Below are positions 1 to 64,000 of a stretch of 64,000 nucleotides of DNA, one piece after another. The DNA lies in NCBI RefSeq assembly GCF_026914265.1, contig NC_069125.1:20138966-20202965 (forward strand), written 5' to 3'. Under the pieces are notes generated by a model. It saw nothing but the letters and a program-made list of their open reading frames with translations. It did not search any database and was not told the origin of the DNA. The first letter of the stretch is position 1; every line of letters starts with the position of its first letter. This DNA is from Mya arenaria (taxonomy: Eukaryota; Mollusca; Bivalvia; Myida; Myidae). The translations under genes and the position numbers were made by a program.

Positions 1-2425
1 TAGTGTAGAACCGAATTTCTGTTTGATATTGAAATCTGTAATGAAATATGTACATAATGTAAGTACTGAATGTTGTCATCAATAGGAAAGAGAAAGTCTT
101 CAAACTGTATTGGTAACTAGTATCCAAGAAAAGTTGGGGCATGGATTTGTCATTTGGAAAAACTTCCATGTTTGAGAAACAAGCTTTACTTGAATTATGC
201 ACAAATATTTAAAGATCATATCTTCCAAAGGTCCGAAAATATATTCCATTGTTCTTACATCTTTTCATACAATGTTTGTTTCAAGTAAAAATCTTAAGTG
301 CTTTGTAAAAATTGAAAATAGTTGATTAGTGATTCCGACATAATTCATTGTTCATGTGGGATGAAAAGTTTGTTGACAGTAAGATTTCTCTATAATTTGT
401 ACATAGGCTTATATGCTGCAGGTAGCAGACGCACTTTGGGATATGTTAGTTTTCATTTGTGGTAACCATTTAGCATGGAATAGCTGTTTGTTCAATCATC
501 ACATACCATTGTTCATTTTATATAGGTCACACCGCCATATTGTATCCCCTTCCCTCCATACTCATTTAATCATCTATCGTTTGTCTATAGAATTGTTGTA
601 CAGAAATGTAAAAAAAATGTCATTCCAGAAAAGTTTTGTACATAATCTGTGATTTCTCTTGTTCAGGAGTGTTCTGTTTAAGTTATAATAGTAGTAGCAC
701 GTAGGGTATTTGTATTTATATGGTCAAATGTAGACTTTTGAATGAAATCTTGTTCGCAAATGTCAGAGAGAAATGTATATATGATGAATCTAAATGAAAT
801 CATTATCACCTTTGACCTAAGAATGAGCAACAGTAGTCAGTCATTCACACCTTAGTCACATACTAAGTATGCATGCATTTTTTAGTGTTTCTATAAATTC
901 ATTGTAAGGTAAATTTGAGGTATTTTTTTATGAGCAGTCAATGTATGTGAACTGTATGTTAGTGTTATAAGCAGAGTTTGGCATGTATATTTTGTTCACT
1001 GTATTGTCCTAGCATAACTCTTGTCTAGACACGCCAGTTCCAATGGCTTTCCATGCAAATATGGTGCACAGGTTAAACTTCATCTCGTTCTGGATTTACC
1101 AAAACTATGTGGAGAATTTTCACAGATGAAATGTAAGAAAAAGAGGAAGTTGTGATCTCTGTGAGATGTGCCAATGTATTTCGGTAATGCAGTTCTACCC
1201 ATGTTCCTTCAATGCAATGTAATCTAAAAACAAATGGGTCATATTAAAGTTACCTTAGTTTTTCTGTGCAAGATGAGGTTTTTAATGTGCATAAGCTCAG
1301 ATACCCCACTCAGGTGTAGTCATTTGAGCAGGAATATGTCAACATTTGTTCCTGCCATTCTGTATTCTACCGTACACTGTGACTAAAGTATCTGTGTATA
1401 TAGTTTGAGGCAGTGTTGGAAAGTTGATATATATAGACACTTAGAGAGAGTTTGCCTTTTTTAAGCGGTAGATGTAGATTATATGAAGAACAAATTTTTT
1501 ACCTGTATTATCTTTGTAATCTTTTTTTGTCTTCAAGTTTCTTGGTGAATCTTTGAAAAGGTTATTGCAGCCCACCTCATGATTTGAGAAAATGCTTTAC
1601 TGGTCAAGTTATATTGTTAGTTTTCTGTTATTATTGTTTGAAAAGGATTTTGATAATATTTTATAGATTTTTAAGTTAGACTGACTGTTTTAACTTTTCT
1701 TGACCAAGCAGTCAAATTGTTAATTTTGGACCCTTGACAACTTAACTGAATAGGCATTTTAAATCTATAACAAACCACCCTTTTAAGAAAACACTTTTGT
1801 TTCATCTCAACTACTTAATATTAAGTGGTTAACTTGACCTTTATAGAAAATATAGAAAAAAAATGAGAAAACTGTACGTGAGTAAATCCTGATTCTGTGG
1901 TTGAGGTGTGAACAAAAACCTTGGAAATGAAATATTTTCATTAACACAGTGTATAAACTTTTTAGGTGTGTTCTGTAGAAGTTTGTGTTTAAGATTTGAT
2001 ATTGCTTCTAGACTGATTTTCACTAGACGTTACTTAGTGTGTATTTTGTGTGTAAAAAATGTACTTAATGCAAAAACAAATTATTAAAAGCATAAAAACA
2101 CTGGAGTGACTGTATTTAGCCATACATCCCCACATCTATATGTGGAACATAAAACTCCTTTATGCAGTGATGTATTGTTTATTAGAACTCTCAACAAACA
2201 TAGTTGTACTTGAAATTTATGAAAGAATAATTGTACAATATTAGTTGTTAAAAGTTCAGCGAACTTGATCTTTGCATTTATTGTTCTGTATCCAGAAGTT
2301 TTGTCTTGAACTTTGAAGTAAAAGCTATCCATTTCATGAAATATTCAATCATCATTCTACAATTCATTTATTTTGTCTTGACGTACTCTTATAAATATTT
2401 GCAATAAAAACATAAAACACTGTAC
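1..2425 (+). other. probable 3' UTR of an upstream plus-strand gene
   Basis: No coding exon is visible on either strand. The stretch is AT-rich, free of tandem repeats, and ends in a canonical AATAAA at 2403-2408 followed by a GT-rich element (tgtacgtttgttgttg). Several Pumilio-like TGTANATA words occur (near 49, 637, 773 and 1393). These features suit a long 3' UTR of a gene whose coding part lies left of the window. It could equally be plain intergenic DNA; the inference rests on the poly(A) signal and on the lack of repeats compared with what follows. Confidence 0.4.
2403..2408 (+). promoter_or_regulatory. poly(A) signal AATAAA
   Basis: Canonical hexamer followed within about 15-30 bases by a GT-rich downstream element, the usual arrangement for 3' end cleavage. 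It marks the likely end of the transcript that enters from the left edge. Confidence 0.4.
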
Positions 2426-2471
2426 GTTTGTTGTTGATGCTTTAAGAACAACTGCCCAAAGGCCAAAAGAG

Positions 2472-2762
2472 TGGTGGTGTTAGTAGTTTATACTCCGGGT
2501 CCCGGCGTGAGCACATTGAAGGGTCCCAGAGTGACAGTTCGACCACCGCACACCTATCCTGGGCAGAACCAGTACTAGGTGCCTTCACCTCTGCAAGGAA
2601 CTGACAACTTCTGTACATGCCATGGGAAGTGGTACAGTGCGAATGGTCGTAGAAAGGATTTCATAACCAATCACAACAGAAGTGACCTGGCCCGCCCGGG
2701 AATCGAACCCGGGTTGTCCGATTCAGAGTCTAATGCTCTACCGATTGAGCTAACCGGGCAGA
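2472..2762 (-). mobile_element. tRNA-derived SINE with perfect 15-bp target-site duplication
   Basis: The 291-bp insert is flanked by identical 15-bp direct repeats, CAAAGGCCAAAAGAG, at 2457-2471 and 2763-2777. Read on the minus strand it starts with a tRNA-like head at 2759-2689 (A box TAGCTCAATCGGTAGAGC, B box GGGTTCGATTCCC), then a roughly 200-bp unrelated body, and ends in a CACCACCA-like tail. Head, body, tail and target duplication are the hallmarks of a SINE mobilised by LINE machinery. The perfect duplication suggests a fairly recent insertion. Confidence 0.85.
2689..2759 (-). pseudogene. tRNA-like head of the SINE (anticodon position reads CTG)
   Basis: A cloverleaf can be folded: D arm GCTC...GAGC, anticodon loop CTCTGAA, T arm CCGGG-TTCGATT-CCCGG. 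The acceptor stem GCCCGGT / GCGGGCC has two mismatches and the anticodon stem has an A-G mismatch. The A and B boxes are intact, so it could act as an internal RNA polymerase III promoter, but it is part of the SINE and unlikely to be a working tRNA gene. Confidence 0.7.
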
Positions 2763-2765
2763 CAA

Positions 2766-3320
2766 AGGCCAAAAGAGCTTATGCCATGGTGTTTTATACA
2801 CGTCCAAGGGTCAGTAAACCATTGCTTGTGGACGTGATAGTTTTCAGTTTTGATTGTATCTTAATCAAACGTTTACAGTAGTTAGATATCTATGAGCTTG
2901 GTTCCTTTCAGACACAAGCTAGATCCGCAAATGTATTACTGGATTATTGCTCTTAAAATTGTTATTAGTGAAAGATCACTGTCAAAGAGAGACCACCTGT
3001 ATTTACTTGTGTAGTTGGTATTTTCTTTTTTACTCTCTTGCTTTGTAAGTGAGGTGAAAATTATAGTTTAAGAGGAACAACCTGTACTGAGAGAGTGCAG
3101 TTGTTTTCTCCATTGCCTTTCTCCCTTTCTCTCCTACTGGCTAGAAGAGCTTTTGCCATGGTGTGCTGTCTGTGCGTCCGTAAACAATTGCTTGTGAACG
3201 CGATACAGTCTTTGGAGCTCAGTTTCTTTCTTTAACCAGCCAGATTCGCCCCTGCATGACTGGAGTATGGTCTTTAAATGCTGCAGCCCTAGCAAAAGTA
3301 TACCATCATTCAAGGCCATG
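2766..3320 (+). repeat. two diverged copies of a dispersed repeat
   Basis: The segment from 2766 (ggccaaaagagcttatgcca) recurs in diverged form from 3139 (ggctagaagagcttttgcca); both continue with similar 'aaaccattgcttgtgg' and 'aaacaattgcttgtga' stretches. The SINE above landed in the first copy. No coding content is seen, and 3320-3900 holds nothing I recognise. Confidence 0.5.
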
Positions 3321-3919
3321 TCTCATATTGACGGTACTATACACAAGGCTTCCTTGCCTGACACAAACGTAAAAAAGACTATTAAAAAAACAGTATAATA
3401 TCTTATCATTACATATCAGTAGCACACTTGTAAAATAAACAAAATAAACTCAGTGTTTTTGGGGACAACACTTGCGAACCCCATTCACCAGTGTGGACTT
3501 AGCACGTGGTTTATGACATCATAATTGGATACCACCAGAAATGAAAAGCACGAAAATCGCTATTATATAAATTATATTGATCTTTATTTTCCTATCGATT
3601 TTATCATAACAGTGCAGTCTATCATTGTATAAAAAGAGTTGTTTGTTATTATCTTGCAAACCGCTTTTCAGTACACAATAGAAGTGCAACCATGCATATC
3701 AAACAGTGTTTGTGAACACCTGTCAAACGCAAGTTTGAGAGATAATTTTCTATATACAGGATAAAACTTAGTAAGATATGAGGCTGTCTTAATACAGAAA
3801 TAATGAATTGCTATATTTTGCTATCGCCAAAAGAAAAATGTAGTAGGCATTCACCTTAAGTAGTCATTTAGCTATTGGAGTAACACTGACAAATATATCG
3901 TAGTGTTACATTATGGTGT

Positions 3920-5120
3920 AATTAAAGGCAATTAAAAAAGTGGGTCACATGGGGTCAAAAAAGGGTCACTATGTCAAATCTTAAAAAAAATCTTTGGAAC
4001 ATACTAGAGGCATTATACATGGTCAAATATTCATAAAACTTAATCAGAATGTTTTCCTTGATGAAATCTTGGACTTATTTAAAACTGAATAACATATGAT
4101 CGAACAGTAGGTCACTAGGTCAAATCTAAGATTTTTTTATCCGGAATGGAAATGATTGGTCGGATTATGTTCAAACTTGGTCATGATGTACCCCTTGATG
4201 AAATATGGACCGCTTGTAAAAGTGGGCCACATGGGGTCAAAAACTAGGTCATTAGGTCAAATTTTAGAAAAATCTTTGAAACACATCAGAGGCATTATGT
4301 ATGGTCTAATATTAATGAAACTTGATCAGAATGTTTTTCTTGATGAACTCTTGGACATGTTTCAAACTGGGTCACATGTGATAAAAATAGGTCACTAGGT
4401 CAAATATTTCAAAAATCTTGCCCGAAACTATTTTATGGTGGTGATTGGTCGGATTATGTTCAAACATGGTCAGAATGTTCTCTTGGGTTAAATTTCGACT
4501 GCGTTTTAAAAGTGGGTCATATGGGTCAAAAACAAGGTCAGTATGTCAAATCTTAGAAAAAAACATTGGGAACACACTAGAGACAATCTAATATCCATGA
4601 ATCTTAATCAGACTGTTCTTGATTGTTGTTGAATAGTTCGAAACTGGGTCACATGGGGTCAGAAACCAGGTCAGTAAGTGAAATCTTTGAAAAATTGTGT
4701 CCATAACCAAACATTGGTATTGAATAGTCAGTTATATTCAAATTTGGTCAGAATGTTTGCCTTATTGAAATCTTACACGAGTTTTGAAATAGGTCACATG
4801 GGGTCAAAAACTAGGTCACTAGGTCATTTCTTACAGAAATCTTGGGAACACTCTAGAGGCAATGCATATGCTCTAATTTCCATGAAACTAGAATGTTTGC
4901 CTCGATGAAATCTTGGAATAGTTTGAATCTAGTTGGTTATGTGGGGTCAAAAATGAGGTAACTAGGTCAAATCTTAAAAAAAAACTTGTGGACACTCGAG
5001 AGGCTATATTTTTGGCAAAATATCGCGGACCAATCTTCATGAAACTTGATCAGAATGTTTACCTTGATGGAATCTTACATTAGTTTGGAACTGGGTAACA
5101 TGGAGTCATATACTAGGTTT
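3920..5120 (+). repeat. decayed tandem/dispersed bivalve repeat ('ggtcactaggtca' type)
   Basis: At least five diverged units share the words 'gtcacatggggtcaaaaac', 'aggtcactaggtcaaat', 'cttgatcagaatgtt' and 'gatgaaatcttgga'. Unit starts are near 3930, 4222, 4511, 4644 and 4792, with irregular spacing from indels. Short open frames here come from the repeat and are not genes. I know similar sequence as a common interspersed repeat in bivalves, which helps place the organism. Confidence 0.7.
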
Positions 5121-5579
5121 CTTGGTCAATCCTAAATGCTACATTATATACAATATTATTTTTTTCAAACAGTTGCAATCAAACTTATATATATATATTT
5201 CACCATTCCTTGACTTAGCCCAATTGAGCGGGGGATATCAATTCAACGAATTTGCTTGTTGTTCTTAACAGCACAAAATTGTCAATGGTTAAATAACAAA
5301 CACCATAAAAAGGGTATGACTTTAAGACATTATGAAGATAATTGCATTGAAAACTCATAAAAAATTAAAGAAGATAATAAGTAACCGCTGGTCGATTTCT
5401 AAGGTCGCCAACTCAAGTGATTATAAACAATGCTCTCAAGTCAATTGTTGAAATTATTGTACTTTGAACACTTATAATCAGGTCAAGTCAAATTTAAGAA
5501 CCAAATATATACACTAATACAACTTCACGTGATATCAAAATATCTTAACTATATATTCCTATCTTAACGGATCCTTATC

Positions 5580-5581
<2 letters not shown>

Positions 5582-5627
<46 letters not shown>
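5582..5627 (+). repeat. (AAT)n microsatellite
   Basis: About 15 uninterrupted AAT/TAA triplets. The flanks (5130-5580 and 5628-5900) are AT-rich with no gene or recognisable element. Confidence 0.9.
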
Positions 5628-5628
<1 letters not shown>

Positions 5629-5925
5629 TCAAACTATGTGAATTTTTTACTAAAAAAAGCTTTAGTTTTCGGTAATTATAAACACGTTCTTATACAATCT
5701 GAGCATTTGCCCACACATTTTGCCAAAACTATAAAATGTAAAACATAACTGAATAATCGAGTGTTGTGTACATTTTCCATTGGACTCCGCTAAGTTTCGT
5801 TAATACCGAACAGCAGTTTTCCTTTTTCGAGGCGTGCGGCTTTTTACTTCGGGCGAAATTCAAATGTGACTTCACAAACTATGTGGGTACATCGAAGAGG
5901 ATTAGAGATCTCGCATTTCTAATTG

Positions 5926-5992
5926 CATCTTCGGCACCCCAGCATATCATAACATATAGGTTTTGATACGCTGGGGTGCCGCGGATGTTCTA
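5926..5992. repeat. inverted repeat / hairpin, possible MITE end
   Basis: GGCACCCCAGC at 5933-5943 is mirrored by GCTGGGGTGCC at 5970-5980, with imperfect pairing extending outward (taattgcatc...gatgttctaatt). The loop is about 26 bases. This is either a short foldback element or two abutting transposon ends. No coding content. Confidence 0.5.
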
Positions 5993-6444
5993 ATTGGTCT
6001 TGCAGACGCAACTGATGGAAGAAACGAAAATGCCATCAAGTGGAATATCGTATCATGTATAGATAAATGTCTGCAAATCCGAGCCTGTATACATTGTAGG
6101 TGTCGAAACAATATTAACCGTTAAAATTACAAATTGATATCGTACCTTAGATCTAAGTTATTTCTTAACATGCTTGTATCTTTTATTGACAAAAAGGTTG
6201 CCTCGTTACAATTTTAAGAACTTTATTTGCTATTCTTAGTGCCGTGACTTGGCACGATTCTGTGATTTGTAATTTTTCGATTTCCAAGTCTTCTATTAAA
6301 GGGACACGCTCATGTGAAAAGGACTCATGGCTTTCCATGAGATGCGCATTTGCTTACTGCGGACTTGTGGAAACTTTAAGATAATCCGGGACAGGCTGAA
6401 CCCGGACTGGGTGACATAGCGGAACCGGATAAGGGGGGGGGGTA

Positions 6445-6524
6445 ATCGCCAAGGGCTCGGACTGCGGTAGTGCGGAACTTTTGAATCGCCAAGGGCTCGG
6501 ACTGCGGTAGTGCGGAACTTTTGG
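6445..6524 (+). repeat. 40-bp tandem duplication
   Basis: The 40-base segment starting aatcgccaagggctcggact is repeated exactly, followed by further copies of its inner word (aactgcggaagtgcagaact). A run of nine G lies just upstream near 6434. Overlapping short frames on the minus strand here are products of the duplication. Confidence 0.8.
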
Positions 6525-6781
6525 AACTGCGGAAGTGCAGAACTGCAGAAATGCGAACGGCGGCCTGCAAGACGTATGACTTTCCATACGCTCATGTTTT
6601 GTAAAATGAACTTTGTTACAGACGAATTACAGTGTAGTAAATCAATAATTAGTAAGATACTGACGGCTGGAACCTTTCAACAAATGTTGATATATTCTCA
6701 AATATATGTCTTTAAAGTCGCCGATCAGTGAATAGCGTTAGTAACGCATTTTAATATAAGGCTTACAGGTTTAATTACCCT

Positions 6782-7250
6782 CTAGCATATGTATGAGTCC
6801 TTGCGGGCGAGCTGTTTTGTCTCAGTCAGCATTCTGTTGTTTTTTCTTGACTGTGTTTGTTGCATTACGCCAGAAAGCTCGGCTGTCTGGTGTTTGTTTG
6901 TTTCACGGTCGCACGTTACAAATGGTGGCAGCGGTTGGATAATGACATCTGCCGGAACGGTGTTGCCTACTCTTCTCGGTGGGGGAAAGTAACGTAACGG
7001 TCCGCTGTAGACGGCGGAGATGCGTTCATAATAATAATCCGTATAAAACGGAAGTACGTTCATACCGGATATGAACTTGGTTGGTAATATGCAAATTAGC
7101 AAAGCCCGGGATCTGTGAGAACATAGAAGTTAGTGTATATAAAGACCAGTGGACCCCTGAAGGGATTTGTTGGTGTTCAGATGGCGGCGCACGTTACACT
7201 GGCAAGTGTTTGCTCGCCACTATTAAATCCAGGTTTTTTTAATACTGCCA
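6782..7250 (+). repeat. LTR-like dispersed repeat, copy 1
   Basis: Part of it (about 6996-7200) recurs in the same orientation at about 57365-57560. Shared words are 'acggtccgctgtag', 'cttggttggtaatatgcaaa' and 'cgcacgttacact'. It holds a TATA-like tatataaag near 7136 and a 'aatggtggcagcggttgg' stretch near 6920 that resembles the primer-binding region following an LTR. No internal retroelement genes are present, so a solo LTR or fragment is the most I would claim. Confidence 0.4.
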
Positions 7251-7587
7251 TTGCATTTTTTTTCTAGAATTTCGGTATCAAATAGTAAACTTATTATAAT
7301 ATTGGTGTTTTCAGATGTATTACCGTAAAAAGTACAAAAAATGAGCGAGTCCCTTTTCAAGAGATGAAACATAAAAGATGTCACTGACAAAAATCACCAT
7401 GGGGCCTCATTCAACAATTTAGCAAGCGTGACCAGTGACAGTGTGGTAGTATAAGCCAACACAGGCCGCCCGCCCCCGCCCCTCCCACTGCCCCCCATTT
7501 AAACAAAGGGTAAAACCAAACTTCCTGGTGATGTGAGGATGATATATACATTATTTAAAATGCTTTATTTAGTAGTTCAAGTTTTCA

Positions 7588-7888
7588 CACTAAATATATA
7601 TAACTCATATAAATAAATACAAATAAATAACAATAAAACAGACTTTGCTTGACTTAGCTAGGTTTTCATAGGCTTTGCTAGGCTTTGCTAGGTTTCGCTG
7701 GATTTTTCAATCTTGAAGTAATGTAATTTTACAAATTTAACACAATATTGGCAATAAATTATACATTTTTTTCCAACTAAATATATAAAACTCATAAAAA
7801 TAAATACAAATAAATAAAAATACAACTGACTTTGCTTGACTTTGCTAGGCTTTGCTTGACTTTGCTAGGCTTTGCTAGGCTTTGCAGT
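7588..7888 (+). repeat. duplicated module upstream of TMEM120 with GCTAGGCTTT repeats
   Basis: Two copies of an approximately 110-bp module (7588-7692 and 7773-7888) share 'ctaaatatata', 'aaataaatacaaataaata', then a run of decamers of the type tttgctaggc. The second copy ends about 50 bases before the TMEM120 start codon, so the module probably sits in the promoter or 5' UTR. Regulatory function is inferred from position only. Confidence 0.5.
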
Positions 7889-7940
7889 GTTTAGTAGGAC
7901 CGATTTTCACAAACTATATATTTTCAAAATCACCGTCAAA

Positions 7941-10900
7941 ATGGACACGAAATCGGAAGATTTGGCGTCTGTTAAAAACGTGGAGAACACTGAACAGCCA
8001 ATCTTGCAAATTAAAAATCCAGTTGTTAAAGTTGCTCTTCAAGACTGGGAAGATCTTGATAAGGATTTGGTGCAGCTTGAGGTAATCTAACTCTTAATGA
8101 TGAACTTGGGTAACATTCAGACTATCCTCTTAATTTCGGACAGTTTTTTTTCTCTCTATGCGATACTTCTTTATAGTTGTTGTATTAAAATGTGATCCGT
8201 ACCTGGTATGGATGGTGTATATTGAAACAAATATAACACCAGAACATTTGATCCTAAGGCTAAAAGAAACCTTTATTCCCTGTGGGTGTTAAAGCCAGTA
8301 TTGGACTCGACCACGTATCATTCTGATTCAGATTTATTGTCTTAATACACTTACAAGGTCTCCAGCGTGTAAGTCCACCTTTATGGCCGTCAATGAGTCT
8401 TTTGATTTTTTACTATGGCAGACTGCTGACGTCCACCATCCCAGCAAAACGTAGCGAACGGTCCTTGCGCAGAGAATTCTCGCAGCCACTATTTTGAAAT
8501 TATCTCTGTTATAAATTCAAATTTCTACGAAAATATTATGCCTACTATTTAACACATATTTATTTATGTCATTATGCCAAAAAACATATTCAGATATCAT
8601 TAAACACTTACATGTGTCAATTGTTTATCAAGTATTCTGATATCTGTAAATCTGGGACAGATCTGACAGGTTGTGTACATGTATAAAAGGATATTCAGGG
8701 TTCGAATTTAGACTCGCATACTCGCAAAATGCGAGCGACATTTGGAAATTGCGAGTGACTTATTCAAGCTCGCAAAATTCTGCGAGTGGGTTTGACCACA
8801 AAATGTTAAAAGGAAAGAAGAATAAACATGAACTTAATTCCGCTATGTAGTCGAGTGTAAACAGCCTATAAGTGGCATGTTGACACTACCGGTATAAAGA
8901 AGACAGAACGGAGTCACGCTCTAGTAGGTTTTCAAAAATAGAACAAATACGGAAAAGCCCGAGTTTTATCTCGAATCTTTCCGGGATGCACCGAGGCGTG
9001 CATAATACAAAGTAAATACGAATGACGTAATCACCTAGCTCAATCATTGGCTAAATTTAGCGCTTTTGCGCACTATATGTAAACCTCATCATCCTTTGAA
9101 TATATTTCCGCCCAACTGTCAAAATGAATAGACTTCGTTGATCGATATATTTCATGGTCCAAAGTATCCACGCTACGTTTACTGTTGCTTTTTTATTTTA
9201 AATTTATTATTTTATTGTTTTTAATACTTATAGACTTAATGAAATCTGTAGCGTGCTTGTCGAATGGGTATTAAATTACCCGATGGCGAGGGTAAATATA
9301 CAAAGTGAACAATGTCAAATTATTGGACAGCTTTGTTATCAAAAGGCTGCCAGCATCAGACGAGTCTTTCCATACTCCCCAAATAGAATAAGCCATCAAC
9401 AAGTATTCGAGTCACTCAAGATTGATACTTTTCAATATTCATAATATGTCTTAGGTGTTAATTTCTACTTTAATTAGACAATATTATAAGGGAATAAAGC
9501 AAATAATAAAATTGCAAGTTGATTTGTCATTTTGCGAGTTGCCTCAAAATGCACTCGCAAAATTTTGCGAGTGCTCCTCAAAGTTAAATTCGAACCCTGA
9601 TATTAGTGACCCAGAATATATTTATGTGAAAATAACGACTTTTATGACAAATTCAATCCAGTTTAGATCACTGTCAGGTATATATTGATTGATTGACCAA
9701 TTTTGTCATTATTATTCAACATCGAAGCATAATATCGCTATATTTTCTTTCATCTGGTGTTAAATGGTAGAGAGTTTAAGCATTACAGGGATACATAAGA
9801 AATGCCAAAATATTTAAAAAAGTATCCCTGATCGCTTATTATTGTAGCTACCAACAGGTACAGTATTTCCTCGACTATAAGACAGGGAAATTGGGTCCCG
9901 ATTTCTAACCCCAATGATTTGAACCATTGCAGTTGGACAATGATCAGTACAAGAAGAAGTTGGAGGAAATGAAGGTCCTGCAGAAAAAATGTCTGGCAGG
10001 CATTGCTCATCAGCGGTATAGGCTAAAGAAGATTACAGAGGCCTTAAAGTATGACAGCAGAACATTGGAACCTTTTTATTGTAGAATGGATTCAGTGAAA
10101 TTAAATCTGTGAAATAACAGCGAAAACATATTTATATTACTATATGTTGTAATTGCATTTTTTTTCATTTTTGTATTTTATTTAAATCCAATTAAAATAA
10201 TTGATACCTTAGAGCTTAGCTGTAGAATGAGAACGAAATTAATGGCACTTGTATACTTTCATGTAGGCCAGTGAAGCATTTAAGTGAAGATGAAGAGAAG
10301 GCTGTGAATGCTCTTCAGATGCACATGTTGAAAAAGAAGAGCACATTTCGGGACTATGAGGATAACTTGCCACACAGAAATGGGTACTCCTTGTTTCAAT
10401 GGCATTGTTAATCAGATTATTATATTCCTCGTGTGGATAAATGTTCATGTATATGCTCAATAATTTTCTTGAAGATGAAAGAACTTCATCTTATTTGATA
10501 TTAGAATTTATTCCTTGATTCATACTTTGTAGAAATAGAATTTGATGCTGAAATTAGGGGTTACATGTAATGAATTGAATTTTAAATTAATTTGCTTAAG
10601 TCAAGGCTCAGACTCAACATATAGCTTTTAGAAGAAAAATGCTTAACATGTAACCACAACAATTTTATTTTTTTCCACATAATGAATTATTTTCTTTCAG
10701 ATTGTATCTAAACATAATTCTTGGGCAGGTGAACATCTCCTTACTTAACAAGGAAGACAAGTGAGTACAACACATGGCTTACACATTTAGTAAACTTACA
10801 ATCATTTAGTATCCTTATTATGCAGAGTAATTAACCTCTACCATAACATCTGAATCACTGAAAAGATTGAAGGTTGACTTTGCAATATGGCAAATGTGAA

Positions 10901-13900
10901 AGAACATCCATCCTTGATTTTGTGATACTTAAATCTGACTAATGCAATGAAATGGCATGTCATTTTCAAATGTTAAGAAAATGTGTGAGGATTTGTAAAA
11001 GTCTGGCGCCAATTATTCACTGATTTATTTTTAGCTCAACTATTCGAAGAATAAGGAGAGCTATACTACTCACCCAAGCGTCAGCGTCGGCTTCACACCT
11101 TGGTTAAGGTTTTGCATGTAAACACCTTTAAGTCATAATCTCAGTAAATACATCATGTATTGCATTGAAACTTTAGATTATGCATTTCCAACTATCGAAC
11201 CTACTAAATTAATGAAGTTAGATAACACTTATATGAATTTAATGCAAATAATGGGCCTTTATTATTTGACTTAGAAATTCTGGTTAAGGTTTTGCATGTA
11301 AGCACACATAGGTTAATATCTCAGCAACTACTTGATTTATTGCATTAAGACTTTATACAATGGTACTCAACTATCCAACCTACTTAATTAACCAAGTTAG
11401 ATAACTCTTGTTTGCATTTAATGCAAATAATTGCCCTTTATTATTTGACTTAGAAATTCTGGTTAAGGTTTTGCATGTAAGCACACATAGGTTTATATCT
11501 CTTCAACTACTTGATGTATTGCATTGAGACTTTATACAATGGTACTCAATCATCTAATGTACTTTATTAACCAAGTTAGTTAACTCTTGTTTGCATTTAA
11601 TGCAGAATAAATGCCCTTTATTGTTCGACTTAAAATTTCTGGTTAAGGTTTTGCATGTAACCACATTTTAGTCAATTTCTCAGTAAATACATCATGTATT
11701 GCATTGAAACTTTAGATTTATATTCCCAACTATCTTACCTACTAAATTAATGAAGTAAGATAACACTTATTGAATTTAATGCAAAAATGGGCCTTTATTA
11801 TTTGACTTAGAAATTCTGGTTACCGTATTGCAAGTAAGCACACATAGGTTAATATCTCAGCAACTACTTTATTTATTGCATTAAGACTTTATACAATGGT
11901 ACTCAACCATCCAACTTACTTAATTTACCAAGTTAGATAACTCTAGTTTGCATTTAATGCAAATAATTGCCCTTTATTATTCAGCATCGAAATTCTGGTT
12001 AAGGTTTTGCATGTAACAGCATTTTAGTCAATATCTTAGCAAATACATCATGTATTTCATTGAAACTTTTGATATGTATTCCCAACTATCTAACCTACTA
12101 AATTAATGAAGTAAGGTAATCCTTTGTAAATATAATGCAAATTATGGGCCTTTATTATTTGACTTGGAAAATAATGCACTTACTCAACCACCCAACCTAC
12201 TTGAATAACCAAGTTAGATAACTGTATTTTGCAAATAATGGCCCTTTATTTCTGGTTTAAATTTTGCATGTAACAACATTTATGTCAATATCTTAGCAAA
12301 TACATCATGTATTGCATTGAAATCTAATCTAATTTTACAGTGATCCATGTTTCGCCAAATTTCGAAAAGTGGCGGAATAGTCTCTGTGACAGCTCTTGTT
12401 GCAATTAAAGCTTGACTTTTCGAAAAATAAGGAGGCTTTACTTCTCGCCGGCCTTTATTGACTTTTTTACTTTCCGTTCATCACAGGCACATTTAAAAAA
12501 AATGTTTACCCGGTTTTCACAAAGTGAAACCTCATAATAAGAATGATGTACATGTACATAATTGTTCAGGTGGAAGGGCGTCATCAAACTCACCTATGGT
12601 ATCAAATAATATTAGTTAGGTTTGACATAAAGTGACCAAACTTAGTATGTAGGAAGAGTTTATGGAGTCCTTTCATTGGATTGCATTTGGGGCCCCTAGG
12701 GTGAAGGTCACTGTTACTAACAATAGAAAAATAGTTGGTGTTGAATAACTTTGGTTAGGGTTGACCTACATGCATTGCGACCAAACTTGGTATACAGGAA
12801 GAGTTTATGGAGACCTTTCATGAGATAGCGTTTTGGGCCCCTAGGGTCTAAGTTCAATCTGACCCTGAGTAGCATCATCCTCATCCTGTCACTCCTCACA
12901 TTTCAGGTACCTGTACAAGCAGGACTATGAGAGGTTCAAGCTGACTTTTAGTGGCATCATCCTCATCCTGTCACTCCTTCTCACATTTCAGGTACCTGTA
13001 CAAGCAGGACTATGAGAGGTTCAAGCTGACCTTTAGTGGCATCATCCTCATCCTGTCACTCCTTCTCACATTTCAGGTACCTGTACAAGCAGGACTATGA
13101 GAGGTTCAAGCTGACTTTGAGTAACATCATTCTCATCCTGTCACTCCTCCTTGTCCTTGGAAACTACATTGTCGACTTCTCCAATATCAGGTAGGGCAGA
13201 GTAAGTTTACTATATTCTGGTTTCTTAAGCTTGCCTATTTCTTGAAAGATAAGAAGTTGGGGTATTGTAATAATTAGGGATTCAAACGAATGGCAAACTT
13301 GATATTCGAATATTCGGTGATTCTTTTGATCGACTATTCGATTACCGAAATACATATTATAGAAGATGTAGTAAACTACTATTATTATTCGCTAAAGTAA
13401 TAGCCGGCATATTTTTATCCCGTAATTTGTTGTAGTCAGTATGCGTTGCGGACCCTGATTTCCCTAAATGAGTTTTTGAAATTCTCCATTTTCAGGAAGA
13501 TATAAGCAATACATTTTAAACAAACAAACAACAATTTCAAATAATTTCAATTCCGCTGCCTTTATATTTGTAACAATGTGAAAATAGATGGATTCCTAGT
13601 CAAATAGCATTTTGCGCCAATGGAGTGTCTTTCCGTAGGACATGCAGCCTTGTTCTGAGGTTGACCTCTAAATTGACTAAATATAACTATGGATAACCCA
13701 AACCAAATGGGAACTAATAAAATAATAAAATGAAAAATGTGGATTTGACTCATCTATTGTACAAGAATAGAGAAAATACATCCTATTAAAAAAGCTATAC
13801 TATACATTTACATTTCAAAGCATGAACACTTTATCGAAACATGGAAAACAATTTAAAGCACATAAATAATTTATGTTAATTGAAATGTTACAACATTATT

Positions 13901-16900
13901 GTAGCACAAGGCATTCAAATCATCACGTCGATTTAATGTATGTTGCACAGCTAAATTTGCGGCTAAGACAACGCATCAGTTTTAATGCCGATTCCTAGCC
14001 AGATATTGTAAAAGTAGGGGGACTTTTTATATAGTATCCGACAATAAATCCCTAAATGACATATGACGCGTGTTTAGTGTATTGTCATTACATTCACACC
14101 TCTGGCATTAGGGGCCAATCGTTGTAAAACAAGACAAACAAACTTTATAAACAACAACAGTGATGTCGGCAAAAGGTTTTATATTCTCTTTATTGACATT
14201 CTAATACCAAAGTTTGATCGAATATTCGAATTTTTGTTTGCATCACTATTAAATAACCTTCATTGACCTTATTGCCTTAAATCTTAAAGCTTTGGCATAA
14301 CTAAAAATCCATTCAAAATATTCAAATGAAACTTGGTACGCACATATTGCCAGAAACAATAGGCACATCTATGGCAAGGCCCATTTCTGGCCTTAATAAT
14401 TGTTGAGTTATACCCCTTGTTTGACTGAGAGTAACAAAAACTAGTGTTGCTGCGGACTGATTTCATTGTCAACTTTCTAACATCGGGCAAAAAAGAGTTT
14501 GTGAAGCATTCTTCTTCAAGTACTTGCAGCTTGTCGGTGCTACCCATTAATATACATTTTTTGTTTGTATGCTGTTTAATGTTTTGATTATTATCATATT
14601 TATCTAGATGGGCTGACTCTATTCTCCATTTCCTTCTGGTCTGGTACTACTGCACACTGACAATAAGAGAACAGATACTTATTGTCAATGGATCCAGGTA
14701 CGCTCTCATATTTCATTAAAGGCAACGTATAGATGTTGTCGTTGATCTGTTATTGCTGATCTCTGTTTCATGTATTTCCATATTGTAGGTCTTAAAACCT
14801 GTAGTTAAAAGGTTGTGATTCAACATCAAAAATCAGCAATAATCCTTTTAAGGTACAATTAGCTTTGAAACAATTCTACAAAATGTAGCCAAATGTAATT
14901 GTGTTTTGTTGAATACAATAACATATGTCTGTAAATGAATCTTTTAAAGATTTTTTGCTTATTTAAAAGAAATAGATTTAGGCATCTGCATCTTTCAAAG
15001 ACAACATCAGTAGTTGGTGTTGAACATTGGATGGACAACATCCATAGTTGGTGTTGAACACATAATAGCAGATGTTTTTCTTTAAGCTACATTAGCTTTT
15101 CAACAAGAACATTAAATTAATTACATAACCCAGGGTGTTTTGATTAATGCAGAATCAAGGGCTGGTGGGTGCTTCATCACTTTGTGTCCACGGCCTGTTC
15201 CGCTATCACACTCATATGGTAGGTACTAAATTTGCCTTTCTGATTGAAATACTAAATGGTCTCTTTATTCAAATACTTAAGTCTAATCTTTGATGTAAAG
15301 CTGTTTACAAAAGTAAAAATACGCCATTTGCGATAGAAATTATTCCATGGCTTCTTTATTCTTTGTTGCTAGATAGTAGATACATGTTTAAAACTACTTT
15401 TTGAAATTCATTAGGTACTAGTAGTCTGCTATCTACACTAGCAGTTACAAGCTAACAGACCTTAAGATGGAAGAGATTAGTTCTGCCTTTTGGATAAGTG
15501 CTTCAAAGTGCATTTTGGGGCAAACATAATTGCCTGAACAATATCAGAGTGTTATGAAATCAGTATGCATGAATGAATGACAATTTTGAAATGATGATAC
15601 CATATTTGTTAATCCACAGGCCAGATAGCTACTCTTACATGCAGTTTCGAACCCAGTATGGCTGGTTTATCCTTTATGTTGGTAAGAAGCTTAGATGTTA
15701 TTTTAACTCATCTGGTTTGGAATAAAAAGTCAAAGTATTGTTACAGCCTCTGTGTCATTAGCAGTGATTGATCAAACAATAACCCACTGCAAATGTGGGG
15801 GATAAACATAATCCTTGTATATAATCAATACATTCCCCTACATGTGGGGGATAAACATAATCCTTGCATATAATCAATACATTTCCCTACATGTGGGGGA
15901 TAAACATAATCCTTGTATATAATCAATACATTTCCCTACATGTGGGGGATAAACATAATCCTTGTATATAATCAATACATTTCCCTACATGTGGGGGATA
16001 AACATAATCCTTGTATATAATCAATACATTCCCCTACATGTGGGGGATAAACATACTCCTTGTATATAGTCAATACATTCCCCTACATGTGGGGGATAAA
16101 CATAATCCTTGTATATAGTCAATACATTTCCCTACATGTGGGGGATAAACATAATCCTTGTATATAGTCAATACATTCCCCTACATGTGGGGGATAAACA
16201 TAATCCTTGTATATAGTCAATACATTCCCCTACATGTGGGGGATAAACATAATCCTTGTATATAGTCAATACATTCCCCTACATGTGGGGGATAAACATA
16301 ATCCTTGTATATAGTCAATACATTCCCCTACATGTGGGGGATAAACATACTCCTTGTATATAATCAATACATTTCCCTACATGTGGGGGATAAACATACT
16401 CCTTGTATATAATCAATACATTTCCCTACATGTGGGGGATAAACATAATCCTTGTATATAATCAATACATTTCCTACATGTGGGGGATAAACATAATCCT
16501 TGTATATAATCAATACATTTCCTACATGTGGGGGATAAACATAATCCTTGCATATAGTCAATACATTCCCCTACATGTGGGGGATAAACATAATCCTTGC
16601 ATATAGTCAATACATTCCCCTACCTGTGGGGGATAAACATAATCCTTGCATATAATCAATACATTCCCCTACATGTGGGGGATAAACATAATCCTTGCAT
16701 ATAGTCAATACATTCCCCTACATGTGGGGGATAAACATAATCCTTGCATATAGTCAATACATTCCCCTACATGTGGGGGATAAACATAATCCTTGCATAT
16801 AGTCAATACATTTCCCTACATGTGGGGGATAAACATAATCCTTGCATATAGTCAATACATTTCCCTACATGTGGGGGATAAACATAATCCTTGCATATAG

Positions 16901-19900
16901 TCAATACATTTCCCTACATGTGGGGGATAAACATAATCCTTGCATATAGTCAATACATTTCCCTACATGTGGGGGATAAACATAATCCTTGTATATAGTC
17001 AATACATTTCCCTACATGTGGGGGATAAACATAATCCTTGTATATAGTCAATACATTCCCTACATGTGGGGGATAAACATAATCCTTGTATATAGTCAAT
17101 ACATTCCCCTACAAGTGGGGGATAAACATAATCCTTGTATATAGTCAATACATTCCCCTACATGTGGGGGATAAACATACTCCTTGTATATAAACAATAC
17201 ATTCCCCTACCTGTGGGGGATAAACATAATCCTTGTATATAATCAATACATTCCCTACATGTGGGGGATAAACATAATCCTTGTATATAATCAATACATT
17301 CCCTACATGTGGGGGATAAACATAATCCTTGTATATAATCAATACATTCCCCTACCTGTGGGGGATAAACATAATCCTTGTATATAATCAATACATTTCC
17401 CTACATGTGGGGGATAAACATAATCCTTGTATATAATCAATACATTCCCTACATGTGGGGGATAAACATAATCCTTGTATATAATCAATACATTCCCTAC
17501 ATGTGGGGGATAAACATAATCCTTGTATATAATCAATACATTTCCCTACATGTGGGGGATAAACATAATCCTTGTATATAATCAATACATTTCCCTACAT
17601 GTGGGGGATAAACATAATCCTTGCATATAGTCAATACATTCCCTACATGTGGGGGATAAACATAATCCTTGTATATAATCAATACATTTCCTACATGTGG
17701 GGGATAAACATAATCCTTGTATATAATCAATACATTTCCCTACATGTGGGGGATAAACATAATCCTTGTATATAATCAATACATTCCCCTACATGTGGGG
17801 GATAAACATAATCCTTGTATATAATCAATACATTCCCTACATGTGGGGGATAAACATAATCCTTGTATATAATCAATACATTCCCTACATGTGGGGGATA
17901 ATCCTTGTATATAATCAATACATTTCCCTACATGTGGGGGATAAACATAATCCTTGTATATAATCAATACATTTCCCTACATGTGGGGGATAAACATAAT
18001 CCTTGTATATAATCAATACATTTCCCTACATGTGGGGGATAAACATAATCCTTGTATATAATCAATACATTTCCCTACATGTGGGGGATAATCCTTGTAT
18101 ATAATCAATACATTTCCCTACATGTGGGGGATAAACATAATCCTTGTATATAATCAATACATTCCCCTACATGTGGGGGATAAACATAATCCTTGTATAT
18201 AGTCAATACATTCCCCTACATGTGGGGGATAAACATAATCCTTGTATATAATCAATACATTTCCCTACATGTGGGGGATAAACATAATCCTTGCATATAG
18301 TCAATACATTCCCCTACCTGTGGGGGATAAACATAATCCTTGCATATAGTCAATACATTTCCCTACATGTGGGGGATAAACATAATCCTTGTATATAATC
18401 AATACATTTCCCTACATGTGGGGGATAAACATAATCCTTGTATATAATCAATACATTCCCTACATGTGGGGGATAAACATAATCCTTGTATATAATCAAT
18501 ACATTCCCTACATGTGGGGGATAAACATAATCCTTGTATATAATCAATACATTTCCCTACATGTGGGGGATAAACATAATCCTTGTATATAATCAATACA
18601 TTCCCTACATGTGGGGGATAATCCTTGTATATAATCAATACATTTCCCTACATGTGGGGGATAATCCTAATCCTTGTATATAATCAATACATTTCCCTAC
18701 ATGTGGGGGATAAACATAATCCTTGTATATAATCAATACATTTCCCTACATGTGGGGGATAATCCTTGTATATAATCAATACATTTCCCTACATGTGGGG
18801 GATAAACATAATCCTTGTATATAATCAATACATTCCCCTACATGTGGGGGATAAACATAATCCTTGTATATCATCAATACATTTCCCTACATGTGGGGGA
18901 TAAACATAATCCTTGTATATAATCAATACATTTCCCTACATGTGGGGGATATACATAATCCTTGTATATAATCAATACATTCCCTACATGTGGGGGATAA
19001 ACATAATCCTTGTATATAGTCAATACATTCCCCTACATGTGGGGGATAAACATAATCCTTGTATATAATCAATACATTTCCCTACATGTGGGGGATATAC
19101 ATAATCCTTGTATATAATCAATACATTCCCTACATGTGGGGGATAAACATACTCCTTGTATATCATCAATACATTCCCTACATGTGGGGGATAAACATAA
19201 TCCTTGTATATAATCAATACATTTCCCTACATGTGGGGGATAAACATAATCCTTGTATATAGTCAATACATTCCCCTACATGTGGGGGATAAACATAATC
19301 CTTGTATATAATCAATACATTTCCCTACATGTGGCTTCAATATGTTGTGATTCGTGCCACTTTATATGTTGGATTTTACCATATAGGGTGTTGAGCCTAC
19401 TCTTGACATGGATCTTGTTATTGCAGCGTTTGTCCAGCTGTTGCAGTACCAGTACCAAAAGGGTTGTCTCTACCGCCTCAAATGTCTCGGTCAGCGACAT
19501 GACATGGACGTCACTGTTGGTAAGACGGCTTAAATAATGTAGAAATATATGCATAATTGTTTGAAACTTTAAAATCAGTCTGACTGATGGAGGTATTTTG
19601 TATTCATATAAAAGGGTTCATGTGAGAGAATTAATGTAAGGTTTAACCAGTGTACTTTGCTTTGTCTATATGGGCCGGTTGTTTGTACTCAAAGCAAATT
19701 CAAATTGTAGATACTATACAGTATACATTGCAACCAGATAATTGTTTATAAATGTGTATAAAAAATGCTTGCAAGAAAATACCTTTTAAGATTTGCTATA
19801 CTATATGAAATATGTGTGTTTGTTTGCAGAAGGGTTTATGTCATGGATGTTCAAGGGCCTGTCCTACCTGCTGCCTTTCTTGTTCATGGCTTATGTAAGT

Positions 19901-21716
19901 ATGGCTTCGACACATATTCCTTCAGGCAAGATACTTTAACAGCTTATAATTATAATATGCTGCATATATCTCACCTCCTACATGATGCTATCCGATGGGT
20001 CTAGGGTGATCCTGTGGAGGGGATGTATAAAACATTGTTGCTATGCATGACATGTACTGTTGAAGTTTATACTGACACTAATGCTGTTACAAAATAAACA
20101 TTTTTATGTATTTTTTTAATTAACAAAAACTGTAGTGCATAAGTCTGGCAGGGAACACTGTGTGCATTACAAAGTCAACAAACTCTGTGAGACATTACAC
20201 TGTTTGTAGCTGGTTGTGTTTCCCACTCGAGCTTCATTCTCGCATGTTAAAAAAACACTGGGGGTGTATGTCCCATACTTTCATACAACCACCAGCTTCT
20301 GACAGTTTAACTAATAATATGCAATAGAATTGAGAATTAGCAATTGTGTCTGGGCTGTATGTTGTGATGCACAGGGTTTTTTTGAGATAAAGTTGCACAG
20401 AGGTTTGGCGTATAAAGTCAACATGTTGCATGCACAACCAACATCACTACCTCTAAGGTCAAGGTCATGCTTGGGGATTAATCCTTATGGAATTCTGGAA
20501 TGAAATGCTGCATACATGCACCTAGAGTATAGGTGATTCTTTCCAAGTTGAAGGTACCGGGTATGTTATGAAAGAAGTAATTTTGAAATAACATGACACA
20601 GATGTTCGGCACATAAAGGGGACATGTTGGGTGCAAGATGCAGGTCCTTATCTCTGTATGTATCACATGCAAGTCCCGCCCCCACCTCTTATTTCATGGC
20701 TCCCCAAAAAGCATCAATCATTGGGTCCTGCATATATGCTTATAGTTTGTTAGCTTAGCTTAAACGTAAGCATATTCCATTGATCTGTGTTGCATTGATA
20801 GCTCTTGTTCTGTTTTGCTTTTGACATTTGATCCTTGTGACATTTAACTGGAAAACATAAGGTTTATCACTTGTCACTAAGAAAAAAGAGGTCTTGTCGT
20901 AGGATCAGTGTCATTGTCGTCAGTGGCCGTCTTGTCATATGATCAGTGTCAGTGGCGGTCTTGTCATACGATCAGTGTCATTGTCGTCAGTGGCGGTCTT
21001 GTCATATGATCAGTGTCATTGTCATCAGTGGCGGTCTTGTCATACGATCAGTGTCATTGTCATCAGTGGCGGTCTTGTCATACGATCAGTGTCATTGTCA
21101 TCAGTGGCGGTCTTGTCATACGATCAGTGTCATTGTCGTCAGTGGCGATCTTTTTGTAGTCTCATTGTCATTCTCCTCAGAGGCGGTCTTGTCATACAAT
21201 CAGTGTAATTGTCGTCAGAGGTAGTGTTGTAATAGGATCAGTGTCATTGGCATCAGGCAATTATTTGAAAACTGGTGCTATTTATTTAAATGAAGTTTTG
21301 TGCTAGAGACAGTGCGCATATGTACATCAAAGCTTACAAATCTAGCTTTAATAATTGTAAAGGTTTGACTGAAAAAGCAGACAAGCATTAGCATTTGATA
21401 TGCAGTACTTTTGTGGCCATTAAAAGAACATTTAAGGTATTCTTTTTTTTGAAAATTAAACTGTAACTTCATTTTCCCATACTTTCAGTTGTTCCAGCTA
21501 TACAACGCTGTGATTCTGTACCAGCTGTCATACGACCCACGATGTACTGAGTGGCAGGTTCCTGTCCTCGCCATCATCCACCTTATCCTCTTCCTCGGCA
21601 ACATGAGCACGACCCTGCTTGTCCTCAAGCAGAAATTCACAGAGGATATAAAAAATATAAAGAAGTTTTACAAAACCAAGTATCGCTTCAACAACTCCAA
21701 GCCAAAAATCATGTAG
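7941..21716 (+). CDS. TMEM120: transmembrane protein 120 homologue (TMEM120, TACAN-like), complete, 11 exons
   Basis: Exons: 7941-8081, 9933-10048, 10267-10383, 10701-10760, 13077-13190, 14608-14697, 15153-15218, 15620-15681, 19427-19519, 19830-19894, 21489-21716. All junctions are GT-AG and the phases agree; the CDS is 1152 nt (383 aa), close to the roughly 340 aa of vertebrate TMEM120A/B plus a longer N-terminus. Residues about 40-120 form the charged coiled-coil region. Hydrophobic segments begin at about 159 ([15 protein letters not shown]), then [12 protein letters not shown] and the hallmark [13 protein letters not shown] near 214-226, then QKGCLYRL, then [14 protein letters not shown]. 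The tail is basic. Family knowledge: a six-helix nuclear-envelope/ER membrane protein with an ELOVL-like fold that binds coenzyme A, linked to adipogenesis and debated as a mechanosensitive channel. ATG choice: context caaaATGG, in frame with homology. AATAAA at 21724-21729 follows the stop. Confidence 0.96.
8696..9599. mobile_element. non-autonomous DNA transposon in TMEM120 intron 1
   Basis: The 904-bp element begins CAGGGTTCGAATTTA and ends with its near inverse TAAATTCGAACCCTG; atatt flanks both sides as a short direct repeat. Subterminal regions hold many inverted 'ctcgcaaaat' / 'attttgcgag' words on both sides. No transposase is visible. CAGGG-type ends suggest hAT, but the expected 8-bp target duplication is not evident. 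Confidence 0.65.
11030..12480 (+). repeat. dispersed repeat with about 180-bp internal tandem units, TMEM120 intron 4
   Basis: Seven diverged units begin near 11100, 11279, 11459, 11639, 11816, 11996 and 12247 with 'tctggttaaggttttgcatg' and contain 'ctcagcaactac', 'accaagttagataactc' and 'ggcctttattatttgactta'. The block opens with 'tagctcaactattcgaagaa' and ends with 'gacttttcgaaaaataagga'. A related copy lies in opposite orientation at 45340-45912, so this is a dispersed element whose core expanded in tandem. Confidence 0.75.
12560..12858 (+). repeat. two diverged units of a dispersed repeat
   Basis: Two units about 140 bp apart share 'ggaagagtttatggag', 'cctttcat' and 'gggcccctagggt'. 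Similar sequence is common in bivalve non-coding DNA. It abuts the decayed upstream copy of TMEM120 exon 5. Confidence 0.55.
12861..13190 (+). repeat. 85-bp tandem amplification of the TMEM120 exon 5 acceptor and 5' exon half
   Basis: The real exon 5 (13077-13190) is preceded by two further copies of its acceptor plus first roughly 70 bases (exon-like starts at 12907 and 12992, spacing exactly 85) and by a partial copy from 12861. Each copy starts after 'cacatttcag' and reads the [13 protein letters not shown] coding stretch. Only the third copy continues to the full exon and the donor gtaggg at 13191. Because 85 is not a multiple of three, using the upstream acceptors shifts frame; reading on from copy 1 meets a TGA within the second copy. 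Confidence 0.9.
13270..14255. mobile_element. hAT-like non-autonomous DNA transposon, TMEM120 intron 5
   Basis: The left end reads 'tagggattcaaacgaatgg' then 'gatattcgaatattcg'. The right end read in reverse is 'tagtgatgcaaac' then 'attcgaatattcgatc', so the termini are imperfect inverted repeats. TAGGGATG-type ends are typical of a widespread hAT-related MITE group. The interior has no transposase frame. Exact boundaries and a target duplication could not be fixed. Confidence 0.45.
15781..19334 (+). repeat. minisatellite, 48-49-bp unit, about 73 copies (TMEM120 intron 8)
   Basis: The unit runs 'ccctacatgtgggggataaa' then 'cataatccttgtatataatc' then 'aatacatt'. It fills about 95 percent of intron 8 (15682-19426). 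Variants include tat/cat in 'ccttgyatat', a/g in 'ataatc/atagtc', one to four C before TACATG, and short units lacking 'aacata'. CCCCTACATGTGGGG is an imperfect palindrome that recurs in every unit. Open frames on both strands ([12 protein letters not shown] repeats) are artefacts of the unit. Confidence 0.97.
20889..21257 (+). repeat. minisatellite, 38-bp unit, about 9.5 copies (TMEM120 intron 10)
   Basis: The unit is 'catcagtggcggtcttgtca' plus 'tacgatcagtgtcattgt'. The edge copies are more diverged. The unit contains a 'gtcatcag|tggcgg' word that resembles a weak acceptor, but no exon homology. Overlapping short frames come from the repeat. Confidence 0.92.
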
Positions 21717-24700
21717 ACTTACAAATAAAGTCAGTGGCATGTTGAAACAAGACTTTGACATAGCACTGGTTAAGAGAGTTCTTAGAGGTTCAATAAAACC
21801 AAATTACATTTAGAAAAGCTAAGGTGCACTTTAAATAATTCAGGTTATGCTTAACATGATTCCACGTTTTCTGACAAACATGTACAAAATGGTACAGTAT
21901 TGAGTAATGTTGAAGACCTTTAGTTAAAGGTCTACAGAGTCTTACAGCTCATAACTGTAAATCCTGGAAAATGGCAGGGGATCTGTTTTAGTACATGTGT
22001 AGGACCGATAAATGCCCAAAGCAGGGTAAAGGATCCCTTTTGAAATAGTGTCCAAAGTCATTTATATTAATTTCAAGGTACTTTATTCTGTTATTGATTC
22101 AATTGTACCAGCAAAAACAATCTGTACAACTGTACAGTAGTCCGATTTTTATTAAAACTTCAAAAGCCCTACTTCTCAGAGTATTTTCGCAGTATATTTA
22201 TTTATAGTGAAAGTGTACTTTGTTCTGGGCACATCCAGATGAGATACTTTGAGCAACGTTGAGGATGTTAGTTACAGTTTTTTTCCTTCCTGGGATGGTA
22301 AATGTACAAATTGTACTTTGTACTTTGTTACTTGCCATTTGCAGAAATACTATAAAACCATCATACTAATTAGAAATTTTATTTGAAAAAGTTTGTTATT
22401 TTTTTTGTGTTCATTTTATTATCAGGTCAGAAATACATCTATAAATAACAAGTGCAATAAAATAGTCTTTCTTTGATGACAAAATAGTCTCTAGATACAA
22501 TACAAGGTAATTATAAACATGATATTGGCATTTGTGAACGACAAGTTTGGTGTTGTATTTTATTAATTCATTGATCGGGTATGTTTGTTTTTTAATTAGA
22601 AGGCTTTGTTATTGTTACGTTCATGGTTGGTTGTTGTGTTCGTTGTAATTATGTCATATGCATGTTATATTTAAATAGAGCGTATAACTAAAACATGATA
22701 CTTGATCATATTAGTAATACATGTAGCTCATTTTAAATTTATTCCTTCATAGTAGTGTCCAACATACTATAACTCCATCCTCAACATTTAGTAATTTACA
22801 ACGCCTCATTTGCGCTTGTTATCTATAATGTTGTGTGCCAGTTACATGATGTATATGTTATTTACTGATCTAAGTCATAATGATGTTGCCATACGTGTAT
22901 ATCGATCTTTACATAATTATAAACTAATACAAAAAGTATGTATTGTTCTGGTGTCAGCATAATTATATTTAACCATAATTTATTTCAATTTTATAATCAA
23001 TGAAATTCCTATGGGCTTGACTTCTACAACATTTCTGAGTTATCCAACATTCGTCACCTTCAAGGATTAAAACCTGTTCGTGCATTGGTAGATTTAAACT
23101 AACTGCATGGACGTTCCCCATGGTGATGATAGGTGTGTGTTGGTCAAAGACCGACAAAAGTACTGCTATATTTGGCTCAACTGGGCTGGAGCTTTGCCAT
23201 GCATGGACGGTTGTATGTTTTACACCTGTAGCAGTGACCAGGGGTAGTTTTATTTTAAATCATCAAGGATGAACAGATAATTAACACTGTAAACTTGTTG
23301 AGATATTTTTATTCGAACTACGGAAGTTTAATGCTGAGATTCCGGAAGGAACAATATAATACAAACGTTAAAGCAATACTATACATGTGTATACAGTTCA
23401 ACAACGGTCGTTTTTGTATATTTTTTGTTTTTGATGTGTACCCACATTCAGTGTACAGTACTTTATTAGAGTATTGATTCTGATCAATGTTCTTTGCATC
23501 AACATATTGCATGCACATTTTTACGCAATTATCTGAGGGCAGGAAGAAACACATGACACCAGAAATATATAGAAATGCAAATAGACATATAAAACATGTC
23601 TAGATGAATATGTAGTGTAAACAGGATTATTGAAACATTAAAACAATACCAATGGTGTAATCTCTAAAACATGTATGTACTTAAAAATATGTATCAATCG
23701 GAGACAAAACAGTTGCGAAAAAATGTTAACAAAATATGAAGTATACAATAATATAGTGGTTTTCCAATGTTAGTCAGAATAAACTGTAGCCTGGAAAAAG
23801 AATAGATAATCAACTGAACACAATTAATAAATAGGACTTCCACAGCAATGTTTGTGAATATCTCAAATCCAGCTGACTTGATTAATATGTTTAGGTAAAT
23901 TGTACGTTTATTGGTTTCTTTCAATATAAATAACCAATTTCTCGACATATATTTCTCAGCGTATTAAAACTAGCAAATAAAATGAATATAACGTAGTGAT
24001 ATTATGCCAAAATAAAATCTAGACGACAGGATAGAGGAAGCTTCGAAGATTGTACTACGTCTTGCTTCTATTACCATTGCACTGCAAGTTGAATTGTTAT
24101 AAAACCATGTCACATTTATGACGTAATTTATCACGTGGTATACACACTGAGGAATGGCAAAAAATTAAGTAGGCGTTGATTAACTGTTCTATGAGTCGCA
24201 TTGTCTTTGACAATGTAAATAAAAAATGACTTGATGAAAATGTGCATTGAAAATGATTATAGAAACCGTAAAACAATATCAAATACAAATTATGCAGACA
24301 ATTTCAATCGTTAATAACGCAGTGCTATACATTTATGTCTTATAAAAAACATATATGTATATATATTAAATAACGAAACAATTATGAAAATATGTAAACA
24401 AAATATATACTACGTTTTTTAACCAAAGTTATTTAAAAAACGATTATGTCGTTATGCATGATTGTAAAATGTAAACACATCATAAACAGACATTAAACAA
24501 AGTTGAAAGTAGATACGAATAATATATACAATATGTATACAGCCTGAAATACATGTTTATCACAGTTTTCTTGTAAAAAAAACAACAACAAAAAACTTGA
24601 TGTAAAAAAATCTGAAAGCCACAAGTGAAAACCTGAGTATTTTTCCTCATTGATTTAAAGGTAGGTTAAACGATTGTTTCCAAAACACACGATCGATAAT

Positions 24701-24795
24701 TTTGGGAAGTATCTTTAACGTGTCTACATATTGAGCTTCCGAGAGAAGATCCTGAACACTTCATTCATACTCAACCATTTTGACACTAAACGTCC
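21717..24795. other. convergent intergenic region between TMEM120 and the NACHT-WD gene
   Basis: It must hold the 3' UTRs of both genes, which run towards each other. AATAAA at 21724 and 'gcaataaaatag' near 22453 are candidate TMEM120 poly(A) signals; several TTTATT words (for example near 22739 and 22979) could serve the minus-strand gene. Apart from the relic duplication at 23757-24125, I see no exon or repeat here. Confidence 0.6.
23757..24125 (-). pseudogene. decayed duplicate of NACHT-WD exon 33 end and intron 32
   Basis: This stretch aligns by eye to 25168-25570 with many changes and indels: 'ggttttccaatgttagtcag' matches 'ggttttccaatggtagccag', then 'cctggaaaaagaat', 'atctcaaatcc', 'aggtaaatt', 'gacgacag', 'actacgtcttgcttct', 'accattg', 'aaccatgtc'. 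The exon part is truncated by an internal deletion and cannot be coding. It lies beyond the stop codon of the gene, so a 3' segment was duplicated in tandem and one copy then decayed. Confidence 0.8.
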
Positions 24796-24911
24796 CTATA
24801 TAAAGTCATCATCGTCATCGGACGCGTTCTCTTCAGTATCAAGGTCGGGATCAGCGGGGTCAAGGACGACTTGGTCGTTGTCCCCTACGAGCTCAAGGTA
24901 ACCGGAAGTGT
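24796..24911 (-). other. NACHT-WD exon 34: acidic C-terminal tail
   Basis: The last exon encodes 38 residues rich in Asp and Glu, ending ENASDDDDDFI before TAG at 24798-24796. The final D-F-I fits a class III PDZ ligand pattern (acidic at -2, hydrophobic at 0). A partner is inference only. Confidence 0.75.
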
Positions 24912-27900
24912 CTGAAAAATATAGATTCGTTAGGCTTTCATTGTTCTACAATTTATAAATTACATAAATTCCAAATGGCTTGACATTGAAGTAAATTGAT
25001 ACAATTTTGATGTACCAATGAAACAACACAAAAACATATATAAGTACAGAAGATTTTCTGAGATTTACTGTATAAAGCAACCTTTTTTGGTGTAGATCTC
25101 TGGGTAGTCGGATGGTTTACACGAAATGTCTATAGGAAAGTTGTTAAACTTCCACATTACAATCTCTGCCGGTTTTCCAATGGTAGCCAGAATAAAGCGG
25201 TTGTCTAAACTGTAGCCAAGGTTTGTTACCTGGAAAAAGAATAAGACAATCAACGACAATCGTTTCGCAAAAATACGACATCCACAGCCCGGCATTGTTT
25301 GTGAAGTATGGGATGTACATCTCAAATCCGACTTACTGATTAGGCTTAGGTAAATTGCTGGTTTAATAATACTATATTTATTTCAAGATAAATATATAAT
25401 TTCCCATTTTTCAGCATAATCAAACAAACAAATAGATATGAATGTAACGAAGTGATATATGCACTACACAAAATCGTGACGACAGAATAAAGAAAGCTTT
25501 GACGCTTATACTACGTCTCGCTTCTGTCACCATTGAACTGTAAGACAGTTATTAATAACCATGTCGAATTGAGATGAAAGCATAGACAACAGAAGTCAAC
25601 GCTCGTTTTGCTCATAAATGTTGAAATCCGTGGAGTACATCATTTGCTGTGCTTTTTTAATTTTAGTGAAATTTAGTTGAGAAAAAGTACTAAAACTATT
25701 TTATATGGTGAGAATTCTTGAAAGTCTTTCGACATACAGAACATCTTGTGTTTTTTTTTATGTCTAAATGTTCCAGACTTTTCAATCGCCAATATGTTGA
25801 GGCTTCTTGATGGTACTTTTTCAAATGAGAGTTCTGTTGAAAAAAAGTTGCACTTCCTGGTTGATTACAAAAAATGCAAACATCTATCTTAAAAAAGCAA
25901 TCACAACAAAGCCACAATTTATTGTTGATTGGATAGTGTAAAGCATTTGGCACCTGAAATGTCACAATCTTTAGCACATTTTGAATTACAAGTTGTATGG
26001 GTTAGTTTCAATTGTATTATTAACAAAAGTATCAACTATTATATATTTTCATACAGTATTAGGTTAAAAGGGATTATACTTGAACTTTTGACTTCTGCAC
26101 TTGTCCCTGTAGTTTCCATTATTTTATGATAACATTTCGTACCCCTTTGTCCAGTGTATATGAGGCAACTGTCTCATAGGACGCCTTATCCCAAAGACGT
26201 AGCGTCATTTCCTCCTGCCAGCTGCCAAACGTGAGGATGTATGGACTACCAGGAGAGAAGGAGATCTCAATGCCAGATCGATGACCGTGAATTCGGTGTA
26301 GCAGTGTGCCTTGAAACAGGTGTATCTCAATTAGAAAACAAGAGATGTCACGGTTAAGTAACAAATGCACCCGAGTGGGCCTTGTGGGACGGGTAGCCAT
26401 TATTAAACCACATGAGATATTTGTAAAACATCTATGGCCCCACCTGCGTGGCAGCCAATAAGTCATTTGACATTAAATATCTTTTGAGGCAACCCTTCTT
26501 TTAATATTGACCGGACAAGGTTATTGTATTGAATGCCACTGTGGTCCTGAATTTTGACCTGAATACCTCAACAGTGGTCATCCGTAGGGCATAACCAACC
26601 TCCCTAACAATCCAAGGTCACCGCGACCATGACCTTCGACCCACTGACCTTAAAATAAAAAGGAGTCATCTGCTAAACATGAACAACCTCCTTTTCAACT
26701 TTGAGGACCATATTAGTTTGGTCTTAAGGCAACGTGTAAAACAAGCCAACATCGTTAATAAAGTTCTTACCATTTTTTATGTTGAACACCCTCAAAATGA
26801 AGTCATCATGCGCAGACAGAACAGTGCTCGCATCCATAAGCTGGAAAACATCAACGCCTACAGAACAACCGCTTCTCTCCTTGGTCGACGTGTATCGGTT
26901 GTGATATTCCGCATCTACTAGCTCTGCAATCAGCTTTCCTACAGGACAATTAACCACAGAAAATATTCATTTAATATTCATTTAATATCTATGTTAATAC
27001 GTTCGTCAGAAATAGACATGTACATGTTGCGATATCTGGTAGTTGCGTTTTGCACAATTGTCTATGTGGTTGCATGCCAGTCTGTCGAAATAAGTTTCTC
27101 TCGTGGTGTTTTGAATACGTTCTTTAGATACGGATGCGATGGACGATTTCACACCACGCGTTGATTTCAAATTTGACAGCGAACTTAATGCCACCATATG
27201 TTTATAGAGTTCCTTTTTTGTCCGCTTTTGAAACGTGAGCATGGATCAGTGATTGCCTCTGAGTCATGGAGTTATTTTGGAACGTTTATGGCACAAGAAG
27301 GATAGGGTCATAATGTGCAATTGGAACACTATTGGCATAATAAGGAGCGCTAGGGACACCAGGTGCGCTGGAAACACTATTGGCATAATAAGGAGCGCTA
27401 GGGACACCAGGTGCGCTGGGAACACTATTGGCATAATAAGGAGCGCTAGGGACACCAGGTGCGCTGGGAACACTTTTGGCATAATAAGGAGCGCTAGGGA
27501 CGCCAGGTGCGCTGGGAACACTATTGGCATAATAAGGAGCTCTAGGGACGCCAAGTGCGCTGGGAACACTATTGGCATAATAAGGAGCGCTATGGACACC
27601 GGATGCGCTGGGAACACTATTGGCATAATAAAGAGCGCTAGGGACGCCAGGTGCGCAGGGAACACTATTGGCATAAGGAGCGCTAGGGACGTCAGGTGCG
27701 CTGAGAACACTATTGGCATTATAAGGAGCGGTAGGGACACCAGGTGCGCTGGGAACACTATTGGCATAATAAGGAGCGCTAGGGACACCGGGTGCGCTGG
27801 GAACACTAGGGGCACAATAAGGAGCGCTAGGGACACCGGGTGCGCTGGGAACACTAGGGGCACAATAAGGAGCGCCAGGGACACCGGGTGCGCTGGGAAC

Positions 27901-30900
27901 ACTAGGGCACAATAAGGAGCGCTAGGGACACCGGGTGTGCTGGGAACACTAGGGGCACAATAAGGAGCGCTAGGGACACCGGGTGTGCTGGGAACACTAT
28001 TGGCACAATAAGGAGCGCTGGGGACACCGGGTGCGCTGGGAACACTATTGGCATAATAAGGATCGCCAGGGACACTGGGTGCGCTGGGAACACTAGGGGC
28101 ACAATAAGGAGCGCTAGGGACACCAGGTGCGCTGGGAACACTATTGATATAATAAGGAGCGCTAGGGATACCAGGTGCGCTGGGAACACTATTGGCATAA
28201 TAAGGAGCGCTAGGGACACCAGGTGCGCTGGGAACACTATTGGCATAATAAGGAGCGCTAGGGACACAAGGTGCGCTGGGAACACTATTGGCATAATAAG
28301 GAGCGCTAGGGACACCAGGTGCGCTGGGAACATTAGGGACACAATAAGGAGCGCCAGGGACACCAGGTGCGCTGGGAACACTATTGGCATAATAAGGAGC
28401 GCCAGGGACACCAGGTGCGCTGGGAACACTATTGGCATAATAAGGAGCGCTAGGGACACCCGGTGCGCTGGGAACACTAGGGGCACAATAAGGAGCGCAA
28501 GGGACCGGATGCGCTGGAAACACTAGGGACACAATAAGGAGCGCCAGGGACACAAGGTGCGCTGGGAACACTAAGGACACAATAAGGAGCGCCAGGGACA
28601 CCAGGTGCGCTGGGAACACTATTGGCATAATAAGGAGCGCCAGGGACACCAGGTGCGCTGGGAACACTATTGGCATAATAAGGAGCTGTAGGGACACCCG
28701 GTGCGCTGGGAACACTAGGGGCACAATAAGGAGCGCAAGGGACCGGATGCGCTGGAAACACTAGGGACACAATAAGGAGCGCCAGGGACAACGTGTGCGC
28801 TGGGAACACTAGGGACACAATCAGGAGCGCTGGGGACACTGGGTGCACTGGCAACACTAGGGGCAAAATAAGGGGCGTTAGGGACACCGGGTGCACTGGG
28901 TACACTAGGGGCACAATCAGGAACGCTGGGGACACCGGGTGAGTTCGGTGCACTTGTAGCCCCCAAAAAAAACTAATCAAGCTTGAATCATTGATTTTCA
29001 ACATAATGTGAAGACCGGTGGGATATCATTGGCTATTATTTGACTATATCTGTCTGAAACTTAAAAAGAATAAGAAAAATAACATGTGTATTCAAACCTA
29101 AAAGAATCTATGCGTGATTTGTTATGGTTGTAAATGAGCGGTTGTCATCTATGTAAGTAAATGTATATAAAGCAAAGAGATAGTATAAGGAACATATTAA
29201 CAATATTAAATAATTCTTATTGAATTTGCCCTACCCATTTTTGTATCCCACACTTCGAGAAATGAGTCTTCTTCCTGTCGTTTACTGCCCTTTGGAACCC
29301 CTGTAAAATTCGTATTTATTGTTAGCATTACCTTTCAAAGTATAATGCATAATTTCAAACACCAATGTTCGATAATTTACAGGCAGAAATGTACAAACAT
29401 GGTATTCAAAAATATATCATCTCATATTTTATCTATATTCATTCTTTTAAGCAAAAAACGGCTAGTTGTGCAATATTTCAGGAAACACACGAATAAACAC
29501 TAGCATATGTTTAAATATAACTACGCTAAAACTATGTTATGTAAATTCTGTAAGATCTCGATGAATAACATATATTTGTCTCCTTAAATTCGTTAAATAT
29601 CCAATTTCATATTAAAACAACGACCATTCCACTTGCCCATAAAGAAGAGACGTATTTTGGGAACGAACATGAGCGAACACTTGTGAATTATTTCAAGCAC
29701 ACAGAAAGAAAACCACACGAGGTCCGAACGGGTGGATTGAATAAAACAAAATGAAAGTACATGAGGAGGAAAGCGAAAGTTTCGTTCAAACAATGACTGA
29801 AAAGCGATTTCCCTGTAATGTAGAAGACTCGTTGTTTGAAGATATCCTCATAGATGAAAGATGAAAATATATCATAAAAAAGCGGACTTCAACTTTTACA
29901 GATGATAGCATAAGACCACAGGCTTGTTCCAATAAAGGTCTTAGATGTAAATGTGAACTTATCTTACTAAATTAGTTATTTTGAAGTGTATTGGTACAAT
30001 CTGAACAATGTTAAAGTTGAAAACGGAGTTGAAGATATGGACAAATTATCCTGTTGCCAACAGAAGCATTTCTACAGATTTAAGATTTTTGAATTTACGA
30101 CTAAGATCCTTCATTGACACAGGGCCAAACCCTCGAGACCGGTTTCACGAAAAATGTAAGACCAATCCAATTAGATAGTTGAAAAGTGATTGCTTAGTTA
30201 GATAAACGACACAGTGTCACACAGGTTTCTTTGTGAAACCTGCCTATGGCTTCACAAAAAACATCAACAGCATAACGAACTAAGCAAGTGATTTTCTGGC
30301 ACTTGATTGGACTGTTATTGTTTCTGTTTCTGCGTCTTAGATTTTACGTGCATTTGCTTCCAGCGATCTAAGTCATATATCTTACCTGGTATGAGACCTA
30401 GGGTAAAAATAGTGAAAAACACAAATATGTGCAATACATGTTAGTGTTGGGAGTTATAGCAACACCTAGTCAATTCAGGGGAAAAGTAACCTGCCTTTGT
30501 CATCCTCGAACAATAACTCTGGCAAATTATAAATATAAAATGGTTAATATAAGATATTGATAAATAAACATTGACATGATTATCAGTTTGTTTGTTTCCC
30601 ATGTTTAGTATTTGCTGTCCCGTGAGGTTATGTTTCACATGTTTAGTATTTGTTGTTCTGTGAGGTTATGTTTCCCATGTTTAGTATTTTTTGTCCTGTG
30701 AGGATGTGTTTCCCTCGTTTAGTATTTGTTGTCCCGTGAGGTTGTGTTTCCCTCGTTTAGTATTTGTTGTCCTGTGAGGATGTGTTTCCCTCGTTTAGTA
30801 TTTGTTGTCCCGTGAGGTTATGTTTCCCTCGTTTAGTATTTGTTGTCCTGTGAGGTTAAATTAACCTTGTTTAGTATTTGTTGTCCAGTAAGGTAATGTT

Positions 30901-33900
30901 TCCCTCATTTAGTATTTTTTGTCCAGTAAGGTAATGTTTCCCTCGTTTAGTATTTGCTGTCCTGTGAGGTAATGTTTCACATGTTTAGTATTTGTTGTCC
31001 TGTGAGGTAATGTTTCCCTTGTTTAGTATTTGCTGTCCCGTGATGCTATGTTTCCCATGTTTAGTGTTTGCTGTCCTGTGAGGTAATGTTTCCCTAGTAT
31101 AGTGTTTGCTGTCCTGTGAGGCTATGTTTGCCATGTGTAGTATTTGTTGTCTTGTGAGGCTATGTTTCCCATGGTAAGTATTTGTTGTCTTGGGAGGTAA
31201 TGTTTCCACTGTTTAGTACTTGTTGTCCTGTGAAGTTATGTTTCCCTCGTTTAGTATTTTATCCCGTGAGGTTATATTTCCCTCGTCTAGTATTTGTTGT
31301 CCTGTGAAGTTATGTTTCCCTCCTCTAGTACTTGCTGTCCTGTGAGGTTGTGTTTCACATGTTAAAGTATTGGCTGTCCTGTGAGGTAATGTTTCCCTCG
31401 TTTAGTACTTGTTGTCCCGTGAAGTTATGTTAACCTCGTTTAGTATTTGTTGTTCTGTGAGGTAATGTTTCCCTCGCCTAATATTTGTTGTCCTGTGAGG
31501 TTATGTTTCCCATGTTTATTATTTGTTGTCCTGTGCGGTTATGTTTACCTCTTAAAGTATTTTTGTCCCGTGAGGTTATGTTTCCCTCATTTAGTGTTTG
31601 TTGAACTGTGTCGTTATGTTTACCTCGTCTAGTATTTGTTGTCCTGTGTGGTTATGTTACCCTTGTCTAGTGTTTGTTGTCCCATGAGGCTATGTTTCCC
31701 TCATTTAGTATTTGTTGTCCTGTGAGGTTATGTTTCCCTCGTCTAGTATTTGTTGTCCTGTAAGGTTATATTTCCTTCGTTTAGTATTGGTTGTCCCGTG
31801 AGGTTTGTTTCCCTCTTTAGTATTTGTTGTCCTGTTGGGTTATGTTTCCCCCGTTTAGTATTTGTTGTTCTGTGAGGTTATGTGTCCCTCGTCTAGTATT
31901 TGTTGTCCCATGAGGTTATGTTTCCCATGTTAAGTATTTGTTGTCCCGTGAGGTTATGTTTCCCATGTTAAGTGTTTGTTGTCCTGGGACGTAATGTTTC
32001 CTTCATTTAGTATTTGATGTCCAGTGAGGTTATGTTTTCCCCGTTTAGTATTTGTTGTTCTATAAGGTTGTTTTTTTGTCCAGTGAGGTTGTGTTTTCCT
32101 CGTCTAGTATTTTTTGTCCTGTGAGGTTATGTTTTCCTCGTCTAGTATTTTTTGACCTGTGAGGCAATGTTTCCCTCGTATAGTTTTTTTTTGTCCTCTG
32201 AGGTTATGTTTTCCTCGTCTAGTAATTGTTGTCCTGTGAGGTTATGTTTCCCATGTTTAGTATTTGTTGTCCTGTGAGGTAATGTTTCCCTCGTTAAGTA
32301 TTTTTTGTACCGTGAGGTTATGTTTCCCTCGTTTAGTGCTTGTTGTCCTGTGTTGTTATGTTTTCCTCGTCTAGTATTTGTTGACATGTAAAGTTATATT
32401 TCCCTCGTCTATTATCTGTTGTCCCGTGGGGCTATGTTTCCCTCATTTAGTTTTTGTTGTCCTGTGAGGTCATGTTTCCCTCGTTTAGTATTTGTTGTCC
32501 TGTAAGGTTATGTTTTCCTCGTTTAGTATTTGTTGTCCCGTGAGGTTATGTTTCCCTCGTCTAGTATTTGTTGTCCTGTGAAGTTATGTTTCCCTCCTCT
32601 AGTACTTGCTGTCCTGTGAGGTTGTGTTTCACATGTTAAAGTATTGGCTGTCCTGTGAGGTAATGTTTCCCTCGTTTAGTATTTGTTGTCCCGTGAAGTT
32701 ATGTTAACCTCGTTTAGTATTTGTTGTTCTGTGAGGTAATGTTTCCCTCGCCTAATATTTGTTGTCCTGTGAGGTTATGTTTCCCTCGTTTAGTATTTTT
32801 TGTCCTGTGAGGTAATGTTTCCCTTGTTTAGTATTTGCTGTCCCGTGATGCTATGTTTCCCATGTTTAGTGTTTGCTGTCCTGTGAGGTAATGTTTCCCT
32901 AGTATAGTGTTTGTTGTCCTGTGAAATTATGTTTCCCTCGTTTAGTATTTTATCCCGTGAGGTTATATTTCCCTCGTCTAGTATTTGTTGTCCTGTGAAG
33001 TTATGTTTCCCTCCTCTAGTACTTGCTGTCCTGTGAGGTTGTGTTTCACATGTTAAAGTATTTGCTGTCCTGTGAGGTAATGTTTCCCTCGTTTAGTATT
33101 TGTTGTCCCGTGAAGTTATGTTAACCTCGTTTAGTATTTGTTGTTCTGTGAGGTAATGTTTCCCTCGCCTAATATTTGTTGTCCTGTGAGGTTATGTTTC
33201 CCATGTTTATTATTTGTTGTCCTGTGCGGTTATGTTTACCTCTTAAAGTATTTTTGTCCCGTGAAGTTATGTTTCCCTCATTTAGTGTTTGTTGAACTGT
33301 GTCGTTATGTTTACCTCGTCTAGTATTTGTTGTCCTGTGTGGTTATGTTACCCTTGTCTAGTGTTTGTTGTCCCATGAGGCTATGTTTCCCTCATTTAGT
33401 ATTTTTTGTCCTGTGAGGTTATGTTTCCCTCGTCTAGTATTTGTTGTCCTGTAAGGTTATATTTCATTCGTTTAGTATTGGTTGTCCCGTGAGGTTTGTT
33501 TCCCTCGTTTAGTATTTGTTGTCCTGTTGGGTTATGTTTCCCCCGTTTAGTATTTGTTGTTCTGTGAGGTTATGTGTCCCTCGTCTAGTATTTGTTGTCC
33601 CGTGAGGTTATGTTTCCCATGTTAAGTATTTGTTGTCCCGTGAGGTTAGGTTTCCCATGTTAAGTGTTTGTTGTCCTGGGACGTAATGTTTCCTTCATTT
33701 AGTATTTGATGTCCAGTGAGGTTATGTTTTCCCCGTTTAGTATTTGTTGTTCTATAAGGTTGTTTTTTGTCCAGTGAGGTTGTGTTTTCCTCGTCTAGTA
33801 TTTTTTGTCCTGTGAGGTTATGTTTTCCTCGTCTAGTATTTTTTGACCTGTGAGGCAATGTTTCCCTCGTATAGTATTTTTTTGTCCTCTGAGGTTATGT

Positions 33901-36900
33901 TTTCCTCGTCTAGTAATTGTTGTCCTGTGAGGTTATGTTTCCCATGTTTAGTATTTGTTGTCCTGTGAGGTAATGTTTCCCTCGTTTAGTATTTTTTGTA
34001 CCGTGAGGTTATGTTTCCCTCGTTTAGTGCTTGTTGTCCTGTGTTGTTATGTTTTCCTCGTCTAGTATTTGTTGACCTGTAAAGTTATATTTCCCTCGTC
34101 TATTATTTGTTGTCCCGTGGGGCTATGTTTCCCTCATTTAGTTTTTGTTGTCCTGTGAGGTCATGTTTCCCTCGTTTAGTATTTGTTGTCCTGTAAGGTT
34201 ATGTTTTCCTCGTTTAGTATTTGTTGTCCCGTGAGGTTATGTTTCCCTCGTCTAGTATTTGTTGTCCTGTGAGGTTATGTTTCCCTCGTCTAGTATTTGT
34301 TGTCCTGTAAGATTATGTTTTCCTCGTTTAGTATTTGTTGTCCTGTGAGGTAATGTTTCCCTCGTATAGTATTTGTTGTCCTGTGAGGTTATGTTTCCCT
34401 CATCTAGTATTTGTTGTCCTGTGATATTTATGTTTCCCTCGTTGAGTATTTAATGTCCTGTGAGGTAATGTTTCCCTCGTTTATTATTTGTTGTCCCATG
34501 AGGTAATGTTTCCCTCGTTTAGTATTTTTGTCCAGTGAGGTTATGTTTCCCTTGTTTATTCTTTTTTGTCCTGTTATATTATGTTTCCCTCGTTTAGTAT
34601 TTGTTGTCAAGTAAGGTTATGTTTCCCTCGTTTAGTATTTTTGTCCCGTGAGGTTTTGTTTAACTCGTTTAGTATTTGTTGTCCTGTGAGGTAAGTTTCC
34701 CTCATTTATTATTTGTTGTCCCATGAGGTTATGTTTCCCTCGTCTAGTATTTGTTGTCCTGTGAGGTTATGTTTTCCATGTTTAGTATTCGTTGTGCGTG
34801 CGGTTATGTTAACCTAGTTTAGTTTTTGTTGTCCTGTGAGGTAATGTTTCCCTCGTCTAATATTTGTTGTCCCATGAGGTTATGTTTCCCTCGCCTAGTA
34901 TTTGTTGTCCTGTGAGGTTATGTTTCCCATGTTAAGTATTCGTTGTCCAGTGCGGTTATGTTAACCTCGTTTAGTATTTGTTGTCCTGTGAGGTAATGTT
35001 TCCCTCGTCTAATATTTGTTGTCCTGTGAGGTTATGTTTCCCTCGTTTAGTATTTGTTGTCCCGTGAGGTTATGTTTCCCATGTTTAGTATTTGTTGTCC
35101 TATGAGGTAATGTTTCCCTCGTTTAGTTTTTTTTTGTTCTGTGAGGTTATGTTTCCCTCGTTTAGTATTTGTTGTCCTGTCAGGTTATCTTTCCCTCGTT
35201 TAATATTTGTTGTCCGGTGAGGTTATGTTCCCCTCGTTTAGTATTTGTTGTCCCGTGAGGTTATGTTTCCCATCTTTAGTATGTGTTGTCCTGGGACGTA
35301 ATGTTTCCCTCGTTAAGTATTTGTTGTCCTGGGAGGTAATGTTTCCCTCGTTAAGTATTTGTTGTCCAGTGAGGTTATGTTAACATCGTTTAATATTTGT
35401 TGTCTTGTGAGGTTATGTTAACCTCGTTTAGTATTTGTTGTCCAGTGAGGTTATGTTTCCCTCGTTTAGTATTGTTGTTCTGTGAGGTTGTTGTTTTTTG
35501 TCCCGTGAGGTTGTGTTTCCCTTGTTTAGTAATTGTTGTCCCGTGAGGTTGTATTTCCCTCGTTTAGTATTTGTTGTCAAGTGAGGTTATATTTCCCTCG
35601 TTTAGTATTTGTTGTCCTGTGAGGCTGTGTTTTCCTCGTTTAGTGTGTGTTGTCCTGTGATATTATGTTCCCTCGTTTAGTATTTGTTGTCCTGTGAGGC
35701 TGTGTTTCCCTCGTTTAGTGTGTGTTGTCCTGTGATATTATGTTCCCTCGTTTAGTATTTGTTGTCACGTGAGGTTATGTTTCCCTCGTTTAGTATTTGT
35801 TGTCAAGTAAGGTTATGTTTCTCTCAGTTAGTATTTTTGTCCCGTGAGGTTTTGTTTAACTCGTTTAGTATTTGTTGTCCTGTGAGGTAAGTTTCCCTCA
35901 TTTATTATTTGTTGTCCCATGAGGTTATGTTTCCCTCGTCTAGTATTTGTTGTCCTGTGAGGTTATGTTTCCCATGTTTAGTATTCGTTGTCCAGTGCGG
36001 TTATGTTAACCTCGTTTAGTATTTGTTGTTCTGTGATATTTATGTTTCCCTCGTTTAGTATTTGTTGTCCTGTGAGGTAATGTTTCCCTCGTTTAGTATT
36101 TGTTGTCCTGTGAGGTAATGTTTCCCTCGTTTAGTATTTTTGTCCCGTGAGGTTGTGTTTCCCTTGTTTAGTATTTTTGTCCTGTTATATTATGTTTCCC
36201 TCGTTTAGTATTTGTTGTCAAGTAAGGTTATGTTTCCCTCGTTTAGTATTTTTGTACAGTGAGGTTATGTTTCCCTTGTTTAGTATTTTTGTCCTGTTAT
36301 ATTATGTTTCCCTCGTTTAGTATTTGTTGTTAAGTAAGGTTATGTTTCCCTCAATTAGTATTTTTGTCCCGTGAGGTTTTGTTTAACTCGTTTAGTATTT
36401 GTTGTCCTGTGAGGTAAGTTTCCCTCATTTATTATTTGTTGTCCCATGAGGTAATGTTTCCCTCGTTTAGTATTTGTTGTCCTGTGAGGTAATGTTTCCC
36501 TCGTTTAGTATTTTTGTCCAGTGAGGTTATGTTTCCCTTGTTTATTATTTTTAGTCCTGTTATATTATGTTTCCCTCGTTTAGTATTTGTTGTCAAGTAA
36601 GGTTATGTTTCCCTCGTTTAGTATTTTTGTCCCGTGAGGTTTTGTTTAACTCGTTTAGTATTTGTTGTCCTGTGAGGTAAGTTTCCCTCATTTATTATTT
36701 GTTGTCCCATGAGGTTATGTTTCCCTCGTCTAGTATTCGTTGTCCTGTGAGGTTATGTTTCCCATGTTTAGTATTCGTTGTCCAGTGCGGTTATGTTAAT
36801 CTCGTTTAGTATTTGTTGTCCTGTGAGGTAATGTTTCCCTCGTCTAATATTTGTTGTCTCATGAGGTTATGTTTTCCTCGTCTAGTATTTGTTGTCCTGT

Positions 36901-39900
36901 GAGGTTATGTTTCCCATGTTTAGTATTCGTTGTCCAGTGCGGTTTTGTTAACCTCGTTTAGTATTTGTTGTCCTGTGAGGTAATGTTTCCCTCGTCTAAT
37001 ATTTGTTGTCCTTTGAGGTTATGTTTCCCTCGTTTAGTATTTGTTGTCCCGTGAGGTTATGTTTCCCATGTTTAGTATTTGTTGTCCTATGAGGTAATGT
37101 TTCCCTCGTATAGTTTTTTTGTCCTGTCAGGTTATGTTTCCCTCGTTAATATTTGTTGTCCTGTGAGGTTATGTTCCCCTCGTTAATATTTGTTGTCCTG
37201 TGAGGTTATGTTTCCCATCTTTAGTATGTGTTGTCCTGGGAGGTAATGTTTCCCTCGTTAAGTATTTGTTGTCCTGGGAAGTAATGTTTCCCTCGTTAAG
37301 TATTTGTTGTCCTGGGAGGTAATGTTTCCCTCGTTAAGTATTTGTTGTCAGGTGAGGTTATGTTAACATCGTTTAATATTTGTTGTCTTGTGAGGTTATG
37401 TTAACCTCGTTTAGTATTTGTTGTCCAGTGAGGTTATGTTTCCCTCGTTTAGTATTTGTTGTTCTGTGAGGTTGTTTTTTTTTGTCCCGTGAGGTTGTGT
37501 TTCCCTTTTTTAGTATTTGTTGTCCCGTGAGGTTGTGTTTCCCTCGTTTAGTATTTGTTGTCACGTGAGGTTATATTTCCCTCTTTTAGTATTTGTTGTC
37601 CTGTGAGGCTGTGTTTCCCTCGTTTAGTGTGTGTTGTCCTGTGATATTATGTTCCCTCGTTTAGTATTTGATGTCCTGTGAGGCTGTGTTTCCCTCGTTT
37701 AGTGTGTGTTGTCCTGTGATATTATGTTCCCTCGTTTAGTATTTGTTGTCACGTGAGGTTATGTTTCCCTCGTTTAGTATTTATTGTCCCGTGAGGTTAA
37801 GTTTCCCTCGTTTAGTATTTGTTGTTCAGTGAGGCTGTGTTTCCCTCGTTTAGTGTGTGTTGTCCTGTGATATTATGTTCCCTCGTTTAGTATGTGTTTG
37901 ACGTTGATTACTGAGCCTCTATTCAGGGACTTGGTAAAATTATATGCCACTAGACTTGTCCCCGTAGTTTCCGCTTTTTTTATACATCGTATACTTCTGC
38001 AGCTCGTATTGGTTTACTCCATTTCCCTCAAAGTTTTTTAAGTTAGCAAATCAAGAAGTTTCATTGTATTCGATTCAGTTTAAGGTGCATACGTTAAAAA
38101 TAACCTAAAGTGCTACAAATCCAAAATCCTGCAATACTAACAATAACAAATAATCCTAACTAGCTTAGCTATAAACATATACTGTGATCATCTGTAGCAA
38201 TCAAATTTTGATAAAGGCGAAATTATTTTCGGTTTGTCCATGAAAGCAATGCATCTTGAGAGACCTAATACGAAATAAGCATCCAAATCAACGTACATTG
38301 TATATTAGTAAATAATATTTTCTCAAAAATAACAAAATGCCAATCTAAATAATTACATAAAATTAAAACTCATTCAATAGTTTCCAATAAAACAACAATA
38401 CCTTCAACTTTAAACAGGACATATTTTCCATCCTCGCTAACGGCCACAGCGTCTTCATTGAGAAAAGGCGTACGTTTAGACCTGAACGTATGCAGGACTT
38501 TACTTTTGTTCACGTCAAATGCGATCACCTCACAGCCGTCCTCGCTCCAAGCAGCCACGATGTTTCCAGCAGCACTTGCCTGAAAAGTTCTGACAGTATA
38601 AATAAATATTTACTCCTCCAACAATTTTGCACATTGCAGCTTTATATATAAATTATAAAACTCTTCTTTACTCTTTATACCTGTGGGATATTGTCAATTA
38701 ATATTGAGTACAACATTCAACTAACAAAATACCGATGTAAGACTAAGCTCAAACTATTAATACAGTGTTTATATGATTATCCATTTCTGTTGAAAGGAAA
38801 TATAAAAAAACAAAACGCGCACACTTTTTTTTTAAGAAAAAAGAGTTTGATTGTTGTTAAAATCGAATGAGAAATATCGCACGCAAGTTTGTTGAAGTTG
38901 AGATGAATTATAATATCGTAATGCGAGCATCAAACAACAAGCAGGAAACTGTCCGTGGGATTAGATAGCCACACCATTTTATAACCATACGATGTGTTAA
39001 GGCACAAATGCTCCTGGGTGACTTACACATGCACCATCCAGCTTGTACTGTTGGCCAGATTGGAGAACACAGGATGTCTTGCCTGTCTGGAGGTTGTACG
39101 TCTTCACATTGTGGCGACCGGCGCTCAAGCATATCACCTCTATTAAATGGTGAGGGAAAAAATCTAATTACAAGTAACACATATTTTGAGAAGCACGTTT
39201 AATATGGGCAGGCATTAGGCAAACTCAGATTAGTATTTGCATGATCATGCATCCCATTTGCAGTGAATTAGGTTCAGCTAATACTTAAATGTATTCAAAT
39301 AATGTTTTATAACATGAATGACACGATCATTATTTACCATTGCGTTTATGGACAATTTCAAATCTCCATCTTGTGCTCGGCAAATATCCCTCCATTTCCT
39401 TGGTAACGCTGAGAGAGTCAAGATTGATGATCTTTAGTTTCTGTACAACGTCATGAACAACAATGATTTCTTCGTCGTTCAAAACTTCCATGTGAAATAT
39501 TGAACAGTCCTACAAGTATAGCATAAAACATATAACGTATAGTATGAAGCACGGATATTGGTCCTACAAGTATAGCATAACACACGGATATTGGTCCTAC
39601 AAGTATAGCATAACACACGGATATTGAACAGTCATATAAGTAAAGCATAACACACGCATATTGAACAGTCATACAAGTAAAGCATAACACACGGATATTG
39701 AACAGTCATACAAGTAAAGCATAAAACACGGATATTGAACAGTCATACAAGTAAAGCATAAAACACGGATATTGAACAGTCATACAAGTAAAGCATGAAA
39801 CACGGATATTGAACAGTCATACAAGTAAAGCATGAAACACGGATATTGAACAGTCATACAAGTAAAGCATAAAACACGGATATTGAACAGTCATACAAGT

Positions 39901-42900
39901 AAAGCATGAAACACGGATATTGAACAGTCATACAAGTAAAGCATAAAACACGGATATTGAACAGTCATACAAGTAAAGCATAAAATACGGATATTGAACA
40001 GTCATACAAGTAAAGCATAAAATACGGATATTGAACAGTCATACAAGTAAAGCATAAAACACGGATATTGAACAGTCCTACAAGTATAGCATAGCACACG
40101 GATATTAAACAGTCATAAAGTACAGTATAAAACACGGATATTGCACAATCCTACAAGTATAGCATGAAGCACGGATATTGGTCCTACAAGAATAGCATAA
40201 AACACGGATATTGAACAGTCCTACAAGTATAGCATGAAGCACGGATATTGGTCCTACAAGAATAGCATAAAACACGGATATTGAACAGTCCTACAAGTAT
40301 AGTATAAAACACGAATATTGAACAGTCCTACAAGTATAGTATAAAACACGGATATTGAACAGTCCTACAAGTATAGCATAAAACACGAATATTGAACAGT
40401 CCTACAAGTATAGTATAAAACACGGATATTGAACAGTCCTACAAGTTTAGCATAAAACACGGATATTGAACAGTCCTACAAGAATAGCATAAAACACGAA
40501 TATTGAACAGTCCTACAAGTATAGTATAAAACACGAATATTGAACAGTCCTACAAGTATAGCATAAAACACGGATATTGAACAGTCCTACAAGTTTAGCA
40601 TAAAACACGGATATTGAACAGTCCTACAAGTATAGTATAAAACACGAATATTGAACAGTCCTATAAGTATAGTATGAAGCACGGATATTGGTCCTACAAG
40701 TATAGCATGAAACACGGATATTGAACAGGTGTTATACTAACTTGGAAGAATATTATTTCTGGGATTGAATTTAAGTATAGCATGAAACACGGAAGTATAG
40801 CATATTGAACAGTCCGATAAGTATAGCATGAAACACGGATATTGAACAGGTTTTATACTAACTTGGAAGAATATTATTTCTGGGATTTATTTAACCAAAC
40901 TGTGCTTAAAAAGTTATGTTGGGAAACTGAACAAATTTCATAACCGATAGTCGAATGGACGTGGACAACCACACCATCGATCATCGAATCGAAAATCGGA
41001 AGTTTATTTCGATATCGAATATCAGTAAGAAAATATGAAAATATGATTATGTTTATTTGATTATTTCAACTTACCAACTCTCGCTCTTTCACAGAGCACT
41101 GCTTGAATACATCGTATATGAACAGAAACTGGCTATCGTTTTCTTTTGTCTTGAAACCAAACCCAACAGCGTAGCGAGAATTCTTCAGTGAACACAGTAT
41201 CCTGTACACGCAAGAGTATAAAGGCCATATGTATCACAGTTGCCATACAACAGCTTTATATATACGTTGTATAGAGAGGAGTAAGACAAGTCGCTTGTAT
41301 AATTGTTTCAAAAAAGCAAAACGAATAACTATATAATCAATTTTTCAAACTACACACTTTTAGATTCATTTTTAAATAAAAATAAATAATGTTATATCCG
41401 TACATGGATATGGTTATACCTGATTCTATTTCCGCCCATGGATATGGTTATACCTGATTCTATTTGCGTCCATGGATCTGGGTATACCTGATCCTATTCG
41501 CGTCAATGGATCTGGCTATACCTGATTCTATTTGCGTCCATGGATCTGGTTATACCTGATTCTATTTGCGTCAATGGATATGGGTATACCTGATTCTATT
41601 TGCGTCCATGGATCTGGGTATACCTGATTCTATTTGCGTCCATTTATCTGGTTATACCTGATTCTATTTGCGTCAATGGATCTGGTTATACCTGATTCTA
41701 TTTGCGTCCATGGATGTGGTTATACCTGATTCTATTTGCGACCATGGATGTGGTTATACCTGATTCTATTTGCGTCCATCCATGGATGTGGTTATACCTG
41801 ATTCTATTTGCGTCCATGGATCTGGGTATACCTGATTCTATTTGCGTCCATTTATCTGGTTATACCTGATTCTATTTGCGTCAATGGATCTGGTTATACC
41901 TGATTCTATTTGCGACCATGGATGTGGTTATACCTGATTCTATTTGCGACCATGGATGTGGTTATACCTGATTCTATTTGCGTCCATTTATCTGGTTATA
42001 CCTGATTCTATTTGCGTCAATGGATCTGGTTATACCTGATTCTATTTGCGACCATGGATGTGGTTATACCTGATTCTATTTGCGACCATGGATGTGGTTA
42101 TACCTGATTCTATTTGCGTCCATCCATGGATGTGGTTATACCTGATTCTATTTGCGTCCATGGATGTGGTTATACCTGATTCTATTTGCGTCCATGGATG
42201 TGGTTATACCTGATCCTATTTGCGTCCATGGATCTGGTTATACCTGATTCTATTTGCGACCATGGATGTGGTTATACCTGATTCTATTTGCGACCATGGA
42301 TGTGGTTATACCTGATTCTATTTGCGTCCATGGATCTGGTTATACCTGATTTTATTTGCGACCATGGATGTGGTTATACCTGATTCTATTTGGGTCCATG
42401 GATGTGGTTATACCCTATTCTATTTGCGTCCATGGATGTGGTTATACCCGATTCTATTTGCGACCATGGATGTGGTTATACCCGATTCTATTTGCGACCA
42501 TGGATGTGGTTATACCCGATTCTATTTGCGACCATGGATGTGGTTATACCTGATTCTATTTGCGACCATGGATGTGGTTACACCTGATTCTATTTGCGTC
42601 CATGGATGTGGTTACACCTGATTCTATTTGCGTCCATGGATGTGGTTATACCTGATTCTATTTGCGTCCATGGATGTGGTTATACCTGATTCTATTTGCG
42701 TCCATGGATGTGGTTATACCTGATTCTATTTGCGTTCATGGATGACTTGTGGTTATACCTGATTCTATTTGCGTCCATGGATGTGGTTATACCTGATTCT
42801 ATTTGCGTCCATGGATGTGGTTATACCTGATTCTATTTGCGTCCATGGATGACTTGTGGTTATACCTGATTCTATTTGCGTCCATGGATGTGGTTATACC

Positions 42901-45900
42901 TGTTATACCTGATTCTATTTGCATCCATGGATGTGGTTATACCTGATTCTATTTGCGTCCATGGATGACTTGTGGTTATACCTGATTCTATTTGCGTCCA
43001 TGGATGTGGTTATACCTGTTATACCTGATTCTATTTGCGTCCATGGATGTGGTTATACCTGATTCTATTTGCGTCCATGGATGTGGTTTGACTCATCTTT
43101 TGGACCTTTTTAGTTCTGTCCCAGACTCTGACAATCCAATCTTCAGCTGACGTTACAATTGTCTTCAGATCATTGGAACACACATTTTGCACATCCACCG
43201 GATGTTCCAACTCGTCGGAGATCTTGGAAGTCTTGCAATCAAGAAACTTGACAAAGGTGAAATTAGCAAAATAGAAAGTCTTCGAGTCATAAGCACAATG
43301 GAGACTTCTTGTGTAATCATTTGGATCACCTGAAATATTTTTGCTCTCAAGTAAGATATCAAATATCGGTACATGCATTGTTAAGATTGTGTAAGTTAAT
43401 GAGTAATAGTTGACATGTCCGTTCATCTAGTAAAATTAGTGCACCAAAAGCGATTTTCCTACAAAGTAAAACTAACTGAATCTCGATTAACTTATCAACA
43501 GGAACACCGAAGCGCTAACAAGAGTATATATAGACATATACCTTTGACAACATTGATCTTCTTGAACGTTCTGAAGTCAAACACGACAATGTCATTGTTG
43601 TAGACGTTGCTATAGATGAGGTGTTTCTCGTCGACAGTAAAGGCCAGCTCGTTCACCTCGTACTCTACCTCCTCTTCTATTTCTAGATCAGAAAAGAAGA
43701 TAAGTAATTAATTATTAAAATGTTTGCCATGAAATCATTCCACTGAGCGTGTTTAGTTCTGTATGAATGTCATTGCTCGACTAGACTTTTTTTGGTACGT
43801 AATAAACAAAATCTACAAGAATGATACATTTTGTCATAGATTCGCCTCTGTCCGTCAACGGCATCCACCGACGACGTTGTCATGCTATTCGACGCTTGAT
43901 AACTCTACTATATTTTCTCAGGATGGCTATATTTTTTTTATCTAGTTTGCACATGCTCTGCCAATTAACCCAAAAACTAAACATATACCTGCCACCATGT
44001 AATGACTATATAATTTTGGGGTGTTAAGAAATCATACAAAGTGCAAGGTATGAATTTCTTCTTTACATAAGAAATGTCAATAATTTTGTGTCAACGTAAA
44101 ATTACAATAACAAGGTTCTGAGTATCCGTGAGAGTTTCTTCATCTGTGAATATTCTGTAAACATGTGCGTGCATAATGCCTCTTAATCGCGACAGTTATA
44201 TGTATTTGCAAAAATGAATCAGTGTGTGCTTTTTTTATATAGTTTCTGCAAAATTTCGCGACATCCCCTCCTGACCCCTAGGAACTTTATAACCTAAAAA
44301 TGCTAAAGCTTTCCGTTAAACTGTATGTTCTGTTCTGTTCTGTTCTGTTCTGTTCTGTAAACATATGTATATTATTTCCAGAACTACTCAATAATTGTAT
44401 CCAATTGCCAACGGACTTTTACTCTAGTACAATACAGTACATGAGTATGTTTTTTATCTTTACTAAGTGCAGCGGGAAACGAAACCACGCGTGCACAGCA
44501 CGTACCATTAGCATACCCCTAATGTTTCAAGACTCCATGTAATATAGTTGTTGTTTTTTTGTTGTTGTTGTTTTTTTTTTTTTTGGGGGGGGGGGTTGAG
44601 CGACACAAGTCCAGAAATGCTACTTTTTGCTAATTCAAGGGTCATAACTGGTTTTACTAAGAGTGACGGGAAACGTAGTGAAACCCGGGGCACACTATTA
44701 CGTCACCCCATCAACCTTTTTCATGACTCCATGAACTGTCACTAGCCCTCTCATTTATTCTTGGTTCATCTAACATTTTACGAGAACTAAACATCGATTA
44801 TAAAACTTATATTTCATTACATGTATTGCAATTTGAAATCACGAATCCACAACACTCATGACCGGGGTATGAGACACTGGCCTACTTGTGAAGTCATATC
44901 GATTTTCAATCATTGTTCATTTCCTAAAATAAATACGGATCTACCGAATATGAAATATAGCCGTGCACTGACCGTGTAATTATAAACCTGTTACAGCCTC
45001 AACACATGGAAAATACAGATATAATACGACCGACATATATTGTCGGAAAGATGATAATAATCAGACCAGAACCTGCAGTAGAACATACCTTATATAACGA
45101 GACCAGAACTTTCAAGAGAACATACCGCATATAAGACCAGAACTCGTGGGAGAATATACCTGATATAACGAGACCAGAACTTTCAAGAGAACATACCGCA
45201 TATAAGACCAGAACTCTTGGGAGAATATATCATATATAAGATACCAACAAGCTACTTCACCAGTAAAAATTAAAGAGACAAAATGTGCATCACAGTCATG
45301 CAAGATCGAGTCTTAATAATAAACGGCCATTATTTCGTTATATGCAAAAAAGAGTTATCTTACTTGATTAATAAAGTAGTTTTGATAGTTGGAAACATAT
45401 GTTACAAGTTTCAATGCAATACATGATGTATTTGCTGAGATGTTGACATAACCACACGGTTACAAGCAAAATCTTAACCAGAATTTTTAAGACGAATAAT
45501 AAAGGGTCATAATTTGCATGTTATGTCGGTAAAAAGGAATACAAAGCTTATGTTTCAAATATTATATATAGAATTCGACAATAAACAAATATTGACTTGA
45601 CTTGACTTGACTTGAACACTTCAAGTTATTGCTGATATATTAAACTATATGCTTACATGCACAACCTTAATCAAAGTTGAATAATAAAGGCCCATAATTT
45701 GCATTATTTTCAGATCAGTGCTATCTTACTTCATTAATTAAAAAGGTTGGATAGTTGGAAACACATATCCAAAAATTGCAATGCATTATATGATGTACGA
45801 GATAATGACTTGAAGGTGCGTACATACAAAACTTCAACTAAGGTGTGACGCCGACGCAGACCCAGACGCTAGGGTGAGAAATATAGTAATTATTTTCGAT

Positions 45901-48900
45901 TAGTCGAGCTAATAACGAGTGATATTTAGTTTTCATACCATTATCTATGAATGGTTCAAATCCACGAAACAGATCGGAACATTGCTTCTTCCTTAGATCA
46001 ACGACAGCAAAGTACAACTGGTCCTTCGTCGTGACCGCCGCGAAATTTCTGGAACCTAAAATGAGAACATTTCAGCATGTTTTATCGTATGCCAACTAAT
46101 ATGCAGTGTTCATATTTTATTAAGATGCAGTTTACAAAAACAGTATACACAGGTAAAATAGGAGCGTAATGCCACACGACTCGAATTCTTTATTATTTTA
46201 CCTGCAGCAATACTCGGAAACTCAAACACCAGATCGCCTTCAGATTCAAAGCATTGGAAATCATGAATCGGCAATCCATTCATGAGGTCAAAGCCCTTTG
46301 TTGAAAGCCCTTCAAACACTATCAACACCGATTTGTTTTCTCCGCATAAACAGGACGGGTTGTCATCTGATATGGACTTTAAGTCGAACACTTTCTCTCC
46401 TTAGTAAATTGAAAAGAAGAATTAGAACATCTGCAGTTTAAAAAGTTGGAGGAGCACTTTTCGAGACTATTAGTTATATGCATAATATCCGAAATTGAAT
46501 ATTTTCCTTGTCAATACAAAAACAGTACAGTCGAAAAGTGTGTAAACAAATATCAGTAAGAGCTACATGGTATTTCATTGCTTTTCATGGGAAGAAAGAT
46601 TGCGATTCTTACCTGTAATAGCATTGCGGATCGTCAGTTTCTGATAGGTGTCTATGATCATATACGTATCATTGCAACAAAACCGCACCTTCGATATTTT
46701 GCCCAGGCCGTCATACATCTGTATCTGCTGCCCTGACTGAACGTTCCACAGCCTCACTGAGCCATCGTCCGAACCTTAAATGTAACAAGTATGAGACTAT
46801 TTTCGAGCTCTATGCAATACGCGTCTTCACATACAACGGTGTGAGTACATTCACTCATCATGCTTATTTTACATGATAATAGAAACACTTTACTATTAGT
46901 GGTATCAATTGTCCAATGTAGGCAATAAACAGCGTCTTATTCAGAATAATTGCATATGAAGTTCGATTCTGTTGAAATGTCCCACATATTAAACGTTTCA
47001 CAACAAGAAGTCTTAAATAAACAAAAAACCTACAAGAAAGGGCAACTTTGCTGTCTCGAGAAAGGTCCAGGGACAATATATCTCCCTTGTGTCCGGCCAT
47101 ACTGTGTATTAGCTGTCCGCCAGGCTGGGACAGTATCTTTTTATCTGGTAGAATTGTGGCTACTGTATGTTCTCGGCACGCCCGCAGAAACTCCCCTGTG
47201 TTCTGTTGGAGAAAAATGTGTATTGTCAACTAATACATATCCATACATAGGTGGAAACAAAGAAATGGAAATAATATGTTTCTTCTCAAACACAGAAGTC
47301 ATTAGGCAAAGAGGCATCAGCGAATGTAAACGGAACGTATCAAAGCAATCGAGATTAACAAACCTTGTTTTGGGGAAGTCTTCCAAGCATTTGAGGGATG
47401 AACTGGTTTGAATCATTGAATATTCCTTGCTGGGAAAGACGCAATGCATCGTAGACACTTTCAATGGCTTCGTCGTCTGGGAAAACCGTACGTGCAAGTG
47501 CTAGATCCTCCATTATAGACCTAGACAAGCAGCAGAAGTGGCATGAATGTAACATGATGAACGTGGTACTAGTATAACAAAATAACCATGGACGTTCAAC
47601 CATTAGCAATTCAACAAAACTTCTAACAATGCAGTTACCAAAGATTTGTCGCCTTCAGTTTGTCCATCAAAAAATCAAAATTGCAAAGAGATTCTTTTTT
47701 GGCCAAATCCTTTTGCGTTCCGTAACATCGGTGATATGGTAAGTTGTTCAGCTTTCTGAGGTTATAAGAACTGCCGAATTTGTTGGGCTGCTGTGACACG
47801 AGACGATCTGCTGAGCCTTTTTCGCCTTTAGCACTGACGTAGTCCTTCTTTACGCCTTATCATGATAATACGAAAAAAAACACACACATTAAGTTGTAGT
47901 CAATGATGCTAAAATAAATATGAATTTTGATATGCTTCGTTTTTTTATGAACACAGGAAACAAAATTTGAAACTTTTAACCGTTCTTTGAAAGAAGAGTG
48001 CTAGTTTTTTGTATTTCAAAAGAAGTTTTACATTGATTGTAAACTCTCAATCATAAAATTTCCTTTCCTAATATTTCAGTTAATTATATGTTTAAAACAA
48101 AGTCGCAATTAAAAGGATATATAGTTGTTTAGAAACATCAGCAGCTAAAAGAATTGCAGTGATACATTTTAAAACTGTTCATACCGGCCCATGTTCCTGC
48201 AAAGAAGGCTGCGAGTGAAGTGTGAAGTTTCTGGGTTACGTTCTCATCACCAAGGTAGCGATTCCTGGCAGCCTCGATGAATTGTCGATGGTACCAGTAC
48301 ATTACCTGGACGTTGTCGGCACCTCGGTCAACTAAATACAAAGACAAAATGAAAACAATGAAACACCTAGGTAAGCAATGTAAATTAGTTTGATATAAAA
48401 AAAACCACAATAATTGTTCATAGCATTTGTACCTAGGTATTCCTCAAGGTCAGCCCTCAGCCTGATGACCAGCATGGGTGGTAAGCGCCTTATGGGCGGG
48501 GTCCAGTACATGTATACGTCATTGAGCACCTCGTCGTCACATGACAGGATGTCCTCCAGCTCAGTCTCCGTCAGACCGGACCTAGCTATATATCGGGATA
48601 AACGAGATATGTAGTAATTAAGACTGGTTTCACATTATTCAGAAATGTGGATACTGGCATAAATACTCATTAAAATTAAAAAAAAAATAACAGTCGTAAA
48701 TATTTTTTTAGTTTTCTATGCACTAATCAGGAAGACCGACGAACACAAAGACAATATAACATATACACGTTTGAAACTTTTCAAGTGTGTTAACTTTATT
48801 TTTACAAATACATGTTCAAACCTTGCGCAGTTATAATGAAATACTAGCAGAACTAAGTTGAAACTTACAAATGGTCAGGTACCCGAGCGCATGTGAAACA

Positions 48901-51900
48901 AAGATTTTCCCGTGCATCACCTCCAAACGTTCAAAAAGTGTGTCGATACTTTTTCGGATGGAAGGCTCGAGAGCAGTGGTACCCTTTGTTGCAAAGCTGG
49001 TCCACATGCAAGCCTTGTCAAAGGACAGTTTCAAAAACAGCGGAGAAGGGCATTTCTTGCACATGTGCAGCAGCAGATTTTTTTGATCAGGGGTAAGGTT
49101 TCGCTTTTTTAATTTCAACCATTTGTCGATAATTTTCTCAAAGTCATCAGACGTTAGTGTCGGTATTTTAACTAAATTAGCATCTGCTCGTATTGTTGAC
49201 TGCAAAGGAACACAATGAACAACAAGATTTAACAAAATATGTTTTAAATCATAATACATGTACATGGATGCGTTTTGAGATTAACGTTTGAAATGTCCAT
49301 ACCAGTAAGTTCCCAGGGTATAAGTCTGCCCCTTACCTTTAATATTGGATACGCCTCAAACTGATTTTCCGGCAACGTTGACACAATGACTTTCACATTC
49401 GGTCGCAGTTTCATTGGTAGCCACTGGAGTTGCCTAGCATTGTGCGACGTGTCCAGTTGGTCAAGTGAGTCCAATAGAATAACCAACGGCCTGTCGTTGT
49501 TTGGGGAAAACAAGCTCAAAGCAAACTCATCTGTCAACATTCGGAGATCCTGTTAATGCAAACACACGATACATTGTTTTGATCCTGTCTCGTTCTTATT
49601 ATTTAATATAATTTTATAATTGTAGTTGGAAGTGGACCAGCTTATAAAGCGTAAATACGACCCACCTTTGAAACATCCGTGTCGATACCGTATGCTTTCC
49701 TTATTTGAGACGTGATACTGGTCAGAAGACCCACGATGCTGGAGCTGTCCGGGGTGGTTCCAATAAATCTGAAAACAGCCAAATAATGTATTCTCAACGA
49801 CTCGTGTATATCCTCATCCGTTGTTTGTTTTATTAACATAAATTAAAGAATAGTGATGCTATTAAAGAATAGTGATGCTATTAAAGAATAGTGATGCTAT
49901 TCTCTATTTAGATTGTTCTACGCTAAGTAAAATTTTAACGTAATTGTGATTTGTAATTGCTAGCTTCACAATATCAACAATAACACATACCTAAGAACTG
50001 TTGCGCATTTATTGTTTGTCCATTTGGCACAGCACTTGGCTGCCATGGCCATAATTGACGTTTTGCCTGTGCCCGACTCCCCAAAAAGAACAAAGGGTTC
50101 GTCGCCGAGGCCTTTCACATAATTCTCGATTTTCTAAAGAAAAAAGAATGGATGAATGGGATAAGAAGTGGAATCCAGATTTTTGCAAAAGCCTTTTTGT
50201 CCGCCAATCCTGTCGTTATGTTAGTACTTATACTGGTCGCAATGTGAAGGTTTAATCGAACAAGTTGTAATTAAATTAATGTCACTCACAACCTTCTTCC
50301 TGTCATCACTCAGATTATAGCAGTAGATCGAATATCTAGGTTTCTAACATACCATTGATACCAAATAGTGCATTTAAAAACAAATGCTTGCGGTGTATCT
50401 CAAACAAACAATTTGGATACAAAACTATTATATATATACCTTTAAAGTTTCTTCCCGTCCGTGGAATTGTTTGCACTTCTTTTGACAAAATTGTATGTGT
50501 TCAGTGATTTCCTTTGTAAGCGTATCATGACTTGCTGTTTTTGCATCCACAGCAGTTTTTATCAAAGCACACATCTTGGACACGAAGTCCTCCTTCATTT
50601 TGGCAAGATATTTCTTGTGCTCTGGACTATTTGGGTTAATACCTGAAAATGATCAATGAAAACAACATGTGAAGGACTTTCGTTTTTTTGTGTGGTCACT
50701 TTGTTAAAAAATTCATTTTGTAATTGGTTCTTTCCATATTTTTATTTTGAGAAAATAAAAAATACCCTTTTCTTTATCCCATTTTACTGTGTAATCCAGT
50801 ATGTTGTCCCCCAGTTTCGACTTCATTTCCTCTTTTAAAGGAATCTGCATTTCTCGAATCTTTTGGAGCTTCCTCTCAGAATTGCTGTATGAGCACTCTA
50901 TTGTCATTATGAAAATAGCATATATACATGGTAGTTTTCCTGTGTTGTTACATGCAGTAAGCCATGCAGGTGAATACATTTTAATTGCAAATAAATAAAT
51001 GAATAAATGGCAAAAAAATCCTTATTTTCTGATTATTTTAGCTTAATTTATTCCACAGAAGTTCGACTTTATTATGGAAGTCGACAGCTATAAAAAAAAA
51101 AGGTTAAAGCGCCCACAACAAACTGACCCAGCATGTCGAGCACAAACTCCACCCACCTATAAACCTAGACAGGAGGAAGTTGCTCTCCTGGTCGCCGATG
51201 TCCTCGATGGTCCTGTGTATCCAGAGACACGTGTTACCAAGCTCGGAGACAGTAAGAAGACCACTGTGTACCTCCGTCTCCGTGACTGGGTGAAATGATT
51301 GAAATCTAGTATACTAATGTATCATCATTATACAGTACACTTATATTAGGATACACTTAGGTTAGGTATTTAACATGACAACGTTATGCAATGACAACCC
51401 GGGAGCATTTTGACTTCATGGTATTCTTGGTTCACCTTCCACTGCAGTACAAGAGATCACGACTCGAGACTAGACAGATGGATGATTGTAACGATCCTTC
51501 TGTTGTGTCCTAACTTGGCTGCTGAATGTTGGACATGCACAAAAACATCGGTAAATCAAGCATATTATGTGTCATGGTGCACTATATTCACTCCAATTTG
51601 CAACCATTGAATACCCAAAGTCCATTTCATTAGCTACATTGAAACAGGGTATGAACTAAGGTAACAGGGGCGCTAACGATCCACTTCTCTAATGGATATT
51701 GAAAAAAACTGATAGAAAGAAACAATCCAGCTTTGTAAAAGATTAAAAGTGAGTCAACTCTTCTATACAAATATCAAATAAAATTCAACATGGAATCTTT
51801 TACGTACATGATTGCTCTTTAAAACTGTATCTCATTTTTTTGTCAATTAAAAACTTGAATGTTTATATTGAAACGAAGGAGCTTAACATACATAAACAGT

Positions 51901-54900
51901 CAAAAAGAAATTGAATAACTTTCCTCATGAGCGATTTATAAAAATATCTGAGATAGAGATTTAGAGTTCATAGTCTTGACATTGGCTGTGCGGACTTCAG
52001 ATGCATTGCTTGGAAGATAAGAAATGTTTTTATCAGTATATCACTGTAATTTTGAACATTTCAATAACTTTCCTTTTCCATTAATGTATGTTTTCAAAAA
52101 CAAGGAACAAGGTGATACAGAAGGCTATCCCGTCAAGGTGATACAGAAGGCTGTCCCGTCAAGGTGATACAGAAGGCTGTCCCGTCAAGGTGATACAGAA
52201 GGCTGTCCCGTCAAGGTGATAGGCTGTCCCGTCAAGCTGATACAGAAGGCTATCCCGTCAAGCTGATACAGAAGGCTATCCCGTCAAGCTGATACAGAAG
52301 GCTACCCCGTCAAGGTGATACAGAAGGCTACCCCGTCAAGGTGATACAGAAGGCTATCCCGTCAAGCTGATACAGAAGGCTATCCCGTCAAGGTGATACA
52401 GAAGGCTATCCCGTCAAGCTGATACAGAAGGCTATCCCGTCAAGCTGATACAGAAGACTATCCCGTCAAGCTGATACAGAAGGCTATCCCGTCAAGGTGA
52501 TACAGAAGGCTGTCCCGTCAAGGTGATACAGAAGGCTATCCCGTCAATGTGATACAGAAGGCTATCCCGTCAAGGTGATACAGAAGGCTATCCCGTCAAG
52601 GTTATACAGAAGGCTATCCCGTCAAGGTGATACAGAAGGCTATCCCGTCAAGGTTATACATAAGGCTATCCCGTCAAGGTGATACAGAAGGCTATCCCGT
52701 CAAGGTGATACAGAAGGCTATCCCGTCCCCTTTATACCGATACCATTCCCATGTATTTATCTACTCAATAAAATGTCCATGAATTTCGCGTACCTAAACT
52801 GGGGGGGGGGGGGGGTCCTGGTCAATCCCAAGTTAATTAAACTTCATGTAAAATGTAAAGCAGCTCTTTTCGCAGTTCTCTACTTGATAGTTTAAACTTA
52901 CTGGAGCGGATATATTTGCGAGCAGTTTCCGCGTCAAACACCTCCTGGGCTACATTCTCCAATGTCTCCTGTATTACCTCGCTCTCCTCCCACCATACTT
53001 TCTTCGCGGCGTCCTTTTTGTCCTACAGTAATAAAATAAACCAATTTTGAAAATGCAGGTTGACCTGACTGACATTGAACGCAACACCCTCAAGCCCAAC
53101 AAAGAGTATTGAATCTAGTCTGTTTAACATTATTATGCAATTATATACTATATACTAGAATTCATATCTCTGACATTCTAACTGGGCTTTTATTCTTTTC
53201 CACCTTAATCACTTATACTTATCCATATATAAGATTCGAAAAAAAACTATGCGATATTGAGTACCTTAACAGTACTGAGGAAGTCTGGCAAGTGAATGCT
53301 GATAGGGAACGCCACATATACCGGAGGGTCCGCATTCAGGTCCTTCGCATACCATCTATTTCAACACGTACATAATTAAATATATTCATGTCATCACAAA
53401 CATCATGCATTGCGAGATAACTATATCATAGACAAATATAGTGTTTTCAGTCACAGCATGTTCTATTATTATTGCCGATAGTGTCGCTCGTCATACGTTG
53501 AAGTCAATGGAAACAGAATGGACATCTTCTTGAAATGATAAGAAAAGTTAAATATAAAGTGAAAATACAAACATGGCCCTTACTTCTTAAACAGTTTCTT
53601 CGTTTCATCAGAATCAACGTTCTGCATGATGGTCTCAAATTCTGCGGCTTCGATTGTCCTCGGGAAATCTTTGTAACCGTATTTATGAGACATTAAGGAC
53701 TGAAATATATTACTGAGAAGATTACCTTCTATTGGAATGTATATAATGTGAATGGGACCACCAACACTAAATATTGAGTGGAGGAAATTGATACATGTAC
53801 AAAAGATTTATTTTAAGAATCATGAAAATGTACTAGTAATAGAAAATAGAAATTGAAAACAGACATGGGCCCGATTTCACAAAGAAGCTGCAAGTCGTAT
53901 ATTAACACTCCTACTGCGCTTACTAAGATGAATCATTTCACTTGCATTCATATTCCAATTAACGAAAATTCTTCGGAAACTGTCTAACAGTACACAAACG
54001 ACCCTTGTGATTGGTCAAGAGACATTTAATGGTTGTTAAGATGTAGGATACATCTATGAATAAAGTGACGTCAATGACGAACAACCGAATCCATACTACT
54101 TTAAATTGTCTTGTAAGTCTTTCTCACAAACCGTGCGACGACAAAATGTTTCCACAGGGATGATCCGCAATACATAAACATTCAACGGACTAAGCATGAA
54201 TTTTAATGGAATGTTATTATGATCGCCTATTTTTTCAGGTGGGAAAATATTTCTTGTCTCAAGATTGTTCGTGCAGACTTGCCCCTGGTCTTGGTGAAAC
54301 AAATATGAGACCAATGATGGGTGCCAAGCCCTATTAAAAACTTTTGAAAATACACAGAAGACGTCTCTAAATTCTAATCCTTCGTCAAGAGCTTGACACA
54401 ATGAATGAAAGACGAATGCTATTTGGTTGAGAGTCGAGCCGTATTTGAAGCTTCGTTAGAGCTTTGTTCTGCAAAAGGAAGTTTAAGACGTGTTTGCGGG
54501 TTACTATTTCGAGAACTGTGCTGACGACACCTTAAAGAGAGACAGGTTTGTGGTTTTCCATAACCCTTAAGATCATTTTTCTTGAAGATGGCACAGACAT
54601 GCGCAAGTTCCCGCTGGTGTTGGGGCATGTACTACATTACCACTTCAATAATTATATAGTCGGAACGGCTAGACGGTAAAAGTTAAAACCGTACAAAGTG
54701 AACAGGTATGTAATCATTACGTCTTCGTAAGAATTAGTACTTACCACGAATGAAGGTCCAGTAGAAACGTTCTGACTGTTACGAATCTCCCTGATACAGA
54801 TATCGGTGCCCATGTGGTCGTCTGTGGCCTGGTCCCGGATGCCCCATCGCATGTCTACCACCTGGAAGTCGTACCCTAGTCCCTGGCAGAACTTCTTAAC

Positions 54901-57900
54901 TACAGGGTATCCCGTCTCCATGAGCGTGTTACGCTCGTGCTGGGTGTCTGAACAGGTTCGATATGTATGTTTCGTGTGTATAAGGATGATAGAAAACAGG
55001 TTCTTTTGCATTTTACAAGTGTTAAAACAAAACTCATTATAATTTAATGTGAAGAATACAGAAATTCCATCCAAAATGTTGTCGTGTTATTCTATATATA
55101 TGTATAAACTTATTTTTGTCCAACTGTTGCGTTCAATTAAATATTTAACCTGTAAATGTGCTGGAGGTGAATATGCGGACCACCCTGGCAGTGGAAAGAC
55201 ATTCAATGTCCATGTTTCCAAGATATAATTCTTCATCCGGTGTCCGCGGCCCTGTATATTTGTCTTTTCCGAATAGCTGAAAATAATAGGAACACAACTT
55301 TTTCATAAAATGAATATAAGTAATGGTAAAGGACACGTGCCAAGTTTAACATGAGACTCTTTGTAAAATATCTGCATTTTCATTGAACAGACCTTGGAAT
55401 CGCGTTCTATGTTGAGTTTATAACTACTCTGATAGAGAGACCCTCGGATGGAATGGTGCCAATAACATTGACCAATCCGAGGTTTCTAACGCAAACATCA
55501 ATCTGGTCATTTCTCAGGTCTGATTTCTCAAGATGGAGCGCGATTCCCAGAAATGATTTGGCAAACTTATTCTACTTTTTGTCCGGTCAGCTGAAAGCGG
55601 TTACGCGCCACCAATTTGCGTTGGTTTTCCATGCGGGCCATCGTCTTCTGCCTTTTCAACTGGTATCGAGTCTTCATTTGGTCCAAACCGAGGATGTCTG
55701 TAACATTTAGTAACAGTCAGTAACCGCTGCTTCTGTTGCGAATTTGTCTACTACGCAAACGAGAAGACAAATGACATGTGACGGTCAGATCAGTGGCGTG
55801 TACGCTCATGTACTGTTCTCATACGTGAGAGTACGAGATAACATTTTACACTAGGTGCAATTGTACTTGCTTTGATAATTTATACATAATTATATCGGTA
55901 TATTAAACGTGACTTTGCATTTGTATTGTTTCGCATATATTCATTAACCCTGTTTAAGGCAATACAAATTCAGCCAAATTTTGCGAAGGGTGAAAGACCC
56001 CAAAACTCCCTCTTGGCGTTAACTTTTTTTTTTTTTTTTTTTTGGGGGGGGGGTCCAGTGACAAAAGGTGGCACATGCACCCAATGTGCGCTCCTAAAGT
56101 GCACCCCTCCCCTCGTACGCCAAAACCTGGAACCGCCCCTGGAAACAATCTGAACGTGCCACCTACTGTCAACATCATCGTCATCTTCCATGCCTTGTTC
56201 CATCCGTCTCACCAGGTGCTTGGTTTCATTCCGGTTCGCACGGGCGCTGTAACCATAGGAACATTCATAAAATAAAACGTATGACGTCATAGGAGATTAG
56301 TATGACATACCAGGTATGGTCCAGTTTTATTTCTCCATAATTTACTTCGTCGTTTCATTTTGTATTTGTAAATGCTGTAATTGCCAGCGATCGACCATTT
56401 TTCTCTGAGAAAAGCGCGAAACTCATGGTTATATTAATCTAGGTTTAATACTGGCCTTACTAAACATCAAAGAATTGTCATTGTTTTATTCGAATATCTT
56501 TACCAACTTTCGTTTGTGTTCTACCTAACTGTCACCGCCGACCACGACATTAAAGCTATAGCACAACCAATAAAACGTTTATGTAATCATATGTATCGGG
56601 TATGTAATCATATGTATCGGGTATGTAATCATATGTAATCATATGTATCGGGTATGTAATCATATGTATCGGGTATGTAATCATATGTATCGGGTATGTA
56701 ATCATATGTATCGGGTATGTAATCATATGTAATCATATGTATCGGGTATGTAATCATATGTATCGGGTATGTAATATTATAGTATATGTATCCCGAGAGT
56801 CTAGACTATATTAGAAAGTTGCGGAATACAACAAGTTGGTCTCCTCGAGGGCATACATAATACATAAAAAGTCGATACTAAACTTAATTCTTACTTATGC
56901 CGACGGAGGTCACGGATGCTAATTAAAGTAATTATACTATGAATGAGAACACGTTAAAACACGTTAAACGTAAAACAAGTGTTTCGAAACGAATGTAATT
57001 ATTTATGAGATGAAAGTTACAACAAATATAAATAGCGTCGAACGACTGAGAAGAAAATGATGTGCATGGGGAAGTTGCCACTATAATTACAAGTGTAGTT
57101 GATAAAAAGAAATTATGGTCATGTCCGTGTGTTGCCTGAACTATAATTCCTCTAAGCCTTATTTACGTAATAGTTAGATGACATGGCATGGAGTAAACAC
57201 TTCAGGTCATCTAACTGACTTAGAATACAACCTCATTGGCTTTTACATTGACAATGCGAAATCCGACGCAGTATCGGATGAGCGGCAGTAAGCGGACTTT
57301 TAAACACCCGCGAAAAGGATATTCTTAGTGATTACCTACTTGCAATTAGAATACATCCTACTGTATCTTTAAACGGTCCGCTGTAGGCGGCGGATGTGCG
57401 TTCATACATGTAGTATAACATTCCGCTATAGACGGTTGAACGTTCATAGCACGTATGTTTACTTGGTTGGTAATATGCAAATAAGCAAAACCCGGGCTCC
57501 GTGTAGATTGAGAATTTACTGTACATGAAGACCTTGTTGGCCTCGCACGTTACACTACATTTACAATTTGAAATTTCGCGGGTGTCCAAAAGGACCACCC
57601 ACTCATCCGATACACAATCCATGCGTATGATTTTGCGTTGACAAAGTATCAGCCAATGAGGTTGTATTCTACGTCAGTTAGATGACTTGAGTGAAAATCC
57701 TAATGATTAAGAAGGGCTAGCTCCGCCCATTCTTAACCATTAAGATTTTAATTCATGTCCTCTAAATATTACTTAATTGGCTTAAAATGTAGGTTGTATT
57801 CTACAGTAACGTTACTTTTTTCATAATTGAAAGCGATTGTGTTTTTGTATCGCCCCCATGGGATGGTTGTTTTCGAAATCAGATAAAAGTACATTTGAAA

Positions 57901-58893
57901 CTGCCCCAGATCATCAGTTCTTAGCGTTGTTAACATTAGTAATTAATATCAGTTGGTCACATTTTGGTCATTGTGATTTTCAATAGTCATATCACTCTGT
58001 TGTATATACTTTTTAGTCAACGACCGTAGACATTTTCAATTTAATATTTTTTGTCCGATATAACCTACATGGATGCATGGTAGCTTTTTTTGCAAGTTAA
58101 AAATATTTGAGTGCGGAAAATGGTACATTACAAATATGGCCACTTTCATAAATGGCGTCGTTGGCATTGGCATTGTGATACATGTTATTCTTCAACCATA
58201 ATCGGTGCAATATGCGTCACCAAAAATGTTTCAACTTGTGTAATAAGACATTTGGGCCACCCAATCGGTGATGAAAGGTAGCCCTTATATAATTGTGTTA
58301 TCATTTGAAAGATTGGATCATGCTCGATACGTTGACAAACAAATCGCCTAGTTCATGTTCAAAAGCAGTAAAACGTCGCCTTTACGGTTGTATTTTTTTG
58401 CCATCCGATTGCATATATTATAAATATTCTTAATCAGCGAGCCAAACTCTTTAAAATGATAAGAATTTTATATACGGTCATCAGGCATGCAAAAGTATGG
58501 CATATAGAATTTTGAAATTTCTATTTTAATGAAAGAAATGGAATATCTTAGAACACGGCCGTACCTTTTCGCTCTGGACTGTCGCCGTTTAACTTGAGAC
58601 GAGAACTCGCTCTCCCCTTCCTGTCCCTTACTTTCGATTTGTCCGCCCACGCCTCCATTTACCGCAACCGACGCCTCCCTCGTTCCGTTTCCGGTTGACA
58701 CATGGCCGCTAGGTGCAGGTTGGTCGTCCTTCTGTCTGCTAATAACACCTTGCTTAACCGGAAGTCCCTTCGGTGGAACGGAACTTCCGGGAAGGCGCTC
58801 GTGCTGTTGCTGTTGTTGTTGTTGTGGTTGCTGCTGCTTCTGTGACGGAGTTTTGTTTTCATTTTTGGATGCTTGAGATGACCCGGAACCCAT
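24796..58893 (-). CDS. NACHT and WD-repeat protein (NWD1/NWD2 family), complete, 34 exons
   Basis: Exons, 5' to 3': 58565-58893, 56167-56246, 55576-55697, 55150-55276, 54745-54947, 53584-53699, 53265-53355, 52902-53022, 51157-51285, 50766-50897, 50440-50642, 49991-50133, 49666-49768, 49337-49549, 48869-49199, 48433-48585, 48185-48331, 47639-47855, 47364-47520, 47034-47202, 46613-46774, 46202-46399, 45939-46055, 43542-43682, 43059-43329, 41075-41201, 39338-39509, 39027-39139, 38402-38579, 29235-29300, 26771-26938, 26143-26309, 25082-25229, 24796-24911. The total of 5430 nt gives 1809 aa with all phases matching, close to the roughly 1560-1740 aa of vertebrate NWD1/NWD2. Domain order: myristoylation-type N-terminus, polyQ, DUF4062-like, NACHT, WD repeats, acidic tail. 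STAND NTPases of this kind are ATP-driven oligomerising switches; the ligand is unknown. Some exon edges (2, 9, 10, 20, 24) were chosen among alternatives by phase. Confidence 0.93.
26336..26720 (+). repeat. dispersed bivalve repeat in intron 31
   Basis: Begins 'aaacaagagatgtcacggtt', passes 'aacaaatgcacccgagtggg', and later 'aaggtcaccgcgaccatgac' and 'aggagtcatctgctaaacat'. These words match a repeat I know as common in bivalve introns. It starts about 27 bases upstream of the exon 32 acceptor on the minus strand. Confidence 0.6.
27320..28940 (-). repeat. minisatellite, 48-bp unit, about 34 copies (NACHT-WD intron 30)
   Basis: The plus-strand unit is 'ggagcgctagggacaccagg' plus 'tgcgctgggaacactattgg' plus 'cataataa'. 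It is GC-rich compared with all surrounding DNA. Because 48 is divisible by three, frames stay open for long distances on both strands (up to 486 codons on minus, 27264-28724, a 16-residue repeat of the VFPAHLVSLALLIMPI type; 220 codons on plus). On the sense strand each unit holds 'gttcccag' and 'gtccctag' acceptor-like words and a 'CACCTG|gtgtcc' donor-like word. Confidence 0.95.
29301..30589 (-). other. unique part of NACHT-WD intron 29
   Basis: No exon is seen. Near 30135-30240 the words 'ccggtttcacgaaaaatgta' and 'ggtttctttgtgaaacctg' form an imperfect inverted pair that may be a small MITE of the 'ggtttcac' type. Confidence 0.4.
30590..37894 (-). repeat. 7.3-kb minisatellite, 38-bp unit, about 190 copies (NACHT-WD intron 29)
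   Basis: The plus-strand unit is 'gtttccctcgtttagtattt' plus 'gttgtcctgtgaggttat'. Variants are common (ctcgtc/ctcgtt/catgtt; gtcctg/gtcccg; ggttat/ggtaat). Higher-order structure is present: 31250-32581 recurs at 32941-34272 with offset 1691 and few changes, and shorter blocks recur near 35850, 36380 and 36640. On the gene's sense strand each unit reads 'aatactaaacgagggaaac' then 'ataacctcacag|ga', a branch-point-like word about 22 bases before an AG. Confidence 0.96.
39497..40857 (-). repeat. minisatellite, 37-bp unit, about 36 copies, carrying the exon 27 acceptor (NACHT-WD intron 26)
   Basis: The plus-strand unit is 'ggatattgaacagtcctaca' plus 'agtatagcataaaacac'. The first unit overlaps exon 27: on the minus strand 'ctatacttgtag|GACTGTTCAATA' is the true acceptor at 39510/39509. 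Units with 'gtcctac' keep the tag|GAC acceptor; a block around 39630-40060 has 'gtcatac', which destroys it. Shorter 25-bp units lacking 'aacagt' also occur. Confidence 0.93.
41396..43090 (-). repeat. minisatellite, 34-bp unit, about 49 copies, carrying the exon 25 donor (NACHT-WD intron 25)
   Basis: The plus-strand unit is 'tccatggatgtggttatacc' plus 'tgattctatttgcg'. On the minus strand each unit reads 'ccatggacgcaaatagaatc' then 'ag|gtataacc', and the first unit supplies the last roughly 28 coding bases and the donor of exon 25 (exon ends 43059). The array fills about 90 percent of intron 25 (41202-43058). Several copies have the insert 'gacttg' or an extra 'ctgttatac'. Confidence 0.94.
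44326..44360 (+). repeat. (TTCTG)n microsatellite
   Basis: About six pentanucleotide repeats in NACHT-WD intron 23. The stretch 43683-44300 around it holds no exon or element I recognise. Confidence 0.8.
44455..44740 (+). repeat. two diverged repeat copies around a T14-G11 tract
   Basis: 44455-44540 ('aagtgcagcgggaaacgaaa' ... 'caagactccatg') resembles 44655-44738 ('aagagtgacgggaaacgtag' ... 'catgactccatg'). Between them lie 14 T then 11 G (44571-44595). A similar T/G tract occurs at 56024-56053. Confidence 0.5.
45060..45250 (+). repeat. tandem repeat, about 68-bp unit, 2.5-3 copies
   Basis: Units of the form 'ataacgagaccagaactttc' 'aagagaacataccgcatata' 'agaccagaactc' followed by 'gggagaatata'. 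Located in NACHT-WD intron 23; no coding value. Confidence 0.7.
45340..45912 (-). repeat. inverse-orientation copy of the 11030-12480 repeat family
   Basis: Read on the minus strand it opens 'ttagctcgactaatcga', passes 'gcgtctgggtctgcgtcggc' and 'aaattatgggcctttattat', and repeats the 'ttttgcttgtaaccgtgtgg' type unit. A (TTGAC)n run near 45596-45615 interrupts it. This pairs with the larger copy in TMEM120 intron 4. Confidence 0.7.
48869..50897 (-). other. NACHT-WD exons 10-15: NACHT NTPase core (aa about 440-814)
   Basis: Exon 11 ends in CKQFHGREETL, the usual lead-in. Exon 12 carries the Walker A motif GESGTGKTS (residues 569-577, Lys575). Exon 14 carries the Walker B motif LVILLDSLDQLD (about 655-666, Asp660 with the DxxDQLD extension), followed by the sensor-like KVIVSTLPEN. 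All key residues for ATP binding and hydrolysis are present, so the switch is predicted to be active. Exon 15 is the helical region after the core. Confidence 0.92.
49840..49902 (+). repeat. 21-bp tandem repeat, 3 copies
   Basis: Three consecutive copies of attaaagaatagtgatgct (plus two bases) in NACHT-WD intron 12. Confidence 0.85.
52109..52727 (+). repeat. minisatellite, 26-bp unit, about 24 copies (NACHT-WD intron 8)
   Basis: The unit is 'aaggtgatacagaaggctat' plus 'cccgtc', with variants caagctg, ctgtccc and ctacccc. Unlike the arrays in introns 25 and 26 it does not overlap an exon. Confidence 0.95.
52801..52815 (+). repeat. poly-G run of 15
   Basis: An uninterrupted G15 about 90 bases from the exon 8 donor, on the antisense strand of the NACHT-WD gene. 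On the transcript it is a C-run. Confidence 0.85.
54096..54628 (-). pseudogene. decayed non-LTR retrotransposon reverse transcriptase fragment (NACHT-WD intron 5)
   Basis: Minus-strand frames read LAHVCAIFKKND and, after frame breaks, LCQ/MCQALDEGLEFRDVFC followed by FSKVFNRAWHPSLVSYL. This is the order seen in jockey/CR1-type LINE reverse transcriptases (VCAIFKKND ... QALDEG ... FCDISKAFDRVWH). The Asp residues of the catalytic A motif are replaced (Val and Asn), and there are stops and frameshifts, so it is dead. Confidence 0.75.
56020..56141 (-). mobile_element. repeat fragment beginning CAGGGGCGG, inserted next to the exon 2 donor
   Basis: On the minus strand it starts 'caggggcggttccaggtttt' and ends in the T/G tract at 56024-56053. 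A copy beginning 'caggggcgggttcaggattt' lies at 62790 on the plus strand. The insertion begins about 25 bases inside intron 2, just past the donor gtaggt (56166-56161). CAGGGGCGG starts are typical of a widespread invertebrate transposon end; I cannot assign the family. Confidence 0.5.
56575..56782 (+). repeat. minisatellite, 21-bp unit, about 9 copies (NACHT-WD intron 1)
   Basis: The unit is 'catatgtatcgggtatgtaat', with two places where an extra 'catatgtaat' is inserted, giving 31-bp units. Confidence 0.92.
57204..57692. mobile_element. foldback element with about 110-bp inverted arms, enclosing the LTR-like repeat copy 2 (NACHT-WD intron 1)
   Basis: The left arm (57204-57315: 'tcatctaactgacttagaat', 'acaacctcattggc', 'gtatcggatgag', 'acacccgcgaaa') is the imperfect inverse of the right arm (57571-57692). 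The interior 57365-57560 matches 6996-7200 in direct orientation. So one repeat lies nested in another, or the foldback family includes that core. Confidence 0.7.
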
Positions 58894-58926
58894 ATTTGCA
58901 CCGGAGTTCTTCTTGATTTGTTATTT

Positions 58927-60981
58927 GTTTATGCGGTCAAGCTCTTCATTGCCGTTGCCTTCCCTCCCGACCTAAATCATGGTTATGTGTTAATATCAAT
59001 ATCCTGGCATTTAGTTAAGATTACTTCAATTATAAATGAGCGTTCAATTTGAAGATTTCCTATTCAATTATTGTCAGTCGATGAATGGCATGTAAAGTCT
59101 ATATGGAAAATAGCCACCATTTTGAAGAGAAAAATCACCACAAACTAAAGCATTCATTGCGAAATACTTGGAACATACGATAATTTAGTTTTTTCACGTA
59201 TAAGAATATTTTTTTCAATTTTGAAAAATCTTGCAAAACGGATTCACTTACCGACAGTCACAACCATGTACGTTATATCCATACATGAGAACAGTCAGAA
59301 ATGAAAATTCTGTTTATATAATGCTGTTTATATGAAACTTAAGTACACCAAAACACTAATGTACACAACCAAACCCCGTTACCCGTATCGAGTTCAATAT
59401 ACCGGTATCGATCTACACCTATTAATAGGATAATACACCTTCAGAGAGCGCCGTATAGACATGTAAAGGTACTGGCGAAGGTATTTGATTTGGTCATTGT
59501 ATGGAATAGAAGAACCATTCATTTTAATACGAATAACTTAATGAACGAGCATGCATTTTATGTAATACATGTGGTAAAAATAATTCTGCGTTAAATGTTA
59601 AAATCTATAGCGTTCAATAGTAGAATGCTGTCATGTCAGTCACTTTTAGACCTCCGTGTCCACAACGCTCAATTTTCCTGCCTTAGTATAATGAATTATA
59701 AATTCCAAATTCCAATTCTTGCATAGCCAATGCAATAATTAATTTGACCGATGGGAAATAAATAATTAACAAATAAAGTGTAAAGAGTAAAAGTTTTTTT
59801 ATAGTTATATAAGTGATATATTTCAATCGTTTTAAAATACATGGTCACCATTGTAATATCCAAATTGTGAAGCATCATGGGTAAATCATATTAATGGGCT
59901 ATTATATAAATGCATATCATATAACATTACTCTTATTCTTATTCTAAAGCATTGTTTATGCGGTCAAGCTCTTCATTGTCGTTGCCTTCCCTCCCGACCT
60001 AAATCATGGTTATGTGTTAATATCAATATCCTGGCATTTAGTTAAGATTACTTCAATTATAAATGAGCGTTCAATTTGAAGATTTCCTATTCAATTATTG
60101 TCAGTCGATGAATGGCATGTAAAGTCTATATGGAAAATAGCCACCATTTTGAAGAGAAAAATCACCACAAACTAAAGCATTCATTGCGAAATACTTGGAA
60201 CATACGATAATTTAGTTTTTTCACGTATAAGAATATTTTTTTCAATTTTGAAAAATCTTGCAAAACGGATTCACTTACCGACAGTCACAACCATGTACGT
60301 TATATCCATACATGAGAACAGTCAGAAATGAAAATTCTGTTTATATAATGCTGTTTATATGAAACTTAAGTACACCAAAACACTAATGTACACAACCAAA
60401 CCCCGTTACCCGTATCGAGTTCAATATACCGGTATCGATCTACACCTATTAATAGGATAATACACCTTCAGAGAGCGCCGTATAGACATGTAAAGGTACT
60501 GGCGAAGGTATTTGATTTGGTCATTGTATGGAATAGAAGAACCATTCATTTTAATACGAATAACTTAATGAACGAGCATGCATTTTATGTAATACATGTG
60601 GTAAAAATAATTCTGCGTTAAATGTTAAAATCTATAGCGTTCAATAGTAGAATGCTGTCATGTCAGTCACTTTTAGACCTCCGTGTCCACAACGCTCAAT
60701 TTTCCTGCCTTAGTATAATGAATTATAAATTCCAAATTCCAATTCTTGCATAGCCAATGCAATAATTAATTTGACCGATGGGAAATAAATAATTAACAAA
60801 TAAAGTGTAAAGAGTAAAAGTTTTTTTATAGTTATATAAGTGATATATTTCAATCGTTTTAAAATACATGGTCACCATTGTAATATCCAAATTGTGAAGC
60901 ATCATGGGTAAATCATATTAATGGGCTATTATATAAATGCATATCATATAACATTACTCTTATTCTTATTCTAAAGCATTG
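58927..60981. repeat. recent 1027-bp tandem duplication just upstream of the NACHT-WD start codon
   Basis: Copy 1 (58927-59953) and copy 2 (59954-60981) are nearly identical; the one difference I noticed is cattgccg versus cattgtcg near the start. The left edge lies about 35 bases upstream of the ATG at 58893 (minus strand), so copy 1 includes 5' flanking or 5' UTR sequence. Identical 60-codon open frames in both copies are incidental. Either a very young duplication or an assembly artefact. Confidence 0.95.
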
Positions 60982-61179
60982 TAATAATACTTTGAAAAAG
61001 TAAAAAAAGAAAAGAAAAAAAGACAAGATCATTCGGTCTAATCTATAACAAAACCTCCAAAACTGCACAGCAAGACATTTATATCTGAGATCTGATAGAG
61101 AGCAGACAGCAATAAAGATTAAGATCAATACACAGAAGTTGTCTTCTATACGCGAATGGGGGGGGGTCACTTATAGTAG

Positions 61180-61560
61180 GCTTAAACTGGGCCTTTAAAC
61201 GCTCTTTTGGGGCACGCAGGTTTTCCAATTTGTTTGTTCCTTGGGTATTTTCTGGCCCAGCAGCTTGTAGTCCTAGTTCAACAATGTTATCAACTAAGTC
61301 GTTGCTTCCAGCATTTATTTTAATTGCCACATACTCATGAACCTCTGTACTGAATTAATTTTCATTATTTCGCTCTCTGCGACTCACTGCACATGTATTG
61401 TCTTTGCTTGAGATTTTACTGCCAACAATTAGTTCTTTCTTACTTTCACTTGTAATTATAGTTTGTGCTTCTGTTCATGTAGTATTTCGATGGATATACT
61501 TTTCTGGACTTATATTGTCCTTCAGGGTATTCTGTTTAAGACGTTAAACATCTCTTTTTG
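61180..61560 (-). pseudogene. possible decayed coding fragment, unknown family
   Basis: One minus-strand frame reads KELIVGSKISSKDN, then a stop, then VAIKINAGSNDLVDNIVELG and NLRAPKERLKAQFKPT. Composition looks protein-like (amphipathic, few low-complexity runs), but stops interrupt it upstream and a G-run lies at its lower end. I do not recognise the family; a transposon ORF1 relic is the simplest guess. Confidence 0.3.
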
Positions 61561-61889
61561 CACCCTGAGACCCTAACTACTTTGGGAGTGTCATAAAACA
61601 AGGGCGTTTGTTTTCATCGGCTAGCATTTTCTGTTCTTGTATTGACGGATTTCTTTGTCACTGCGGTCTTCCGAGATTTTCTGTATAACGTTGAGGCTCG
61701 TTCGGGCCATGGTGAAGTGAAAAAGTCGTTGACTTCAAATCATGATACACATCACAAACCAAACTGAAAGAATCGTAATCATTAGCGATTCTCAGAAATA
61801 AAAATGTATCCTCTCAAGACTAAATAATTGTGCAGAAGTTTGTTTGCATCTCACCAAAATGTGGGTAATTTGCTTGCAATAAACATAAT

Positions 61890-61904
61890 GGGGGGGGGGG
61901 GGGG
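61890..61904 (+). repeat. poly-G run of 15
   Basis: G15 in the divergent intergenic region. A shorter G-run lies near 61158. No promoter element could be tied to it. Confidence 0.8.
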
Positions 61905-62047
61905 TTGTCTCCTTAGCCACAATCTGTTCAATAACTTTTTTATCTTTGAAGTTATGATACCAAACTAAGATTTTGATTGTAGAATATGTTTTTCGCCACA
62001 AACTGGACGCATACATTATGCAAAATTTAAAGAAAAAGTCCACTTAC

Positions 62048-62115
62048 CAAAAGTTGGTACCTGAATCGGTACTTTTCATTCTAAATCCGCCATTTTGTTT
62101 GCCATGAAACATTTT
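62048..62115 (-). promoter_or_regulatory. candidate non-coding first exon with YY1-type motif and strong splice donor
   Basis: The minus strand reads CAAAATGGCGGATTTAG and, about 40 bases later, TTTTG|gtaagtgg, a near-perfect donor (exon edge 62048). CAAAATGGCGG matches the YY1-type start-site motif used in many animal promoters. A short upstream frame (MANKMADLE then stop) shows it is not coding beyond a uORF. It is correctly placed and oriented to be a 5' UTR exon of the NACHT-WD gene, splicing to an acceptor just above 58893; this is inferred. Confidence 0.45.
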
Positions 62116-62214
62116 TCTCACTTAATGTTTGCATAAAACAAAATTACGTCCTCCTCCTTGTACGTTATTCACAAAGTAAGTGCTGAACAATGCTTAAACA
62201 CTATGAACCTGTTG

Positions 62215-62490
62215 TCAGCCTCCTATATTATATCGCCAGTGGCGTTGAGTTGAGCATGCTCTGCTTCTGTTGGAACTGTCATACGTGTATTTTCTTGGTA
62301 TGTTCTCAATCCTGTAGAATACATGTAGAATCGTGTAGGGTTCTGTTGTAAGGACACATCGATCCTTTTTAACCCTTCTTTCTGTAGTAAAGGTACGACA
62401 GATATGTCTCTTGTGGTTATAATAGGGTTTAAAGCATGGCTCATAAAAAAATAACGGAGTGATAAACTGAACGGTTTGGTCATTTAACAC
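62215..62490 (-). other. open frame of unknown nature
   Basis: Two overlapping minus-strand frames of 86 and 91 codons, one containing NPTRFYMYSTGLRTYQENTR and TEAEHAQLNATGD. No family recognised, no clear splice context. It may belong to the LINE relic just downstream on the plus coordinate. Confidence 0.2.
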
Positions 62491-62585
62491 TCTCTCTTAA
62501 CCGCACATATTTCAATCTAAGAATCATATTTTTTCTGTGCATGCCGATCGAACAAGATCTTTAAGTCCCCCTCCCCCTTGAGCTG

Positions 62586-62740
62586 CTAGTGTAGCACCCG
62601 TCTTTCATTGTAGGGAAGATCGTTGACACATGGAACTATTTTGGTTGCACGCATATGTAGTCTTACAATGGAGTTTATATCTGTATAAGTAGAGATACCA
62701 AACGACATTAGCAAAGCCCACATGTGCGCTAACAAGTACT
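62586..62740 (-). pseudogene. decayed LINE C-terminal fragment
   Basis: The minus-strand frame reads YTDINSIVRLHMRATKIVPC then VNDLPYNERR, matching the pattern 'DI..IERVQRRATK..P...DLPYEERL' downstream of the reverse transcriptase domain in jockey/CR1-type LINEs. Only this short piece is preserved. Confidence 0.65.
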
Positions 62741-62789
62741 GCAATCTCCATATAACGTATGTTATAAACCCTTTAGTGAGTAGATACAT

Positions 62790-63060
62790 CAGGGGCGGGT
62801 TCAGGATTTGACGTTAGCCCGGACGTATCGTAGGGGCGTAACCTATCGACATGCGCTCCTCCATCATAAACGAAAATTATTTGTTTAAAGTGTTCGAAAG
62901 GAGGGTTGGGGGCACTCCCCAAAGAAAAAAATAACAGGTTCTATACCTAAAAGTTGCATTTTGGGCGCATTTTACTACTTTTTGCTCCTTTATTGATAAA
63001 AAGTAAACTTGAACGATTTTATGGGGGTGCCCCCTCCCCCTCCCCGCTACTGTTCATAAA
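62790..63060 (+). mobile_element. second CAGGGGCGG-type repeat
   Basis: Starts 'caggggcgggttcaggattt' and continues through 'aggggcgtaacc' to a C-rich stretch 'gtgccccctccccctcccc'. Same start as the element in NACHT-WD intron 2. No coding capacity. Confidence 0.45.
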
Positions 63061-63254
63061 CCCCAACAATTGAATCAGTTATGGAATGTATTATGATTAC
63101 AAACTATGTTTAAAAAAACCTTCTATAATAACCAAAACTTGCACATCTATTAGGGATGGCAACGAGTAGTAAAATTGGTACTCGAGGACTCGGATAATCT
63201 AAATATTTATAATTATTACTTTTTATTCTGCTTAATTTCGTCCATATCTATTAT

Positions 63255-63743
63255 CAAACTCCGCGCAGTGTTACTTCCCTTGCAGTACAGTAATCACTGC
63301 CTTCACAAATATCACGTGATGATAGAAACGGCACGTGATTGCAATTTACAAAATGGACGGAACACCTTTAAAAGAAATTCCAGCAACATGTTTCATTTGT
63401 TTAGAAAATAAACGATTTTATTCCATAAAAGGAAAAAAATGCAAAACGTTCGATACATGTCTGAATAGCTAACAACACATCCATGTTGATATTGTAATTT
63501 GTAAATCCTACTTTCAATTTGAAAAAAGACCGAACATTTCCGAATGTTTTTTTTAATTGTTATTTTTTTATAAAACATATTATGCCTATCAACTGGCGTA
63601 AAGTAATTATTTAAGAAAGGATATAAGAATAAATATATATGATTAAAAAAATGCCATTAAAAGTTTTCATCCAATTTTGGATGAAAATCTTGTGGTGGCA
63701 GTGATTACTGTACTGCAAGGGAAGTAACACTGCGCGGAGTTTG
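63255..63743. mobile_element. MITE with perfect 47-bp terminal inverted repeats and 9-bp target duplication
   Basis: Left terminus 63255-63301 (starting CAAACTCCGCGCAGTGTTAC) is the exact inverse of 63697-63743. The flanks carry ATCTATTAT on both sides (63246-63254 and 63744-63752). The 489-bp element has an AT-rich, non-coding interior with a small palindrome catccaattttggatg near 63669. Long perfect termini plus a 9-bp duplication suggest a Mutator-like (MULE) MITE. It lies about 200 bases upstream of the p38 start codon. Confidence 0.9.
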
Positions 63744-63941
63744 ATCTATTATAATTATTTCGGTTGTGCGTAACCTATTCAATTCCGTACCAAAGCAAAT
63801 CCAAATCTAATTGGTTTAAGTTTCCCATGATATCCAATGACAAGAGCTGATAGAATGGTCTACGCATAAACATTATCTTAAAATAGAGCATGGGGAAACC
63901 AAGTTTAAATAGGACATATAGCAATACACAAACCAAGCAAA

Positions 63942-64000
63942 ATGTCTGTCAAAAAGCCTGTTAAAGATGGATATTATCGAACAGAGCTGAATAAATCGGA
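63942..64000 (+). CDS. p38 MAP kinase, N-terminus only (runs off the window)
   Basis: The ATG at 63942 opens the frame MSVKKPVKDGYYRTELNKS, cut by the window edge. The GYYRTELNKS stretch matches the start of p38-type MAP kinases (human MAPK14: FYRQELNKT), where the next residues would be the WEVP-type segment and the kinase glycine loop. p38 kinases relay stress and cytokine signals. Context caaaATGT is a fair start. The gene is divergent from the NACHT-WD gene, with about 5 kb between the start codons. The call rests on about 19 residues. Confidence 0.7.
   Translation, partial: MSVKKPVKDGYYRTELNKS

Follow-up and report, generated by a model that had tools for sequence, protein, structure and literature searches.

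A 34-bp minisatellite multiplying the exon 25 splice donor of an NWD1-like gene in Mya arenaria: a probable tolerated mirage

Which splice donor is used, and does the choice matter for the gene, when the end of an exon is part of the first unit of a minisatellite that repeats the exon's donor about 49 times? The question was raised by an NWD1-like, immune-receptor-like gene of the bivalve Mya arenaria (LOC128231374), which was analyzed in a window of 64,000 nucleotides (the whole stretch of DNA studied; all coordinates below refer to it). For the gene model, P0001, an annotated Mya protein, was placed on the window by exact spliced alignment; the model has 34 coding exons and runs on the minus strand from the start codon to the last sense codon (24799..58893). 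The earlier sequence-only reading of this DNA had suggested that the array offers competing donors and, if variable in copy number, acts as a length-dependent regulator. The analysis favored a different answer: the array is likely a tolerated mirage minisatellite, in which the outermost donor is chosen via exon definition. The name mirage was given to tandem repeats spanning exon-intron boundaries in the amphioxus gene Adh3, as described in PMC3087553.

The array was delimited with TRF and by direct parsing (34-bp unit, about 49 units, 41399..43088, minus strand; 48.5 copies by TRF). Coding exon 25 (43059..43329, minus strand, 271 nt, phase 2 end), as placed by spliced alignment, coincided with the exon 25 of the sequence-only reading, and TRF, parsing and spliced alignment together confirmed that it ends inside the first unit of the array filling intron 25. 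The exonic part of this founder unit, identified from the sequence and the orthologues, comprised 30 coding bases (43059..43088, minus strand; one base, the codons for TTSMDANRI, and two bases). The exonic unit had thus been recognized correctly, at roughly 28 bases instead of 30. These last 30 bases of exon 25 were identical to the commonest array unit, and the repeat unit consisted of them plus GTAT, spanning the exon-intron boundary.

The authentic donor (aatcag/GTATAACC, the slash marking the junction; GT at 43057..43058, minus strand) was donor 1 of 50. Direct parsing located 50 donor words (GGT[AG]TA) between 43058 and 41419, the search pattern itself requiring GT, so the real donor was accompanied by 49 decoys (43024 to 41419), as the earlier estimate of about 49 copies had it. 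The 49 spacings between donors were mostly of 34 nt (42 cases), the others being 39 (three), 38 (two) and 9 nt (two), and none was missing along the array. One 9-mer (CAGGTATAA) was common to 39 of the 50 donors, the real one included, which bore out the expectation of dozens of near-equal donors. Intron 25 measures 1857 nt, of which the array, counted from the first donor, occupies 1660. The acceptor of this intron (cgtgtacag) lay 197 nt past the array and was not itself a copy of the unit; it is followed by coding exon 26 (41075..41201, minus strand, 127 nt, spliced alignment). A two-unit DNA query against the whole genome returned 24 matches, all at the NWD1-like locus, in a search that scored one candidate region and skipped very common words, so that rarer or diverged copies elsewhere are possible.

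Tandem arrays are hard to assemble, and one assembly was examined, so the array or its copy number might be wrong. The published Mya reference, however, is described as made from PacBio long reads (PMC10663159), and the window presumably descends from that reference. The differences between units also followed an order, with longer repeats nested in the array. The chance that the array is an assembly artefact was considered negligible.

Each of the 50 donors was spliced in silico to exon 26. Donor 1 gave the full 1809-aa protein and was the sole donor keeping the reading frame open, whereas all 49 decoys gave one premature stop at codon 1401, the product ending in the tail RYNHIHGRK. The stop is the same from every decoy because unit 2 has an in-frame TAG (43031..43033, minus strand) and is included in all the longer products. 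A frame shift and a TAG within about 11 codons had been predicted for the next donor; the stop was found, nine codons past the split codon 1392, and the description of the decoys as mostly unproductive understated its extent (49/49). Donor strength was scored with one external matrix and one built from the gene's own donors. Among the 33 donors of the gene, the real donor ranked 27th with the external matrix and 16th with the gene-derived one; with the external matrix, seven decoys outscored it and four fell below. The predicted U1 duplex for the common donor word was moderate (−7.2 kcal/mol).

The array could therefore be read as a splicing rheostat, in which some transcripts would use decoys, reach the codon-1401 stop and decay, and array length would tune the amount of NWD1-like protein. 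The uniform stop behind 49 intact decoy GTs, the 9-mer that most donors share with the real one, and the real donor's low rank with the external matrix are in line with this proposal. On the other hand, exon 25 is joined to exon 26 at donor 1 in P0001 and in P0002, the two annotated Mya proteins, and the last acceptor is used. P0002 departs from P0001 at several points (e.g., its exon 26 is 36 nt shorter at the end) and therefore carries little weight as support; it presumably derives from the published Mya genome annotation, which is reported to have drawn on RNA-seq of six tissues (PMC10663159). The use of donor 1 in the annotated proteins may also mean that annotation pipelines simply picked the open frame.

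Selection on the donor word was considered and found unsupported, as donor positions were as variable as the rest of the unit: in the 42 units with a length of exactly 34 nt, variation was seen at 4 of the 9 donor positions and at 11 of the 25 others. All 50 donor GTs were intact, which could also reflect selection; the chance that two random unit positions are both invariant was 0.31, and an intact GT in all units is therefore unremarkable. The donor positions thus show no extra conservation, and the published mirage precedents in amphioxus are reported to splice normally. Taken with the donor 1 junctions of the annotated proteins, these observations left the proposed regulatory role unsupported. 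The rheostat was judged improbable, and regulation by array copy number appears unlikely.

The origin of the unit was traced by orthologue alignment, for which the first 43 of 120 listed matches (174 in all) were used, two of the 43 being Mya proteins. Among these first 43 of 174 matches, the four closest orthologues (P0003-P0006; Dreissena, Mercenaria, Ruditapes and Mactra) were gapless through the junction, and SQTxxxxANRIR was kept in three of the four. The exon sequence therefore predates the array, and the unit arose from the end of the exon itself. Of 47 units, 12 were identical to the exon copy (nine among the first 15 and one among the last 15). Divergence from the exon copy grew with distance (rho 0.63 for the 42 units of 30 nt and 0.38 for all 47, the units not being independent), and the P-value of this trend is not literal, since the units are related by duplication.

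The same material bears on intron birth, according to which the array would be a stage in the making of an intron from exon duplications bearing AG/GT. Such a model has been published (see below), and CAG/GT was found in 46 of the 50 donor words. The acceptor, however, lies outside the array, the units appeared by eye to have no pyrimidine tract before CAG, and the closest orthologues were aligned without extra residues at the site, so that nothing suggests that intron 25 is new. Intron birth was considered very unlikely.

The sequence-only reading contained no mention of a further array in the same gene. In intron 26, TRF and a junction scan identified 32 extra copies of the exon 27 acceptor (39563..40814, minus strand, 37-bp unit), of which 19 keep AG and 13 do not. 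The founder of this second array consists of the acceptor and the first bases (GACTGTTCAATAT) of coding exon 27 (39338..39509, minus strand). All 19 AG-retaining copies led to an early stop; in 12 of the 13 AG-less copies, which form a block of 12 units, TAT replaces TAG. The trend in copy divergence was opposite to that in intron 25 (rho −0.41). Exon 26 is thus flanked by a donor array and an acceptor array in consecutive introns. When the 33 donors and 33 acceptors of the gene were scanned against the whole window, the multiplied junctions were the exon 25 donor and the exon 27 acceptor, and one stray second match was obtained for the exon 12 acceptor.

Two of the six minisatellites counted in the gene lie at one of its 66 junctions, versus 0.66 expected were founders placed randomly (P for two or more, 0.14); with two smaller arrays (56580-56775 and 49842-49901) added, the expectation was 0.79 and P was 0.19. 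A special origin of junction arrays was rejected, two versus 0.66 being not significant, and the junction arrays of the NWD1-like gene need no special birth mechanism. They would be tolerated by-products of minisatellites arising at random in a gene rich in junctions. Another function could be imagined for the donor array, which holds 50 U1-complementary words in 1.66 kb: a docking platform for U1 snRNP, e.g., shielding a long intron from premature polyadenylation. Such a platform is putative; the adjoining intron has an acceptor array instead, and the donor words are not specially conserved. This role was regarded as very improbable indeed.

In the preferred reading, the tolerated mirage, a 34-bp segment covering the exon 25 donor together with the adjoining 3' exon end would have been tandemly duplicated, and its copies would have accumulated within intron 25. 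The real exon end and donor would still be the outermost copy, all others being intronic decoys. Exon 25 would be recognized across the exon, and among equals the donor nearest to the exon 25 acceptor would win; a slip to any decoy would meet the same early stop, and the transcript would probably be degraded. The introns flanking exon 25 measure 212 nt upstream and 1857 nt downstream, and the donor nearest the exon 25 acceptor is therefore expected to be favored. Exon 27 has the converse arrangement (1565 nt upstream and 198 nt downstream).

Human data reported in PMC9225289 provide the comparison for this choice. In minigenes with exon-defined exons and two identical strong donors, the upstream one was used exclusively, and exon and intron definition switched at an intron length of ~250 nt. 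The upstream-donor preference was heightened for exons with short upstream and long downstream introns, the class of exon 25, and exons with long upstream and short downstream introns, the class of exon 27, mimicked exon definition for acceptors. The authentic outermost site should therefore be favored at both exons, if clams follow the human rule. In the same report, the downstream donor was favored in ~60% of human events before the filter for equal strength was applied, and skipping predominated for the larger minigene exons when the two donors were both weak. The latter behavior leaves room for possible trouble at the rather weak donor of the 271-nt exon 25. In addition, 15 of the 33 introns of the NWD1-like gene were under 250 nt, so intron definition may be usual in this gene.

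Junction arrays were also found at other loci. A third one in the window lies in a TMEM120-like gene (12852..13148, plus strand) and consists of three copies of an acceptor and exon start (12907, 12992 and 13077), of which the last alone is open up to the donor. The gene name follows a Pfam match with an E value of 0.00075, below the curated cut-off, and leans also on motifs that we take to be those of TMEM120. Beyond the NWD1-like locus, the genome survey gave 17 distinct CAGGTAAGT arrays among the matches listed. Exon ends were recognized in two of the 17, a cathepsin-L-like gene (L047) and an MBOAT gene (L048), where Pfam matches cross the joined exons (E values of 3.7e-21 and 2.5e-24, respectively). 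Their GT-keeping decoys all led to early stops (39/39 in L047 and 36/36 in L048). Two more, L051 and L052, are a paralogous pair with open frames, for which no Pfam family was found. For 13 of the 17 CAGGTAAGT arrays among the matches listed, exon evidence was absent, L049 and L054 being outside the assessment of the script.

The polarity of divergence seen in intron 25 was compared across these loci, with L052 left out: rho was 0.51 in the cathepsin gene, 0.42 in the MBOAT gene and 0.09 in L051. Polarity as a general rule was rejected, as it is absent in L051 and reversed in intron 26. A genome-wide excess of donor arrays was rejected as well. Three nearby CAGGTAAGT copies occurred at 208 places in the genome versus 359 for the reversed pattern, and three nearby AAGGTAAGT copies at 577 versus 220, much of the AAGGTAAGT matches listed being one array on C4; the two words thus point in opposite directions.

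If array length does have an effect, it could take another form than the one first proposed. The facing arrays around exon 26 might be a length-dependent switch, and such arrays might be common, and unreported, in bivalve genomes; this extended proposal was held to be doubtful. Minus the array, intron 25 is about 197 nt long and would likely be intron-defined. Short arrays would then favor decoys and early stops, and long arrays would push exon 25 into exon definition, restoring the first donor. Given this length, small arrays would be the risky ones, a sign opposite to that of the sequence-only reading: if the switch is real, risk falls, and does not rise, with copy number.

The locus is, in effect, a natural experiment in splice-site choice, as 39 of its 50 donors have the same 9-mer, stand mostly in 34-nt steps, and one of them is useful. 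Winning by the outermost donor would indicate exon definition and winning by the donor nearest the acceptor intron definition, so that one gene could discriminate between the two. As a mirage, the array would extend this kind of repeat from cephalochordates to a bivalve, with several cases in one genome, and junction-straddling minisatellites may therefore be a general, tolerated route of intron lengthening.

The early stops behind the decoys recall poison exons and splicing coupled to nonsense-mediated decay, where the alternative outcome also ends in an early stop. Poison exons are known from measured isoforms, whereas the Mya stop is predicted from sequence. Human intronic VNTRs in ABCA7 and TERT (VNTR6-1) have been tied to splicing (PMC5954066, PMC11830802), and TERT VNTR6-1 resembles the Mya array in size (38-bp unit, 24-66 repeats). 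The accessible parts of these reports contain no statement that the unit holds the exon's own splice site, and the effect there rests on human data. Intron gain via tandem duplication of AGGT segments has been modeled (Zhuo 2007, as cited in PMC3087553; also PMC4974935), and the Mya units bear AG/GT like the duplicated segments of that model. There, both splice sites lie inside the duplicated unit, whereas the acceptor of intron 25 lies outside the array and the intron shows no sign of being new.

The amphioxus mirages are the closest match. The original paper dates from 2002, as cited in later amphioxus work, and mirages were described again in the globin genes BflGb6 and BflGb9, for which RT-PCR, together with the Adh3 data, pointed to undisturbed splicing (PMC3087553). 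Similar repeats were reported in PGBD5 by authors who also cite troponin C (PMC3902484). As in the Mya array, the tandem unit of these repeats is described as spanning an exon-intron boundary, at the 5' or 3' edge, and many units as retaining AG/GT signals. Splicing was reported or suggested to be undisturbed in amphioxus (PMC3087553, PMC3902484), whereas the Mya array is known from its sequence and annotation. Further traits of the kind are unstable length, between haplotypes or somatically, and concerted evolution within the cluster that weakens at its edge; in Mya, divergence from the exon copy rose with distance in intron 25 and ran the opposite way in intron 26. For the BflGb6 mirage, 3 and 6 units were reported, compared to about 49 in Mya. 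No report of mirages in bivalves was found in the open-licence literature, as far as its text was accessible. Unlike the amphioxus cases, the arrays described here have a bivalve host and an NWD1-like gene, with a donor array and, in the very next intron, an acceptor array. The Mya array is a new case of a known kind, the mirage, and stands out by its size, its pairing in consecutive introns, and its recurrence.

The exon 27 acceptor of the same gene (NWD1-like, minus strand) was also multiplied, with 32 extra copies at 39563-40814 in intron 26. Within this array, the AG was lost in a block of 12 units (40040-39633), in which TAG was changed to TAT. Most of the 9.1-kb intron 29 of this gene consisted of 38-bp repeats (approximately 7.3 kb, 30593-37898), and no copies of splice junctions were found in these repeats when the 33 donor and 33 acceptor junctions of the gene were sought throughout the window. 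Intron 30 contained 34 copies of a 48-bp unit (27264-28941), through which a minus-strand open frame of up to 498 codons with SAPGVPSAPYYANSVP-like repeats extended. The annotated NWD1-like protein does not include this frame, which may have arisen by chance, since the unit length is divisible by three.

Elsewhere in the window, one acceptor of the plus-strand TMEM120-like gene, together with its exon start, was present in three copies (85-bp unit, 12852-13148). The reading-frame sets at 59343-59890 and 60370-60917 were identical and offset by 1027 bp, which suggests a recent tandem duplication.

Outside the window, 47-bp donor arrays were present in two paralogous loci located approximately 140 kb apart on C11 (24 copies in L051 and 33 in L052, as counted by TRF). 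The open frame preceding the array matched no Pfam family in either locus. The exon end was repeated in its own intron in the cathepsin-L-like and MBOAT loci as well (42 and 37 copies found, respectively, including the real one). In the cathepsin-L-like array, 29 of the 42 copies carried CAA|GTAAGT, whereas the real donor is CAG|GTAAGT.
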